From Verrucomicrobiota bacterium (GTDB lineage: Bacteria; Auribacterota; JABMQX01; JAFGEW01): 64,000 bases of DNA. The stretch lies in NCBI GenBank assembly GCA_016931415.1, contig JAFGEW010000029.1:1-64000 (forward strand), read 5' to 3'. The stretch's first letter is position 1. Every line of letters begins with the position of its first letter. This document shows, one piece after another, positions 1-64,000 of the stretch. Both the position numbers and the translations under genes were made by a program. Under the pieces are notes generated by a model, which searched no databases, had not been told where the DNA came from, and saw nothing but the letters and a program-made list of their open reading frames with translations.

Positions 1-2726
1 CGGATGTAGCGGCCCATCGTCGGCGCGTTGGCGTACGTAACCCACCGCACGTTCGGCTGCTCGGGGTCGACGTCCTTGAAACACCCCATCGCGTAGCCGA
101 ACGTCGTTGCTTGCGGCGCGGCGAACAGCTTGCTCGTCTTGAACTCCGGATCGTCCGACACGTCGATGCGGAAGTAGGTGTAGAACGCGTCGTGCGCGCC
201 CGACTTGACCAACCGCACCGCCGCGATCGGCACGGACTTGCCGAGGTCGAGCTGCACGGAGTCGCCGCGCTTCGTCCGCCCTCCGTTCCACTCGGTCGTC
301 ACGTCGCCATCGACGGCCTTCGCCACAGTGTCCTGGCCTGTCGTGGCCGTCACCGTGCAGTCGCGCGCCACATTCGTCTGCCAGTCGACCTGCGCCGACG
401 GCACGATGCTCGTGTACAGCGTGGCGACCGAACGGTCGTGCTCGCCCCTCCAGTATCCCTCGTTGAGCCGGACGAGCCTGACAAACCCGTAGTCGCGCTG
501 GTTGTACGCCTCGACGCGCAGCAGGAGCGTCGTGTTCGTGCCGACGACGTTGATGCGCCCGAACGGATTGCGCTTGAGGAGCGTGTGCCCCGTCGCCGTC
601 GTGATGTCCGTCGCCTCGCCGGAGTCCTGGACCGGCAGCGGCAGGTAGCCGAGCGTCGTCGTACGCACGTTGGCCGCCACGACGTTCTCGTCGGTGATCG
701 CGTTGCTCACGGCCTGCCAGATCTTGACCGACGCGCCCGAGATCGGACGCCCGCCCGCGTCGAGCACGCGCACGTAGATCTGGCGCGGCAGGTCGTACTG
801 CCACTCGCCGAAGAACCCCGCGCGATAAGGCAGGTTCGAGTTGAACCCCGCGATGCTGTGCAGCGAGAACAGCCCCGTGTTGAGCCGGTAGCGCGCGTCG
901 GGCCGCGTATCGCCCCCGCCCATGAGCCCGCTGAACGGGTACATGTCGCCGCGTGTGATGTAGTACTCGCCGCCGTCCTTGACCTTGCACTTGCCGTTCG
1001 GCTCCGACGGGTCCGACGGCTCGATATTCGACCAGTACACGTCGAACGCCGCGAGACACTGGTGCGAGCACTCGTGGAGCAGCGAGCCTTCGAGCAGCAC
1101 CGTGCGCGTCGTGAAGAAGCGCTTCACGTTCTTGACCTGCTCGTCGTAGTCCTTCGCCTTGGTGTCCCACGGCCAGCACGAGCCCCACTCGCCGTCGAAC
1201 CGGCAATCGGCCAGCCCCGTGCCGGCGGGCGACTCGAGCGTCGGCTTCGGCGTGTGCTTGCCCCACGGATCGAGCAGCCCGTTCGGCACCACCTCGATCG
1301 CGTCGAGCGACACCCGCTCGAGGCAGCCGTCGCGCGCGATCTCGGCAAAGCGCGACTTGTCGAGATACGTCTCGTTCCATATCCACCAGTGCCACTGAAG
1401 GTAGTCCTCGAACGAGTAACTGCCCCAGGCGTTGCACTGGCTGTTTATGTAGTCGTAGCTCTGCTGATCGACCCAGTACTTGAGCGTGCGGCCCTCGACG
1501 TACTTGCCGAGGGCGTTGTTGTTGCGGCAGGTGTCGGCGATCCGCTCGCCGGGATCAGCCCAGAACGCGAGCACCAGGTCGCGGTGGTCGGAGTGATCGA
1601 TCTGCCACGCCCACTCGTACTCGACCGTGGCCTCCTCGCCCGGCTTGAGCCGGCCCTGCCACGTGCCCTGCATGATGACCCGCTCGTTGAAGCGCCACTC
1701 GTACGGGATGACGCCGACGAACTCCTTGGTCCCCGCGTTCTTGACGTGCGCCGTGAACGTGACCGTCTCGCCCTGGCGCGGCCACTTGCGCGCGCTGCCG
1801 TATTTCGGGTATTTCATGACGCCGACGCCGACGCCGCGGAACTCCTTCACCTCGTACTGGCCCGTGCCCTCGTCGAGATAACGCAGGTAGCGCGGGGTGC
1901 GCTCGATGTACGTCACGTCGAGATCGACGCCTTGCGGGCGCGCCGTGCTCGCCGGCGTGTCGTATGTGATCGTCAGCGCGGGCCGCAGTTCGGCCCGGAA
2001 CGCCTCGCCGCTGTAGAAGAAATGCTGGACGTTCATTGCGGCCGGATCGGCCTGCTCGATGAGCCAGCCGTAGTTGAGGTAGTGGCGCTCGGCCCAGTAC
2101 TGCACGTCCTCGGCCAGCTTGCCGCCTGACAAGGTGAGCGTTCCCTTCTCGGCATCGTACGCGTCGGCCACCTTGACGACGAGGCTCGGCTCGGCGGCCC
2201 GATCGATGCCCGGCCGCTTGGCGCCCGGCGCCGCCCAGCGGATGGCCTGCCCGGCCGGCCCGTGGTACCGGTTCACGTAGTTGGCCGCCCAGTACAGCTC
2301 GCGGTCAGCCTCCCCGCCGTCGCGCCACGACGCAAGCACGCGATAGACGCGCAGTTCGCCCTCGGGCTTGAAGTGGGTCGGCACCACGTGGAGCACGAGC
2401 GTGGCGTCCTTCACCGTGCTCGCGCGGTAGATGGCCCGGTTGAGCGATTTGAAGGCGATGAGCAGCGTATCAGGGCTCCCGGCGCCGAGTTGCAGCGTAC
2501 CCGCCCCGCCGTAGCAGAACGCGGGGCGCTTGTAGACGAGCGTCGTGTCCTCGGCACACATGTAGACGTACGGCTCGCCGCCATACTCGGTGTCTTCGTA
2601 GGGGTTGATCGTCGTGTAGCGCGCGAGCGTGACCGACCGCGTCTCGGCCCCAACCACGGTCGAACAGACAACAAACGCGACGGCGACAATGGCGGACGAC
2701 AGTCCAACGGCAATGCGGGTCTGCAT
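1..2726 (-). CDS. Secreted multidomain protein with HExxH motif (3' end outside window)
   Basis: About 908 residues are visible; the C-terminus lies beyond the left edge. The frame is open throughout and begins at an ATG preceded by GGGAGG. A Sec signal peptide is clear (hydrophobic residues ~5-22, cleavage probably after VVGA). Residues ~30-255 resemble a DNRLRE/disaggregatase-type beta-sandwich ending RPALTITYD; ~300-410 look like a CARDB Ig-like domain (FTAHVKNAGTKEF); 551-555 read HECSH, an HExxH zinc-protease-type site; ~780-865 look like an F5/8 type C (discoidin) carbohydrate-binding domain (NVARDCTVTATTGQ). Inferred role: an extracellular or surface enzyme acting on glycoprotein or polysaccharide. 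The protease assignment rests on one motif. The long Arg-rich frame opposite (111-2129 +) is antisense shadow. Confidence 0.82.
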   Translation of the reverse strand, partial: MQTRIAVGLSSAIVAVAFVVCSTVVGAETRSVTLARYTTINPYEDTEYGGEPYVYMCAEDTTLVYKRPAFCYGGAGTLQLGAGSPDTLLIAFKSLNRAIYRASTVKDATLVLHVVPTHFKPEGELRVYRVLASWRDGGEADRELYWAANYVNRYHGPAGQAIRWAAPGAKRPGIDRAAEPSLVVKVADAYDAEKGTLTLSGGKLAEDVQYWAERHYLNYGWLIEQADPAAMNVQHFFYSGEAFRAELRPALTITYDTPASTARPQGVDLDVTYIERTPRYLRYLDEGTGQYEVKEFRGVGVGVMKYPKYGSARKWPRQGETVTFTAHVKNAGTKEFVGVIPYEWRFNERVIMQGTWQGRLKPGEEATVEYEWAWQIDHSDHRDLVLAFWADPGERIADTCRNNNALGKYVEGRTLKYWVDQQSYDYINSQCNAWGSYSFEDYLQWHWWIWNETYLDKSRFAEIARDGCLERVSLDAIEVVPNGLLDPWGKHTPKPTLESPAGTGLADCRFDGEWGSCWPWDTKAKDYDEQVKNVKRFFTTRTVLLEGSLLHECSHQCLAAFDVYWSNIEPSDPSEPNGKCKVKDGGEYYITRGDMYPFSGLMGGGDTRPDARYRLNTGLFSLHSIAGFNSNLPYRAGFFGEWQYDLPRQIYVRVLDAGGRPISGASVKIWQAVSNAITDENVVAANVRTTTLGYLPLPVQDSGEATDITTATGHTLLKRNPFGRINVVGTNTTLLLRVEAYNQRDYGFVRLVRLNEGYWRGEHDRSVATLYTSIVPSAQVDWQTNVARDCTVTATTGQDTVAKAVDGDVTTEWNGGRTKRGDSVQLDLGKSVPIAAVRLVKSGAHDAFYTYFRIDVSDDPEFKTSKLFAAPQATTFGYAMGCFKDVDPEQPNVRWVTYANAPTMGRYI

Positions 2727-2840
2727 GGCACTCCTCCCGGATTCAGGTCTGAGCGATGCAATCCCATTGTACCCCGAAACGGCCGGAAACGGAAGGCGTG
2801 CATCAGGGGCTTCGGCGTCTGACCGGCCTCCGGCGCGGCG

Positions 2841-4073
2841 CTAGCGCGCCGAGGGACCTTTGGCGGAAGGGCCCGCCTCCCCGGCCCCTGGGCCGGCCTT
2901 GTGGAAGTGTGTGCGCTTGAGCATCAGGCAGAGCGGGATGCCGGCCAGCACGATCAGGCCGCCGAGCACGAAGCCGTTCTCGAACCCCAGCACCTCGGCC
3001 CGGTGCAGAATGCCCTGCGCCGACAGCGCCACCGCCTTGACCTGCTCGGTCGGCAGCATGCCGCGCACGGCGCTGAAGTCGACGGCCGACACATGGCGCG
3101 TGAACCGCGCGAACGTCTCAGACTGCGGGCTCATCAGCTCGCCGACGTGCACGCCGTGACGGTGGATGGCGTTGGTGACGTACGTGTTGAGCAACGCGAT
3201 GCCGAACGAGCCGCCCACGCTCTGCGCCACGTTGAGGAAGCTCGACGCCGTGGCCACTTTGTCGCGCGGCACGGCGTTGAGCGCCGCGGTGAGCAGCGGC
3301 GCCATCATGAACGCCAGCCCCATGCCGCGCACGACCTGCGGCGCGATGATCATCGCCTGGCTCGAATACGGATCGAGATAGCCGTACGCGAGCAGCGAGA
3401 GGCCCGTCACGGCCGTGCCCAACACGACGAGGTTGCGCGGGCCGTAGCGGTCGGCCAGCCGGCCGGCAAACGGCATGGAGATGCCCACGGCCACCGCCCC
3501 CGGCATCATGGTCAAACCCGTACGGACGGTCGTATAGCCGACGAGGTTCTGCAGAAAGATCGGCAGAAGGAATACGCCGCCGAACAGACCGACCGCACGA
3601 AACACGGCCAGGAGCATGCTCAGCGTGAAGTTTCGGTAGCGGAACAGCCGCAGGTCCAGCAGGGGATGCCGGACGGTGCGCTCGACGGCCAAGAACATGA
3701 CGAACCCGATGACGGTGAACACCAGGCAGGTGTGGATGTAAGCTGAATCCCATCCCTTCTGCTGCCCCTTGGAGAGCGCGAGGAGCCCGCTAATCAGCGC
3801 CATGGTGATAAACGTGAATCCCCAGACGTCGAACGGGATGCGCCTGCGGCCCTCGAGCGACTCCGGGCGCATCACGGTCATGCCGAGAAGCAGCGCCATC
3901 GCGCCGATCGGCAGGTTGACCGAGAAGATTGCGCGCCAACTGAACCAGTCGGTCAGGTACCCGCCCAGCGTCGGTCCCAGCGCGGGCGCCACCATGATGC
4001 CCGTGCCCCAGATCCCCAGCGCCCGCCCGCGCTCGTGCGGCTCGAACAGGTCGGCCACAATCGCCGTCCCCAC
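2841..4073 (-). pseudogene. EmrB/QacA-type MFS drug transporter, 5'-truncated
   Basis: The 410 residues match the DHA2 (14-TM) family from transmembrane segment ~4 onward: the family's motif region reads GPTLGGYLTDWFSWRAIF followed by SVNLPIGA. The first ~100-110 residues are missing. In the same frame, a TGA stands six codons before the first usable GTG, and upstream sequence has no MFS similarity. Family members normally have ~500-530 residues. The break coincides with the left end (CGCCAGCAC, 4092-4100) of the inserted ECF-like operon, and the matching emrA remnant lies on the other side of it (8771-8925). A shortened product could still be made, but it lacks the first helices, so I call it a broken gene. 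Confidence 0.75.
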
Positions 4074-4100
4074 CGGCTGGGCGAGGCTTCACGCCAGCAC

Positions 4101-4392
4101 GGGGGCAATGCTCGCCCATGGTCCATAGGCTTGTGCTGTTGACGGTCGGCGCACGCTAGTGCTCGCCAACTCAGGCCTTCCTAGCGACAGAAAGCGTGTT
4201 GCGGTCGAGACCAGTCTGCGCTATGGTACCGCAGCAGCAGCAGCAGCAGGAGTCCTGCGAGGGTCGCAATGCAGAGCCGGCTCAGGCGTGACCTCCGAGG
4301 ATACGGAACGGCCGCTCGGCAGTGTGTAGGTGTCCGCCCTGTCATTATGGGCCAGAACTGCAGGTGCCTCGCCCACAGTTGGAGGAAGTCAC
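4101..4392. other. Leader region of the ECF-like operon
   Basis: About 290 bases without a convincing gene. It holds a CAG/GCA trinucleotide run (~4230-4250) and must contain the operon promoter, but I see no clear -35/-10 pair. The reading frame open from 4330 is only the upstream extension of the next gene; a GGAGG at ~4380-4386 supports the 4393 start instead. Confidence 0.4.
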
Positions 4393-4956
4393 ATGAGGAA
4401 GCTCGTGAAGGAGTTCGTCGCGTTGGGCTTCGGTGCCGTGGGCTTTGGCCTCGCTTTTGTGCTGGGTACGGCGGTGACCTCTGGCACAGGAGTTCCTCTC
4501 CTGGGCGGCGTCACGAACGGTGTTCTGGTCGCCATGGTACTCACGATCGGCCTTCTCGCGGTTGACCGCTTCGGGACTGCAGTCCAGATGTGGCTAATGT
4601 TCAGCCTATTCGCTGCGTTCACGACCACACTGGGGCCCCAGGGGTTCTACAAGATTCCGATTGCCCTGCTGGCAGGTCTACTGTGGGATGCCGTCTACTT
4701 CGGCTTCAGACGACGCACCTACGCGCTCTTCCTGGGCGCGTTCCTGGGGGTCACGAGCATAATGTTCGCGATGCTCGGTGCCCTGCGTCTGGGCCTTGGC
4801 AGGGATGCGGAGGTGGCCTTCCAGAAGTATTGGAAGGCCCTTGGTGCAATCCTCGTGATCAACCTGATCGTCACCGGTCTCGGCGTATTCCTCGGCCGCC
4901 AAGTGTACCTTACACGATTGGCCCGTCTCGAGTTATTCAAGAACTTGAAAGCATGA
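4393..4956 (+). CDS. Membrane protein, ECF-transporter S-component-like
   Basis: 187 residues, five to six predicted hydrophobic segments (for example 8-30, 38-58, 65-90, 105-130, 148-170) joined by short charged loops, the size and topology of substrate-binding (S) components of energy-coupling-factor importers. Start chosen at 4393 because GGAGG lies about 7 nt upstream. The stop overlaps the ATG of the ATPase gene (ATGA at 4953-4956), so the two are translationally coupled. Identification rests on topology plus the neighbouring double ATPase and T-like protein; the ligand is unknown. It has no Cys-rich or heme motif. Confidence 0.55.
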   Translation: MRKLVKEFVALGFGAVGFGLAFVLGTAVTSGTGVPLLGGVTNGVLVAMVLTIGLLAVDRFGTAVQMWLMFSLFAAFTTTLGPQGFYKIPIALLAGLLWDAVYFGFRRRTYALFLGAFLGVTSIMFAMLGALRLGLGRDAEVAFQKYWKALGAILVINLIVTGLGVFLGRQVYLTRLARLELFKNLKA

Positions 4957-6293
4957 CCCGCAGCGCGGATTCGGGAATGTACGAGAAGCTGAGCATCGGG
5001 GCTGGCGTGGTTGAGTGGTCCTCAGCCAGACTGGAATACGACGCACTCGGCGAGTTCGAGCCCGGCCAGCGGTACATCGTGGTCGGCTCCAACGGCTCCG
5101 GGAAGTCGACCCTTGCCAGATGCCTCTGCGGCGTGGTTCCGGAAGTCTACTTCGCATCGGTAACACTTGAGGGCTGCGTGAGCGGGCGCGATCTGCTGCC
5201 GGTTTGGCCGCGTCAGAGCGGGGAATACCCTATTGCTGTCTTGCCACAGGACGTTCGTCAGTTTCTTCTGGGAATGACGGTGCCCGAGGAGTTCGAAGTC
5301 TCCTGCGCACACTCCGGGCTGGGCAGCATTGCGCGAGACCACATCTACGACAGCTGCGGCCTGGGTTCTTTCCGCACACGGTCATGCTGGCAGCTTTCAG
5401 ATGGTGAGCGCCAACGCGTTGCCCTCGCCTGTGCACTGGCCTACGGCGCCCCTTGGCTTGTGCTCGATGAGTGGTTCTCACACCTCGACGACTGCTGGCT
5501 CCCTCGACTCGACCACCTCATCAGTGAGGTCCTGTCTGGGCGAAGCATGACCGCCATTGAGCTCACATCGCGTCCCGTGCCCGCCGGACCGCACGTAAAG
5601 TACCTACGGTCATTGGTGCGTGATCGCTGTGTTTCCTCGCCGGCGTCGGACGCCGATCGCAGCGATGCGCTCTCCCGGCTGCTGACACGCTTCGGGACCA
5701 AGAGGTCAGAACCCCGCCCGAGGATCTGCCACAACGGGAGCATCCGGCGCGGTGAGTTCCGGAAGGCGATCGAACCAGTCGAACACGAGAAGGGTCTGCT
5801 GGTCATCACGGGAGCCAATGGATCTGGCAAGAGCTCACTTCTGCGAGGGCTCAAACTCAGGGTGAAGGGTCGTCGCGCGTCTCGACCTGTCGTCGTGTTC
5901 AGTGACCCCCGCCTCCAACTGGTTGGCCACACGATATCGTCGGTTCTGAAGCAAGTCCTCATCTCCACGCGAGCAGGTGGTGTTGATGAGGCGGTTCGCC
6001 TAACAGCAGCCGCCCTTAACCTAAGAGCGGACACTGATGTCCTTGAGCTAAGCCACGGTGCAGCCAAGCTTCTCGGCGTGATCCTCGGTGTGCTTAGCCC
6101 TCTTGCAGGGCTGGCCGTCGACGAGCCCTTCGTGGCGCTGGATCGCGATGGAGAAGCTTTGGTCATGCTTGCCATCGACTATGCAGCATGCGAGCTTGGG
6201 AAGCCCGTGGTTCTGGCCAGCCCATCCCACATCGAGCACGGAAGGTTTCACGCACCGACCCAACTGCTGTCGCTCGACGGTACGAGGATGTAG
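4953..6293 (+). CDS. Fused double ABC ATPase, energy-coupling-factor type
   Basis: 446 residues with two nucleotide-binding domains. Domain 1: Walker A GSNGSGKST (Lys51), signature LSDGERQRVA (148-157), Walker B LVLDEW (~170). Domain 2: Walker A GANGSGKSS (Lys293), a degenerate signature LSHGAAK (~366) and Walker B GLAVDEP (~388). Fused ATPase pairs of this kind energise ECF-family vitamin or metal importers; the first site looks fully catalytic, the second has a weaker signature. The start overlaps the upstream stop (ATGA). The next gene begins 3 nt after the stop. A cytoplasmic, membrane-associated role is inferred. Confidence 0.85.
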   Translation: MTRSADSGMYEKLSIGAGVVEWSSARLEYDALGEFEPGQRYIVVGSNGSGKSTLARCLCGVVPEVYFASVTLEGCVSGRDLLPVWPRQSGEYPIAVLPQDVRQFLLGMTVPEEFEVSCAHSGLGSIARDHIYDSCGLGSFRTRSCWQLSDGERQRVALACALAYGAPWLVLDEWFSHLDDCWLPRLDHLISEVLSGRSMTAIELTSRPVPAGPHVKYLRSLVRDRCVSSPASDADRSDALSRLLTRFGTKRSEPRPRICHNGSIRRGEFRKAIEPVEHEKGLLVITGANGSGKSSLLRGLKLRVKGRRASRPVVVFSDPRLQLVGHTISSVLKQVLISTRAGGVDEAVRLTAAALNLRADTDVLELSHGAAKLLGVILGVLSPLAGLAVDEPFVALDRDGEALVMLAIDYAACELGKPVVLASPSHIEHGRFHAPTQLLSLDGTRM

Positions 6294-6295
6294 CT

Positions 6296-6982
6296 ATGGT
6301 TCCTATGCGCCGCCGCTACTCCTACATCCCCGCAATGCTGATACCTCTCGCGACCACCGCATTCGCCATCGAGACCCACTGCAAAGTGGCGTGGACCGCA
6401 GGCCTTGCAGTCTTGGTAGCTGTCTCCCTGGTTGTTGTTCTCAGTCATAGGCGTGGCTTCCTGCAGTTCCGAGCAGTGTTCCTGTCGATGTATTGCGCTC
6501 TCTTCCTTCTGGGCCTGGCTGGAGTCTGGGTCCTTCCCCGCGGTGCGTGCACGTTTGCCGCCCGCACCGCAGTGCTTGGACTCGGCATCTCGCCTCTGCT
6601 CATCCCAGGTATTGGTTCCCGCATCTGTCGGGCTGCTGGAAGCCTGAGACACGCGAGGGATCCCGGCGTCTGCGAAGGGGTCTCGCTCTTGATCACACAG
6701 GTGCCTCTGCAGGCGGCGGAGGCCTGGGAGGCGTTCCGTCATCCTCTTACGCTACCCTCCAAGACGATGCGACTGCTCGCCATCCTGCGTGGGGACATCG
6801 TCATCGGGCCCATATATGCCTTTGTCCGATTGATGCATCGTCTTGCTGCCGCGACCATAGCCAGGCGGTTTACTCTGCGAAGCTATCACCCTGCGGTGCA
6901 AGTATCTTGCATCGAGACTACGGTCTATACGACCAGTATAGGATTACTCCTGTGTCTAGCTGCTGCTCCCCTCTACTCGTGA
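6296..6982 (+). CDS. Membrane protein, ECF-transporter T-component-like
   Basis: 228 residues, with hydrophobic segments in the first third (~12-30, 34-52, 60-80), a more polar centre, and a last segment at ~205-225. This layout, with an internal AATIARRFTLR stretch reminiscent of the Ala-Arg coupling helices of EcfT/CbiQ proteins, fits the transmembrane coupling subunit. The start at 6296 follows the ATPase stop by 2 nt. The stop overlaps the next gene's start (GTGA). Sequence similarity to EcfT is low, so the assignment depends heavily on operon context. Confidence 0.55.
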   Translation: MVPMRRRYSYIPAMLIPLATTAFAIETHCKVAWTAGLAVLVAVSLVVVLSHRRGFLQFRAVFLSMYCALFLLGLAGVWVLPRGACTFAARTAVLGLGISPLLIPGIGSRICRAAGSLRHARDPGVCEGVSLLITQVPLQAAEAWEAFRHPLTLPSKTMRLLAILRGDIVIGPIYAFVRLMHRLAAATIARRFTLRSYHPAVQVSCIETTVYTTSIGLLLCLAAAPLYS

Positions 6983-8034
6983 GCGCCCCGACCCAAGAAA
7001 CCTGCCGCGTCGGACATGTAGTCACAAGCAGATACGTGCCATCAGAATCCAACCTGCGTGCGGCGGGGAACACCCTGAATGCCGGGATCGCATCTTACGT
7101 GTGTGAAGCGCTCTGTCGGGGATGGATTATCAGGGACCCCATCCAGGTCCCCTCCGCCGCGCTTGATGCGCTGATAGACAGCATCCTTGGCCAGATGTTG
7201 CTGCACGACTCCGTGGCTGTCTGGCGCTGGGAGAAGCGCCCCTCTAGACCGGATTACCTCTATCCGCCGGACTGGGACGACACATGCAAGGCAATCGATG
7301 CGATCAGGGCCTATGAGGTCCTCACCGGTCAGTCGCTCGATGTTCCGCTACCGACCAGTAAGTGGCTCGCTCAGGAACTGAAGGCGTCCTTTCACGTGTC
7401 ACCAGTCGCGGGACAGGACTCGACACGCCCTTGCCGGAACCAGCTGGCGTTGTTCATGTTTCTTGCAGGCCGAGATGAGAAGCCGAACAACACAGAGGAC
7501 ATCATGGTCACCGCAGTCACGCTACGTACTGTGTTGCGCTTCTACAGAGACGTTGCCATGGAGCTCGAAGGGGAGTTACTGTCTCTGGGAGAACGCCTGC
7601 TTGAGGTAGCATGCTGGGGGCTGCTAGACGGCATTCGCTTCTCCGAAGTATCGCGCTGCTACTACTCCTGGGGGCACTTTCTCCTCATTCTTCACGAGAT
7701 TGGCGAGCTGCTCCCGTTTCTGAGACCGCGGATCACAGAGCAATGCTCGATCTACCTCCGAGGGAGGCTCTATTCTTCTCTTCTTGATGATAACATTCGC
7801 AGCCACCTTGCGCAGGATGAGGCGTGCTATGCGGCCTTCCTGGCTCGCCTAGTAGCTCCGGAGATCGAGCCCGTGCTCGTGTCACACGCACGGCGTCTTG
7901 GACAGGCGGAGTCTCCCCAAGTCATGTACCGGCACCGGCGGCTGGGTCATATGTACGGTGCCCCAGCCTGGACCTACTTGCTTTATCGTCTCCTAGCCAC
8001 CTCAGATGCTGGAGGTCTCGAGGCCGATGTGTAG
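6979..8034 (+). CDS. Terpenoid cyclase / prenyltransferase alpha-alpha toroid-like protein
   Basis: 351 residues, soluble. Starts at GTG 6979, overlapping the previous stop (GTGA), which argues for coupling. The segment at ~80-115 reads AVWRWEKRPSRPDYLYPPDW followed by DDTCKAIDAI, matching the hallmark of the squalene/hopene cyclase and prenyltransferase repeat fold, in which a DDT motif sits in an alpha-alpha barrel. A second helix-rich half (SWGHFLLILHEIGELL) follows. Length is short of a full class II cyclase (~600+), so it may be a one-barrel enzyme acting on an isoprenoid, or a binding protein. Its place in a transporter operon is unusual. Confidence 0.55.
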   Translation: MSAPTQETCRVGHVVTSRYVPSESNLRAAGNTLNAGIASYVCEALCRGWIIRDPIQVPSAALDALIDSILGQMLLHDSVAVWRWEKRPSRPDYLYPPDWDDTCKAIDAIRAYEVLTGQSLDVPLPTSKWLAQELKASFHVSPVAGQDSTRPCRNQLALFMFLAGRDEKPNNTEDIMVTAVTLRTVLRFYRDVAMELEGELLSLGERLLEVACWGLLDGIRFSEVSRCYYSWGHFLLILHEIGELLPFLRPRITEQCSIYLRGRLYSSLLDDNIRSHLAQDEACYAAFLARLVAPEIEPVLVSHARRLGQAESPQVMYRHRRLGHMYGAPAWTYLLYRLLATSDAGGLEADV

Positions 8035-8752
8035 GCTCACTATCTTCGGCGTGATAGCCGCCATGGTTTACGTCTTGGGTGTGATCGAGAACGCCGGATA
8101 CATGACGCAGTCCTATGAGAGAGGCCTTGCCGTCTTCGCCGAGAGTGGCCCAACACGCGCGCCAGTCAAAGGACTAGGATACGTCATCCTTGCTATGGGC
8201 ACTGTGCTGGCATCTCGCCTCTACCTCCAGGCTTGGGCCGTTGACGAGATGCGCAGTTTCCGTCGCGCTCGACGGAAAACGAGCACAGGACGCAGAGTCC
8301 TTGACTACGTGCTCCGTCTTGTGTGGGTTGGCGGGGTCGTCTGGCTGCCACAAGCGTATGCTGTCGCAGCCGGTGCGGCATTTGACCAGACAGCGAGCAT
8401 GCACCTATACCTTTTCGTCCTGATGGCGTCTGTATTCGCTTGGGATCTAACGATGCGGCCGATGATCTTTGGGTACACCAAGAGGGATCGGAAGGACCTG
8501 GTCAGGAATTGGCTTGCGCTGGATGCGGTTATGACAACCACCCTTGGGTTGGCGTGGCTGTCACTTGCTTTCGTGCCAACCAGCCCCCTCGGCAACTGGG
8601 GCATTGGCGTTGCGCTCGTCTCGATTCAGACCGCCTTCGTCGTTAGCCTCGTTCAGCTCGTGATGTGGGCAAAGCAGATTTTGCAGAGCCTCCGTTCCGG
8701 GTACCCCAGAGCAGCCGACGGCGCCGCGCAGAGACTGGTGCATGAAGAGTGA
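8027..8752 (+). CDS. Integral membrane protein of the ECF-like operon
   Basis: 241 residues with about six hydrophobic segments (~5-22, 48-68, 92-118, 128-148, 168-190, 195-222). Start at ATG 8027, overlapping the previous stop, with GGAGG 12 nt upstream; an in-frame ATG at 8006 is possible. I do not recognise the family. As the last gene of a coupled five-gene operon it is likely part of the same transport or lipid-modification unit. Its stop lies 10 nt before the island's right inverted repeat. Confidence 0.6.
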   Translation: MCRLTIFGVIAAMVYVLGVIENAGYMTQSYERGLAVFAESGPTRAPVKGLGYVILAMGTVLASRLYLQAWAVDEMRSFRRARRKTSTGRRVLDYVLRLVWVGGVVWLPQAYAVAAGAAFDQTASMHLYLFVLMASVFAWDLTMRPMIFGYTKRDRKDLVRNWLALDAVMTTTLGLAWLSLAFVPTSPLGNWGIGVALVSIQTAFVVSLVQLVMWAKQILQSLRSGYPRAADGAAQRLVHEE

Positions 8753-8770
8753 TCTCGTCTTGTGCTGGCG

Positions 8771-8925
8771 CCACCTTGATATAGGTGCCGCTCACGCCCT
8801 CGGCCGGAATGAGGCTGAACTGCGAGTTGGCCGCCCGCAGCATGCTCGTCACCCGCCCGGTAAGCCGAACGTTCGGGTAGGCGTCAATCGTCACGACCGC
8901 CTCGTCGCCGAGACGCGCCCGCACC
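8771..8925 (-). pseudogene. EmrA (HlyD-family membrane fusion protein) C-terminal remnant
   Basis: The minus strand encodes about 50 residues including GDEAVVTIDAYPNVRLTG and SQFSLIPAEGVSGTYIKV, the conserved region near the C-terminus of EmrA-type membrane fusion proteins. Both ends are cut: the left end at the island repeat, the right end where the plus strand begins to encode the split zinc-ribbon protein (~8922). EmrA works with EmrB as a drug efflux pair, and the emrB remnant at 2841-4073 is in the same orientation, so the two were once neighbours. Confidence 0.75.
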
Positions 8926-9150
8926 TGCTCGAGGAGACCACCGACCGCCTCGTGCTCAAGGAACGCCTGCGCGGCACGGGCCAACGGCCCAACGCCGACG
9001 AGCGGATGCGCCTGATCGCCGAGACGTTCCACGTGCTCGCCCAGCATACTCAACAACGATTCTCGCGGCAGGCACGCCACGTCGATCCGCTGGCGATGTC
9101 GGCGCTCCTGTGTTCATTCGGCCTCACCGTGGCCTTCTTCGCCGTGGGGT
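8922..9150 (+). pseudogene. Zinc-ribbon membrane protein family, middle fragment
   Basis: Plus-strand frame reads HLLEETTDRLVLKERL, then DERMRLIAETFH and a hydrophobic helix (LAMSALLCSFGLTVAFFAVG). These align with the same positions of the intact paralogues at 12112-12921 and 12937-13740. The N-terminal CxxC region is gone, replaced by the emrA remnant, and similarity stops at ~9150. The C-terminal piece reappears at 11853-12035, so one gene has been split by the intervening two-gene module. Confidence 0.72.
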
Positions 9151-9301
9151 CAATGGCCGAGAAGTGCGGAGGAGTGCAATTGAGTTCTGGACAGTCCATA
9201 GATCTCTTGCCATGATTCCTGTGTCGTTGTTGGGCCTTCGACAGAACGGGAGTGACTAGACACGGGTGTCTCCATTGTGTTCGACCAACAACTGAGGCAC
9301 C

Positions 9302-10765
9302 ATGGCTAAGGCAAAGAACCCAACCACCCTGTCAGGACACCTCAGAATCGACTCAGCCAAGCTCAGCGAGCTGGGCGTTCTTGATGTGACCTTGGGGGTC
9401 GACATACCGCTATTCATTGATCCCCTGCTTCTGCCAAGAAGCGCCCATGCCGAGATGAGCCAACTGGGCGCACGCCAGTACCGGCACCACTTCGAGCAGG
9501 TGATTGAGTTCTTGGCAAGAACTCAGCAGTCTGACGATGTGGCCTGGAGGACCGCGAGGAGGCTACTAGAGTTCCACGAGATCCGCGGAACCTGCCTGGG
9601 CTACGGCGCCGCATCCATTCAAGGAAGCGGGTTCGGCACAGAACTGACGAACCGGATACTGCGGGTGGGCAAGCAGATCGTTGACCTCGGTATACGCGAC
9701 CCCGACCTGTTTCCGGCGATGGCTCTATTTGAGGCCGACATCGGGCCAGATCGTATCAGCGACATGACGACGAACGTCATAGCCAGAGCGCTAGTCGCTT
9801 TCAACGACCGGATCCTCGGCGAACTAGGGGTTGAAGGCAAGCCTTTCGGAATCAAGGGCTCCAAAGCGCGATTTCTGGAGAACTCCCTCCAAACCCGGCC
9901 AACGCCAGTGATTCTTGTGCCCGCAGACATCCTTCGAAGGTTGCCCATCGCTCGTGATTGGGATGACGTTGCATCTGCTGCTGAGCAGAACCAACTCCTT
10001 CGCAACCGCGTAAACGAACACATTGGAGAGCTTTGGGCTCAGAAGACGAAGCGTGACAAAGCGCGCCTTCGGGGCCAGGCACTGGCCAGCCAGGAGGCCT
10101 TCCAGACGCTCCTTGATGCCCTGCACGAGGTGGCGCCATCACCATATGACGTCGACCGTGACGCAGAGGGCTTGGTCAGATGGGCAACGAGTGCAAGAGC
10201 CTTCGCCAGCCGCTTCCCTCTAGACCTCCAGACACACAAGACGCCGGCCAGGCTCGACGACGTGCGGAGTCTGGTCCACAAGATAGTGGACAGATTCGGC
10301 CACCTCGTCGAGCATAATGGACTCAACAAAGAGCTCTACAGAGACGGTGGCCGACCCAAGCACGAGTCCACAGCACAACGGTTGTTCTTCGCCATCGCCT
10401 TCTGCTACTGCGAGGCAAACAACGTGGACATCTCCCCAGAACTGGACACCGGAAGCGGGAAGGTCGACTTCAAGCTTTCTTCGGGGTCCGACAGCAGAGT
10501 CCTCGTTGAGATCAAGCTCTCGGCAAGCCAGCGACTGATTCACGGATATGAGACTCAACTTGAGATCTACAAGGAAGCCCAGGAGACAATGGGGGCCTTC
10601 TATGTTGTTGTTGATGTGGGAAAGATGGGAGGCAAGCTCAAGCGTCTTCAGGAATTGCGCAACGAACGCCTGCGACGAGCGGAGCCTGCCTCGGAGCTGG
10701 TTGTTATTGACGGGATACTGAAACCACCTGCAAGCAAACGGCGTGAATCGAACACGAGGACGTGA
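9302..10765 (+). CDS. PD-(D/E)XK nuclease-domain protein
   Basis: 487 residues. The C-terminal part carries a PD-(D/E)XK nuclease signature: an acidic strand GKVDFKL (Asp389) followed by VLVEIKLS (Glu403, Lys405), preceded by the helix HESTAQRLFFAIAF. The N-terminal ~340 residues (starting with DVTLGVDIPLFIDP after a short lead) form a conserved domain I do not recognise. No signal peptide or membrane segment. It is the first gene of a two-gene insertion, 171 nt before the DUF4062 gene. The RBS is weak (TGAGGC). A defence or restriction-like role is inferred from the nuclease fold and setting. Confidence 0.7.
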   Translation: MAKAKNPTTLSGHLRIDSAKLSELGVLDVTLGVDIPLFIDPLLLPRSAHAEMSQLGARQYRHHFEQVIEFLARTQQSDDVAWRTARRLLEFHEIRGTCLGYGAASIQGSGFGTELTNRILRVGKQIVDLGIRDPDLFPAMALFEADIGPDRISDMTTNVIARALVAFNDRILGELGVEGKPFGIKGSKARFLENSLQTRPTPVILVPADILRRLPIARDWDDVASAAEQNQLLRNRVNEHIGELWAQKTKRDKARLRGQALASQEAFQTLLDALHEVAPSPYDVDRDAEGLVRWATSARAFASRFPLDLQTHKTPARLDDVRSLVHKIVDRFGHLVEHNGLNKELYRDGGRPKHESTAQRLFFAIAFCYCEANNVDISPELDTGSGKVDFKLSSGSDSRVLVEIKLSASQRLIHGYETQLEIYKEAQETMGAFYVVVDVGKMGGKLKRLQELRNERLRRAEPASELVVIDGILKPPASKRRESNTRT

Positions 10766-10936
10766 ATCTGCGGTGGGCGAGCAGCGCTGGCACCATGCAC
10801 GCGGATTCGTCTTGCGGAGGTGCTCCGGATCCTGACAATCGCGCGCTATAGACGAGGATTCAATACATCTGCTGGCTCTTCGGCAGCCGGCTTGACAGAC
10901 GTGCTTGGTCGGTCGAGCACCACCAAGGAGGCGGGC

Positions 10937-11845
10937 ATGGCGTACGAAGCTAGGGTGTTCCAGGTGGTCATTGCTTCTCCGTCCGACGTCATCAGGGAAA
11001 GGGAGATCTTCAGGGACGTTGTGTACGAATGGAACGCCGTCCATTCGCGGAAAGCAGGCATCGTTTTGCTCCCCGCTGGCTGGGAGACTCACGCATCTCC
11101 AGAAACGGGGGTGCATCCCCAGGAGGCGATCCACCGTCAAGTCATCGACAAGTCGGACATGCTCGTGGCCGTCTTCTGGACGACCCTTGGCAGTCCCACG
11201 ACCGAAGCCGAGAGCGGCACGGTGAGCGAGATAAGGAGAGCCCACTCTCAACGCAAGCGTGTCATGATCTACTTTTCGAGCCAAGCCCTTCCGTCTGACG
11301 TTGACACGGACAAGCTCTCCCAAGTGCGGGCTTTCAAGAAGCGCTTGGGAGACCAGGCGCTCTACAGCGAGTACAGCAGTCTTGACGACTTCCGTGCGAA
11401 GCTATCGCGTGACTTGGCGCGGATGATCCAGGAGCAGAAGAGGTCGGGATCACCAACCCCAACGACTAGCGCAACCAGTGAGCCGACCCTACTCGCTCCT
11501 GACCCGGCGTGGGCGCTTGCGGGTCAGACCATCGACCTCTCACCGGAGGCCATTAGGCTTCTCGTCGAAGCCTCCGAAGATGGTCATGGAACCATACTGA
11601 AGAGTCGGACCCGTGCCGGACTCAATGTGCAGACGAACGGCAAGAGACTTGCAGACACAGGCAATGCAAGATCGGAGACGAAGTGGTCGTCAGCGCTGGA
11701 CAAGCTCTACGACCTGAGATTGCTGAGCAGGAACCCTGAGGGAACCGTGTACAGGCTCACGGCAGACGGCTACGACTTCGCCGATTCCTTTCGAGACCAG
11801 AAAGACGAGTCAACACAGGGGGACTCGACCGAGCCGCCGACCTGA
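10937..11845 (+). CDS. DUF4062 domain protein with C-terminal winged-helix-like region
   Basis: 302 residues. Start at 10937 is fixed by AAGGAGG 5-11 nt upstream; the frame is open further up but lacks a signal. Residues 1-~165 match DUF4062 (VFQVVIASPSDVIREREIF, then SDMLVAVFWTTLGSPT), a TIR/nucleoside-deoxyribosyltransferase-like fold found at the N-terminus of many bacterial STAND and conflict proteins. A low-complexity Ser/Thr/Pro linker (~180-195) leads to residues ~205-290, which look like a winged helix (SALDKLYDLRLLSRNPEG). Probable effector or sensor partner of the upstream nuclease-fold protein. Confidence 0.72.
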   Translation: MAYEARVFQVVIASPSDVIREREIFRDVVYEWNAVHSRKAGIVLLPAGWETHASPETGVHPQEAIHRQVIDKSDMLVAVFWTTLGSPTTEAESGTVSEIRRAHSQRKRVMIYFSSQALPSDVDTDKLSQVRAFKKRLGDQALYSEYSSLDDFRAKLSRDLARMIQEQKRSGSPTPTTSATSEPTLLAPDPAWALAGQTIDLSPEAIRLLVEASEDGHGTILKSRTRAGLNVQTNGKRLADTGNARSETKWSSALDKLYDLRLLSRNPEGTVYRLTADGYDFADSFRDQKDESTQGDSTEPPT

Positions 11846-11852
11846 TCATGCG

Positions 11853-12035
11853 GGGCAAACCCTCGTCAAAGCGCTCGCCCCCCTCCAGCCGACGCGGGAC
11901 GAGCTGGCTGGCATGTTCGAGCGTCTGCGAGACCGTCGCCTCCACATCGGCGAGAAGCTCAAGCCGGAATGGATCCTCGACGCGCTGCGACCCACCACGC
12001 TCACGAGCGCGCGCGACTCGTTCCCCCGCCGCTAG
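11853..12035 (+). pseudogene. Zinc-ribbon membrane protein family, C-terminal fragment
   Basis: Sixty codons ending in TAG read LVKALAPLQPTRDEL, then LRDRRLHIGEKLKPEWI, which align with the C-terminal helices of the paralogues at 12112 and 12937 (ARSLAPLQPNRAEL, RPEWIME). There is no start codon with a ribosome site. It completes the fragment at 8922-9150. Confidence 0.75.
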
Positions 12036-12111
12036 CCTCCGGCATCAACGCGCTTGACGAATCGTCGGCGCCGACGCACACTGGCCCGGGTCTGCATGAA
12101 GGTGGCACATC

Positions 12112-12921
12112 ATGATTCTCGTGTGGGGTACTCGCAATATCCGCCGGCATCGCGGCTACGTGGCCGACTTCTGCGCCGTCTGCCGCGCGATCCGGCCCTT
12201 CCAGGTCAGCGACATCAAGCTCGCCCATCATTTCTTCTTCGTCCCCATCACGGCGGGCACGACCACCGGCCAGATGCGCACCTGCACCGTGTGCGGCCAG
12301 CAGGCCTTCCCTGAACCCGACACGTACACCGACTTCGTCGACGACGCCCACGCCGACATCGACACGCTCGTGCAGAGAACAAACCCGACGCTCTTCGACG
12401 ACCAAACCGACCGCATGCTGCTCGAGGAGAAGCTCAAGCAGTTCCCCGACCAGATCACGGCCGGCGAGCGCACCGCCCTGCTCGTCGAGCCATTCATGGC
12501 ACTCTCGGGCCAGGTCGAGCGCCGCTTCGCGCCCGGCGGGTGCGCCAACGTGCTCGGCTCGCTCGCGTTGGTCGTGGCCCTGTTCCTCGCCTGCCTGTGG
12601 ATCGTCTACAGCGACGAGACCACCGGCGGCATGTACGCGCTCGTCACCGCCGGCGGCGTGGTCGGGGCCCTGCTGCTCATCTACGCGCTCTGGACCTTCG
12701 CCACCTCGAGCCGCCGCTACATGAACGGCCGTGTCGTGCCCCTGCTCGCCCGGGCCCTCGTCCCCCTCAAGCCGACCGAGTCCGAGCTGACCGAGATCCT
12801 CGCCACGCTCAAGGCCGACGGCCACAAGATCGCCAAGAAGCTCAAGGCCCGCTGGATCATGAACGAGCTGGACTCCGCTGACATACGCGCGAACCAGAGC
12901 AGTTACGCAGCAGAAGAATGA
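12112..12921 (+). CDS. Zinc-ribbon, two-TM membrane protein (paralogue A)
   Basis: 269 residues. Two CxxC pairs (FCAVCR at ~21-24 and CTVCGQ at ~60-63) form a probable zinc ribbon, followed by a helical region (TDRMLLEEKLKQFP), two membrane helices (~145-167 and ~178-200) and a conserved C-terminal tail (LKARWIMNEL). It is paralogous to the next gene and to the split gene at 8922/11853. Function unknown; the topology (cytosolic zinc ribbon, membrane hairpin, cytosolic tail) is typical of small envelope sensors or scaffold proteins. The following gene begins 15 nt after its stop. Confidence 0.72.
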   Translation: MILVWGTRNIRRHRGYVADFCAVCRAIRPFQVSDIKLAHHFFFVPITAGTTTGQMRTCTVCGQQAFPEPDTYTDFVDDAHADIDTLVQRTNPTLFDDQTDRMLLEEKLKQFPDQITAGERTALLVEPFMALSGQVERRFAPGGCANVLGSLALVVALFLACLWIVYSDETTGGMYALVTAGGVVGALLLIYALWTFATSSRRYMNGRVVPLLARALVPLKPTESELTEILATLKADGHKIAKKLKARWIMNELDSADIRANQSSYAAEE

Positions 12922-12936
12922 CGCGGAGACAGACAC

Positions 12937-13740
12937 ATGCTGTTCGATGCTGCCACAGGCAACGTTCCATACACCATCGGGCACGTGGCCGAGTTCTGCG
13001 TCTTCTGTAGGAGGATCCAGCCGTTCATCGTCAAGTCGGTCAAGGAAATGACGTTCGTCCTCTTCATGCCCGTCGCTGTCGGCAAGGAGCTGTCACGAAC
13101 GCGCCGTTGCCTCGGCTGCGGTGCGTGGCGGCGGCTCGACGCCTTCTCGTACAGCACGCCCGCCGTGCTGGCCGGCGCCAGCATTTGCGAGCTGATCGCC
13201 CAGACGAATCCCGGACTATGCGAGGAGCATGCCGAACGCCTCGCGCTCGAAGAGCGGCTGCAAGCGTCGCCGGCCAAGCTCAGCGCCGACGAGCGCCGAC
13301 GCCTGATCGCCGAGCCGTTCCACGAGGCCTCGCGCATCCTCGACGACCGGCTGCGCTGTCGCCGCAGCCTGAGGCTGCCCGGCTGGCTCGCGCTCCTGGG
13401 CGCCATCCTGCTCGGTTTCGTCTACCTCGTTGTCGGCCCCATCGGCCGCCCGCCGAGCCAGCGCGTATCGTGGCTCTCTATTCTGTTCGCCGCTCTCACG
13501 GCTGGCGCCGGCATCGCCGCTTTCGTCCTGCTTTGCTTCCCCGTCCGGCTATACATGAGGACACTGACACGTCTCATCGCCCGCTCACTCGCGCCCCTTC
13601 AGCCCAACCGCGCCGAGCTCGTCGCCACGCTCGACACCCTCCGCGAGCGCAATCACAGGCTGGCCCGCGACCTGCGCCCGGAATGGATCATGGAAGCGAT
13701 GCTACCGCTCGGGGATGAGGCGTCCGGGCAACCACATTGA
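12937..13740 (+). CDS. Zinc-ribbon, two-TM membrane protein (paralogue B)
   Basis: 267 residues with the same plan as its upstream neighbour: CVFC at ~21-24, CLGC at ~60-63, helical LALEERLQASPAKLSADE, membrane helices at ~147-167 and ~183-205, and the C-terminal ARSLAPLQPNRAEL ... RPEWIMEAM. Identity to paralogue A is moderate, so the duplication is not recent. Likely co-transcribed with it. Family not recognised. Confidence 0.72.
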   Translation: MLFDAATGNVPYTIGHVAEFCVFCRRIQPFIVKSVKEMTFVLFMPVAVGKELSRTRRCLGCGAWRRLDAFSYSTPAVLAGASICELIAQTNPGLCEEHAERLALEERLQASPAKLSADERRRLIAEPFHEASRILDDRLRCRRSLRLPGWLALLGAILLGFVYLVVGPIGRPPSQRVSWLSILFAALTAGAGIAAFVLLCFPVRLYMRTLTRLIARSLAPLQPNRAELVATLDTLRERNHRLARDLRPEWIMEAMLPLGDEASGQPH

Positions 13741-13870
13741 CGCAGACCTCGACGACGGCGACATGACCGCCGGCCGTACAGCCGAATGCTCTTGACCCGA
13801 CAAGCCGCTTCCTGTAACGGCTTTCGAGCATAGGATCGTCACCAGCCCGACGCCAGGAGGAATGGCTCCG

Positions 13871-15655
13871 ATGTCCGAGTTCGCCTTCGAGTCTGTTCCG
13901 TTCAGCACGTTCGGGTCGTTTGTGTCGATCGCCAACCTGCGGGCCGACACGGCGCCCGGCGGGGTCGCGGGCATCTATCTGCGCCGCGTGCAGGGCGTGC
14001 TGCTCAACAGCGCACCCGTCGGGCGGCTTGTGCTGGTACACGACGGCGCGGAGGTCGCAACGACGGTGCACGCCGATGCGACGCTCCTGTGTCTGACGGA
14101 CGAACGCGGCGGCCGCGTCGAGGTTAGCTTCGACGGGCCGCGCACGCTGCGGCTGCGCGGCACGGGCGTTGGGCTGCGCATCGTGGGCGCGCGCGACGTG
14201 GTGACCGCCTCCGAGGCGGCCGGCCGCGCAACGTTCAACGCGGGCGCCGTCCGCCGCCGCTACGAGTTCGAATCGCTCGCGGGGGGCATGGCGCTTGCGG
14301 GCCACTGGCGCGACGCGACGGAAGGTATCGCTCACCTCGATCTGCTCCCAGGCGACGGTGGCCGCTGGGAGGCCGCAGTTGACGAGTACACGAGCACGTG
14401 GACGCCGAGAGAGCGCCGTCCGTTCGAAGAGACTCTCGCCGGATCGCGCCGCGCGTTCGACGCATGGCTCGACGGCATGCCGCGCACGCGTGCCGAGCTC
14501 GTGGAGGCACGACGCCTCGCCGCGTACGTTCTCTGGTCGTGTGTCGTCGAGCCGGAGGGCCTCCTTACACGGCCCACGGTGCTCATGTCGATGAGCCGCA
14601 TGTGCAGCGTGTGGGCGTGGGACAACTGCTTCAACGCGCTCGCCCTCGTCCGGCACCACCCCGCGCTCGCCTGGGACCAACTCCTGCTCTTCATGGACCA
14701 CCAGGACGAGTTCGGCGCCTATCCCGACGTGATCAACACCGGCATCACGATCTACAACTACGTCAAGCCGCCCGTGCACGGCTGGACGGTGCTCGAGATG
14801 CTCCGCCGCAATCCCGACGCGCCCGACCGCGACGTGCTCGAGCGCGTCCACGACTCGCTCGGCCGCTGGACGCGCTGGTGGCTCGACCACCGCCGACTGC
14901 CAGGGCAGTCGCTCCCCCACTACCTGCACGGCAACGATGCCGGCTGGGACAACAACACCATCTTCGACGCCGGCGTGCCCGTCGTGACGCCCGACCTCGC
15001 CGCCGCGCTTGTGACGCAGATGGACGCGCTGAGCGACCTGGCAAGGCGTTTCGGCAAGGACTCGGAAGCGAAGCAGTGGAAGGAACAAGCCGACAACATG
15101 CTCGCCGCCTTGCTCGACGAGCTGTGGACGGGCGGGCGGTTCGTCGCGAGACTGGCGCTCACCGGCGAGCCGGTCGTCACGCGCAGCCTCATCTACGCCA
15201 TGCCCATCATCCTCGCCGAGCGGCTGCCGAAGAACGTCGTCGGGAAGCTTATCGTCATGCTCCGCGACCACCTGACCGCGCACGGCCTCGCCAGCGAGCA
15301 CCCCGACAGCCCCGAATACCGCGCGAGCGGCTACTGGCGCGGCCCGATCTGGGCGCCGGCAACCTACATGCCGGCCTGGGCCCTCGACCGCCTCGGCGCA
15401 GCGGAGCTCGCGAGGACCGAGGAAGCTCGGACGTCGAGTGATCCTCCTGACACATCGTCCGAGCTTGCTCGCAAGGCCCGCGAACTCGCGGGCACGATTG
15501 CCGAACGCTACTGCGCCATGTGCGCCAACAACGGCTTCGCCGAATACTTCGATGCGCTGACCGGCCTCGGCCTCGGCGACCACGCCTACTCCTGGACGGC
15601 AAGCGTCTTTCTCCTTCTCGCCGAACGCCTCCACGCGCGGCGGCAGTCTCCCTGA
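13871..15655 (+). CDS. GH63-like alpha-glycosidase ((alpha/alpha)6 barrel)
   Basis: 594 residues from ATG 13871, chosen because AGGAGG lies 10 nt upstream; the ATG at 13862 is almost on top of it. The C-terminal two thirds carry hallmarks of GH63 and related trehalase/mannosylglycerate-hydrolase-type barrels: VWAWDNCFNAL, GNDAGWDNNTIFDAG, GYWRGPIWAPATYM and GDHAYSWTASVF. The N-terminal ~180 residues are a beta-rich domain. There is no signal peptide, so it acts in the cytoplasm, perhaps on a glucoside, mannosylglycerate-type solute or oligosaccharide. Substrate cannot be told from sequence. Confidence 0.8.
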   Translation: MSEFAFESVPFSTFGSFVSIANLRADTAPGGVAGIYLRRVQGVLLNSAPVGRLVLVHDGAEVATTVHADATLLCLTDERGGRVEVSFDGPRTLRLRGTGVGLRIVGARDVVTASEAAGRATFNAGAVRRRYEFESLAGGMALAGHWRDATEGIAHLDLLPGDGGRWEAAVDEYTSTWTPRERRPFEETLAGSRRAFDAWLDGMPRTRAELVEARRLAAYVLWSCVVEPEGLLTRPTVLMSMSRMCSVWAWDNCFNALALVRHHPALAWDQLLLFMDHQDEFGAYPDVINTGITIYNYVKPPVHGWTVLEMLRRNPDAPDRDVLERVHDSLGRWTRWWLDHRRLPGQSLPHYLHGNDAGWDNNTIFDAGVPVVTPDLAAALVTQMDALSDLARRFGKDSEAKQWKEQADNMLAALLDELWTGGRFVARLALTGEPVVTRSLIYAMPIILAERLPKNVVGKLIVMLRDHLTAHGLASEHPDSPEYRASGYWRGPIWAPATYMPAWALDRLGAAELARTEEARTSSDPPDTSSELARKARELAGTIAERYCAMCANNGFAEYFDALTGLGLGDHAYSWTASVFLLLAERLHARRQSP

Positions 15656-15704
15656 CTCCGCGTGCGCGCTTCCGGGCGCGCCTGCGCCTCGGCGAGATAC
15701 CTCA

Positions 15705-16235
15705 TCAGTTCTCGAAGCTCAAGTCGGCGGGCTCGTAGTACTCGAGCGGGTGGCCGCAGCACGGACACTTCTTCGGCGGTTCCGTACCCTTGTGCGTGTA
15801 CCCGCACACGCTGCACTTCCACGTGATCGGCGTGTCGCGTTTGAACACCGTCCCGTTCTCGACCATCGCGAGCAGCTTCCTGTAGCGCTCGGCGTGGTGC
15901 TGTTCGATCTTGGCGATCTGGCGGAACAGGTTCGCCGCCGCCTTGTTCCCCTCCGCCTCGGCCTGCTCGGCGAACTCCGGGTACATGGTCATCGTCTCGT
16001 GCATCTCGCCGTCGATCGCCGCCCGAAGGTTCGCCGCCGTATCGCCCAGCCCGCCGAGCAGATTCAGCTCGTCCTTGGCGTGACGCTTCTCGTTCTCGGC
16101 CGTCTCATCGAGGATCTTGGCGATGTAGTGGTAGCCCTCCTTGCGTGCCACCCCGGCGTAGTACGTGTACTTGTTCCGCGCCTGCGACTCGCCCGCGAAC
16201 GCCGCCTTCAGGTTCTCGTCCGTCTTGCCCATCAT
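15705..16235 (-). CDS. rbr: Rubrerythrin
   Basis: 176 residues. The N-terminal ferritin-like diiron domain shows the expected carboxylate motifs (FAGESQARNKY, DETAENEKRHA, DGEMHETMTMYPEF, IEQHHAERY). The C-terminal rubredoxin domain has CSVCG ... CPCCG at ~141-160. It reduces hydrogen peroxide using rubredoxin-type electron transfer in anaerobes. The start at 16235 follows GAGAGGAG; the frame is open upstream but not homologous. It is transcribed alone, convergent with the glycosidase gene. Confidence 0.95.
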   Translation of the reverse strand: MMGKTDENLKAAFAGESQARNKYTYYAGVARKEGYHYIAKILDETAENEKRHAKDELNLLGGLGDTAANLRAAIDGEMHETMTMYPEFAEQAEAEGNKAAANLFRQIAKIEQHHAERYRKLLAMVENGTVFKRDTPITWKCSVCGYTHKGTEPPKKCPCCGHPLEYYEPADLSFEN

Positions 16236-16558
16236 GCGCTCCTCTCGAATCCTGTCCGATGTCGTTGCGGCGGCCAACTGCCCGCCCAGAAGCGTTGTGC
16301 TCGTGACAGAGCAACGCCCCGTGCCGCCTGATTGGCTCAGCAGGGGAGTCTCGCGCCGAGCGCAGTATACGCCCCCGTAGCGCGCCGTGGCTACCGCCCA
16401 GGTCCGCATCCTCTGCGACGGCACGCGCCCGGCCTCTCCTTTTCGCGGAACACCCGGTGCCCCGCGTTGTCTGACACTTCCTGGACGGCGGGGATAAGCA
16501 CGTCTGCCCCTGGCCACTAGAGCTGGGCACGAGTCCCCGCGCGATAGGAGGAGAACAG
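16236..16558. other. Divergent intergenic region
   Basis: About 320 bases between rubrerythrin (-) and the secreted protein (+), so it should hold two promoters. I see no clear operator, hairpin or repeat. No convincing small gene on either strand. Confidence 0.3.
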
Positions 16559-17143
16559 ATGAGACGGACAAGCCTGGCCGGACTGATCGCTTTCCCCGGA
16601 CTGGTCTGCGCCGTGGGTGCCTTCCTGTTGGCGTCCAGCGTGCTCAGGGCCGAGGACATTGGGCCCCCAACGGGGGAAGCCGAGACAATCCCGCCCCCGA
16701 AAGCCGCGGAGACGCAGGACGAGGCGATCAAGCTCGCCAAGGAAGTGGACCTGCCCGCGATCGCCAAGGCCAACAGGGTGGTCATCACGCGATTCTTCGA
16801 TGGCGACGAGGTCCTCCCCGAGCCCGAGGAGATCACGGTTGGCGCACTTGCCACCCTCAAGCAGATCCGCGAGGCCCTCATCGTCGAGAAGACGGAGCCT
16901 TCCTCCGGCGAGAACAAGTACGAACTCACCTTCTACCTCGACGACAAACCGATCCGGGAGATCTGGGTCTACGACAACGGCGAATGGGGCCTCACGCTCA
17001 ACCAGGGCCCCGACTGGACCCTCGGCAGAAACCAGAAGCTCGCCGATTTCATCCAAGGCCTCTTCGAGGTGGCCGAGAAGCCGCCAACCTCCGAGTCCGT
17101 CGGCGAGCTGGACCTGGACGACGAGAACGACGACGCGGACTGA
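16559..17143 (+). CDS. Secreted/anchored small protein (paralogue 1)
   Basis: 194 residues with an N-terminal hydrophobic segment (LAGLIAFPGLVCAVGAFLL) that is either a signal peptide or an anchor, after which ~160 residues follow. GGAGG is present just upstream of ATG 16559. Contains VDLPAIAKANRVVI and a strand-rich segment (YELTFYLDDKPIREIWVYD) also found in the next gene, which is its paralogue. The C-terminal tail is acidic. Function unknown. Confidence 0.75.
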   Translation: MRRTSLAGLIAFPGLVCAVGAFLLASSVLRAEDIGPPTGEAETIPPPKAAETQDEAIKLAKEVDLPAIAKANRVVITRFFDGDEVLPEPEEITVGALATLKQIREALIVEKTEPSSGENKYELTFYLDDKPIREIWVYDNGEWGLTLNQGPDWTLGRNQKLADFIQGLFEVAEKPPTSESVGELDLDDENDDAD

Positions 17144-17286
17144 GCGGCCCGCCGCCGCGTTGGAGAGGCGTCAGAGACGTCCAGTTCGGAACACTGTTCC
17201 GTTTCGGCGGAACGCCGGCACCCGCGGCGTGTCTGACCCATACGGAACGACAGCACACGTAAGCACAGATCGAGGGAGAGATGACC

Positions 17287-17799
17287 ATGGCTGAGACGAA
17301 CCGCTCAGGACTGCTTAAGCTGATCCTCGTCGCCGGCGCCATCGGCGCCGCGCTCTGGTGGACGGGCATCCTGCCCCAAGGCGACGCCGAGGATGCCGGC
17401 CCCAACGCCGACAAGATCGAGCCGGCCAGAGCCGCCGCCACGCGCGCCGAAGCCATGAAGCTCACCCAGGACGAAGACCTCCCAGCCATCGCCAAGGCGA
17501 ACAAGCTCGTCATCAAGTGCTTCGACGTCGTGAAGATGGAGACCCACCAGGTGACGGTCGAGGACACGGCCGCGCTCAAGAGCATCCGCGCCGCACTGAC
17601 CGTCACGCAGGACGAGCCGGCGGGCGGCAGCATCAAGCCCTACACGCTCACCTTCTACCGCGGCGACGAGGTGGTTCGCATCGTGTCCGTCCACGTTGAC
17701 GGCAAATGGGGCATCCAGCGCCCCGGCACCTACTGGGTCCTCGGCGCGAACGACGGCCTCCCTGAACTCCTCGACCAGCTCCTCGCCAAAGGCGAGTGA
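17287..17799 (+). CDS. Secreted/anchored small protein (paralogue 2)
   Basis: 170 residues. ATG 17287 is preferred over ATG 17281 because GAGGGAG lies 8 nt before it. One N-terminal membrane anchor (~7-25), then a periplasmic-side domain with EDLPAIAKANKLVI and PYTLTFYRGDEVVRIVSV, matching paralogue 1 in order. The two genes are tandem, 143 nt apart, and look like a duplication. Function unknown. Confidence 0.75.
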   Translation: MAETNRSGLLKLILVAGAIGAALWWTGILPQGDAEDAGPNADKIEPARAAATRAEAMKLTQDEDLPAIAKANKLVIKCFDVVKMETHQVTVEDTAALKSIRAALTVTQDEPAGGSIKPYTLTFYRGDEVVRIVSVHVDGKWGIQRPGTYWVLGANDGLPELLDQLLAKGE

Positions 17800-17860
17800 G
17801 TCGCCGACCGGCCGAGCTCGCGACGACGCCGACGCGCATGACGCCGGGCCCAGTGTCGGC

Positions 17861-17952
17861 CTCTGCGTGCTCTGCGCTCACGCGCGTCTTCGCGCGCCCT
17901 CTGCGAGAAACATCCTGCTTCATCTCTCGCGGAGGCGCAGAGCACGCAGAGA
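17861..17952. repeat. CTCTGCG-type dispersed palindrome
   Basis: Imperfect inverted repeat: CTCTGCGTGCTCTGCG ... CTCTGCGAGAA ... TCTCGCGGAGGCGCAGAG ... CGCAGAG. Same family as 18980-19022, 19554-19620 and 21060-21120. Sits between convergent genes and could fold into a long hairpin in RNA of either strand. Confidence 0.75.
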
Positions 17953-18018
17953 AGACGGGCAGATCGCGAGGCATGCGTCAGAACGTCATGGGACGCATCT
18001 GGCCAAACACAAACTGGT

Positions 18019-18897
18019 TCACGCCAGCTCGAGCTGCGTTCCCACTCGCGTCATCTCGTCGTGCAACTGCACAATGGGCGCGATGTGCGGGTGGACGGCT
18101 TCCGTGCCGAGGGTGCCCACGAACGCGCAGGTGGCGTGCTCGGCGCAGGCGGCATCGTATTCGGCCTCCCACTGGCGGAACGTCGCTTCGGCTTCTTGGG
18201 TCATGTACGGCCATCTGACCGTCGGGCGGTCCAGTTTGCCGTTCAAGCGCCACGGCTTGGGCGTCAGCCGCGCGCGGAAGCACTGCTGCACGTGGCAGAG
18301 CTTGATAAAAAGCGGATCCGCGTTCAGCTCGGTCAGCGCGAAGCGCGACTCGTTGCTGTCGGGTTCCATAGGCGCGTGCGTGACCAGGTAGCGCAATCCG
18401 GCGAAGGTGCGGTAGATGCGCACGCCCCAGTCGCGGTTGCGCATCATCCAGTCGCCGAGGACGGCGAGCTCAGCCTTCTCGTGCTCGTCGCGCCAAGCGG
18501 CGGCTTGCCCTTCGGCCTTGCGCTTGGCGAACAGCACGCCCAAGCACCCGGCCCGCGGCGGCGGCGGCAGATCAACGTCGACGAACATGACCCGCGCCGC
18601 GTTGAGCACGAGCGACCCATACGCGGTGCGCGAGATCACCGCCATCTGCTCGCCCTGCTCGTCCGCGAGCTCCTCCAAGACTTCCTCGCGTAGCGGGCGA
18701 TCGGCGTAGTGGTAGTGCTGCGGCCACGTGCCGTCGCGCACCGCCCGCTCGGCCACGGCCTGCGCCGCCTCGCGTGCGAGCGCGTCCGCCTCGGCTTGGC
18801 TCGTGTCCGACCACCGCCACACCGTGATCGTCACCGTCTCGCCGTCGCGCGCCTTGGCCTCGCCATCCGCCCGCGCCCAGTACTTGGGGAATCTCAT
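18019..18897 (-). CDS. Conserved hypothetical protein
   Basis: 292 residues, soluble, no signal peptide. TTGGAG lies ~9 nt upstream of ATG 18897. Ordered features: an N-terminal strand region (ITVWRWSD), a helical stretch, AARVMFVDVDLPPPP with an Asp-x-Asp pair (~105), a charged central helix, RDWGVRIYRTFAGLRYLVTH (~155-175) and a C-terminal half with CAEHATCAF. The DxD plus Arg/Tyr-rich strand faintly recalls a nucleotidyltransferase or primase-type core, but I cannot support that. Monocistronic. Confidence 0.7.
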   Translation of the reverse strand: MRFPKYWARADGEAKARDGETVTITVWRWSDTSQAEADALAREAAQAVAERAVRDGTWPQHYHYADRPLREEVLEELADEQGEQMAVISRTAYGSLVLNAARVMFVDVDLPPPPRAGCLGVLFAKRKAEGQAAAWRDEHEKAELAVLGDWMMRNRDWGVRIYRTFAGLRYLVTHAPMEPDSNESRFALTELNADPLFIKLCHVQQCFRARLTPKPWRLNGKLDRPTVRWPYMTQEAEATFRQWEAEYDAACAEHATCAFVGTLGTEAVHPHIAPIVQLHDEMTRVGTQLELA

Positions 18898-18979
18898 CCG
18901 CTCGCTCCAACATCCAGCTCACAGCCCGACAAGACGATAGCAGGAACCCGACAGCAACGGAATGGGGCAGTCGCGGCCG

Positions 18980-19022
18980 CTCTGCGCGCTCTGCGCCTCC
19001 GCGAGAGGCACTCCTTTCCCGC
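18980..19022. repeat. CTCTGCG-type repeat, half copy
   Basis: CTCTGCGCGCTCTGCGCCTC followed by CGCGAGAGGCA, one arm of the palindrome seen at 17861 and 21060; the second arm is degraded. Confidence 0.6.
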
Positions 19023-19122
19023 GCAACGTCCCGCGACGCTTGATGGCGCCGGTGAGAACTCACGGCCTCCGGGGATGGGACCTGCCCTGTTCATCCACGA
19101 AGTCGCTGAAGTCCGGTTTCGT

Positions 19123-19431
19123 CTACAGGCTGATCGGGAGCTCGTACTCCACGATCAGCTCCATCACCCGCATTGCCGACTCAGGCGGATTGCCCTCGGC
19201 GCCTTCTCGGTAGTACAACACCATTCCATCGTTCTTCGCCAGCTTCGCCAGTCTTTCTCGTATAGCGCCCAGATCCGTACTCTCCCCGTCAGCCAGCAGG
19301 TCGCCGGAGGCAAGGACGCTGATACGCAGCATCCTTTGTTGCGACGCATCCTGTGTGGCCTTCTCCTTCCCGGACGAACACCCGGCGAGCACAACCATCG
19401 TGCAGACAAACAACAGAGACAGCAGCCTCAT
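19123..19431 (-). CDS. Small lipoprotein
   Basis: 102 residues from ATG 19431 (AAGGAG 8 nt upstream; a GTG three codons earlier is less likely). A type II signal peptide with lipobox LAGC gives an acylated Cys at ~18. The mature ~85 residues (RISVLASGDLLADGESTDLG, LAKNDGMVLYYRE) loosely resemble the periplasmic ExbD/TolR fold. Anchored in the inner or outer membrane. Function unknown. Confidence 0.75.
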   Translation of the reverse strand: MRLLSLLFVCTMVVLAGCSSGKEKATQDASQQRMLRISVLASGDLLADGESTDLGAIRERLAKLAKNDGMVLYYREGAEGNPPESAMRVMELIVEYELPISL

Positions 19432-19553
19432 CGTCCCCACTCCTTGGCGCAGAAGGCAAGCAGCCGGTCAGAACAAGAACGATCCCATGCACGGCAGGAC
19501 TCTAGCACGCGGGAATTGGGGAAGCAAGGCTGTCGCGGCAAGCCGGACGCTGA

Positions 19554-19620
19554 GTCTGCGACCCCGCCCCTCTGCGAGAGACAGGAAGGAGCATCTCGCA
19601 GAGGCACGAAGTGCGCAGAG
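19554..19620. repeat. CTCTGCG-type dispersed palindrome
   Basis: Arms CCCCTCTGCGAGAGA and GCATCTCGCAGAGGCACG with flanking TCTGCG and CGCAGAG half-sites; same family as 17861 and 21060. It lies 15 nt beyond the stop of the SRPBCC gene and upstream of the lipoprotein gene. Confidence 0.7.
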
Positions 19621-19634
19621 TCCGCCTAGGGTAC

Positions 19635-20090
19635 TCAAGACATTGTGTTCTCGAGCGCGGCTTTGAGGGCCTCGCCCTCTTTCCTTATGTGGCACAGCGT
19701 CGATTCGATCCTCCCGCGGCGGAACAGCCAGTGCGGGAGCCGGATGCTGCCGTTCACCGTGTACGTGCAGCGCCCATCGCCCGTCGGTTCGATGAGGAAC
19801 GTGTTGGCCGGCACGATGAGCGATACGGGGAACAAGGGCCGGTAGACGATCTCGTGGTTCGGCACGACCTTGGTGATCCGGAACCTGAGCTTCTGCATCG
19901 CGCCGTGGATGACCTCTTCGGCGTACACGATCGAGCCCTCGCGCCCCGGCTCGCCCTTGATCCAGCGCAGGTCCACGTGGTCCGGGTGCCAGGCGCAATA
20001 CGCCTCCTTGTCCGTCAGGTGCCGGACGAGCCACTCGAACACGCGCTCCGCCGCCGCGTTGACCTCAATCGAGTGCTCGAGTCTGATCAT
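19635..20090 (-). CDS. SRPBCC (polyketide cyclase/START-like) protein
   Basis: 151 residues with the helix-grip plan: N-terminal strand LEHSIEVNAAAERVFEWL, then WHPDHVDLRWIKGE, strands IVYRPLFPVSLIVPANTFLI and a long C-terminal helix (EGEALKAALE). Such proteins bind lipids or other hydrophobic ligands in the cytoplasm. ATG 20090 is preferred over GTG 20096, with AAAGG just upstream. Ligand unknown. Confidence 0.8.
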   Translation of the reverse strand: MIRLEHSIEVNAAAERVFEWLVRHLTDKEAYCAWHPDHVDLRWIKGEPGREGSIVYAEEVIHGAMQKLRFRITKVVPNHEIVYRPLFPVSLIVPANTFLIEPTGDGRCTYTVNGSIRLPHWLFRRGRIESTLCHIRKEGEALKAALENTMS

Positions 20091-20247
20091 TTCCACCTTT
20101 CACAACGACGCATCTGCCCAAGCGCGGGCCGAGATCGTGTCCATCCTTCGCCTCCCAGCGACACCGCGATCGCCTCGGCACGCAGGCAGCACCGGACACG
20201 CCCGGACCAGTGTCCGCGATGCCGTTCCTCACTCGGGAGTTGATCCC

Positions 20248-21054
20248 ATGCTCACAGGCCGACTATACAGCACGCTCGAGAACCTGGGTAGCCGAGCGCT
20301 TCCCGAGCTCCGCAACACACGAGAGACAGACGCCTTGGCGTACTACGACCGCATAGCGAAGCAATGGCACCGCGCGACCGGGCACAGCGGCGGCGCGTTC
20401 AAGCGATACGTCCTGAACAACCAGATCCTCTCGAGAATCGGGTCGGTCGAGGGCCGTGCCATCCTGGAGCTTGGTGCGGGCAATGGGTACTTCGTGCCGC
20501 TCCTGCTTCGCCGGTTCTCGGGCCAAACGCCGAAGCGAATCGTCGTGACAGATGCCTCCGACGCGTTGCTCGACATCGCGCAGCGCGAGTTCCGCGTTGC
20601 CGGGGCCGAGTACTTGCGCCTTGACCTGCGGCAGCCCTTCCCATTTCCGGACGCGTCCTTCGACCTGCTCTTCGCAACGATGGTGTTCAACGAAGTCTCG
20701 ACGCCCATCCTGCGAAGAGCCTTGGCGCAATGCGCACGTGTGATTACCGAAGATGGCTTGCTCGTCGCAACCGTCACTCATCCGGACTTCCTCGGGCGCT
20801 TGTCGAAACAGGGCGCACTTCGCCGGACACCGGGCGGCGGGCTTCTCATGCCCGGCGCGGGCGACATGCGCCTCCCTATCGCACGCCGCTCGAAGGCCCA
20901 ATACGGGAGGGCGCTGTTGGCCGCCGGCTTCACGTTCGTCGCCCACGACATCCATCCAGGTGCCGCGGTTCTGAAAGCCAAGCCCGGGCTCCGGCACAGC
21001 GCGGGCGTGCCGCTCGCGCTCCTGCTCGAGTGCAGGAAGCGCTGCTCCGGCTGA
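20248..21054 (+). CDS. Class I SAM-dependent methyltransferase
   Basis: 268 residues from ATG 20248 (GGGAG ~9 nt upstream). Motif I AILELGAGNGYFVPLLL (~70-86), motif II-like IVVTDASDALLDIA and post-motif FPFPDASFDLLFATMVFNEV identify the Rossmann methyltransferase fold. The first ~60 residues are extra and include DALAYYDRIAKQWHRATG, as in UbiE-like enzymes. Substrate unknown. Convergent with trpB. Confidence 0.85.
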   Translation: MLTGRLYSTLENLGSRALPELRNTRETDALAYYDRIAKQWHRATGHSGGAFKRYVLNNQILSRIGSVEGRAILELGAGNGYFVPLLLRRFSGQTPKRIVVTDASDALLDIAQREFRVAGAEYLRLDLRQPFPFPDASFDLLFATMVFNEVSTPILRRALAQCARVITEDGLLVATVTHPDFLGRLSKQGALRRTPGGGLLMPGAGDMRLPIARRSKAQYGRALLAAGFTFVAHDIHPGAAVLKAKPGLRHSAGVPLALLLECRKRCSG

Positions 21055-21059
21055 CCCTG

Positions 21060-21120
21060 CGAACTCTGCGTCTCTGCGAGAGGCAGAAGTGTTTCTCGCA
21101 GAGACGCAGCGTTCGCAGAG
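21060..21120. repeat. CTCTGCG-type palindrome, best-preserved copy
   Basis: CTCTGCGTCTCTGCGAGA and TCTCGCAGAGACGCAG are arms about 12 nt apart with an outer pair GAACTCTGCG/CGTTCGCAGAG. It follows the methyltransferase stop by a few bases. Confidence 0.8.
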
Positions 21121-21128
21121 AAGGCAAC

Positions 21129-21156
21129 GGGGCCGGCCACGTGTGTGGCCGGCCCC
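21129..21156. terminator. GC-rich hairpin between convergent genes
   Basis: Perfect 12-bp stem GGGGCCGGCCAC / GTGGCCGGCCCC with a 4-nt loop. No T-run follows on either strand, but its position between the convergent methyltransferase and trpB genes suits a bidirectional transcription end. Confidence 0.55.
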
Positions 21157-21187
21157 GCTTGGTTGACTTCGCTTATCGAGCTGTTGC

Positions 21188-22549
21188 TCAGCCCATCTGG
21201 ACGACGGGCAGCTCGGCGAGCGCTTTCTTGATCGCTTCGGCGGGGTACTCGAAGTCCTGGAGTTCGCCCGCGAAGTACTTCTCGTAGGACGACAGGTCGA
21301 AGAAGCCGTGACCGCTGTAGTTGAACGCGATCGTCTTCTCCTCGCCCGTCTCCTTGCACTTCTTGGCTTCGCGGATCGCGACCGCGATGGCATGGTTCGT
21401 CTCGGGCGCGGGCACGTGGCCCTCGGTCCGGGCGAACAGCACGCCGGCCTCGAACGCCTCGATCTGGTGTACGGCTTGGGCTTCGATCAAGCCGAGGTTG
21501 ACCGCATGGCTCAGCATCGGGGCATCGCCGTGATAGCGCAATCCGCCGGCGTGGATGCCGGCCGGCACGAACGAGTGACCGAGCGTGTGCATCGCCAACA
21601 GCGGCGTCATCTTGGCCGTGTCGCCGAAGTCATAGCGGTACTCGCCCTTGGTCAGCGTCGGGCACGCATGCGGCTCGGCGGCCACGATGCGCAGGCCCTT
21701 GCCGTCGATCACGTCCTTGACGAACGGGAAGACGAAGCCTGAGAAATTGCTCCCGCCGCCGACACAGCCGATGAGGATGTCGGGCGTCTCGCCCGCCTTC
21801 TCGAGCTGCTTCTGCGTCTCGAGCCCGATGATCGTCTGGTGCATGCAGACGTGGTTGAGCACGCTGCCGAGCGAGTACTTCGTGTCGTCGTGGGTCGCGG
21901 CGTCCTCGACCGCCTCGCTGATGGCGATGCCGAGGCTGCCGAGGGTGTCCGGATCTTTTTCGAGGATCGCGCGCCCGGCCTGGGTCCGGTTCGTCGGGCT
22001 TGGGAAGCACTCGGCCCCCCAGCACTGCATGAGCATCTTCCGATACGGCTTCTGCTCATAGCTCACGCGCACCATGTAGACGGTGCACTTGAGCCCGAAC
22101 ATGTTCGTGGCAAACGCGAGCGCGCTCCCCCACTGGCCGGCGCCGGTCTCGGTAGAGATCCGTTTGACGCCTTCCCTCTTGTTGTAATAGGCTTGGGCCA
22201 CTGCCGTGTTCGGCTTGTGGCTTCCGGGGGGACTGAAGCTCTCGTTCTTGTAGTAGATCTTGGCCGGCGTCCCGAGCGCCTGCTCGAGCCGGCGCGCCCG
22301 CACCAGCGGCGAGGGCCGCCAGATCGTGAGGATGTTGAGCACCTCGTCGGGGATAGTGATCCACCGCTCCTGGCTCACCTCCTGCTCGATGATCGCCATC
22401 GGGAAGATCGGCGCGAGCGCTTCGGGCCCGATCGGCTCGAGCGTGGCGGGATTGAGCGGCGGCGGCGCCGGCTTGGGCAGGTCGGCGGCGAGGTTGTACC
22501 ACTTGGTCGGCACCTCGGCCGGACTCAGCGTAATCCTGTTATCCTGCAT
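21188..22549 (-). CDS. trpB: Tryptophan synthase beta-like PLP enzyme (TrpB2 type)
   Basis: 453 residues, full length for TrpB2, which is longer at the N-terminus than TrpB1. PLP lysine in [10 protein letters not shown] (~112), phosphate-binding glycine loop [11 protein letters not shown], and the TrpB2-type leader [20 protein letters not shown]. It joins indole and serine to make tryptophan, probably without a classical TrpA partner; some TrpB2 members may instead use phosphoserine or act in indole salvage. No trpA is nearby. It lies 15 nt downstream of an outer-membrane channel gene and is probably co-transcribed with it. Confidence 0.9.
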
Positions 22550-22564
22550 GTTGTACCTCCGAGA

Positions 22565-23485
22565 CTAGAAACCGTAGACAACTTTGAGCCAGAACGCCTC
22601 GCCCTCCGGCCGGTTCTCCGACTGAAGCTCCCACGCATAGCGGGCCTCGACGATGAGCGCCTGGTGCTGGTAGTGGACCGCCGGACCAATGGCGAATGCT
22701 TCGCCCCGGTCGTCCTCGACCTCGACACCGTCGAACTCGTCGTCGGTCACCTGCTTGTAGTAGTAGCCGGCCACACCGACGCGCCAGCCTTGGGCGATCG
22801 GGTAGTCGACCGCGTAGTCAAAGTGGAACTCCTGACCGGGCTCGAGCTCGCCGATCGTGCCCGTGGCGGGATTGAGCCAGTCGTCGTTCTTCAGGTTGAA
22901 GTCGTACATGAGCTTCACGTTCCACGCGATGCCGCTCGGGTAGATGCCCGCGAAGGCCACCACCGGCTCGATGGTCCAGAAGTTCTTGCCGACACTCGCC
23001 GGGTTGCCGCGCTCGTAGTCGCCCGTCGGCACGTAAATGTCGATGCCGGCGACGGCATGGTACGTGCCCCAGTGCCAGGCAACGATGAACGGATCGATGA
23101 TGATGTCGCCCAGTCCGCTGTCATCGAAGCCGAGCGAATCGTAGTCCACGTTGAGATACGGCACGAAGATGTGGGCCATCCAGGTACCGCCGAGGATCTC
23201 ATACTCGGACGAGTAGAGCACGCGGACCACGTCGGCCCACACGGTCGCATCGAAGTCGGCGAATGGCCCGACGGTCACCTCGTCGCCGCCGCCATCCGTG
23301 AATTTGTCGGCCTGGTAGTAGAGGAAGTAGTTCATAACGTACCAGCCGGGGGGCGGCGCCGCGCCGCAGAAACATCCCTCGGCCCCGTTCGGGTAGTGCT
23401 GCCCGCCGCCGGCCATCGCCGCGGACGACACCACGCCCGCCAGCGCGATTGCGCAAAGCACAGCAAGGACTCGCCGACCATTCAT
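22565..23485 (-). CDS. Outer-membrane beta-barrel, MetA-pathway/SphA-type channel
   Basis: 306 residues from ATG 23485, preceded by GAAGGAG. Signal peptide (VLAVLCAIALAGVVSSAAMA), then alternating strands typical of the 'MetA-pathway of phenol degradation' barrel family (WMAHIFVPYLNVDY, AVAGIDIYVPTGDYERGN, GWRVGVAGYYYKQVTDDEFD), ending in aromatic Phe (LKVVYGF) as outer-membrane proteins do. Such channels have been linked to uptake of hydrophobic aromatics. The coupling to trpB suggests an aromatic such as indole, which is inference. Confidence 0.8.
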   Translation of the reverse strand: MNGRRVLAVLCAIALAGVVSSAAMAGGGQHYPNGAEGCFCGAAPPPGWYVMNYFLYYQADKFTDGGGDEVTVGPFADFDATVWADVVRVLYSSEYEILGGTWMAHIFVPYLNVDYDSLGFDDSGLGDIIIDPFIVAWHWGTYHAVAGIDIYVPTGDYERGNPASVGKNFWTIEPVVAFAGIYPSGIAWNVKLMYDFNLKNDDWLNPATGTIGELEPGQEFHFDYAVDYPIAQGWRVGVAGYYYKQVTDDEFDGVEVEDDRGEAFAIGPAVHYQHQALIVEARYAWELQSENRPEGEAFWLKVVYGF

Positions 23486-23641
23486 ACTCTCTCTCCTTCC
23501 CTCGTGGCGTTGAATCCGCACAGATTCTGCACCGCGGACGCGCTGTCCGCGATGAGAGACTCACGTCAATAGCAGTCGGTCCGACTCGGTGCAGATGCTG
23601 CTGCCGCCGAACAGCCCGCGCTGCTTCTCCGCAGCCGCGGC

Positions 23642-25321
23642 CTACTCGTCCCCCGATCTGGACCTATTCCGCTCCTCGCGCTGGCGCTGCCGCTCGCGCT
23701 CCAGACTCCCAGAGTAGCCTTGCTGCGAGATAGCTTCAAGAACGTTTCCGGCCATGCCCCTGACCTCGCTGTCCTTGTCATTGGCCATGGGCGTCAGCGC
23801 TGGCAGGAAAACATCCACATCACAGAAGGACGCCATCTTGCCGAGAAGACCGAGCGCGTTCATCCGGATCCGGCGGTCGGCATGACTCGCAAAACCCAAC
23901 ATCATCCTGGCGATATTGCGGTTCGTCGCGGTCTCGCGCGTGTAGCGCATCCAGAACTCCTGCAGTGACCGCACCAAGGACGCGAACTCCTGGAAGTCCG
24001 TCTCTTTGGCGAACTCCTCGGGGACGATGTCCACCACCAGTTGCAGCCCGCGGCGCTTGTTGGCAAAGTCCCTATCGAGCATGCGAGCCTTGGCAATGCT
24101 GTAGACCGCCTTGCTGAACTCGAGCAGCGCCTCCTCCTGCAGGCGTTTGACTTCGGCCGCATCGCCACCTTCGGAATCGAGCAGCCACGCGTCGAACGCC
24201 AGCATCAGGGCCTTCGTCTCCGGCTCGAGCATCTTGGCGGGGAACGGCTCCTCAAGCGTGCCCAGCTTCACGTTGAGCGAGCCGGAGAGCGTGAGGATCA
24301 CGTACGCGGCCCTGTGCTGGATGTCGGGATCCGGGTCGTTCCTGTAGACCGAGATCAGATCGGGAATTGCGTCTTTCCACTCGAGTGAGGTAGCGAGGTC
24401 AATCATGCTCAGCTTGACCGCGCGGACCCTCGCGCTGTCGTCGTCGGCTCTACGCTTGATGGCGGCGAACACCGCTTCGCGCGCTTGGGTAAGCTTCATC
24501 GCCGAGCAGTAGTCGATCGCACTGCTGAGCTCCTCGATGCTGTCGCTGCCAACGGCCTTGATCGCCATCTCGACTGCGGATGGCGTCTTGACTTTGGTCC
24601 GTTTGTAGTAGCTGATCAGGGCCGCACGCACGCCGGCATCCGGATCCGTTTCGAGGGGCCCAACGCCCACCTCGGTCATCGTCGCGATGCTGGCCGGCAA
24701 GCTCTCGATGACCGCTCTGCGAACCGCCGGACTGGTGTCAGCAAGCATCTTCGAGAACCGCCCGTAGTTCTCTTTGACCTCCTCGGGCTCGAGCCAGCGT
24801 GGCGCCTTGCCATCCGCGTCGTTGGTGCCAACGAGCACAAGCGCCTTGGCAACCCGCGCGCGCAGCGCCTCGTCCTCGGCGCTGGCCTTGTAGAGATCGT
24901 AGAGCGTGTCGCCCACAAACAGCTTGTCGGCGTAGAGGTGCATGCGTGTGATCTGCTCGATCGCCTCGTCGCGGATCGCGGCCCGCTTATCCTTGAGCAG
25001 ATAGGCGCTCAGATCGGCGCGCACCATGCTCTGTTGGACCGACGAGGAGCCGATCTTGAGCAGATCGCTGAAGACCTCCCGCACCTCCTGCTCATCGTCG
25101 ATGAACTTCTCGAAGAACGCCTCCGGCCCAATCTCGCCGATCAGACCGAACAACTCAGACCGCTCGTCCGCCTTCTTCACGCGGCGTAGCTCGTAGGCGC
25201 GGTCCTTCTTCTGCTGGAGTCCAAGCGCATCCCCGTCGCTTGGCTCGGGTTCGCCCGATACCGCCGCGAAGCTGATCAGCGCAAAGACTGAGATGAGAAC
25301 GTAAAGATACCCCTTTCGCAT
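23642..25321 (-). CDS. Secreted HEAT-repeat-like protein
   Basis: 559 residues from ATG 25321 (AAGGAG 9 nt upstream, inside the longer frame). Signal peptide (GYLYVLISVFALISFAAVSG), then alpha-helical repeats with the HEAT rhythm of Asp/Arg-Ala-Val (DTSPAVRRAVIESLPASI, DPDAGVRAALISYY, DSARVRAVKLSMI, DPDIQHRAAYVILTL, DKDSEVRGMAGNVLEAI). The tail is Arg/Glu-rich. Probably a periplasmic or surface scaffold. No catalytic motif seen. Confidence 0.8.
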   Translation of the reverse strand: MRKGYLYVLISVFALISFAAVSGEPEPSDGDALGLQQKKDRAYELRRVKKADERSELFGLIGEIGPEAFFEKFIDDEQEVREVFSDLLKIGSSSVQQSMVRADLSAYLLKDKRAAIRDEAIEQITRMHLYADKLFVGDTLYDLYKASAEDEALRARVAKALVLVGTNDADGKAPRWLEPEEVKENYGRFSKMLADTSPAVRRAVIESLPASIATMTEVGVGPLETDPDAGVRAALISYYKRTKVKTPSAVEMAIKAVGSDSIEELSSAIDYCSAMKLTQAREAVFAAIKRRADDDSARVRAVKLSMIDLATSLEWKDAIPDLISVYRNDPDPDIQHRAAYVILTLSGSLNVKLGTLEEPFPAKMLEPETKALMLAFDAWLLDSEGGDAAEVKRLQEEALLEFSKAVYSIAKARMLDRDFANKRRGLQLVVDIVPEEFAKETDFQEFASLVRSLQEFWMRYTRETATNRNIARMMLGFASHADRRIRMNALGLLGKMASFCDVDVFLPALTPMANDKDSEVRGMAGNVLEAISQQGYSGSLERERQRQREERNRSRSGDE

Positions 25322-25845
25322 GTCCGAACTCTCCTTGTCCATTCCATGAATCGCCTATCGCACAACTCTGGAACGGAAAAAAACTCCGTTGGTTCAACCT
25401 CTCTGCGGCCCACTAGTTCAGTCTAGAGTACCAGATCGCCTGCCTCCACTCAACAGGGTAGTCAGGATTACCGCTCCCGTCGGCCCGGAACACACCCAGA
25501 ACAGGGCAGAACACGGTATCGCCATAGGCCCGAGGCACTTGAGCACGAAGCATGCCACGCACCCTCCGGAGTCGCCGACGCGCACAGCGCACGGCTCACG
25601 GCGCATTGAGGAGACCAGGACCCGTGAGACAGTCTGACCCACCACGCCGCAAGTGAGGCATCCTGTCGCACGCACAGGTTGACCGCCACGTGCCGACTCC
25701 GGTGCCAGTGTGGTGGCAATATGCTTCCACGCAGTGCGTTACGGCATTCGAATCGCAGACCTTGCCTCTCTTGGCCGGGTGGCACCTGTGGCACGCGTTC
25801 TGATGATAGGTGACGGGATAGGGAAATGGAAAGAGGAAGCACGAG
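25322..25845. other. Region upstream of clpB
   Basis: About 520 bases between divergent genes. I looked for a CIRCE element (TTAGCACTC/GAGTGCTAA) and a sigma-32 type promoter before clpB and see neither. A short inverted pair around 25755-25780 (GGTGGCACC ... GGCACG) is weak. No gene-like frame with a ribosome site. Confidence 0.3.
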
Positions 25846-28449
<2,604 letters not shown>

Positions 28450-28531
28450 GGCTTCTCCCCATGTCTCCTGTGCTCACTGTGGCTTGAGAAGAAGAAACCA
28501 CGCAGAGCACTGGGACACGGGGGAAGGATCA

Positions 28532-28569
28532 TGAAGAAACGCGGCGCTCTTCGTCTGAACAGCGCCGCG
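28532..28569 (-). terminator. Intrinsic terminator after the DUF2723-TPR gene
   Basis: Stem CGCGGCGCT/AGCGCCGCG with a 12-nt loop. On the minus strand it is followed by TTTCTTC, and it lies 24 nt past the stop of the minus-strand gene; the convergent clpB may also end here. Confidence 0.5.
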
Positions 28570-28592
28570 CGTGCATCTTCGGTTTCTGATGT

Positions 28593-31500
28593 CTACTCGG
28601 CAACTGGCGCGTCTGTGCCGGTGTCGGTCGTTTCCGCGTCCTCTGAGACGTCCGGTTCGGTCGGCGTGTCCGCGTTGGCCGCCGACCCCGGCTCGTCGGG
28701 CGCGCCGGGCGATTCCTCGAGGTGGGCTCCGTACTGGTCAATGAGCTTCTTCGCCTCGGCCGCATCGTAGAGGTTGAGCGTCAACTCGGTGTCATCGAGC
28801 ACGTTCCGGAGCAGGGCGACGCCGCCTTTGTAGTCGCCCTCGGCGATCAGGAGCGCGGCGTATCTAAACTGGGCCGTGCCATCGTTGGGAAAGCCGAGGT
28901 AGGCACGTTCAAGAAGGGCACGCGCCCGCCTGATGTTCTTGTTGATCTTGAGCTCGGCCCAGCCGTAGGCGGCACTGGCTTGGATCTCGCGGTCGGGAAC
29001 GCGGGCGAAGACGCCCCGGAGGTTCGCCGCATACCCAAGCGCCTTAGCGGCCGCCTCTGAGGTCTCAAGCTCCACCCAAGCTTGGAACGAGGCTGCGGCA
29101 AGTGGTTCGATGAGCTGAAGGTTCCAGAGGTTCTGCTGGCGTTGGGCCTGATCCCGGAGGATGAAAATGGCGCGCTGGTCGCCGGCGAGGGCTCTCTCCC
29201 GCTCGGAAACACTGCTGCTCAGGCCCGTCTGGAGCGTCGCGTAGGCGAGTTCGATATCTTCCAGCGCCTTGACTGGCTCGCCAAGCTCGTAAAGGGCCGT
29301 GCCGCGCGCAAGGAGATAGGCGGACAGCTCCATGTAGCTCAGCTTAGCGCGGTCCTCGCTTGAGATCTCGATGGCGAGCACATCGGCGAAACGCTTCTCC
29401 CGGTCTGCCAACTGCGCCTTGCGCACAAGGAGGCGAGGAGTCGTTCCATGGTCCCGCTCGATCTCATCCAAGAGCGAGCGAGCCGTATCCAGGTCCGGTT
29501 GCTGCGGGTCGAACGCCCGTTCGACCAAGTAGAGCATGGCGTCCAACGCCAGCGTCTCGTGCTCGCGGGCATACCGGCGGACGAAATCGACCATGCTGCC
29601 GGGCATCCCCGCCGCCGTGTACAGACCATCGATGACCCGGAACATGGCGCCCATCTCCTGCGCGTTGGTCACCTGGTCCGCATTCACGTACTCGTCGATG
29701 GTGGACATCGCCTCGTCAAGCCGATTGGTGGACGCGTAGAGCGCGGCCAGATCCCTCTTCGCGTCCGATAGTCTGGGATCGAGCGCTATGGCCTGCCGGT
29801 AACTCGCCTCGGCCACCTCGTAGTTGCGCAGCCGGAAGTTCGCCCGGCCGATCGCGTAATGGGCCATAGCCTTGTTCTTGTCGTCGGCGGTGGGGTCGGC
29901 CTCCATCGCGGCCAGCGCGCGTTGCACATCCATGAGCCCCACAACGAGTTCCTGGATCGAGGTCTCGCCCTGTCGCCCGAGGACCATGGCGCCTCGATAC
30001 AGGAGGTTCTGGTCGCCCTTCGGGTCAACCAGGGCTCTGAAGCCATAGAAGCCGTAGGTATACTGCTGACTGGCTCGGGCCTCGCGGTAGTTCTGGACGA
30101 ACTTGTCCAGCAGCTCGGCGTCGCGCACAAGCCCATACTGGGACATGATGAGAAACGCCCTGACATAAGTCTTGCGCTGCTCGAGCTCGGCCGGTTCGAT
30201 GCCTGCCCATGCCTGCTTCGCGTACAGCGTGACCTGGTTGTCGAGCTGGAGTTCGGTCCGGTTGAGGCGGTCCTTGAGCTCGGTGTCCTCTTCCCTGGGC
30301 GGCTCTTGCGCGGCATAGAGAATCAGCAGGTTGCGGATCGCCGAGTAGCTCATGTCGTAGAGATCCAAGGCTTTCTCGTAGAACTGAGTGGCCGTGTCGA
30401 CGCCGGCGTACTTGTGGCAGTAGACGCCGAAGTCGTTGGCCAGTTTCGACGCACGGAGCAGGTAGGGCTGCACCGCCGGGGGCCACTTGTCCACCGGCCG
30501 TGGCTCGAGTGCGTTGAGACGAAGCTTGCCCCAGAGATCAAGACCGGAGGCCACCATCTCCTCCTCCGGCGGACTCGCGAAGCCCCCGCGCGCCACCAGG
30601 CGGTACACGAGCCCCTGTGGCACCAGCTCGGAGCTGGAGACGATCTGCGCGCTCCTGTGATCGAACCGGTCGCGGTCCGCGGTGACAAGCACGTTGCGAG
30701 ATGCGCGAGTCCTGTCATCGCGCGCCGCGTACTCCATGTAGCGCAGGGCCGCTTCGGTGGTCGACAGGTCGGGACTACGCGCGGGATCTGTCTGGGCGTC
30801 TCTCGGGCCGATGGGCTGCCCGTACAACTCGACGCGCAGATACTCGTTCTTGTCCAGGTAGCGGGTGTCGAGCGCAAGGGCCCCGGCCACATCGACGATC
30901 TGCACCTTGGACGCCATCTCCGCCGAGATTCGGTTCTGGTGAACGTAGCGCAGCAGGCTGCCCCAGTTGTCGTAGACGAGAATGACGGCGTTCTGTTCCG
31001 TGCTCGCGTCGGCCGCGGCGGCCGTGGCGCTCGTGATCGTGTCGTTCGCGAAATCCTCGAGGAGCGTGAAGCCTTTCAGACCGCTTCGGTCAACCTGCAT
31101 GTGCTTGACCAGGTTGGCCGCCGGCAGTACGAGCATGATGGCGACCAGCACGGCGTAGGCCGGCCTCGAGTACGTGCGCCGACCGTCGGGCGACGTCGCC
31201 GACCGGCTCGTGAACAACACGACCCAATAGCCCAGCATGTAGCAGACCCAGCCGCCCACCACCACGTAGACGACGAGGAACCCCTCGCGCCCCGTTCCGC
31301 TATACGGCCCGATGACAAGATCGAACAGCGCGAGCAGGCCAAACAACGTGTAGGCAAACGCCAGGAACCGCAAGATCCCATCGGTGATGGCCGTGGCGCT
31401 GCCCATCTCCCCGCCGCGCCGCTCCGGCTTGGTGAACGTCAGGTAGAGCACCGGCGGCAGTGTCGGCAGCACGATCCCTAGGAGCCACTGGAGCGCTCCC

Positions 31501-32327
31501 CCGATACCGCCCATCGGCAGCGTCGGCCGGATCTGGTTCCAGTACCAAATCAGGTAGTCGAATACCGGCCGTGTGATCTGCAGCGGCTGCAAGAAGTACT
31601 CGGCCCGATGCGCCGCCGCGAACCCTGCCGGTGCGGAGAACAAGGCGGCCGCGAACAGGGCGGCCGATATCAGGATCGTCGCACCGAGCGTGATGAGGTC
31701 GGCATACGCCTCGCGGCACCACATGATGCTCAGCACGAGGTAGATGGGCAGCAACAAGAGCATGCTCGGGAAGTTCGCCAGCGCCACGGAATAGACGATG
31801 GCGTAGCCCATGAAGTAGCGCTTCTTGCGCGTCTCGCGGTAGCGCACCAGGAAATGCGTCACCAGCATCAACATCAGGACGTTGAGTGTATCGGTGCCCG
31901 CGGTGACCGAGGCGCGCCAGAACGTGTGCGAGAACGCCACGAGCAACGCGGCCGAGAGTGCCGCCCAGCGCGCCAAGTTCGGCTGACCGCGGTAGCGAAC
32001 CAACTCATCGCGCGTGCGGGTGTGGCCGAAGCGCGAGAACAGCCGGAAAAGCAGCCCGATCGCCGCTGCACCGCAGACGGCTGAGAACAGATTCAGGGCC
32101 CAGGCCTTGTTCGATGAGATCCACATGAGGGAGTTGCTGCTGAGGAACTGCCACACCGGATAGTCCACCGACCTGACCAGCTCGGTGTTCGTCGCCGCCA
32201 TGACCGCGTTGAGGCTCGCGCCCGGGTAGACGGTCGGACACAGCGTAATCACATAGACGGCCAGGACGCCCGCGAACACAATCCAGGCGATGTTCCGGTC
32301 CCACGACGACCCTTTCCGCGCTGCCAT
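28593..32327 (-). CDS. DUF2723 membrane protein with C-terminal TPR region
   Basis: 1244 residues. AAGGAG precedes the ATG. The first ~430 residues hold about ten membrane helices and the DUF2723 signature near the N-terminus (TLCPTVYPGASLNAVMAATN, then VDYPVWQFLSS), a PMT/GT-C glycosyltransferase-like fold. From ~600 onward, TPR repeats dominate (AIGRANFRLRNYEVAEASYR, AIALDPRLSDAKRDLAALYA). The tail is Asp/Glu/Thr-rich. DUF2723 proteins are thought to be lipid-linked sugar transferases or transporters; the fused TPR half may bind partners in the periplasm. No partner genes adjoin. Confidence 0.82.
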   Translation of the reverse strand: MAARKGSSWDRNIAWIVFAGVLAVYVITLCPTVYPGASLNAVMAATNTELVRSVDYPVWQFLSSNSLMWISSNKAWALNLFSAVCGAAAIGLLFRLFSRFGHTRTRDELVRYRGQPNLARWAALSAALLVAFSHTFWRASVTAGTDTLNVLMLMLVTHFLVRYRETRKKRYFMGYAIVYSVALANFPSMLLLLPIYLVLSIMWCREAYADLITLGATILISAALFAAALFSAPAGFAAAHRAEYFLQPLQITRPVFDYLIWYWNQIRPTLPMGGIGGALQWLLGIVLPTLPPVLYLTFTKPERRGGEMGSATAITDGILRFLAFAYTLFGLLALFDLVIGPYSGTGREGFLVVYVVVGGWVCYMLGYWVVLFTSRSATSPDGRRTYSRPAYAVLVAIMLVLPAANLVKHMQVDRSGLKGFTLLEDFANDTITSATAAAADASTEQNAVILVYDNWGSLLRYVHQNRISAEMASKVQIVDVAGALALDTRYLDKNEYLRVELYGQPIGPRDAQTDPARSPDLSTTEAALRYMEYAARDDRTRASRNVLVTADRDRFDHRSAQIVSSSELVPQGLVYRLVARGGFASPPEEEMVASGLDLWGKLRLNALEPRPVDKWPPAVQPYLLRASKLANDFGVYCHKYAGVDTATQFYEKALDLYDMSYSAIRNLLILYAAQEPPREEDTELKDRLNRTELQLDNQVTLYAKQAWAGIEPAELEQRKTYVRAFLIMSQYGLVRDAELLDKFVQNYREARASQQYTYGFYGFRALVDPKGDQNLLYRGAMVLGRQGETSIQELVVGLMDVQRALAAMEADPTADDKNKAMAHYAIGRANFRLRNYEVAEASYRQAIALDPRLSDAKRDLAALYASTNRLDEAMSTIDEYVNADQVTNAQEMGAMFRVIDGLYTAAGMPGSMVDFVRRYAREHETLALDAMLYLVERAFDPQQPDLDTARSLLDEIERDHGTTPRLLVRKAQLADREKRFADVLAIEISSEDRAKLSYMELSAYLLARGTALYELGEPVKALEDIELAYATLQTGLSSSVSERERALAGDQRAIFILRDQAQRQQNLWNLQLIEPLAAASFQAWVELETSEAAAKALGYAANLRGVFARVPDREIQASAAYGWAELKINKNIRRARALLERAYLGFPNDGTAQFRYAALLIAEGDYKGGVALLRNVLDDTELTLNLYDAAEAKKLIDQYGAHLEESPGAPDEPGSAANADTPTEPDVSEDAETTDTGTDAPVAE

Positions 32328-32523
32328 AGGATTCTCCTTGGATTGACCTCAGTCGTACGTGCCCGCGCGCTGGCGCCCGGAGTAGGCGCCGCCCCCTCGC
32401 GCCGGTTACATGGATCGCATACTAGTACGGCGCTTGCACTGCCGCAAATTGTTTCTTAGAGTCCACCGTAAGGCCGAATCCGACTCCGCCGCCCGGGATC
32501 ACCGCCCATCGGAGGACTTCCTT

Positions 32524-33291
32524 GTGACGCAAGTCATTGTGCTCGGTTCCGGCACGTCGCAGGGCGTGCCCGTCATCGGTTGCCGCTGCCCGGTGTGCAC
32601 GTCGACCGATGCGCGCAATCAGCGTTCGCGTGCGTCCGCCTCCGTCCGGTTCAATGATCGCCGTATCGTCATCGACACGGCGCCCGAGTTCCGCCTCCAG
32701 TGCGTGCGACATGGGATCGATCGGCTCGACGCGGTGCTCTTCACCCACGCGCACGCCGACCACGTCCACGGCCTTGACGACGTGCGCCAATTCAACCAGA
32801 TCCAGGGCACGCGCATCCCGTGCTACGGCAACCCGGAGACCATGGCCGACCTCGCACGGAAGTTCGACTACTTTTTCATCGAGACCCAGGCCGGCGGCGG
32901 CAAGCCCAACGTCGAGTTTATCGCCGTTGAAGGCCCGTTCGAGCTCTTCGGCCGCGAGATCGTGCCGCTGCCCGTGCTCCACGGCCGGCTGCCGGTCTAC
33001 GGCTACCGCATTGGCCCGTTTGCCTACATCACCGACGCGAGCGAAATACCGCCCGAGACGATGGCGAAGCTCGGAGGGCTCGATACGCTTGTCCTCAACG
33101 CCTTGCGCCTCGAACCTCACCCGACACACCTTAGTATCGGACAAGCAGCCGGGATCATTAGGCAGCTCGAACCCCGACATGCCTTTCTCACACACCTGAC
33201 GCACCGGCTTGACCACGCCGACACCGAGGCCCGGCTTCCCCCACCCATCCGCCTCGCCTACGATGGCCTCACCCTCGACATCCCGGACTGA
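32524..33291 (+). CDS. MBL-fold hydrolase, PhnP/phosphoribosyl cyclic phosphodiesterase-like
   Basis: 255 residues from GTG 32524, with GGAGG 8 nt upstream; the frame upstream to 32410 lacks support. Opens with VIVLGSGTSQGVPVIGCRCP, the PhnP-type N-terminus with paired Cys, then the metallo-beta-lactamase motif THAHADHVHGLDD (~75-87), later His ligands in LPVLHGRLPVYGYR and FLTHLTHRLDH. Cleaves cyclic phosphodiesters using two metals. No phn genes are near, so the role may be general phosphodiesterase. Confidence 0.87.
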   Translation: MTQVIVLGSGTSQGVPVIGCRCPVCTSTDARNQRSRASASVRFNDRRIVIDTAPEFRLQCVRHGIDRLDAVLFTHAHADHVHGLDDVRQFNQIQGTRIPCYGNPETMADLARKFDYFFIETQAGGGKPNVEFIAVEGPFELFGREIVPLPVLHGRLPVYGYRIGPFAYITDASEIPPETMAKLGGLDTLVLNALRLEPHPTHLSIGQAAGIIRQLEPRHAFLTHLTHRLDHADTEARLPPPIRLAYDGLTLDIPD

Positions 33292-33378
33292 GAACGAGCG
33301 ACCGCCTCTGACCAGTGCCTCTCCCAATTCCTGGATGATGCGCGGGCGTGCGTGACCGGCGAGGGCTCGGGTTCTCGC

Positions 33379-33795
33379 TCAGACAAGGACCTTGCGCACG
33401 AGGTTGAGCAGGGTCTCGATATGGTAGGGCTTCTGGAGAAAGCCGACGGCGCCGAGGCCGATGGCCTCCTGGACGCGGTCGTCAACGTCGTAGCCGCTCG
33501 AGATGATGACGCGCACGTCGGGGTTGGTTTCCCGCAGACGCTGGAACGTCTCCTTGCCGTCGCAGTTGGGCAGGACCATGTCGAGGATGACGAGGTCGAC
33601 AGGATGCTCGATGCGCTCCTGTTCACGCGCCTCGTCCATGAGTCGCCGGTAGGTCTCGACGGCTTCCTGGCCGTCCTTCGCGGTAATGACGTCGAAATCG
33701 AGGCCGGTGAGCAGATCGGACACCAGGCTCCGTACCGGCTCCTGATCGTCAACGATCATGATTGTGGCTTTTCTCTGGTCTGCCGCGTCGGTCAT
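33379..33795 (-). CDS. Single-domain response regulator (CheY-like)
   Basis: 138 residues, one receiver domain: acidic pocket MIVDDQEP, phospho-Asp in DLVILDMVLP (~73), Ser/Thr switch in VIISSGYD and conserved Lys in FLQKPYH. There is no output domain and no kinase next to it, so it acts through protein partners or a phosphorelay. It lies between the MBL gene and the epimerase gene. Confidence 0.9.
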   Translation of the reverse strand: MTDAADQRKATIMIVDDQEPVRSLVSDLLTGLDFDVITAKDGQEAVETYRRLMDEAREQERIEHPVDLVILDMVLPNCDGKETFQRLRETNPDVRVIISSGYDVDDRVQEAIGLGAVGFLQKPYHIETLLNLVRKVLV

Positions 33796-33890
33796 GGTCG
33801 CTCGTCCTCGACAAGTCAGATGCCGTGCAGTAGCCCGCTGCGTGACCCGCGTCGGATACTACCAGCGCTGTGGGACCGCGTCAACTCCCA

Positions 33891-34844
33891 TCAGGCCTCT
33901 TCTTTATAGCGTTGTGTGAAAAACTCGACCGTCTTGGCCAGGCCGTCGTTGAGCGACCACTCGGGCCGGAAACCGAGCACCCTCTGGGCTTTCGAAATGT
34001 CGGCGAATGAGTGTCGCACGTCGCCCGCACGTGGTGGCGTATGGTGCGGCTCCACCGTCGCCGCCCCAACGAGATCGCGGATCAGCCGGAACAGGTCGAG
34101 CACGGTAATCTGCTGGTGGCAGGCGATGTTGAAGACCTGGCCCAGCGCTTCGCTTGGCGCCTCGCAGGCGATCAGATTGGCATGCACCACGTTGGCGACG
34201 TACGTGAAGTCGCGCGTCTGCAGGCCGTCGCCGTGGATGTCGGGCGCGGTGCCCTGCGCGAGGCACGCGATGAACTTCGGCACGACGGCAGCGTACGTCG
34301 AGGCCGGATCCTGCCGCGGCCCGAAAACGTTGAAGTAGCGCAGAACGACCGTCTCGAACCCGTAGAGCTGAGTGAACATCCGGCAGTAGTGCTCGCCGAT
34401 GAGCTTGCTCGCCGCGTAGGGCGACAGCGGGATCGTCGCCATGTCTTCACGCTTCGGCAACGTCGGCGTATCACCGTAGACCGATGAGGACGATGAGAAC
34501 ACGAGCCGCTTCACTCCGGCGTCGCGCGCGGCGAGCAGCAGGTTCAGCGTGCCTGTCACGTTCGCTTCGTTCGTCGTGAGCGGGTCATCGACTGAACGTG
34601 GCACGGACGGCACGGCGCCCAAGTGGAGCACGAAGGCCACCCCCCCGACAGCGCGGCGCACGTCGTCAGGATTGCGCAAGTCGCCCTCGACCAGATCGAT
34701 CCGATCGGCGAACGGCGCGATGTTTGCCCGTCTGCCCGAAGAGAAGTTGTCGAACACGCGCACGCTCTTGCCCAGGCCGAGGAGTGCTTCGACTGCGTTC
34801 GAGCCGATGAACCCGGCCCCGCCGGTGACGAGATAATCGACCAT
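33891..34844 (-). CDS. NAD-dependent sugar-nucleotide epimerase/dehydratase (extended SDR)
   Basis: 317 residues. NAD-binding loop TGGAGFIGSNAVEALL at the N-terminus, catalytic YAASK (~Tyr150) with SSSSVYGD upstream, and the substrate region RYFNVFGPRQDP. Closest in layout to UDP-glucose/UDP-N-acetylglucosamine 4-epimerases; the exact sugar is not fixed by motif. Follows thiE on the same strand by 9 nt, so probably co-transcribed. Confidence 0.88.
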   Translation of the reverse strand: MVDYLVTGGAGFIGSNAVEALLGLGKSVRVFDNFSSGRRANIAPFADRIDLVEGDLRNPDDVRRAVGGVAFVLHLGAVPSVPRSVDDPLTTNEANVTGTLNLLLAARDAGVKRLVFSSSSSVYGDTPTLPKREDMATIPLSPYAASKLIGEHYCRMFTQLYGFETVVLRYFNVFGPRQDPASTYAAVVPKFIACLAQGTAPDIHGDGLQTRDFTYVANVVHANLIACEAPSEALGQVFNIACHQQITVLDLFRLIRDLVGAATVEPHHTPPRAGDVRHSFADISKAQRVLGFRPEWSLNDGLAKTVEFFTQRYKEEA

Positions 34845-34853
34845 GGCTGCTCC

Positions 34854-35582
34854 CTATTCCGTGGTGCACCGCCGCCGGCGCTTGATGTGTCGCATAAGCG
34901 AGCGCACGTGGTGTGTGATATCAGACGCGTTGAGGATGTCCGAGACGATTGCCACGCCGTCCGCCCCGCGCGCAAACACCTCGTCGAGGTTCCGCAAGGT
35001 GATCCCGCCGATGGCGATCAGCGGCAGCTCGACGCTCTTGCGCACCTCGGCAAGCAGGTCGAGGCCGACGACCGCGTACTCGGGCTTGGTCATCGTGGCA
35101 AAAATGGCACCCACGGCAAGGTAGTCGATCGGCTGCGCGGCGCCCTTGAGCGCCTCATCGAGCGAGTGGCTCGACCGGCCGATGAGCATCTCCTCGCCCA
35201 CGACACGGCGGCACGCGCTCACGGGTAGATCGTTCACGCCGACGTGCACGCCGTCGGCGCCGACCGCAACAGCGATGTCCGGGTAATCGTTCACGACGAA
35301 CAGCACATCGGCCTTCCTGAGCATCGGCCTGAGCCGCTTGCAGGCCCGATAGACGTCGCCCGGCTCGGACACCTTGTCACGATACTGGATGAGGCGCGCA
35401 CCGCCGGCAATCATCGCTTCCGCAACGGCAATGGGACTGCGCCGCCCGATCAGCTCGCGGTCAATGATGCAGTACAGGCCCGCGCTGCGCAGGCCTGCGA
35501 GACGCAGGTCCGCCTCGCGCTTGGTGCGGGAGGCGGGGCTGTGACCCCGGCGGACACGGCAACTGCGACAGACGGTGGTCAC
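34854..35582 (-). CDS. thiE: Thiamine-phosphate synthase
   Basis: 242 residues if GTG 35582 is used; this is one nt after the stop of the acyl-CoA synthetase gene, which suggests coupled translation. Residues ~40 on match ThiE: GLYCIIDRELIG, ARLIQYRDK, VNDYPDIAVAVGADGVHVG, GAIFATMTKPEY and IAIGGIT. It condenses the pyrimidine and thiazole phosphates to thiamine phosphate. The first ~35 residues are not part of the family, so a start farther in is possible. No other thi genes here. Confidence 0.85.
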   Translation of the reverse strand: MTTVCRSCRVRRGHSPASRTKREADLRLAGLRSAGLYCIIDRELIGRRSPIAVAEAMIAGGARLIQYRDKVSEPGDVYRACKRLRPMLRKADVLFVVNDYPDIAVAVGADGVHVGVNDLPVSACRRVVGEEMLIGRSSHSLDEALKGAAQPIDYLAVGAIFATMTKPEYAVVGLDLLAEVRKSVELPLIAIGGITLRNLDEVFARGADGVAIVSDILNASDITHHVRSLMRHIKRRRRCTTE

Positions 35583-35583
35583 G

Positions 35584-37098
35584 TTATGACACGGCCCCAA
35601 GCTGACGTTTGAGGATCTTGCCCGTCGGCGTGCGTGGGAAGTCGCCGACGAACCGGAACTGCCGCGGGACCTTGTAGGCAGCCAACCGCGACTTGAGGTA
35701 CTGAACGAACTCGGCGGGCCGCCCTTCCTCGCCCTCGGCGAGGCGCACGTAGGCGACGGGCACTTCGTCCATCGATTCGTCGCGCATCCCGATGACGGCG
35801 GCCTCGACGACTTTCGGGTGGTGATGGAGCGCTTCCTCAATCTCGCGCGGGTAGATATTCATCCCCTTCGAGATGATAAGGTCCTTCTTACGGTCGAGGA
35901 TGAACAGGTAGCCGTCGTCGTCCATGCGCGCGATGTCGCCCGTGTGAAGCCAGCCGTTGCGCAGCGTGGCGGCCGTCTCGTCAGACCGGTTGTAGTAGCC
36001 GCGCATCACGTTCGGGCCCCGTACGACGAGTTCGCCCGGTTCGCCACACGGCACTTCGTTATCTTCATCGTCAAAGACCTTCACCTCAACGCCGGGCAAC
36101 GGCACGCCAATCGAGCGTACCTTGCGCACGCCGTCGTACGGGTTGAGCGCCACCACCGGCGCCGCCTCGCTCAGCCCATAGCCCTCGAGCAGCGGCACGG
36201 GGAACCGGGTCTCGAACGCCGCAAGCGTCGCTTCGGCCAGCGGGGCCGAGCCGGAGATGCACATCCGCAGCCGCGTCTGCGCGAGCATGTCGGTCGGCAG
36301 ATCGGCCTTGCAGAAGGCAACGTAGAGCGCGGGCATGCCGGCAAAGATCGTTGGCCCGTCGGTGACCAAGGCGCGAGCGAGCTTCTCGAGCGGCCGGACC
36401 GATTCAAGCAGCACGATCGTGCAGCCGGTAGCGATCGGCAGCAGCACGTTGACCGTGAGCGAGAACGAATGGAACATCGGCAGCGCGAGCAGGAACGAGT
36501 CGCCGGGAACCAGGTGGATCGCCCGGCAGCAGCTCGCGATGTTGCCCAGGAAGTTGGCGTGCGACAGCATGGCCGCCTTCGACTTGCCCGTCGTGCCCGA
36601 CGTGTAGAGGAAGATCGCGTCGCACTCGTCGGCCACGTCAACGCCGAGGCTCTCGTCGCTTTGGTCCGCAACGAGCGAATCGCGCGTAAGGACGCCTTCG
36701 CCCTGGCCGTCAAGAACGACAACGTGATCGAGGTCAAGTGCTTGCCCGCGCAACGCCGCCACCACCGGCAGAAAGTCGCTCGATACGACGAGCACCTTGA
36801 CGCCGCAGTCGTTGAGGATGAAGGCGATCTCGGGCGGCGTGAGGAACACGTTGATCGGCACGACCGTCGCACCGAGTGCGAGCGTGCCGTAGAGCGCCTC
36901 GATGAACAGCGGCGAGTTCTTGGCAAGCAGCCCGACACGGTCGCCGGGTCCGAGGCCCGTCGCGTCGCGCAAGCCATGGGCAAAGCGGTTGGCGCGCCGG
37001 TCCATCTCGGCGAACGAGATCGACGCGCCTTCGAACTTCACGCAGGCCTTGTCAGGGAAACGACGGGCGCTTTCCTCAAGTGTCGCCTTGAGACTCAT
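35584..37098 (-). CDS. Long-chain acyl-CoA synthetase-type AMP-binding enzyme
   Basis: 504 residues from ATG 37098 (the longer frame overlaps the neighbouring gene). Adenylation motifs are intact: YTSGTTGKSKAAMLSH (~170), GYGLSEAAPV, LHTGDIARMDDDGYLFILDR, KKDLIISKGMNIYPREIEEA and the catalytic C-terminal Lys in RTPTGKILKRQL. Activates a carboxylic acid as acyl-CoA through an acyl-adenylate. The motif set fits fatty-acid ligases. First gene of a likely operon with thiE and the epimerase. Confidence 0.9.
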   Translation of the reverse strand: MSLKATLEESARRFPDKACVKFEGASISFAEMDRRANRFAHGLRDATGLGPGDRVGLLAKNSPLFIEALYGTLALGATVVPINVFLTPPEIAFILNDCGVKVLVVSSDFLPVVAALRGQALDLDHVVVLDGQGEGVLTRDSLVADQSDESLGVDVADECDAIFLYTSGTTGKSKAAMLSHANFLGNIASCCRAIHLVPGDSFLLALPMFHSFSLTVNVLLPIATGCTIVLLESVRPLEKLARALVTDGPTIFAGMPALYVAFCKADLPTDMLAQTRLRMCISGSAPLAEATLAAFETRFPVPLLEGYGLSEAAPVVALNPYDGVRKVRSIGVPLPGVEVKVFDDEDNEVPCGEPGELVVRGPNVMRGYYNRSDETAATLRNGWLHTGDIARMDDDGYLFILDRKKDLIISKGMNIYPREIEEALHHHPKVVEAAVIGMRDESMDEVPVAYVRLAEGEEGRPAEFVQYLKSRLAAYKVPRQFRFVGDFPRTPTGKILKRQLGAVS

Positions 37099-37147
37099 CG
37101 CGGGCCCCCGATGCTCTTCCACGGAGTTCTCTGCGCGGCACGAGCGG

Positions 37148-37768
37148 TCACTCGGGCGTGGCCTCGGCAGGCGGTTGACCACCGGTCGCGGCTCCGCTGG
37201 CAGCGCTCCACAGGCTGGATTGCCTCTGCGCAACGACGGCGCCGCCGGCAATGATCTGGATCTGCCAGCGGTTCACCGCGCCCTGCCTGCGGTAGTTGGC
37301 GCCGCGGTTGTTGTAGGCAATGCGGTGGCGGCCGGGCTGAAGGCCGGTGTACGATTCTTCGATAACAACCGGCTCCATGTCGCGCAGGCGGAATAGCTCG
37401 ATGCGAGCCGTGGCCGCCGCGCCGGGCGCGCCCGTGTACTTCCACGAGAACACGATCCGCTCGCCCTGCTGGTCGGCCCTGAGGTCCTTCTGGCCATCGT
37501 CCATGCGGCCGACCTCGCGCGAATCGTCGTAGAGCGAAGCTTGGCCGAAGGCCGAGAGCTGCTTGGGCTGGCGTAGCACGCGCGTGATGGCGAAGTCGTC
37601 GCTGTTGAACTCCTGCGCGACCGGGCCGGTGCGTGTTCCTTCCGGCGTGAAGTCGATCCGGCTCATGTCAGGCATCGCGCTCGGGCCGCAGCCGACAACA
37701 CCTCCGATGAACATGGCGGCAAGCAGGCCGGCGAAGCCGCGGGCCTTACTCGTTCCTCGTGCCAACAT
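37148..37768 (-). CDS. Lipoprotein of unknown function
   Basis: 206 residues with a lipoprotein signal: hydrophobic GFAGLLAAMFIGGVV then Cys in VVGCGPS. The mature part looks beta-rich (ERIVFSWKYTGAP, AATARIELFRLRDMEPVVIE, GRHRIAYNNRG), an immunoglobulin-like chain, with a Pro/Ala-rich tail. No recognised domain. Ends 50 nt before the acyl-CoA synthetase start on the same strand. Confidence 0.72.
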   Translation of the reverse strand: MLARGTSKARGFAGLLAAMFIGGVVGCGPSAMPDMSRIDFTPEGTRTGPVAQEFNSDDFAITRVLRQPKQLSAFGQASLYDDSREVGRMDDGQKDLRADQQGERIVFSWKYTGAPGAAATARIELFRLRDMEPVVIEESYTGLQPGRHRIAYNNRGANYRRQGAVNRWQIQIIAGGAVVAQRQSSLWSAASGAATGGQPPAEATPE

Positions 37769-37887
37769 CCGTATCCCCTCCCGCAGTCGGCCGGGCCTCC
37801 GGCCTGATGATGGAAAAACGAAACCTGCTGCGCGATTCTAGGAAGGTTCGGGGGCCAGAGCAAGCCGATTCTCGCCGGAGGCCGGTA

Positions 37888-37908
37888 GCATGGGCATCCT
37901 GCCCATGC
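37888..37908. repeat. GGGCAnnnTGCCC-type palindrome
   Basis: GCATGGGCA TCC TGCCCATGC, a 9-bp stem in a gene gap. A second one (CCTGAGGGCAAGATGCCCTC) is at 49182-49204; both neighbour GGGACGCC text, suggesting one dispersed family. Confidence 0.6.
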
Positions 37909-37958
37909 GCCACCGGGACGCCAATCAACACGCACGCGCCGGATCGAACCACGCGTTT

Positions 37959-38726
37959 CTACTCGACGTAAACGACGATGTCGACCTTGGTGTCTTTCTT
38001 CACCTGCGATCCAATCAACGGCGACTGGCTACGCACGGTGCCCACGAGCGACCTGCTCGTCGCCTTCTCCGTCGCCACTCTGCCCTGCTGCAAGCCGGCC
38101 TTGGCCAGCACGGCCGGCACTTCGGCGGCACTGAGGCCCACAAGCTTCGGCACGTGGACAAGACCTTCCTCGACCGGGCCGTACAGGCCGAGACTGACCT
38201 TAGACCAACGCTGCACGCGCATCCCCGCCTCGGGCGACTGGCGATAGACCACGTCGTGGAGGCGTTGGTCGGCAATGAAGCGTCTCGAGATCTCGCCGAC
38301 GAGCAGGCCCGATTGCTTGAGCTTGGAGACGGCCTCGTCGTAGCTGAACCCGAGCAGATCGGGCACCGTGGCGTACTCGCTCCCCAACGGCCGGTAGACG
38401 ACCACGTTGACAACCGTTCGCCGTGGCACGCGGGCACCGGCCGTGCGGTCCTGACCCACGATCCGCCCGGGTGTCGCCAAGCCGGCCCACTGCGACTCGG
38501 CCGTGCTCATCGTCTGGCCGAGCACGAGCACGCGCTTGGTGAGCACCGTGGCCGCCTCCTCCGGCGTCATGCCCGTCAGGTCGGGCACGAGGGTCGCCGG
38601 GTTGGACGGCGCGCCCGGGGGAGGGCCTGATTTCTGGGGACGGCAACCGCCAACGAGCATGGCGCACAACGCCGCACAGGCCAGCGTGGCCGCGGTGATT
38701 CTCAAGGACCTACGCGTCGTGTTCAT
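37959..38726 (-). CDS. PASTA-domain lipoprotein
   Basis: 255 residues; lipobox MLVGGC with Cys ~27. Three PASTA-type repeats start PATLVPDLTGMTPEEAATVL, YATVPDLLGFSYDEAVSKLK and LVHVPKLVGLSAAEVPAVL, each ending in a VxxxxS/Y turn. PASTA domains bind peptidoglycan or lipid II. There is no kinase or PBP domain, so this is a stand-alone periplasmic binder, with a wall-sensing role possible. Confidence 0.85.
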   Translation of the reverse strand: MNTTRRSLRITAATLACAALCAMLVGGCRPQKSGPPPGAPSNPATLVPDLTGMTPEEAATVLTKRVLVLGQTMSTAESQWAGLATPGRIVGQDRTAGARVPRRTVVNVVVYRPLGSEYATVPDLLGFSYDEAVSKLKQSGLLVGEISRRFIADQRLHDVVYRQSPEAGMRVQRWSKVSLGLYGPVEEGLVHVPKLVGLSAAEVPAVLAKAGLQQGRVATEKATSRSLVGTVRSQSPLIGSQVKKDTKVDIVVYVE

Positions 38727-38874
38727 GCCTGCATCATACTCGCACCACAGCGCCGCGTCAAAGCCCGTTTCCCCGGGACGCAGGATTGCCGTCCGAGTCC
38801 CGGGTTCGCTATTGACCTCGGTGCAGACAGCGTCTAGCGTAGCGGTGTTCCCACCGCCACAGGAGGAAAAGGGT

Positions 38875-40080
38875 ATGCCCCGTCAGTCCATCGACGAACA
38901 CAACGTCGAGACGCGTGAGGTCTGGAAACGGCTCTGGGCCGGCAACCCGATCCGCGTGCCGGTCACGCTCGGGATCGGCATCCGCTACTCGATCGACAAT
39001 CCCGAGGTGAACCCGAACGGCTACACCTTCGAGCAGTACACGCGCGAGCCTGACGTGATGCTCAAGCTCCAGCTCGCCGCCGCCAAGTGGATGCGTCACA
39101 ACGCCAACTGGTACCACGACACCGAGGTCGGTCCGCCTGAGAAGGAGTGGGCCGTCTACATCGACTACCAGAACTTCTACGAAGCGGCGTGGTTCGGCTG
39201 CCCGCTGTACTTCGCCGAGGGCCAGCCGCCCGACACGCGGCCCATCCTCGCCGATGAAGCGAAGAAGAACATGCTTTTCGACCGCGGCATCCCCGACCCG
39301 CTCAACGACGGCGCGATGGGCGACATCCGCCGCCACTACGAACGGTGGAAGACCAAGCTGCGCACGTTCACGTTCGAGGGCAAGCCGGTGCGCTGCACGG
39401 GCATCAGCGGCCTCGGCACCGACGGGCCGCTCGTGGTCGCCATCAACCTGCGTGGCGCCGAGTTCCTGACCGACCTCTACCTCGACCCCGACTGGGCGCA
39501 GCAGCTTCTCACGTACATCGTGGACGCCACCATCGTGCGTATCGAGGCGTGGCGCAAGTTCCTCGGGCCCAACCTGCCGCCTGACTGGTTCACGCAGCCT
39601 GAGATGGGCCTCAAGTGGGGCTTCGGCGACGACAGCATTGAGCTGCTCAGTGTGGACGCGTACAAGGAGCTCATCCTCCCGCACCACAAGCGGCTCTTCG
39701 AGCACTTCGGCGGCGGCCCGCCGAATGCCGGCGGCGGACCGAACTTCATCCACCTGTGCGGCGACGTCCAGCGCCTGCTGCCGACGATCCGCGACGAGCT
39801 CAACGTGCGCAGCATCGACACCGGTTTCCCGATCCGGTGGGAGACACTGCGCGACGAGCTCGGCGACGACGTCATGGTCTGGGGCGGCGTGCCTGTCGCG
39901 CTGCTCAAGGACGGCACGCCCGACGAGGTGGCCGCCGAGACACGCCGCATCCTGGCAACAAACATCATGCGCGGGGGCCGCTTTATCATGCGCGAAGCGA
40001 ACAACCTAGCCCCCGGCACCCCGCTCGAGAACCTGCGCGCCATGTACGAGACAACGAAGGAGTTGGGGCGGTACACCTAA
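38875..40080 (+). CDS. Uroporphyrinogen decarboxylase-family protein
   Basis: 401 residues from ATG 38875 (AGGAGG 8 nt upstream). Contains the URO-D/MtaA-type TIM barrel: LGIGIRYSIDN, PVRCTGISGLGTDGP, FGDDSIELLSVDAYKELILP, FIHLCGDVQRLLP and a late VMVWGGVPVALLKDG with NIMRGGRFIMREANNLAPGT. Members of this branch are corrinoid/zinc methyltransferases as often as heme enzymes; FIHLCGD supplies His/Cys for zinc. No heme genes adjoin. Its stop overlaps the convergent methyltransferase gene by 4 nt. Confidence 0.85.
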   Translation: MPRQSIDEHNVETREVWKRLWAGNPIRVPVTLGIGIRYSIDNPEVNPNGYTFEQYTREPDVMLKLQLAAAKWMRHNANWYHDTEVGPPEKEWAVYIDYQNFYEAAWFGCPLYFAEGQPPDTRPILADEAKKNMLFDRGIPDPLNDGAMGDIRRHYERWKTKLRTFTFEGKPVRCTGISGLGTDGPLVVAINLRGAEFLTDLYLDPDWAQQLLTYIVDATIVRIEAWRKFLGPNLPPDWFTQPEMGLKWGFGDDSIELLSVDAYKELILPHHKRLFEHFGGGPPNAGGGPNFIHLCGDVQRLLPTIRDELNVRSIDTGFPIRWETLRDELGDDVMVWGGVPVALLKDGTPDEVAAETRRILATNIMRGGRFIMREANNLAPGTPLENLRAMYETTKELGRYT

Positions 40081-40817
40081 CGCGGCTTGCGGGCGACGAC
40101 GATCATGCGGGGCGAGGAGCGCGAGTAGGCATCGCCCGTCCAGGAGCCGTGGATGGCGTCGAACTCGAGGCCGACGCGCTCGAACAGCCTTCGGTACTGC
40201 GCGGGTGTATAGAAGCGCACGTGCATCGGACAGACAGCCTGCCGGCGGCCGCGACGAAGGGTCCAAACCGCCTCAACCCGCTCGTAGCGCCGGTTCCAGC
40301 GGCATCGCTGCGTTACCGTGCCGGCGGGCCTCCCGGGAGCGGCGGGCAAGGGAGTCGTCACCTTAGCGACGAAGTGGCGCAGCACGCGCTCGCGATTGGC
40401 CGTGTCGACGAGCAGCTTCCCACCGGGCCGCAATGCACGCGAGAAACGGCCCAGCACGTCAAGATTCTCGGCCTCGCTGAAGTACCCGAAGCTCGTGAAC
40501 CAGTTAACCACGGCGTGGAATTCCTCTCTGAAATCCAACTCGCGCATATCACCAACGAGGAATGTGCCCAAGAGGCCTTCTTTGCGGAAGCGACGCTTGG
40601 CGCGGTTGGTGAACTTCGAGCGCAGGTCCACGCCCGTCACCTCGATGCCGAGCTTGGCCATGGCGAGCGACGTGCGGCCCGCGCCACACGGCACGTCGAG
40701 CAGACGCTGTCCCTTGCGCAACCCGAGCGCTCGCCTGATGAACCGTGCCTGCTCGACTGGCATGTCATCGGTCTTGAGCCACAGGTCGTCGTCGAAGTGC
40801 CTGTACCAGTCGTCCAT
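40077..40817 (-). CDS. Class I SAM methyltransferase (tandem copy 3)
   Basis: 246 residues. Motif I RLLDVPCGAGRTSLAMAKLG (~38), VTGVDLRSKFTNRAKRRFRK, GDMRELDFREEFHAVVNWFT and GKLLVDTANRERVLRHF are shared, in order, with the two genes upstream. N-terminus MPVEQARFIRRALGLRKGQR is also shared. Likely a 'methyltransferase domain 25'-type small-molecule enzyme. Last of three tandem paralogues reading right to left; its stop overlaps the URO-D family gene. Confidence 0.87.
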   Translation of the reverse strand: MDDWYRHFDDDLWLKTDDMPVEQARFIRRALGLRKGQRLLDVPCGAGRTSLAMAKLGIEVTGVDLRSKFTNRAKRRFRKEGLLGTFLVGDMRELDFREEFHAVVNWFTSFGYFSEAENLDVLGRFSRALRPGGKLLVDTANRERVLRHFVAKVTTPLPAAPGRPAGTVTQRCRWNRRYERVEAVWTLRRGRRQAVCPMHVRFYTPAQYRRLFERVGLEFDAIHGSWTGDAYSRSSPRMIVVARKPR

Positions 40818-40823
40818 GTCATG

Positions 40824-41594
40824 TCACCTCCCGCTCTGCTTCGGCTTGCGGCCAACAACCACGATTGCCGGCGACGACGGAGTGTATGGCTCACCCAAAG
40901 CGGACCCGTAGAGCGCCTCGAACTCGAGTCCGGCCCGCCTGAACAGCGTTTTGAACTGCCCCGGCGTATACCAGCGCATCGAGAGCCGTTGACTGCCGGG
41001 CTCGCCATCGACATCAAGAGCCCACGTGCCTTCGACTCGCTCGAGTCTGTGGTTCCACCGGTTCCGGATCACCACGATGTCTCGTCCGCGGCGCCCGACT
41101 TCACGCAACGGTACGCGCCTCTCCTTGAGAAAATGCCGCAGACAACGTTCGCGATTGGCCTGCTGGATCAGGACACGGCCACCTGGCCGCACGGCGCGGG
41201 CGAAGCGCCGCAGCACGTCGAGATTGGTCGCATCGTCGAAGTACCCGAAGCTGCCGAACCAGTTGACAACGCCATCGAACTCCCCATCGACATCCAGCTC
41301 GCGCATGTCGCCGACAAGGAACGTGCCCACCAGTCCAGCCTTGCGGAAGCGGCGCTTGGCGCGGTTGGTGAACTTCGAGCGCAGATCAAGACCCCTCACC
41401 TCAACGCCGAGCTTCGCCAGCGCGAGCGACGTGCGCCCCGCGCCGCACGGCACGTCGAGCACGCGCTGCCCGCCGGACCGCCGCGATCCGGAGCGCAGGC
41501 CGAGCGCCCGCTTGATGAAGCGCGCCTCCTCGACGGGCATCTCGTTGTCCAGCAACCAGAACCGGTCGTTGAAATGCAGACACCAATCCTTCAT
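40824..41594 (-). CDS. Class I SAM methyltransferase (tandem copy 2)
   Basis: 256 residues; motif I RVLDVPCGAGRTSLALAKLG, EVRGLDLRSKFTNRAKRRFR and FDGVVNWFGSFGYFDDATN. It differs from its neighbours by an SGSRRSGGQ insertion near residue 33. The gap to copy 3 is 6 nt and to copy 1 15 nt, so the trio is one operon. Substrate unknown; divergence in the C-terminal cap (DVDGEPGSQRLSMRWYTPG) suggests different substrates. Confidence 0.87.
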   Translation of the reverse strand: MKDWCLHFNDRFWLLDNEMPVEEARFIKRALGLRSGSRRSGGQRVLDVPCGAGRTSLALAKLGVEVRGLDLRSKFTNRAKRRFRKAGLVGTFLVGDMRELDVDGEFDGVVNWFGSFGYFDDATNLDVLRRFARAVRPGGRVLIQQANRERCLRHFLKERRVPLREVGRRGRDIVVIRNRWNHRLERVEGTWALDVDGEPGSQRLSMRWYTPGQFKTLFRRAGLEFEALYGSALGEPYTPSSPAIVVVGRKPKQSGR

Positions 41595-41609
41595 CTGGAA
41601 GTCCCTCCA

Positions 41610-42362
41610 CTACTTCGGCTTGCGGCCGACGACAATGAGACGGCGCGAGGTCCGTGAGAAGGCCTCGCCGGTCCACGAACCGTAGATGCCCTCGAAAGCG
41701 AGACCGACGCGCTCGAACAGCTTCCGGCATTGCGCGGGCGTGTAGAGGCGCATGTGCATCGGACTGACGATCTCCCGCCGACCGCGCCGAAGAGCCCATA
41801 CGCTCTCGATCCGCTGCAGGCGCGGATTCCAGCGATGGCGTCTCGAGAAAGAGCCAACCCGCTTACCGCCTGCAGTGGTCACGGGGATCGCCTCGCGGGC
41901 AATGAAGCGGCGGAGGGTGAACTCGCGACTACGTGTATCGATGAGCACCCGCCCACCGGGCCGCACGGCACGCGCGAAACGGCGCAGCACGTCGAGATTC
42001 GTCGCCTCGTCGAAATAGCCAAAGCTGCCGCACCAGTTGACAAGGCCATCGAATCCCTCGCTGAGATCGAGCTGGCGCATGTCGCCGGTAAGAAACGTGC
42101 CCGAGATCCCCTCTTGGCGGAACCGCCGCTTGGCGCGAGAGACAAACTTGGAACGCAGTTCGACGCCGGTCACCTCAATGCCAAGTTTCGCCAGCGCCAG
42201 CGACGTGCGTCCCGCGCCGCACGGCACGTCGAGCACGCGCTGGCCTTTGCGCATGCCGAGCGCGCGCTTGATGAATTGCGCCTGCTCGACGGGCATGTCG
42301 TTACTCAGCAGCCAAAATCGGTCGTCGAAGTCGTCAATCCAGTCCTTTCGTTGCGCACCCAT
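41610..42362 (-). CDS. Class I SAM methyltransferase (tandem copy 1)
   Basis: 250 residues from ATG 42362 (GGGAGG 7 nt upstream, inside a longer frame). Same architecture as copies 2 and 3 (RVLDVPCGAGRTSLALAKLG, GVELRSKFVSRAKRRFRQE, FDGLVNWCGSFGYFDEATN). First gene of the operon, 64 nt below an intrinsic terminator that would lie in its leader if the promoter is upstream of 42452. Confidence 0.87.
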   Translation of the reverse strand: MGAQRKDWIDDFDDRFWLLSNDMPVEQAQFIKRALGMRKGQRVLDVPCGAGRTSLALAKLGIEVTGVELRSKFVSRAKRRFRQEGISGTFLTGDMRQLDLSEGFDGLVNWCGSFGYFDEATNLDVLRRFARAVRPGGRVLIDTRSREFTLRRFIAREAIPVTTAGGKRVGSFSRRHRWNPRLQRIESVWALRRGRREIVSPMHMRLYTPAQCRKLFERVGLAFEGIYGSWTGEAFSRTSRRLIVVGRKPK

Positions 42363-42414
42363 GAGCCCGCCTCCCTGCTTACTCAGGTTGTACTTGAACC
42401 ACTCTCCTCTGTTG

Positions 42415-42452
42415 AGCAACAAAAAAACCCACCGCCCGTCGGGCGGTGGGTT
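42415..42452 (-). terminator. Intrinsic terminator in the leader of the methyltransferase trio
   Basis: On the minus strand, AACCCACCGCCC / GGGCGGTGGGTT forms a 12-bp stem with a two-base loop, followed by TTTTTTTGTTG, a textbook intrinsic terminator. It could end transcription from 42639-43409, or act as an attenuator for the three genes downstream. Confidence 0.85.
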
Positions 42453-42475
42453 CGACTCGTTCGTGCTGTGTGGGT

Positions 42476-42565
42476 CTAGGTCACAGACGCGGTCGTCCCC
42501 ATCCGCCCGTCACGAATGACGAGCACGGTCGTCTGAAGAAGAATGGAGACGTTGTACGAATGCAC
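42476..42565 (-). CDS. Possible 29-residue leader peptide or small protein
   Basis: GTG-started frame on the minus strand, ending in TAG 24 nt before the terminator stem. Peptide has QTTVLVIRDGRMGTTASVT at its C-terminus. A weak AGAGAG lies upstream. There is no run of one amino acid as in classical attenuators. Could be a leader peptide, a genuine small protein with its own terminator, or chance. Confidence 0.22.
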   Translation of the reverse strand: MHSYNVSILLQTTVLVIRDGRMGTTASVT

Positions 42566-42638
42566 TGTGACTGCTCTCTCGCTACCTTGGCTACAAGCTA
42601 CCGCACAGCGGGTGCGCGTGTAAAGAGGAAAATGCGGA

Positions 42639-43409
42639 TCAGCGCCGGGCGACAAGGAGCGCGTCGTTCAGGTAGCGCCACATCACGGCGACGTGGCGGA
42701 AGCCGGCGGCCTGAAGCAGCCGGCGATGCACGGCGACGGTATGGCCCGCCTCGGGTCCGTCCTGCACACCCCAGGCGGACGCCGCAACCGTGCCGGCGTA
42801 ATCAGGAGCATCAACGGCCTCGCCAAGCCCTTCCCAGAACTCCTCCCATGTCTGGGCGCCGCCCTGCTGGAAGCGGCAGGTGATCTCGCCCTCGTTCATG
42901 TCCAGTGCAACGCGCGCAAGCGTCCCGTCGTCCGGCGGGATATGGTCAAAAATCATGCACTGGCCGCCGTCAACAAGGACGCCGGCCGCCCACGTGTACG
43001 TGGCGCCCAAGCGCTCCTCGCCGAACCAGTGCGTCGTCGTCGAACTCACGACCGCTTCTGCGGGCTCCGCGAGCTCTGCGAGAGATCTTTCCTGCCGGAA
43101 ATCGACGCTGACCACGCGCGCCCGTTCGCCGAACGGCCTGAGTCGGCGTCGCGCCGCTTCGAGCAGGAACGGCTCGACGTCGAGACACACCACGCTCGCG
43201 TTCGGGTGGCGGTTGACGATCGTCTCGGCCAGAGTGCCGGCGCCCGCGCCCAAGTCAACGATGCGACACCTTTCCGGGAACTGCTCGACCACAAGATCGG
43301 CGATGAGCGCGAACGCCTCCCGGCGACGCGGGACATAGGCGTCCTGCATGGCATCCCACCGCGCCGTCCACTCGCCGAACCACCCTTCGCTTTTCGAGGA
43401 GAGATCCAT
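42639..43409 (-). CDS. SAM-dependent methyltransferase (tRNA/trans-aconitate type fold)
   Basis: 256 residues from ATG 43409. Motif I CRIVDLGAGAGTLAETIVNR, VVCLDVEPFLLEAARRRL and AVVSSTTTHWFGEE identify the fold; not close to the nearby trio. The sequence RSLAELAEPAEAVVSS is encoded by DNA resembling one arm of the CTCTGCG palindrome (43057-43092), so a repeat may have become coding. A GTG seven codons earlier lies in a CACAGAT repeat and has no ribosome site. Ends 187 nt before the leader terminator. Confidence 0.83.
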   Translation of the reverse strand: MDLSSKSEGWFGEWTARWDAMQDAYVPRRREAFALIADLVVEQFPERCRIVDLGAGAGTLAETIVNRHPNASVVCLDVEPFLLEAARRRLRPFGERARVVSVDFRQERSLAELAEPAEAVVSSTTTHWFGEERLGATYTWAAGVLVDGGQCMIFDHIPPDDGTLARVALDMNEGEITCRFQQGGAQTWEEFWEGLGEAVDAPDYAGTVAASAWGVQDGPEAGHTVAVHRRLLQAAGFRHVAVMWRYLNDALLVARR

Positions 43410-43416
43410 GAATGAA

Positions 43417-43447
43417 CCACAGATTTCCACAGATTGGCACAGATCAG
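43417..43447 (+). repeat. CACAGAT-type dispersed repeat
   Basis: ACCACAGATTTCCACAGATT followed by GGCACAGAT: three CACAGAT units about 11 nt apart. Same family at 46519-46543, 46974-47002 and 47829-47863. Confidence 0.7.
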
Positions 43448-43519
43448 GAACCTACCACGGGGCACACGGGGAGCACGGGGAAACAGGAATCGCTTCGGCG
43501 CGCACGGCGGCAAGAACGG

Positions 43520-44179
43520 CTATGAGCTGTCACGCGAGCGGGTCTCCTCCACGAGTGATCGAACGTCCCGAAGGAACTTGTCGAACGAGCGGCAGCGTGT
43601 CCGGGCAGATGCGAAGTCCATCTTCTCAGCGAGCGCTGGCTGGTCATCGACCTCCAGATACCTCTTGGGGCTCATGTTCTTAGAGAGCTCCTCTTTGGCT
43701 CCACGGAGGCTCTCGGGCAGAGGAGGAGCCGTCGCGTCTGCGTGAACACCCCGAACCACGCGCAGCGATTCCTTTGCGCCGAGGAACCAGGCCTCAAGCT
43801 CGCGATTGGCGATCACAACTCGAACGGGCACAGAGGTCACACTCCTGCATCTCCCGAGCAGCGCGGGTCCCAGTTCAGCGGGACAGTCATCATCTGCGTC
43901 AAGCACGACGATGACACCTCCCGGGGTCTCCCGGTTGGCGACCGCCGTCTGGATCGCTTTTTCGATCTCATCCTTGCGAGTGATCCGGCTTCTCTTAACG
44001 CGGAAGGGCCGAGCGGCTTGTACGTCATGGATCTGATCTTCGGCCAATATGCGTCGAAGGAGAACAGGTATCGTCTCGATCTCGGCGTGCCCCTCGACAA
44101 TAGGAACGATGGAAGGGCGCACGGCCTCGCCGCCGTGTCTGTCATCACCCGGGCCATGAGACTGAGCATGCCTGCTCAT
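43520..44179 (-). CDS. DUF4276 family protein (TOPRIM-like)
   Basis: 219 residues. Start overlaps the AAA gene's stop (ATGA, 44179-44176), so the pair is translationally coupled. Motifs: IVEGHAEIETIPVLLRRIL (acidic strand-helix), GVIVVLDADDDCPAEL (Asp triplet) and VVIANRELEAWFLGAK, the order expected of DUF4276/TOPRIM proteins, which bind metal and usually act as nucleases. The first ~25 residues are extra. An effector with the neighbouring ATPase as sensor is inferred. Confidence 0.82.
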   Translation of the reverse strand: MSRHAQSHGPGDDRHGGEAVRPSIVPIVEGHAEIETIPVLLRRILAEDQIHDVQAARPFRVKRSRITRKDEIEKAIQTAVANRETPGGVIVVLDADDDCPAELGPALLGRCRSVTSVPVRVVIANRELEAWFLGAKESLRVVRGVHADATAPPLPESLRGAKEELSKNMSPKRYLEVDDQPALAEKMDFASARTRCRSFDKFLRDVRSLVEETRSRDSS

Positions 44180-45402
44180 TTCTCGCCCCGCAGCAGTCCT
44201 GCCTGTTCAGGGCCAACGCGACCGAACAGGTCGATCTGTCCCGCTCGCCTCTTCGCCGCGGCCAGATCGGGATTGAGTTCGCCCACACGGAGTAACTCGC
44301 CAGGCGAGTACAGACGCTGCAGAATGGTCTCTCTCGTAGAATCAGACACGGACGACACGAGTGTCCAGTTCTCTTGCTTGGTGACGATGCGAACCTGGGA
44401 GTCGTCCAGTCCCTTGTAGTCCAACACGTCAGGGCTGTGTGTGGTAACAAGCACCTGCCTCTCGTGGGCGGCGTCCATGAGAACCTGGACGACCAGTTCG
44501 GCCGCACCCGGGTGAACAGTGGCCTCGGGTTCCTCGATGGCGATCACGGAATGCCTTCCGGCCTGGTAAACGGCCAGGAGGAGGCCCAGTACGCGAAGAG
44601 TCCCGTCAGACATGCTGAGGGCCTCCAGCGTCCATGGACGCTTGGCGCCAACCTCGTGCGTGAACCTGACCGTCTCCATCCTGCCACCCACGGTTTTGGG
44701 CTCAGCTCTCGTCACGCCTTCGACAACCTTGGACAAGAGACGGCAGATGCGGTCATAGCGTTCCTTGCCTCCGGGCTCAGACTTCACGCGCCTGAGGACA
44801 GCGGCGGCATTTGCGCCATCCGGCGCAAGAGACTCGCCGGAATCTGGGGCCTGAAGCTCACGTATGCGGTCCGGCACAACCGAGTAGAAGCGCATCGACG
44901 TGAGGAAGTCGTAGACCGGCCTGAACTCCGCCGTGCCGGAGGCTGCATAGAGGGCAAGCCGGTCTGCCTCAACCTTGGGGCGGATTCCGGGGATCTCTTG
45001 GACGAACTTGCCGTTACGCACCTCAAACCTGTGCGATCTGGCTACGCCGGAAACAACAACGCACCGTTCGCGTGCTACTCGGAACGCTTCGCCCTGCTCG
45101 GCGGCGACGTTGAAGCTGTAGTCCGCATGCATACCGTCGGCAAGTGATAGCGTCAGCCGGATCCCGATGTTGGTGGGGTGGCCCCAGGAATACCGACTGG
45201 TAGCCCGTATCCCCCCCCTGCGCAAGAAGGCGTCGTTGATCGGACGGGACAGACTGTCACACACGAACGACAGCGCATCGATGAGGTTGCTTTTCCCGGA
45301 ACCATTCGGCCCCACAAAGACGGTGAACGGCTCCAGATCGGTTTCGGTTGCGGCAATGCTCTTGTAGTTGACGACTGAAAGCCGAGTGATGCGCGGGACC
45401 AT
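44176..45402 (-). CDS. AAA (SMC-like) ATPase paired with DUF4276
   Basis: 408 residues. Walker A FVGPNGSGKSNLIDAL (~28-43), signature LSMSDGTLRVLGLLL (~272), Walker B VIAIEEPEATVHPGA (~298) and switch His in LVTTHSPDVLDYKG. This is the AAA_15/AAA_21 ABC-type fold, as in OLD, Gabija and PARIS-like ATPases. With a coupled TOPRIM-family gene it resembles two-gene anti-phage systems, but the partner is DUF4276, not the DUF4435 of PARIS. No methylase or other defence gene adjoins. Confidence 0.86.
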   Translation of the reverse strand: MVPRITRLSVVNYKSIAATETDLEPFTVFVGPNGSGKSNLIDALSFVCDSLSRPINDAFLRRGGIRATSRYSWGHPTNIGIRLTLSLADGMHADYSFNVAAEQGEAFRVARERCVVVSGVARSHRFEVRNGKFVQEIPGIRPKVEADRLALYAASGTAEFRPVYDFLTSMRFYSVVPDRIRELQAPDSGESLAPDGANAAAVLRRVKSEPGGKERYDRICRLLSKVVEGVTRAEPKTVGGRMETVRFTHEVGAKRPWTLEALSMSDGTLRVLGLLLAVYQAGRHSVIAIEEPEATVHPGAAELVVQVLMDAAHERQVLVTTHSPDVLDYKGLDDSQVRIVTKQENWTLVSSVSDSTRETILQRLYSPGELLRVGELNPDLAAAKRRAGQIDLFGRVGPEQAGLLRGEK

Positions 45403-45445
45403 CTTCGAGGACCTCTCTTCCTAGCGCCGGCATCCTAGCATATTG

Positions 45446-46504
45446 TCACCGGCCGAAGTAGTTGACCTTCATCGCGTCATGCACGGCGGCCAGTACGGCG
45501 GCCGTCTTCTTGCGGCCGCGGCGGGTGCCCTCGATGATGATCTCGTCGACGTCCTTCGGGCGGGCCTCCCAGACGGCGCGACGCTCGCGAATCGGGTCGA
45601 GAAAGGCGTTGAGCGCAGCGGCGAGCTTCTTCTTCACCTCGACGTCGCCCACCTTGCCAGCGCGGTAGCGGTCCTTGAGGTCGTTGACCTCGGCGACGTT
45701 CGGGTTGAACGCGTCGTGGTAGGCGAACACCGGGTTGCCCTCGACAGTGCCCGGGATGTCGGCCCGGATGCGCTTCGGGTCGGTGTACATACCGCGGATC
45801 TTCTTCTCGACCTCGGCGCTCGTGTCCTTGAGGTAGATGCAGTTGCCGAGGCTCTTGGACATCTTCGCCGAGCCGTCGGTGCCCGGCAGGCGCTCGACCT
45901 CGCCAATGAGCGCGCTCGGCTCGACGAGCGTCTCGCCGTAGAGAGCGTTGAACTTGCGGACGATCTCGCGCGTCTGCTCGATCATGGGCGCCTGGTCGGC
46001 GCCGACGGGCACGAGGTGGGCGTTGAACGCCGTGATGTCGGCCGCCTGGTGAATGGGGTACGCGAGGAACCCGACGGGCACCTGCGGGTTGATGCCGAGC
46101 GCGGCGAGCCGGTGCTCCTCCTCGTCATCGAACTCGCCCTTGCCGAAGCTGCGCTGGGTGATCTCGGTCTTGACCGTCGGGTTGCGCGTGAGCCGCGAGA
46201 GCGTCACCAGGTTCATGTAGTAGATGGCGAGCTCGTGGATCTCGGGAGTCATCGACTGGAGCACGATGGTCGCCACCTCCGGATCGATGCCCACGGCGAG
46301 GTAGTCCTTGACTACCTCGCGCACGTTCTGGCCCAGGATCTCGGGCCGGTCGAAGTTGTCGGTGAGCGCCTGCAGGTCGGCAATCAGCACGTACGTCTCA
46401 TACTCGTGCTGCAGGTCCACCCGGTTCTTGAGCGAACCGACGTAATGCCCCAGATGCAGCGGCCCCGTCGGCCGGTCGCCCGTCAGGATGCGTTTCTTTT
46501 CCAT
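45446..46504 (-). CDS. trpS: Tryptophanyl-tRNA synthetase
   Basis: 352 residues from ATG 46504. Class I signatures: [14 protein letters not shown] (HIGH variant, His17-His20) and AKMSKS (~212-217); [19 protein letters not shown] and the N-terminal [14 protein letters not shown] are typical of bacterial TrpRS. Charges tRNA-Trp. I see no T-box leader in the 38 nt to the next gene. The upstream in-frame Met at 46546 lies in a repeat and is unlikely. Confidence 0.96.
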
Positions 46505-46518
46505 GAGGAATGTCCCAC

Positions 46519-47002
46519 TGATCTCCACAGATGTCACAGATTTCACTTCGTGCTGATGGGGTGCTTGTAGTCGTTTGTGAAAAGGATCCGCCGGAACTCC
46601 GGCTTGGGACCGAAATTCAGAAGAAGACCCAGTTCAAAGCGTGTAGCCCGCAGGTAGTTCATCAGTTGGGCCACGTGCATCTCTCCCAATGACTCGACCG
46701 TCTTGAGCTCAAGTATGACCTTCCCATCTGCCACAATGTCGGCGAAGTACTCGCCGACGACTTGGCCGCGGTATGTCACCGTGATCGGTCGCTGCTGGGC
46801 GACCTTCACGCCAAGCTCGCACAACTCGACGACCATCGCGTTCTCATACACCTTCTCCAGAAACCCCAGTCCGAGGCCATTGTACACGGCATAGAACGCC
46901 TTGAGGACTCTGTCGGTCGTCGCCTTGTGCGGGAAGCGTCCCATCTCACCAACCGCGCCGGCACCTGTTCCGGGAATCTGTGTCATCTGTGTAGGTCTGT
47001 GG
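46519..47002. mobile_element. GxxExxY gene enclosed by inverted CACAGAT repeats
   Basis: Left repeat CTCCACAGATGTCACAGATT (46522-46541); right repeat reads TCTGTGTCATCTGTGTAGG on the plus strand, its inverted equivalent. The enclosed gene's stop lies at the left repeat and its longest start lies inside the right one. This gives a ~480-bp unit with terminal inverted repeats. Confidence 0.45.
46543..46986 (-). CDS. GxxExxY family protein
   Basis: 147 residues. Family motif [17 protein letters not shown] (GxxExxY), then [20 protein letters not shown], a nuclease-like core [11 protein letters not shown] (Glu-x-Lys) and [19 protein letters not shown]. The Asp ... ExK pattern recalls PD-(D/E)XK folds, though family function is not established. 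ATG 46986 is inside a repeat; ATG 46944 ([13 protein letters not shown]) may be the true start, giving 133 residues. Confidence 0.85.
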
Positions 47003-47010
47003 TGAGTTCC

Positions 47011-47751
47011 TCACCGCCGCCGCAGGACAAGGGCGATCACCGAGCTCGCCACCACGATGAGCGTCCAGGCGAACACCGGGCTCGCGAACCAGTCGACAAC
47101 CTGGTACTCCATTCCGGGATCGAACTCGAAGGACATGCGTATCTGATCGAGGCTCGGCTTGGACTGCTCAAACTCGTCATCAAGGACATAGAAAGCAAGC
47201 GTTACCATTGACCGGTAACCGAACCACCCGTACATGCACGTTCGAACACGTCCTACACCTTCGACCGTAGACACGAGGCTACTCGAGAAGGTCCGCGTCT
47301 CCGGGTCAAAATCGATCTTTAGTTTCCTCAGAGCTCTGACAGCTTCGTGCGCTCCTTCCCTAACACGCTCGCGTACGTCTTCCTCCTTGAGCTGGGCCAT
47401 GCTCTTGATGAACTGTCTCATGCCTCGTTCTGAGGGTTGATATCCCGTCGGATATTCCTCGACCTGGAGCCACGCGTACGGACACACAAACCATTCTGGG
47501 GCGCGCTTCTGCATCGCCAGTTCGACCGTCGCCGTGTCCAACATCTTGTCGGTGAAGATGCGCCTAAGAGCCTGCTGTAGCTCCGCGTCGGGAATCCGCG
47601 TCCAGCCCTCAGGAATCCCCACCGAAAACCCGAACTTGTCGCTATGGTATCGGGTGCGTCGGCCGGCGTCCGTCTTGTCCCCGGCGGCCCAGGCTCCCGT
47701 GATGCCCCATCCGACACAGACTGCCAGCCAGACCAGCATCGTCTTGCTCAT
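47011..47751 (-). CDS. Secreted, C-terminally anchored protein
   Basis: 246 residues from ATG 47751 (GAGAGGAGAG upstream). Signal peptide ([18 protein letters not shown]), mature region beginning with [19 protein letters not shown], the opening of many PsbP/'FGFxxxxPxGW'-type domains, a helical centre, and a C-terminal hydrophobic segment ([20 protein letters not shown]) that anchors it by its tail. Function unknown; periplasmic face inferred. Confidence 0.72.
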
Positions 47752-47828
47752 TACCCAGACTCTCCTCTCGCGCTGCGTACCCGCTAGCGCTTGGGCCAAC
47801 GCGCAGACAGAACCCGACCTTCCGTTCT

Positions 47829-47859
47829 CCCCATCTGTATCATCTGTGCAGATCTGTGG

Positions 47860-47863
<4 letters not shown>
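47829..47863 (-). repeat. CACAGAT-type repeat
   Basis: On the minus strand: GACCACAGATCTGCACAGAT followed by GATACAGAT. It directly follows the stop of sucC (47860), as the 46519 copy does for the GxxExxY gene. Confidence 0.65.
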
Positions 47864-49023
<1,160 letters not shown>

Positions 49024-49181
49024 AGCCAGCCCCTCTGCTACACGTTGTGAGCCACGAGGAGAAGTATACCAGGAGCCGCGCGATGTGTCGCCCCTTTCTG
49101 TGCGGCGGCGGCATCGTTGCCCGACGAAGGTGGGCTGCCGGTTGCTGCGGCGGGCGTGTTGGGCGCCGCTTTGGCATGTCA

Positions 49182-49204
49182 CCTGAGGGCAAGATGCCCT
49201 CAGG
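49182..49204. repeat. GGGCAnnnTGCCC-type palindrome
   Basis: CCTGAGGGCA AGA TGCCCTCAGG, a 10-bp stem between sucC and the acyl-CoA synthetase gene; companion of 37888-37908. Confidence 0.65.
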
Positions 49205-49225
49205 ACGGCCGGCGGGACGCCTGCG

Positions 49226-51685
49226 TTACAGTCCGGTTTTGAGACGGTAGCGGAGGTACTTGCCGAAGGTGCGGGTCGCGTCGTCGACGAGGTGGAACAC
49301 GGGGATATCGTTGGCCTGGAGCAGCTCGCGCATCGGCTCGTAGAGGCGGCCCGATTCGATCGGCACGATGAACGGCTTGCGGGTCTCGCGCCGGATGCGG
49401 ATGAGGTGCGTGGCGACGCTGCCTTCAGCACGGATATCCTCGTTCTCAACCCCGTCGAGCGTGGTCAGCATGGCGGTCTCGGGCACGATCGAAATGATAC
49501 CCGCATCAACGTTCTTGTCGCCCAGAATCGCGCGGACGACGTCGGCGTACGTCTGGTCGTTGGCGATCGGGGTGAGGTCGAGGATCTCGGAGACATCAAC
49601 GACGTCGGCGATGCGGTAGCGGGCGAACGTCTCCTCGACACGGGCGAGCGTCGAGTCGTCGAGGCTGGCGATCCTGAACAGCGGGCTCTCACGGCCGTCC
49701 TGGACGTTGTCGCCGATGGCGCACTTCTCGAAGCCGGCGTTGCTCACGGCGCCGATGTGGGCGTGCTGCTTCGAGTGGTCGAGCGTTGTGTCCGCCAGCA
49801 GCGAGCAGAGCTTGAGCATGTCCTGGAACTCGCCAAGCTCGCCGGCGACGTAGACACCCGCGGCCTCGAGCACGGCCCGGGCGACCGGGTAGTCGCCGGC
49901 GACCGACGCGGCGTGGCCTGTGGCCGCGCTCTTGCCCTCGGGCGTGCGGCCTGCCTTGTAGGCAACGATCGCGCGGCCGCGCGCGACGACCTCGCGCGCG
50001 GTGCGGGCGAACTCGAGTCCGTCGAGCTCGTTGAAGCCCTCGACATAGATGCCGAACACGTCGATCCCGTCGTGATCCTTGAGATACTTGAGGTAGTCGC
50101 TCAGCGTCAGGTCGAGCTGGTTGCCGATCGAGACGCTTACGGGCGGGTTAATCACGCCGGCCAGGTCGCTCTGGCGCGCGAGCATGAACGCGCCGCTCTG
50201 GCAGATGAGCGCACAGTTGCGCTTGCCCCGGTCGTCGGCAGAGCTCTTGTGACGCGGGGTGAACCGGGTGTCCACGCGGCCGTAGACGTTACCGAGCGTG
50301 TTCGGGCCGTTGACGACGGGACCGCCGTCACTTGACGGCGCGCCGTCGCTTGACGGCGCGCCGCCGGGTGTCGCATGCGCGTCGGCGAGCATCCGGCGCA
50401 GGTGCTCATTGCGCTCCTGGCCGCGCTCGGTCTCGCCGAAGCCGGCGCTGATGACGAGGATCGCCTCGGCGAGATTGCGCGTGATGAGCTCCTCAACCAC
50501 GTCGGCGGCGGTACGGCCCGGCGGACCCTCGGCGGCCACGCCGACGACGAACAGGTCGAGCTTGCGGCCCGCGAGCCGCGCCGCCAGTTCGTCCCATGTC
50601 GGCACGCACGCACAACCATGGACCTCGGTCTCCTGCGGATGGATGATGAACACGTCCTCGGGCCGGACGCCCGAGTTGAGCAGGTTCGTCAGGATCGTGC
50701 CGGCCGGACTGCCCTTGCGGCCCGAGACGCCGACGAGCCCCACGGTGGTTGGATCAAGCAGCTTGCCCACCTTGCGATACGGCCGCGGCGCCGGCGCGGG
50801 CCGGTTCGCCTCGAAGCGCAGCACGCCGTCGAGCGGCACGAGCCTCCCTTCGACGGCGACGTACGGATTGACCTCGCACTCGACGATGTTCCATGCCGCG
50901 CCCGGATTGGTCCTGCAAAATGCCGCCTTGAGATCGCGGAAGGCTCGCACAACGCCGGTCAACTCGTCGTCGCTCACCTGGCGCCGCGTGCCGCGCATTG
51001 TGCCCGACAGCGCGCGGTAGACGGCGGGGCGCTGGACAAAGCCGGTGATCGCCTCGTCCGAGAGCATCTCGGCCGATGCGACGGCGAATCCCTCGCCCGC
51101 CCCGAGCCGCTCGTTGAAGAAGTCGGCGTGGATGCCGCCGGTGCCGAGCACGATGATCGGGCCGAACGCGCGATCGGACCGCACGCCGATCATGAGCTCC
51201 CCGCCGAACACGGCGTCGTAGCGCACCTGCTCGACGACAAGGAACCCGACGATGCTCTCGCGGATGCGCGCTTCGAGCGCGCCCCGCGCCTCGGGCGCGC
51301 CGGGATCGGCGAGCAGCCCGCCCGGCAGGTGGCCGGCCATGGCTGCGTTCTCGACGAGCCACGCCGCGTACGTCACCGGCACCTCGCGCGTCATCTCAAG
51401 AACGGCGCCGGTCACTTCGTCGGGGTAGACGTTGAGGCGCACGCCGCCGGCCTCGGTCTTGTGCGTGATAAGCGGCGAGACGACTTTGACAACGACGCGC
51501 CGGTCGCCGAACAGCGCGAGCGCCGCGTCGGCGAGGGTCTCACCGGCAGGCAGAAAAACGTGCCGCGGCACGCCGAGGCCCATGTGCGCAAGCACGTCGT
51601 AGACCTCGTGCTCGAACAACGTGGAACGACCCTCGCCGGTTACGTGTGCAAACAGGCCGGCGATCGCGTCGAGATCGTTGCTCAT
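49226..51685 (-). CDS. ADP-forming acetyl/acyl-CoA synthetase, fused subunits
   Basis: 819 residues from ATG 51685 (GAGGGGAGC upstream). N-terminal ~330 residues form an ATP-grasp unit ([31 protein letters not shown]), followed by a CoA-binding Rossmann domain ([19 protein letters not shown]) and succinyl-CoA-ligase-like domains ([52 protein letters not shown], where His carries the phosphate). This order, beta before alpha, occurs in fused NDP-forming ligases. It makes ATP from acyl-CoA or the reverse. A tandem 18-bp repeat (50323-50358) encodes an APSSDG linker. Confidence 0.85.
50323..50358. repeat. Tandem 18-bp repeat in coding sequence
   Basis: CGCCGTCACTTGACGGCG then CGCCGTCGCTTGACGGCG, each itself palindromic, in frame with the ligase gene. 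Confidence 0.8.
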
Positions 51686-51749
51686 GCTCCCCTCGTCATC
51701 GGTCCGCGCGCCGTGCGGCGTCTCAGCGGGCAGTCCCCGCAAAGCACAA

Positions 51750-51775
51750 CAGGCCGTTCCGCGTGGAACGGCCTG
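51750..51775 (-). terminator. Hairpin after rpsD
   Basis: CAGGCCGTTCC / GGAACGGCCTG, an 11-bp stem with a 4-nt loop, 83 nt past the rpsD stop on the minus strand and 65 nt before the next gene. Followed by TTGTGCTTT, a poor U-run, so termination is likely but not certain. Confidence 0.6.
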
Positions 51776-51857
51776 TAAGAATACGATCTGCACAGAGCGA
51801 CCTTTCGGCCGCGTCCATCCGCATCGGCAACGCCGCCTGCCTCCTCCGAAGAGCGGA

Positions 51858-52490
51858 TCAGATGCCCGAGTACAGCTCGGCGATATAGGACAACTCGAAC
51901 TCGATCGGGAAATTACCCGGCACCGGCTCGGCGACGAGCTCGACTTCCTTCTTGTCGCCGCTGGTGAACTGCAGATACTCGGGCAGATCGAGACGCGGGT
52001 TCTCGCGCGCGTCCTTCGTCTGCACGCAGCCCTCCATCTTGGGCGACAGCGTCACGCGGTCCCCGATCTCGAGCACGGCCGACGGGATGTCGAGCCGCTT
52101 GCCGTTGACGTAGGCGTGGCCGTGCACGACCACCTGCCGCGCCGCCGGGATCGAGCGCGCCCATCCGGCACGGAAGATCACGTTGTCAATGCGCGACTCC
52201 AGGATGCCGATCAGGCGCCCTGCCCAGCCCTGAGGATGCTTGCGCGCCGCCATGCCCTTCTTGCTCATCCGGATGAACCGGCGGAGCTGGCGCTCGCCGA
52301 GGCCGTAGTGGTAGCGCAGCTTCTGCTTCTCCTGCAGCCGGATCGCATAGTCCGACAGCTTGCGGCGGCGCTTGCTGGCCATGCCGGGCGGGGTCGCCCG
52401 CTTGGCGACAGCGCCGGGCTTGCCCAGCCCCGGGAGCTCGACCCCCAAGCGCCTCTGAATCCTGTACTTCGGTCCAGTATACCGTCCCAT
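51858..52490 (-). CDS. rpsD: 30S ribosomal protein S4
   Basis: 210 residues from ATG 52490 (AAGGAGCGGA upstream). N-terminal MGRYTGPKYRIQRRLGVELP, S4 RNA-binding domain with SRIDNVIFRAGWARSIPAAR, QVVVHGHAYVNGKRLDIPS and C-terminal IAELYSGI. Binds 16S rRNA early in small-subunit assembly. It stands alone, not in the usual rpsM-rpsK-rpsD-rpoA operon. The zinc-binding Cys cluster of some S4 proteins is absent. Confidence 0.96.
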   Translation of the reverse strand: MGRYTGPKYRIQRRLGVELPGLGKPGAVAKRATPPGMASKRRRKLSDYAIRLQEKQKLRYHYGLGERQLRRFIRMSKKGMAARKHPQGWAGRLIGILESRIDNVIFRAGWARSIPAARQVVVHGHAYVNGKRLDIPSAVLEIGDRVTLSPKMEGCVQTKDARENPRLDLPEYLQFTSGDKKEVELVAEPVPGNFPIEFELSYIAELYSGI

Positions 52491-52773
52491 TCCGCTCCTT
52501 GTCCGCGGGGCCGAAACCCCGTCCTCGGGGCCGAACGCCCCCAAACGTCGTTGTCTGAAGCTCCTAATCAGCCGGACCTACGACGGTCCGGAGAACCGGG
52601 ACACCCATCCGTAGGCCGTGCTTTATAGCCGCACCCGCCACCGGATGCAAGAGGAGTTTTTGCCGGAAAACTGCGCCGTCCGGACCCGCCGGCCCACCAT
52701 TGTTGTTGACGCCGATCCCGTTTCCTGCGACCGTAGCGACTGTGCAGGGAGGCCGGATTGGAGTACTCACGCC

Positions 52774-53073
52774 GTGACGAACCAAGACAAGAGCGGCATC
52801 GCTCAGTATGACTCTCTTGAACGGTGGCGCTGCCCGATGCTGGGCGGGCCCGTGCATTTCGGCTACTGCCGCACGGTCAATGACGGGCTCCCGTGCGCCA
52901 GGGTGCTCGAGTGCTGGATCCAGACGCTGCCGCTCGTCGAGTTCCTCAAGGCCAATTACCGGCCCGAAGATATCCAGCGCGCGCTCAACACCAAGCCGAA
53001 GGGCCGCCTCGACCGCATGAAAGAAGCGGTCGAAAACGCCTCCCAAGTCGACCCGCCTGAAACCGACGCCTAG
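52774..53073 (+). CDS. Small Cys-rich hypothetical protein
   Basis: 99 residues from GTG 52774 with a GGAG upstream; the frame is open farther but without support. Four Cys lie at the centre: RCPMLGGPVHFGYC, then LPCARVLECW, spacing that suggests a metal centre. The C-terminal half is helical (LVEFLKANYRPEDIQRAL). Precedes the isomerase-like gene by 142 nt on the same strand. Family not recognised beyond the pattern. Confidence 0.65.
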   Translation: MTNQDKSGIAQYDSLERWRCPMLGGPVHFGYCRTVNDGLPCARVLECWIQTLPLVEFLKANYRPEDIQRALNTKPKGRLDRMKEAVENASQVDPPETDA

Positions 53074-53215
53074 CGCCCCGTCGTTCTCGACGCTGTCCCG
53101 AACGCCGCGAGACCCGAGCCAAACGGTCCTTGTGGCCCCACGCCGTGGTGGAGTATCGTTCAGGCACCCCGAGTAGCGGCCGCTCGAAGCCAGACATGTG
53201 GAGGTTGAAGGGACA

Positions 53216-54622
53216 ATGAAAGACGGCAAGACGGTCTTTGGACTCATCATCGGCAACCGCGGGTTCTTCCCCGACCGGCTCGCGCAAGAGGGCCGCGACG
53301 AGATGGTCAAGCTCCTCGCCGACGCGGGCTATGGCGTCGTGGCCGTCGGCCCGAAGGACACGAAGTTCGGCGCGATCGAGACGCGGCGAGAAGCCAAGAT
53401 CTGCGCCGAGCTGTTCAGGAAGCACCGCGACGAGATCGACGGCGTCGTGGTGTCACTGCCCAACTTCGGCGATGAGCGCGGCGTGGCCGACACGCTGCTC
53501 ATGGCGGGGCTCAACGTACCGGTGCTCATGCAGGCTTACCCCGATGAGCCGGGCAAAATGGACATCGCCAACCGGCGCGATAGTCTCTGCGGCAAGATGT
53601 CGGCCTGCAACAACCTGGCCCAGTACCGCATCCCCTACTCCCTTACCGAGCTTCATACGGTCTCGCCCGATTCGGACAGTTTCCGGCAGGATCTGGCCGA
53701 CTTCGCCGCGACATGCCGCGTCGTCGCCGGCCTGCGCAACGCGCGCCTCGGCGCGATCGGCGCGCGGCCGGCGGCATTCAACACGGTGCGCTACAGCGAG
53801 AAGATTCTCCAGCTTTCCGGCATCAGCGTCGAGACCATCGACCTGAGCGAGGTGCTGGGCCGCGTCGAGCGGCTCAAGGAAGGCGAGTACAAGGACAAGC
53901 TCGACGCGCTCAGGAAATACATCTCCTGCAAGGGCATCCCCGCCGAGTCGCTCGTGAAGATGGCCAAGCTCGGCGTCGTCGTGGATCGCTGGGTCGAGGA
54001 GAACGACCTCGACGGCACGGCGTTCCAGTGCTGGACGGCGATCGAGGAGTACTTCGGCGTGGTGCCGTGCGCGATCATGAGCATGATGAGCGACGCGCTC
54101 CGCCCAAGTGCCTGCGAGGTTGACGTCGCCGGGCTGGTCGGCATGCTTGCGCTCGCCCGCGCGGCGCAGTCACCCAGCATGCTGCTCGACTGGAACAACA
54201 ACTACGGTGACGACCCAGACAAGGCCGTCGCCTTCCATTGCAGCAACCTGCCGCGGTCGGTCTTCGCCGACGTGCGCATGTCGTGCCAGGACATTCTGGC
54301 GGGCACGGTCGGGACCGAGAACGCCTACGGCACCCTCGTGGGCCGCATCAAACCGGGCCCGATGACCTTCTGCCGCGTCGACACCGACGACGAGAACGGC
54401 ACCATCCGCAGCTACGTCGGCGAGGGCGAGTTCACTGACGACCCGCTCGAGACCTTCGGCGGCTACGGCGTCGTCGAGATCCCCGACTTCCAGGAGCTCC
54501 TCGCCTACATCTGCGACATGGGCTTCGAGCACCACGTCGCCGCCACCCTGAGCGAGGTGGCCGACCCCATCTACGAGGCCTTCGACAAGTACCTGGGGTG
54601 GGACGTGTACTATCACGAGTAG
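53216..54622 (+). CDS. L-fucose/L-arabinose isomerase-like protein
   Basis: 468 residues. Start at ATG 53216; an in-frame GTG/ATG six codons earlier is less likely. N-terminal Rossmann-like region (FGLIIGNRGFFPDRLAQEG, DGVVVSLPNFGDERG), middle AYPDEPGKMDIANRRDSLCG, then DWNNNYGDDPDKAVAFHCSN and the C-terminal MTFCRVDTDDENG. These match the fucose isomerase family, which isomerises aldoses with Mn2+. No sugar operon nearby, so substrate is open. Confidence 0.8.
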   Translation: MKDGKTVFGLIIGNRGFFPDRLAQEGRDEMVKLLADAGYGVVAVGPKDTKFGAIETRREAKICAELFRKHRDEIDGVVVSLPNFGDERGVADTLLMAGLNVPVLMQAYPDEPGKMDIANRRDSLCGKMSACNNLAQYRIPYSLTELHTVSPDSDSFRQDLADFAATCRVVAGLRNARLGAIGARPAAFNTVRYSEKILQLSGISVETIDLSEVLGRVERLKEGEYKDKLDALRKYISCKGIPAESLVKMAKLGVVVDRWVEENDLDGTAFQCWTAIEEYFGVVPCAIMSMMSDALRPSACEVDVAGLVGMLALARAAQSPSMLLDWNNNYGDDPDKAVAFHCSNLPRSVFADVRMSCQDILAGTVGTENAYGTLVGRIKPGPMTFCRVDTDDENGTIRSYVGEGEFTDDPLETFGGYGVVEIPDFQELLAYICDMGFEHHVAATLSEVADPIYEAFDKYLGWDVYYHE

Positions 54623-54667
54623 GCGGGTGCGGGACGTCATAAGGCCCCATCCACGACGGTGTTGTGT

Positions 54668-54696
54668 GACTTGATGTCGCAATCTGCGACCTCAAG
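54668..54696. promoter_or_regulatory. Palindrome 1 upstream of the ORF6N gene
   Basis: ACTTGATGTCGCA atc TGCGACCTCAAG (centre 54681-54683), nearly perfect 12-13-bp arms. Same motif at 54792-54819 and inside the gene at 55041-55069; a possible autoregulatory operator. Confidence 0.6.
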
Positions 54697-54791
54697 ATGG
54701 CGCTGTGTCGGCCGAATCTGGCAAAAACAGAGCGAATATTCCCTTGACATGGTGTTCTGATCCTGCTACAAACGTGCGGTCACGTGGGGCG

Positions 54792-54819
54792 TTTGAGGTG
54801 CCGATCTGGCACCTCAAGT
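54792..54819. promoter_or_regulatory. Palindrome 2 upstream of the ORF6N gene
   Basis: TTTGAGGTGCC GATC TGGCACCTCAAGT, with the outer TGAgGT/ACcTCA of palindrome 1 but GCC in the inner arms. It lies 20 nt before the gene's ATG, over the likely ribosome site, so binding there would block translation or transcription. Confidence 0.6.
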
Positions 54820-54838
54820 CAGTCGAGGGGAGGACGAC

Positions 54839-55390
54839 ATGGCTGACGAGAAAGCGCTGGTTCCGCTCGAGCGCGTGGAGAGCCGCATCCTGGTGATCCG
54901 CGGGCAGAAGGTGATCGTCGACAGCGATCTGGCGGAGCTATACGAGGTGACGACAACGCGCCTCAATGAGCAGCTTCGCAGGAATATGGATCGTTTCCCT
55001 CCGGATTTCGCTTTCCAGCTGACACAGAAGGAGTTCCGGAACTTGATGTCGCAATCTGCGACATCAAGTCGGTGGGGTGGACGCCGCAAGCTGCCTTACG
55101 CCTTCACCGAGCACGGCGCGATCATGGCGGCGAGCGTGCTGAACTCGGCACGGGCGGTCGAGGTGAGCATCTTCGTCGTGCGGGCGTTCGTGCGGCTGCG
55201 CGAGGTGATCGCGTCCCACAAGGAGCTTGCCCGCAAGCTGGAAGAGCTCGAACGCAAGCTCGCCACGCACGACGAGCAGATCCTCATGCTCCTCGGTGCC
55301 ATCCGCCAACTCGCAACGCCGCCAAAGCCGGGGAAGCGCGGGCGGAGCGGGTTTGCGCCCCGTGACGAGGAAGGGCGGGCGAAGCCATGA
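54839..55390 (+). CDS. ORF6N domain protein
   Basis: 183 residues. N-terminal ORF6N/KilA-N-like DNA-binding region: VESRILVIRGQKVIVDSDLAEL, TTTRLNEQLRRN, RFPPDFAFQLTQKEF, GGRRKLPYAFTEHGAIMA and a long C-terminal helix. Such proteins occur in phage anti-repressors and as stand-alone genes. Ser-Gln-Ser-Ala-Thr-Ser at ~70 is encoded by palindrome 3. Its stop overlaps the start of the next gene (ATGA). A GGGAGGACGAC stretch before the ATG is a good ribosome site. Confidence 0.85.
   Translation: MADEKALVPLERVESRILVIRGQKVIVDSDLAELYEVTTTRLNEQLRRNMDRFPPDFAFQLTQKEFRNLMSQSATSSRWGGRRKLPYAFTEHGAIMAASVLNSARAVEVSIFVVRAFVRLREVIASHKELARKLEELERKLATHDEQILMLLGAIRQLATPPKPGKRGRSGFAPRDEEGRAKP
55041..55069. repeat. 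Palindrome 3 inside the ORF6N gene
   Basis: ACTTGATGTCGCA atc TGCGACATCAAGT, a perfect 13-bp inverted repeat, identical to palindrome 1 but for one base plus the last one or two positions. Confidence 0.8.
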
Positions 55391-56310
55391 GCTACGACTT
55401 GTTCTTCGAGTGCATGCCCGGGCAGCCGCGTCCGAGCCGGGCGGCTCTCCTCGCCTACTTTGAGCAGCGGCCGAACTACCAGGTCTCGGGCGACCAAGCG
55501 ATCTACGAGAACAAGGACACGGGCGCCTACTTCATCTTGGATTACGACGAGTCGGTAGCGGAGGAGCTGGAGAACGCCTCACGGCTGCCAGTCGTGGCAG
55601 ACATCAACTACCTGCGCCCGCACTTCTTCGCCTGGGAGGGCGGGATCGAGCTTGCGGCCTTCGTCCGCCACTTCGGTCTTCTGGCGTGGTCGCCACAGAG
55701 CGAGCGAACAGTCCACCTGAAACCCGACGACGTGTACCAGGATTGGTGGGCATCGAGCGAGCGCACCACGCTCAAGCTGCTGAGATCCGGTGAGGTACCG
55801 ATGCCGCGCTATGCTCTTCCTACGCCACTGCTCGACCGGATCTGGAGATGGAACTACGGTCTGCAGGCGCTTCAGGAGCGCCTCGGCGAGAGCATCTTCG
55901 TCCCGAGGATCTCGATGCTCGACATCGAGGGCTCGCCGCGCTCGATGGTTGTGTGGTCTGACGCCATACCGATCGCGTTACCGGCGGTTGATTACGTGGT
56001 GCTCTACAGGAAGGAGACTCAGCCCCGCAGGCTCTTCGGGCGCCGTAAGGACCATGACCTTGTGCTCAAGCCGTACCATGAGTGCGAACCGCTCATCATC
56101 TCGTTCGGAACGGCGAATGAGGTCCCGCCGTGCAGGCTGCTGCGGTATGTGGATCCTCCTGCGAGCGTGATCACGCTTTTCAGGAAGGGAAAGGCGCTCG
56201 AAGGCAAGCTTCGCGGTATCCGCTTCGAGGAGGTACTCAACGAGGAGCTCGTCCCCCAGGGAGACTCCCTGCCTCCGGAACGCGCCGCGCCGCCGGACCC
56301 TAGGAGGTGA
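55387..56310 (+). CDS. Hypothetical protein coupled to ORF6N gene
   Basis: 307 residues, starts MSYDLFFECMPGQPRP and overlaps the ORF6N stop (ATGA). No membrane segment. Aromatic-rich centre (NYLRPHFFAWEGGIELAAFV, VYQDWWASSERTT) and an Arg-rich LFGRRKDHDLVLKP. I do not recognise the family. The end overlaps the convergent DegT gene by 11 nt. A co-function with ORF6N is suggested only by coupling. Confidence 0.68.
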   Translation: MSYDLFFECMPGQPRPSRAALLAYFEQRPNYQVSGDQAIYENKDTGAYFILDYDESVAEELENASRLPVVADINYLRPHFFAWEGGIELAAFVRHFGLLAWSPQSERTVHLKPDDVYQDWWASSERTTLKLLRSGEVPMPRYALPTPLLDRIWRWNYGLQALQERLGESIFVPRISMLDIEGSPRSMVVWSDAIPIALPAVDYVVLYRKETQPRRLFGRRKDHDLVLKPYHECEPLIISFGTANEVPPCRLLRYVDPPASVITLFRKGKALEGKLRGIRFEEVLNEELVPQGDSLPPERAAPPDPRR

Positions 56311-57586
56311 GGAACTCGGCGATGGCCTCGACGACGCGCTCGGCCGCGCCGGACGGCAGCTCGGGGTAAATGGGCAGCGCGAGGACGCGCGAGCAGGCGC
56401 GTTCGGCGAGCGGGAAGTCGCCCAGCTTGTAGCCGAGGGCCGAGAAACACGGCTGGAGGTGGAGGGGTACCGGATAGTAGATGCTGTGGCCGATGCCACG
56501 CTCGTTGAGGAAGGCACACAGGGCGTCGCGGCGGCCGACTTCGATGACAAACTGGTTGTACGTGTGGCGGCCGGGGCGCTCCGCGGGCAACGTGACAAAC
56601 GCGCCCCGAGAACCAGCAACGGCCGTGTCGTCCGGGGATGTAGGACGGGGCCCCCTGGCCCCGCCGGTCTTCGGCGACGAATCACGTTCCGCGGCCAGAC
56701 GCGGCGGGGCCAGGGGGCCCCGCCCTACATCGGTGCGCGCCGCCCCGTCGCATGACTGCACAAGACCGGCTTCCGCCAAGAGCTTGCGGTAGAGGGAAGC
56801 GTTCGTCTGTCGCTGTACGGTCCACTCGTCGAGGTGGCCGAGCTTGACGAGCAGAACGGCGGCTTGGAGCGCCTGGAGCCGGAAGTTGCCGCCGACGAGG
56901 ACGTGGTCGTAACGGCCGCGGTCGCCGTGGTGGCGCAACATGCGCGCGCGATCGGCGAGTTCCTTGTCGTTCGTCGTGATCATCCCGCCCTCGCCGAACG
57001 CGCCGAGGTTCTTTGTCGGAAAGAACGAGAAGCAGCCGAAGGCACCGAAGCTCCCGGCGCGCTTGCCGGCCTGTTCAGCCCCGATGGCCTGAGCGGCGTC
57101 CTCGACGACGGGGATGCCCCTCTTTGAAGCGATCTCCATCACCGCCGTCATATCGGCGCATTGGCCGAAGAGATGAACAGGCATGATGGCCTTGGTGCGC
57201 GGCGTGATCGCGGCCTCGACCTTGGCCGGATCGACGTTGTAGGTCTCGGGATCGATGTCGACGAAGACCGGCTTCGCGCCGAGCCGGTAGATCGAGCCGG
57301 CCGACGCGAAGAAGCTGAACGTGGAAGTGATCACCTCGTCGCCCGGCCCGATGCCGAGCGCCATGAGCGCCACGAGCAAGGCGTCGGTGCCCGACGAGAC
57401 GCCGACCGCGTGCGCGCAGCCGCAGTAATCGGCCATCCGCGCCTCGAGCTCGGCCACTTTCGGTCCGAGGATGAACTGCTGCGACTCGACCACCTCGTGG
57501 ATGGCCGCCATCGCCTCATTCCGGATCGTGCCGAACTGCGCCTGAAGGTCGAAGAACTTCACCGGCGTCTGCTGCTTCGCGCTCAT
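56300..57586 (-). CDS. DegT/DnrJ/EryC1/StrS aminotransferase with in-frame repeat insertion
   Basis: 428 residues from ATG 57586. PLP fold of the sugar aminotransferase family: GVSSGTDALLVALMALGIG, VEDAAQAIGAEQ, SFFPTKNLGAFGEGG with the PLP Lys, FRLQALQAAVLL, and a C-terminal HSIYYPVPLHLQPCF. Transfers an amino group from glutamate to a keto-sugar nucleotide for surface glycans. About 40 residues around ~283-325 (GRGPLAPPRLAAERD, ARGPRPTSPDDTA) are foreign, encoded by the palindrome at 56637-56731. They fall between the large and small domains, so activity could survive. Confidence 0.87.
   Translation of the reverse strand: MSAKQQTPVKFFDLQAQFGTIRNEAMAAIHEVVESQQFILGPKVAELEARMADYCGCAHAVGVSSGTDALLVALMALGIGPGDEVITSTFSFFASAGSIYRLGAKPVFVDIDPETYNVDPAKVEAAITPRTKAIMPVHLFGQCADMTAVMEIASKRGIPVVEDAAQAIGAEQAGKRAGSFGAFGCFSFFPTKNLGAFGEGGMITTNDKELADRARMLRHHGDRGRYDHVLVGGNFRLQALQAAVLLVKLGHLDEWTVQRQTNASLYRKLLAEAGLVQSCDGAARTDVGRGPLAPPRLAAERDSSPKTGGARGPRPTSPDDTAVAGSRGAFVTLPAERPGRHTYNQFVIEVGRRDALCAFLNERGIGHSIYYPVPLHLQPCFSALGYKLGDFPLAERACSRVLALPIYPELPSGAAERVVEAIAEFLTS
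56637..56731. repeat. Palindromic element inserted in-frame in the aminotransferase gene
   Basis: Left arm GATGTAGGACGGGGCCCCCT (56637-56656) continuing GGCCCCGCCGG; right arm 56702-56731 is its reverse complement over 30 bp with one mismatch (GGAC against GGGC). The loop is about 34 bp. The frame stays open through it. Confidence 0.9.
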
Positions 57587-57879
57587 CGTCCCTCGCGTCA
57601 TAGTACATCAATAACTCCGCTCCGGCTTTGCGCCGTGCGCGGCATGATCCTGCAGACCTTGTCTCAAGTCAAGGATGGTCCGCGTTGGATGCTGTCCTGG
57701 GCGTACTTGAGCCGGCAAGAGGTGCTTGACACCCAGAACAGCGCGCGTCAACATCTGCTGGCGTTGGGCGAATGCTTGTAGCTGCGTTGGCAGCGCCGGG
57801 CAGTTCGAGCATAGTACCGCCGACTGTGGGGTGGACGCGGAGTCTGTCACCTAGAGACCAAGAGAGATAGGGGCCACCT
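57587..57879. other. Intergenic region before the PIN module
   Basis: About 290 bases. Both strands have short open frames (for example 57608-57850 minus) without ribosome sites or recognisable domains. It may contain the left boundary of the PIN island; no repeat is visible. Confidence 0.3.
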
Positions 57880-58662
57880 ATGGGCAGTCCTCAACCCGTT
57901 CGCGAAGACCATGCAAGGGTCTCTCGAAAGGTCTACTGCCTCTTCGATGCCAGCGCCATTGCGGCGTACTACCTTCCCCAGTCCCACAAGAACCGGAAGG
58001 TGCACGAGCATGCGACCATGATCATTGAATCGGTACGCTCAGGCGCCACAGATCACTTTCTCTACATCCCCAACTTCTGCATTGCCGAGGTATTTGGTGT
58101 CTTCGCAAAGTATGCATTCTGTCGCTGGAGCATGAAAGGCACGATTGACGGCCGCGTCTACGAATCCCTTCGTAGCCAGTTCCAGAAAGACATCCACAAC
58201 GCGGCCCTACTGTATCACTACGAACTGGCTCGGTACCACGTTTTGGCGATCGGAATGGTTGCCCCAATAGACTACTACTTCCAGGTCACACGTCGCCGGA
58301 AGACCAAGTCAAAGCCGAAGCCCGCGGGAGCGTTCGACCAACTCATAGTGGCAATGGGCATTCATCTCACCAAGATCCACGGTCCTGGAAATGTCGTCAT
58401 CATCACAGCAGATCACCGCCTCTCAAAAGTCGTGGAACGCTGTCGCAAGCTTGTTTCGGCCAGTGCCTGGAAGAAACTGCATCTGGACGAGGTGGAGCGT
58501 TTCGTGGGCATTCCCTTCACACCGGAGAGCTTCCCGTTGGTGCTACACCTACCTACTGCCACGAGGACGACTTACACAGAAGTGTTCGGCACATGGCCCT
58601 TGCCGCAGAACAAGAAGTACAAGAAGCCTTACCACCTCAGAAACCAAAACAGACGGACATAG
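57880..58662 (+). CDS. PIN-domain protein
   Basis: 260 residues. The PIN pattern is in order: LFDASAIAAYYLP (first Asp, ~23), FCIAEVFGVFAKYAF (Glu), AGAFDQLIVAMGIHL (Asp) and VVIITADHRLSKV (Asp). Such domains cut RNA. The C-terminal ~60 residues extend beyond the fold. Unlike a VapC toxin, it is long and no small antitoxin gene precedes it. AGGGG is near the start. Followed 113 nt later by two coupled small membrane proteins. Confidence 0.8.
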   Translation: MGSPQPVREDHARVSRKVYCLFDASAIAAYYLPQSHKNRKVHEHATMIIESVRSGATDHFLYIPNFCIAEVFGVFAKYAFCRWSMKGTIDGRVYESLRSQFQKDIHNAALLYHYELARYHVLAIGMVAPIDYYFQVTRRRKTKSKPKPAGAFDQLIVAMGIHLTKIHGPGNVVIITADHRLSKVVERCRKLVSASAWKKLHLDEVERFVGIPFTPESFPLVLHLPTATRTTYTEVFGTWPLPQNKKYKKPYHLRNQNRRT

Positions 58663-58775
58663 ACACCTCCCCAATAGACCATACATCACCTGGCTGACGT
58701 GTATGCTCGGATGGCGCGATGTCAGAACACGCTCAGAGCCTTCACGTTCGGTGGGGCGGTGAAGAGGATGACACG

Positions 58776-59363
58776 ATGACGCCTCAAGAGTGGCAAGCAT
58801 TACTCTGCTGGACGTTCAGCACAATCGCACAGACGCTGGCAGGTGGCTTCGGGATCCTCGCAGTCCTCGTCGTTTTCCGCTTGCAGAGCGCTGAGAACCA
58901 GATCGTTGATCACGCGAGAATCCTGCCTTATTTCCTAAGGCCTGCTGAAACACAGGAATGGCTGAACCGCCTGAGAGACGGGGAGCTATCCGCGTTCCTT
59001 GACTGGTTCGGAAAGGAGAGCCCCCGTAAGAATATCTCGAGGCAGGACAATGAAACGGTTGTGTCATCAGCGACAATCATCTCGTATCTCGGATCCGTGA
59101 CCAAGAAGTCCCTTATGCGCCTGAAGGTCTCTCTCTGCCTAACCGCCGCCTCTATTGGAGGGTGCCTCATCCTCCTGTCACTCTCCAACGTATTAGCAGC
59201 ATCATCGGTGGTATCGGTGGTGGCATTGTCCGTCACCACGTTATTGGCGATCATCTGCCTTCTTGCATATGTCCAGATCACTCTTGCCACACTAGCCGCG
59301 AGAGGGACAGTGATAGTCGAAAAGCCAAGGCCCGCAGATCGCAGCAAGGGAAATGAGCCATGA
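58776..59363 (+). CDS. Small membrane protein A of the PIN module
   Basis: 195 residues from ATG 58776 (GAAGAGG upstream). N-terminal membrane helix (TLAGGFGILAVLVVFRLQ), a soluble segment of ~90 residues, then a hairpin of two helices near the C-terminus (LTAASIGGCLILLSLSNVL, ALSVTTLLAIICLLAYVQ). Stop overlaps the next start (ATGA). No family recognised. Confidence 0.68.
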   Translation: MTPQEWQALLCWTFSTIAQTLAGGFGILAVLVVFRLQSAENQIVDHARILPYFLRPAETQEWLNRLRDGELSAFLDWFGKESPRKNISRQDNETVVSSATIISYLGSVTKKSLMRLKVSLCLTAASIGGCLILLSLSNVLAASSVVSVVALSVTTLLAIICLLAYVQITLATLAARGTVIVEKPRPADRSKGNEP

Positions 59364-59833
59364 CTCAGTTCCTGGTTCCACTGGTGTCTGGCGTTGGCGG
59401 CACACTCATCGGATGCCTCTTGACATGGCACCTCATGACAAGGACTGTCCGAAACGAAGCAAGGCGAAAAGTCCTCGTGATGGCCGCAGAAGCCCTCCAG
59501 GATTACCGGGTGGCCTATGCCCAATGGTATGCCGAGTACTTATCACCGGAAGCGCAGGCTGTGGAGGACTGGGCGAAGCCACCAACGGGTAAACCCGATC
59601 CGGTTTACCTCCAGCTCATGAGCGCCGTCGACACAGGACGTGGGCGCCTTCGAGTGATAAACGGAGCGCTGTACGCCCATTTCCGTAAGACCGACGTCAA
59701 ACCGCTCTGCACCGAGATGTTGCGCGTGCTGACCATGAGTGCCGGCGACAAGCCGGCCGATTGCCGGAAGGTAGATGAGATCGTGGAGAAAGCACACGAC
59801 CTGATACCCGACATGATCCGCCGTTTCTTCTAA
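59360..59833 (+). CDS. Small membrane-anchored protein B of the PIN module
   Basis: 157 residues; an N-terminal helix (FLVPLVSGVGGTLIGCLLTW) anchors a cytoplasmic helical domain (EALQDYRVAYAQWYAEYLSP, VINGALYAHFRKTDVKPL). Begins inside the stop of protein A. Unknown function; coupling suggests that A and B act as a complex. Confidence 0.68.
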   Translation: MTQFLVPLVSGVGGTLIGCLLTWHLMTRTVRNEARRKVLVMAAEALQDYRVAYAQWYAEYLSPEAQAVEDWAKPPTGKPDPVYLQLMSAVDTGRGRLRVINGALYAHFRKTDVKPLCTEMLRVLTMSAGDKPADCRKVDEIVEKAHDLIPDMIRRFF

Positions 59834-60008
59834 GAACGTTGTGGGCCGGCGGAGGCGCGCATGGGACCCGCCGACAAACGTGGCGAGCCCCGTTTGGGGC
59901 GATTCAGAATACGCATGAATCCGCCTCAATCGCCCCGACGAGTTTCACGACGAAGCGTGGCGGGCCGAGGGCGACGCGCCCGACATCCGCGTCTCGACGT
60001 GCCTTCTG

Positions 60009-60175
60009 TCAGCCGACCGAGCAGAGTTTTTCGCAGCGCAGGAAGCGCTCGTTGATGCGGCCCAGTGCAGGTTCTTGATGAAGCTGTCGATGTAGGTGGC
60101 GCGGCCCGGGCCGTCCTTGTGATAGTAGGCGTGCTCGAACACGTCGGGTGCAATCAGTGTGATGCTCCACCGCCC
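60009..60175 (-). pseudogene. Fe/Mn superoxide dismutase C-terminal remnant
   Basis: Minus strand reads GRWSITLIAPDVFEHAYYHK then GPGRATYIDSFIKNLHW, matching the metal-binding C-terminal part of Fe/Mn superoxide dismutase (DVxEHAYY; YIDxF). After HW, one base is missing: in the other frame it continues INERFLRCEKL to a TGA at 60009-60011. Everything upstream is gone; the NHL gene reads straight into it, so this is a fusion junction. Confidence 0.65.
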
Positions 60176-62580
60176 GCGTTGCCGAACGGCTTGCGGTAGA
60201 TGAGCACGCGCGCTCGGTTCAGGTCCGTGATGTAGAAGCTGTCGTCCTCGTCGAACGTGGCCGAATACGGCATCGAGTGGAAGTCGCCAAGCACGGCGAT
60301 GGGCGCGGCGTGGGTGGACGGGTCGCCGAAGACGAACGGGAAGCGTTTGCCGCTGTAGCCGTTGAGACCGACGATCATGCGGCCCTTCGAGTCGAACGCC
60401 GGCTCGAAGACCTCGAGGTGCTCGTGCCAGTCCTTTGTGCCCGTGAACCGGCCGCCGTGGCCCCAGACGCGGCTGGCCGGGATGGCGAAGAGCACCTTCT
60501 CCGGACGCTTCGCGAAAAGCGACGCATCGAACTCGAGCAGCCTGTGGTTGCCGGAGACCTCGAGCGCGTGGTCGGACACGAAGAGGTTGCCGCGCGGATC
60601 GAGCGCGACCGCGCCCGGACAGCTCAGCGTGTCGCGCCCGGGCTCGCCGCCGTTGTTGGGCCGTTTCTCGTCGAGGTCCGGATGCCCGAGCACGACGTCC
60701 ACGACCGGCTTCGTCAACGGATCGCGCACCCGGAAGACCGTGCTGATGCTCGGGTCGGTCAGCCAGATGAACGAGCCGTCGGGTGCCGCGGCGATCCCGC
60801 CGACATTGAGGAAGCCCGTCCACGCGAACTCGCCCCCGCCGGCGAGCGGCAGCGGCGACTTGATCCTGGCGAACGGCATGTCGGCGTTCCTGAGCGGGAG
60901 TTGGTAGACCTCGACCTCCGGCCCGCGCACGGCGAAGAGGTGGCCAGCCTTGTCGGCGCGCAGCCGGCCGTAGGGATCGCCGAGCGTCGGCGCGCGCAGG
61001 CTCTTGGCGCCGACGATGCCCGAGGCCTTCGCGCCGTTGCTGAGCGTGCCCACGCCGTTCCAGAACACGACGGCGTAGGCGTCGGCGACGATGAGCTGGC
61101 CGTTGACGACGGCGACGCCGCGCGCGCTCTGAAGCTCAGTCTCGCAGTTCCACCGGTCCGATGGCGCGCGGTTGAACAGGCGCAGGTCGGTGCAATGCGC
61201 GATGCCCAATCGCGGCTCCGGCAGCGGCGCGGGGAAACGCCAGATGTCCTGCACGTTGGTCGAGCACGCGACATAGACATTGCCGTCGGAGTCGATGCCG
61301 ATCCCGCCGCGCGGCTCCGTCATGTGGAACGGCATGCCCTCGCGGTCGCCACGGATCGGGGCGTCGCCCCTCGTCTGCCGGAGCACGTCGGAGATCAGGA
61401 TCTTCCTGACTTGGCCGTTGACAAGCAACAGCACCTGGCTGTGATTGGTGTCGACGACCCAGATACCGCCTGTTACGGGATCCACTTCGAGGCCCTGCGG
61501 GAAGTTGATGTCGTCGCCAAGCGTGCCGCCCGCGTCCATGCCGTTCATCAGCGGCGGGTTGAACACGAGCACGCGGTCGTTAAGCGAGTCGGCGACGTAG
61601 ACGATGCCGCGCGCGTCAACGCGCACGGCCGCCGGCGCTGACATCCGGTTCATCGCGTTGCCGCGCCCGCACGACGAGAAGTCCGGCTGGCCGAGCACGA
61701 GGTCGGCCCTCCTGGCCGGCACGCCGGTCGCCTCGTCGTGCGGGAAGCGCAGGACGCGGTTGTTCTCGTTGTCGCAAACCCACAGGTTGCCCTGCGCGTC
61801 GAGGCCGACGCCGCCGACGAAGCCGAGGTTCGCCGGGCTGCGGAAGGCGAAGCCCGACGCGTCGGGCTTGCCGTAGCCGAGGCCGTGATTCGGGCCGTTC
61901 GCGGCGAAGTCGGGCTGCCCCCACACAGCGTCGGCGATCGTGTCCGTCTCGAACGGGCTGTCGTAGCGCAGCACGCGGTGGTTGCACCAATCGGGCACGT
62001 AGAGATTGCCCTTGTCGTCCACGGCCATGTTGGCGAACGAGCCGCCCTCGGTCAGGCTGATCTGGTCCACGGGCATCGTCGCCAGCGTCGCCGGGCCCGC
62101 CGGCGGCATCGCGGGCCAGGTGTCGAAGTTGCCGTGGCCGTTGGCCGACGCGCGGCTGAACGACGGTTGGCCGATGACGAGGTCGGCACCGATCCCCTCG
62201 ACGGGCAGGATGCCGTGGCCGGGGAAATCGGAGTCGCACGTGCCCGGCTTGCCGGCGTCGGGACCGTCCTTGCAGTAGCCGACGCGGCTGAAGCCGAGCA
62301 CGCGGCTGTTGCCGCCGTCGTAGACGTAGATGCGGTTCGGGCGGACGGAGCGATCCACGATCACGCCGCCCGGGTTGAACACCGTGTTGGGGTCCACCTC
62401 GCCGGGCACGACCTCATTGAAGTCGGGCTGGCCAATGATCACGTCGGCCCACATGTCGCCCGCCAGCCCGCGCACTGGCGGGCCGACCGGTCCGACGTCG
62501 GCGCCGAGGCAGGCCGCTCCCGCGACTGCGCACGCGACAAGGCACAGCGCTACTGCCACAGAAACCCTTCGAGACATCAT
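60154..62580 (-). CDS. Secreted NHL-repeat-like beta-propeller protein
   Basis: 808 residues from ATG 62580 (GGAGGAGAGCC upstream). Signal peptide (VALCLVACAVAGAACLGA), then repeated NHL-type blades, e.g. MAVDDKGNLYVPDWCNHRVL, VGLDAQGNLWVCDNENNRVL, VRVDARGIVYVADSLNDRVL, VDPVTGGIWVVDTNHSQVLL. Repeated IGQPDF/GQPDF also occurs. Acts as an extracytoplasmic binding scaffold. Its last ~6 residues (GGGASH) come from the SOD remnant it runs into, so the natural end may be lost. Confidence 0.84.
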   Translation of the reverse strand: MMSRRVSVAVALCLVACAVAGAACLGADVGPVGPPVRGLAGDMWADVIIGQPDFNEVVPGEVDPNTVFNPGGVIVDRSVRPNRIYVYDGGNSRVLGFSRVGYCKDGPDAGKPGTCDSDFPGHGILPVEGIGADLVIGQPSFSRASANGHGNFDTWPAMPPAGPATLATMPVDQISLTEGGSFANMAVDDKGNLYVPDWCNHRVLRYDSPFETDTIADAVWGQPDFAANGPNHGLGYGKPDASGFAFRSPANLGFVGGVGLDAQGNLWVCDNENNRVLRFPHDEATGVPARRADLVLGQPDFSSCGRGNAMNRMSAPAAVRVDARGIVYVADSLNDRVLVFNPPLMNGMDAGGTLGDDINFPQGLEVDPVTGGIWVVDTNHSQVLLLVNGQVRKILISDVLRQTRGDAPIRGDREGMPFHMTEPRGGIGIDSDGNVYVACSTNVQDIWRFPAPLPEPRLGIAHCTDLRLFNRAPSDRWNCETELQSARGVAVVNGQLIVADAYAVVFWNGVGTLSNGAKASGIVGAKSLRAPTLGDPYGRLRADKAGHLFAVRGPEVEVYQLPLRNADMPFARIKSPLPLAGGGEFAWTGFLNVGGIAAAPDGSFIWLTDPSISTVFRVRDPLTKPVVDVVLGHPDLDEKRPNNGGEPGRDTLSCPGAVALDPRGNLFVSDHALEVSGNHRLLEFDASLFAKRPEKVLFAIPASRVWGHGGRFTGTKDWHEHLEVFEPAFDSKGRMIVGLNGYSGKRFPFVFGDPSTHAAPIAVLGDFHSMPYSATFDEDDSFYITDLNRARVLIYRKPFGNAGGGASH

Positions 62581-62872
62581 GATGGCTCTCCTCCGTTGGG
62601 GGCATCCTCAGCCTAAAGAACCTGCCGAGTCAAGGCCGGCTAGCGCGAAACACCACCGCGATGATACCTGCAATGACAGGGATACTTGACGAAACAGGGG
62701 CCGTCCAGCTACGCTGGACACCGACAAAGAGGGGCCGGTCGAATGCAGGCAGATGGATGGCAGTCTGGCTGCCCACCACTCCGCCGGCCCCTGCGCCGCA
62801 ACGTCAGGGGCGGTCCGGAGTAGCACCGAATTGGGTAGGGTGTTTCCGGAATCAGTGTCGCCTTGAACCAGA

Positions 62873-63802
62873 ATGCGTGTGAGGCGGCCAGTGAAGGCAT
62901 TTGTCGGAATAACTGACTGGGATTGGTTCGATCTCCTGCGTCTACAACCTCATCTTGATGAGGTGAATTTCTGGCAGCCTTCTGGTTCTCGACGTTTCCG
63001 GACATTGAATGCCGGCGGGTTGTTTCTCTTCAAATTGCACGCGCCCCGAAACTACATTGTCGGAGGAGGATTCTTCGCCCATTCGAGTATACTGCCGATC
63101 AGTATCGCTTGGGAGGCCTTCGGAATCGCAAACGGCGCAGTCAGTCTACAGCAGATGCGCACCCGCGTCGAACGATACCGCCGCCGCGGACATGATCGAC
63201 ACGCAGATTACAGCATTGGGTGCATTCTCCTGGAGCAACCGTTCTTCCTGCGTGAGGATCTGTGGGTACCGGTGCCGGGTGATTGGAGACCCAATATCGT
63301 CCAAGGCCGCTCGTATGACATGGCTGTTGAACCCGGCTTGACGCTGTGGACGCAACTGCAGATGGAAAGAAGCGCTCCTTTGCTCGTGGGAGAGGAAGGA
63401 GCGCTTTATGGAGGACCGAGAAGTGTGCTCCCACGCCTTGGCCAGGGGTCATTCCGGGTGCTGGTGACGGACGCGTACGAGCGACGTTGTGCAGTGACAG
63501 GCGAGCGTACGCTGCCCGCTCTGGACGCTGCTCACATTAAGCCCTTTTCAGAAAGCGGTGGACACCAAGTCGAGAATGGAGTGCTGTTGCGGAGAGATCT
63601 TCATGCGTTGTTTGACCGCGGTTACATCACGATTACACCGGGCCTTGTCATCGAAGTCAGTAGGCGTATCCGAGAGGAATTCGAGAATGGGCGCGACTAC
63701 TACCGGATGCACGGGAGTTCAATGCGGCCGCCCAAGAACAGATTGCATCGGCCTGCGGTGGAATGCCTCCGATGGCATAATGAGAATGCGTTTCGGGGGT
63801 AG
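62873..63802 (+). CDS. HNH endonuclease with PUA-like N-terminal domain
   Basis: 309 residues from ATG 62873; GTG 62891 has a better upstream site (GTGAGGCGG) and would give MKAFVGITDWDWFDLL. N-terminal half (VNFWQPSGSRRFRTLNAGG, LFLFKLHAPRNYIVGGGFFA, AWEAFG) is a PUA/EVE-like region common to this HNH group; C-terminal HNH motif DAAHIKPFSESGGHQVENGV, LRRDLHALFDRG (~230-265). Probably a nucleic-acid-cutting defence or mobile-element protein. Confidence 0.82.
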   Translation: MRVRRPVKAFVGITDWDWFDLLRLQPHLDEVNFWQPSGSRRFRTLNAGGLFLFKLHAPRNYIVGGGFFAHSSILPISIAWEAFGIANGAVSLQQMRTRVERYRRRGHDRHADYSIGCILLEQPFFLREDLWVPVPGDWRPNIVQGRSYDMAVEPGLTLWTQLQMERSAPLLVGEEGALYGGPRSVLPRLGQGSFRVLVTDAYERRCAVTGERTLPALDAAHIKPFSESGGHQVENGVLLRRDLHALFDRGYITITPGLVIEVSRRIREEFENGRDYYRMHGSSMRPPKNRLHRPAVECLRWHNENAFRG

Positions 63803-63823
63803 TCAGGTGGACGGGAGGACGCG

Positions 63824-64000
63824 ATGAGGGAACTCGAGGATTCCACATGGTGTGATGTCGTCCTGGTCGACGGGGAAGCGCCGACGGTCACCTACCGCAC
63901 GGCGATGACTGTCTACGAGGAATCGCTGATCCGCGGGCGGTTCGTCGGGCGCGGCTGGAACGGGTCAGGCTTCGTGCCGTTCTACGACGGGCGCATTGAT
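63824..64000 (+). CDS. Unknown protein, N-terminal part (runs off right edge)
   Basis: 59 codons from ATG 63824, with GGGAGGACGCG just upstream. Contains WCDVVLVDGEAPTVTYRTAM and a Gly/Arg-rich RGRFVGRGWNGSG. Frame open to the end of the window. Starts 22 nt after the HNH gene and may be in its operon. Not recognised. Confidence 0.6.
   Translation, partial: MRELEDSTWCDVVLVDGEAPTVTYRTAMTVYEESLIRGRFVGRGWNGSGFVPFYDGRID

Follow-up and report, generated by a model that had tools for sequence, protein, structure and literature searches.

EmrA and EmrB (profiles TIGR00998 and TIGR00711) are known as a tripartite drug-efflux pair, and importers of the YkoEDC type, which belong to the ECF transporters, are encoded in the gene order S, fused A-A, T. 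On illegitimate recombination, the third system with which the present locus is compared, our literature search returned general papers only, and no paper was found on an ECF operon that includes a cyclase-like gene.

Here we describe a locus in which foreign DNA stands between the remnants of emrA and emrB. The window, i.e. the whole stretch of DNA that was analysed, covers the first 64 kb of a contig of 129.8 kb, from a genome of 4.06 Mb in 134 contigs with 4.5% contamination. At the emrA-emrB junction it contains the following features.

2841..4079, minus strand: emrB remnant, a DHA2-family MFS permease without ~117 N-terminal residues (TIGR00711, L066 alignment)
4080..8771, no strand: insert 1, 4,692 bp, 60.3% GC (alignment to L066, composition)
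8772..8921, minus strand: emrA remnant, ~50 codons (~150 bp), cut at both ends (L066 EmrA, TIGR00998)

The TIGR00711 match lies on the minus strand with an E of 1e-88, opens at profile position 112 and stops at 4079, and the TIGR00998 match, on the same strand, begins at 8772 and covers only profile positions ~254–305. Scanning public genomes with the EmrB remnant gave an intact comparator, L066, a 3.4-kb contig (record title: 'Deltaproteobacteria bacterium isolate B46_G9') in which emrA and emrB are contiguous and overlapping. The EmrB remnant is 66% identical to its L066 counterpart, with the alignment starting at L066 residue 119 and running from 4079 downward in the window and from 825 onward in L066. 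For emrA, 8921–8772 corresponds to 194–343 of L066 (50 codons, 60% identity, E 5.6e-18; EmrA residues 65–114). Between the aligned parts L066 has 481 bp, made up of 44 codons from the end of emrA and codons 1–118 of emrB, and in the window their place is taken by the whole of insert 1. No relocated or inverted copy of the lost 481 bp was found anywhere in the window; in the genome search a single EmrB-like match was reported, and no EmrA above the family cut-off.

Because the two genes adjoin not only in L066 but also in the more distantly related L004 and L005, the polarity of the insertion is clear, and as a sequence arrangement the insertion is real. An earlier note on this DNA had supposed that foreign DNA entered the junction of two normally adjoining genes with loss of the flanking coding sequence, and had suggested looking for an intact emrAB among relatives; L066, which lacks insert 1 and could be aligned at both junctions, bears this out. 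The losses named there (the emrA 3' end and the emrB 5' end) are both found, but they were understated, since the 5' part of emrA beyond 8921 is gone as well, and of the two edges the one at EmrA was about right (8772, for 8771 claimed), whereas the one at EmrB lies at 4079 and not at 4091. The frame of the emrB remnant is still open (410 codons), which suggests a recent truncation or a remnant still in use.

Insert 1 carries five genes that overlap or nearly do so, all on the plus strand.

4393..4956, plus strand: probable ECF substrate-binding (S) component, a membrane protein of 187 aa, distantly YkoE-like (BLASTP)
4953..6293, plus strand: fused double ABC ATPase, 446 aa (PF00005, ABC_tran, E 1.4e-23, two matched stretches)
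6296..6982, plus strand: probable ECF T component, a membrane protein of 228 aa (named only from its position after the fused ATPase; hydrophobic segments)
6979..8034, plus strand: soluble orphan, 351 aa, carrying the motif PPDWDDT (no family match; overlaps the preceding gene)
8027..8752, plus strand: orphan multi-helix membrane protein, 241 aa (no family match)

The ATPase gene, overlapping the gene before it by 4 bp, encodes the two ABC ATPase domains that belong to an ECF importer, with two Walker A motifs (GSNGSGKST and GANGSGKSS), and the ECF_ATPase and CbiO models are among its top matches, below their cut-offs. The likeness of the 4393–4956 protein to YkoE comes from a BLASTP comparison with a PF09819 protein of L064 (30% over 99 aa, E 2e-5 for this single comparison), and searched directly against PF09819 it gave no match. 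Its neighbour at 6296–6982 gave no CbiQ or T-component match at E up to 1 and no significant family match, so that a T component of the CbiQ-type family is not recognised in the operon. Membership in the ECF group is not established, because the S protein misses PF09819 and the T protein is without a family match; by resemblance, the operon probably works like an ECF importer. We infer the T-component assignment and a transport function, in which the S protein would bind the substrate and the T protein would couple it to the fused ATPase pair in an uptake of the ABC/ECF type.

The two orphan genes probably act in the same pathway as the transporter. The PPDWDDT motif of the 6979–8034 protein may recall alpha/alpha folds of the class II terpene-cyclase type, and no homologue of this protein was found in 384 genomes, plasmids, genome_contigs and viral contigs. 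For the 8027–8752 protein, sought in the 384 genomes, only marginal matches were obtained, and its predicted structure is mostly helical at low confidence; the structure models of the two orphan proteins have a mean pLDDT of 43 and 54, too poor for a structure search. For the S and T genes as for the orphans, a search of 384 genomes each gave no convincing homologue, and the S protein is absent from the plasmids searched. The operon, with its two orphan genes beside an ECF-like transporter, is a modest lead for transport biology.

The emrA remnant directly abuts the middle fragment of a further native gene (X), and the locus is a larger mosaic than first noted, in which, as read from the sequence, a second foreign insert breaks X.

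8895..9149, plus strand: native gene X fragment, with the X middle part at ~8865/8895–9155, residues ~75–169 (37% identity, E 1.7e-9 to the 12937 gene)
~9150..11855, no strand: insert 2, ~2.7 kb, 58.2% GC, interrupting X (flanking X fragments, composition)
9302..10765, plus strand: insert 2 gene a, 487 aa, C-terminus nuclease-like by sequence reading (weak PDC-M36A match, PADLOC E 2.3e-8)
10937..11845, plus strand: insert 2 gene b, 302 aa, DUF4062-like, with a PDC-S60-like N-terminus (PADLOC E 1.4e-30)
11862..11993, plus strand: X C-terminal fragment, residues ~214–257 (43% identity, E 1e-7 to the 12937 gene)
12112..12921 and 12937..13740, plus strand: two intact tandem X paralogues in the native flank (sequence comparison)

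The second insert is recognised because the C-terminus of X reappears at 11862–11993, beyond the foreign block. The two X fragments flank it in correct order and orientation, with a loss of at most ~45 residues (up to ~135 bp) of X. Native order and strands are kept throughout (emrB', emrA', X', X'', 12112, 12937), and 378 bp separate insert 1 from insert 2. Genes a and b are candidate defence-type genes; against PF13271, gene b scores an E of 0.0013, below the family cut-off. X and the genes at 12112 and 12937 form a tandem family of three paralogues, one member of which has a weak zinc-ribbon match, and no further copies of the family were found in the genome.

Three other features were seen elsewhere in the window. 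A two-gene module on the minus strand at 43520–45402 matches the candidate defence system HEC-01 (HEC-01A E 7.6e-121, HEC-01B E 3.3e-65), a gene at 54839–55390 matches the candidate defence family PDC-S05 (E 5e-53), and at 40077–42422 (minus strand) stand three consecutive genes with similar starts, methyltransferase-like by eye and probably a tandem duplication.

Both inserts are foreign in composition, as judged against fifteen 20-kb stretches from the same genome. At 60.3% GC, insert 1 lies below the genome value of 65.4%, and among 105 background windows none is as low in GC and none as far in tetranucleotide distance; for insert 2, 0 of 195 are as extreme by either measure. The remnants resemble native DNA, as do both flanks, and the left and right flanks match each other. 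The tetranucleotide distance between the two inserts is 0.26, against 0.44 and 0.49 to the native flanks, and by this mutual closeness they may have a common source or come from a single complex event. At 57608–60150, between two genes that seem complete, a further block is low in GC (57.3%), outside the range of all background windows.

What is observed is how the genes are arranged and truncated, the foreign composition, and the replacement seen against L066; on this basis we consider it likely that the locus was formed by two or more foreign insertions and a deletion through illegitimate recombination, with no self-mobile cassette and with insert 1 as an ECF-like operon. The ancestral locus would have had emrB-emrA on the minus strand beside the divergent tandem family of X, 12112 and 12937 on the plus strand. 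Lower-GC foreign DNA would then have entered at least twice, joined independently of homology and with target DNA lost each time. Insert 1 with its five-gene operon would have taken the place of ~481 bp where emrA meets emrB, insert 2 with its two candidate defence-type genes would have replaced up to ~135 bp inside X, and a separate deletion would have fused the 3' part of emrA to the middle part of X. As to the order of events and the joining mechanism, which we infer, the route may have been micro-homology or template switching at a fork.

Illegitimate joining with deletion is preferred because a recombinase, a tRNA, room for an attC site, a target duplication and a second copy are all absent and target DNA was lost. 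No recombinase or transposase was seen among the genes of the inserts that were profile-scanned (for insert 1 the earlier note had said as much), no second copy of insert 1 was found in the genome, and no tRNA was found in the window, by which a tRNA-targeted island was rejected. An attC site is larger than 16–19 bp, and the distance from the last stop to native sequence is only 19 bp in insert 1 and ~16 bp in insert 2; the 3' space being too short for attC, an integron gene cassette was rejected too, and the pair GTTGTTGG/CCAACAAC before 9302, considered as attC, does not fit in orientation. Ku was not found, so that Ku-dependent end joining was discarded, classical bacterial end joining is unsupported and another route must be assumed. 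A caveat is that neither insert extends more than ~20 bp beyond the stop codon of its last gene, a pattern not expected from illegitimate joining, though two cases carry little weight.

A sub-case of this explanation, differing in the number of events, is that a single complex event, e.g. fork template switching with one foreign fragment, made both inserts and the emrA-X deletion. The short spacing of the inserts, their closeness in tetranucleotides and the native order preserved with gaps speak for it, but the low-GC block at 57608–60150 makes separate acquisitions plausible and no relative carries both inserts joined, and we regard a single event as possible though rather unlikely.

Quite improbable is an assembly chimera, in which different organisms or strains would have been joined at the junctions. 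The bin is fragmented and contaminated, and the composition steps at the junctions are sharp; however, insert 1 lies between the two halves of one operon and insert 2 between those of one gene, each pair in the right order and orientation, which makes an assembly error unlikely. Two random joins would each need to return to the same gene, and the compositions of the flanks match.

The earlier note had further placed a 9-bp inverted repeat precisely at the two edges and had read it as the boundary of a cassette, either mobilised in trans or brought in by a one-off event.

4092..4100, plus strand: left arm of the inverted repeat, CGCCAGCAC, judged to be chance
8762..8770, plus strand: right arm of the inverted repeat, GTGCTGGCG, judged to be chance

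Both arms are present, as the sole occurrences of CGCCAGCAC and GTGCTGGCG in the window, but they do not stand precisely at the edges: judged by the L066 alignment, similarity breaks off at 4079 and resumes at 8772, so that the start of the left arm is 13 bp further in and the end of the right arm is 2 bp away from emrA. Across the genome CGCCAGCAC occurs 135 times on the two strands (67+68), compared with 124 times (66+58) for the reversed-word control. Random pairs of window places gave an inverted match of at least 9 bp in 1.7% (±25 bp) and 4.3% (±40 bp) of trials, and an inverted or direct match in 3.2% and 9.2%, respectively. Because this frequency is that of the background and the search spanned edges and repeat types, the repeat is not evidence of a boundary element; it is a chance match with no role in the formation of the locus, and does not delimit a cassette.

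A mobile cassette with the CGCCAGCAC inverted repeat at its ends, mobilised by a recombinase in trans, would need no internal recombinase and could point to the repeat near both edges, but the word counts, the chance-level matches and the offset of the left arm go against it, the loss of 481 bp of target leaves no target duplication possible, no other copy exists, and insert 2 next door is without the 9-bp repeat; we hold it to be extremely unlikely. A transposon or IS-like cassette was likewise rejected, having terminal repeats of only 9 bp at background frequency with the left arm off the edge, no transposase or recombinase match in the scanned genes, a single copy, and no clean insertion with target-site duplication where 481 bp of target are missing. 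The one-off event fits better than mobilisation, although the locus shows two or more insertions and a deletion rather than a single event. That the separation of emrA and emrB is ancestral, with no insertion, is almost certainly wrong: no same-species strain with an empty site was found, but the pair is adjacent or overlapping in all three relatives, both genes are truncated mid-domain, and insert 1 is a composition outlier.

We consider it very unlikely that the locus reflects an undescribed, recombinase-free capture of gene blocks in this lineage, with operons ending just past the last stop, together with a new ECF-type transporter with orphan partners. If true, a capture route would repeatedly replace short native stretches with complete foreign operons, and the orphans, one of them with a terpene-cyclase-like motif, would handle the substrate. 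More generally, a short inverted repeat can be misleading when it seems to mark the edges of a block, as this locus shows.

Compared with the known systems, both EmrAB remnants keep the usual order and strand and are 60–66% identical to L066; unlike a complete EmrAB, neither a full EmrA adaptor nor a full EmrB permease is present, and because the emrB N-terminus is missing and emrA is reduced to ~50 codons, the truncated pair should not work as EmrAB. Insert 1 resembles the YkoEDC-type ECF importers in its small membrane protein distantly related to PF09819, its double ATPase of CbiO/ECF type and its T-sized membrane protein, and differs from them in that the S and T proteins fall below family cut-offs and two extra orphan genes follow. 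Under the preferred reading of at least two insertions and a deletion, the locus is a clean example of how foreign operons enter a chromosome when no mobile element can be recognised, with the polarity given by an intact relative. Like an insertion by illegitimate recombination with target deletion, it has no notable terminal repeats, target duplication or recombinase, and target DNA was lost; nothing essential differs from such insertions, of which there are two next to each other here, both disrupting native genes.
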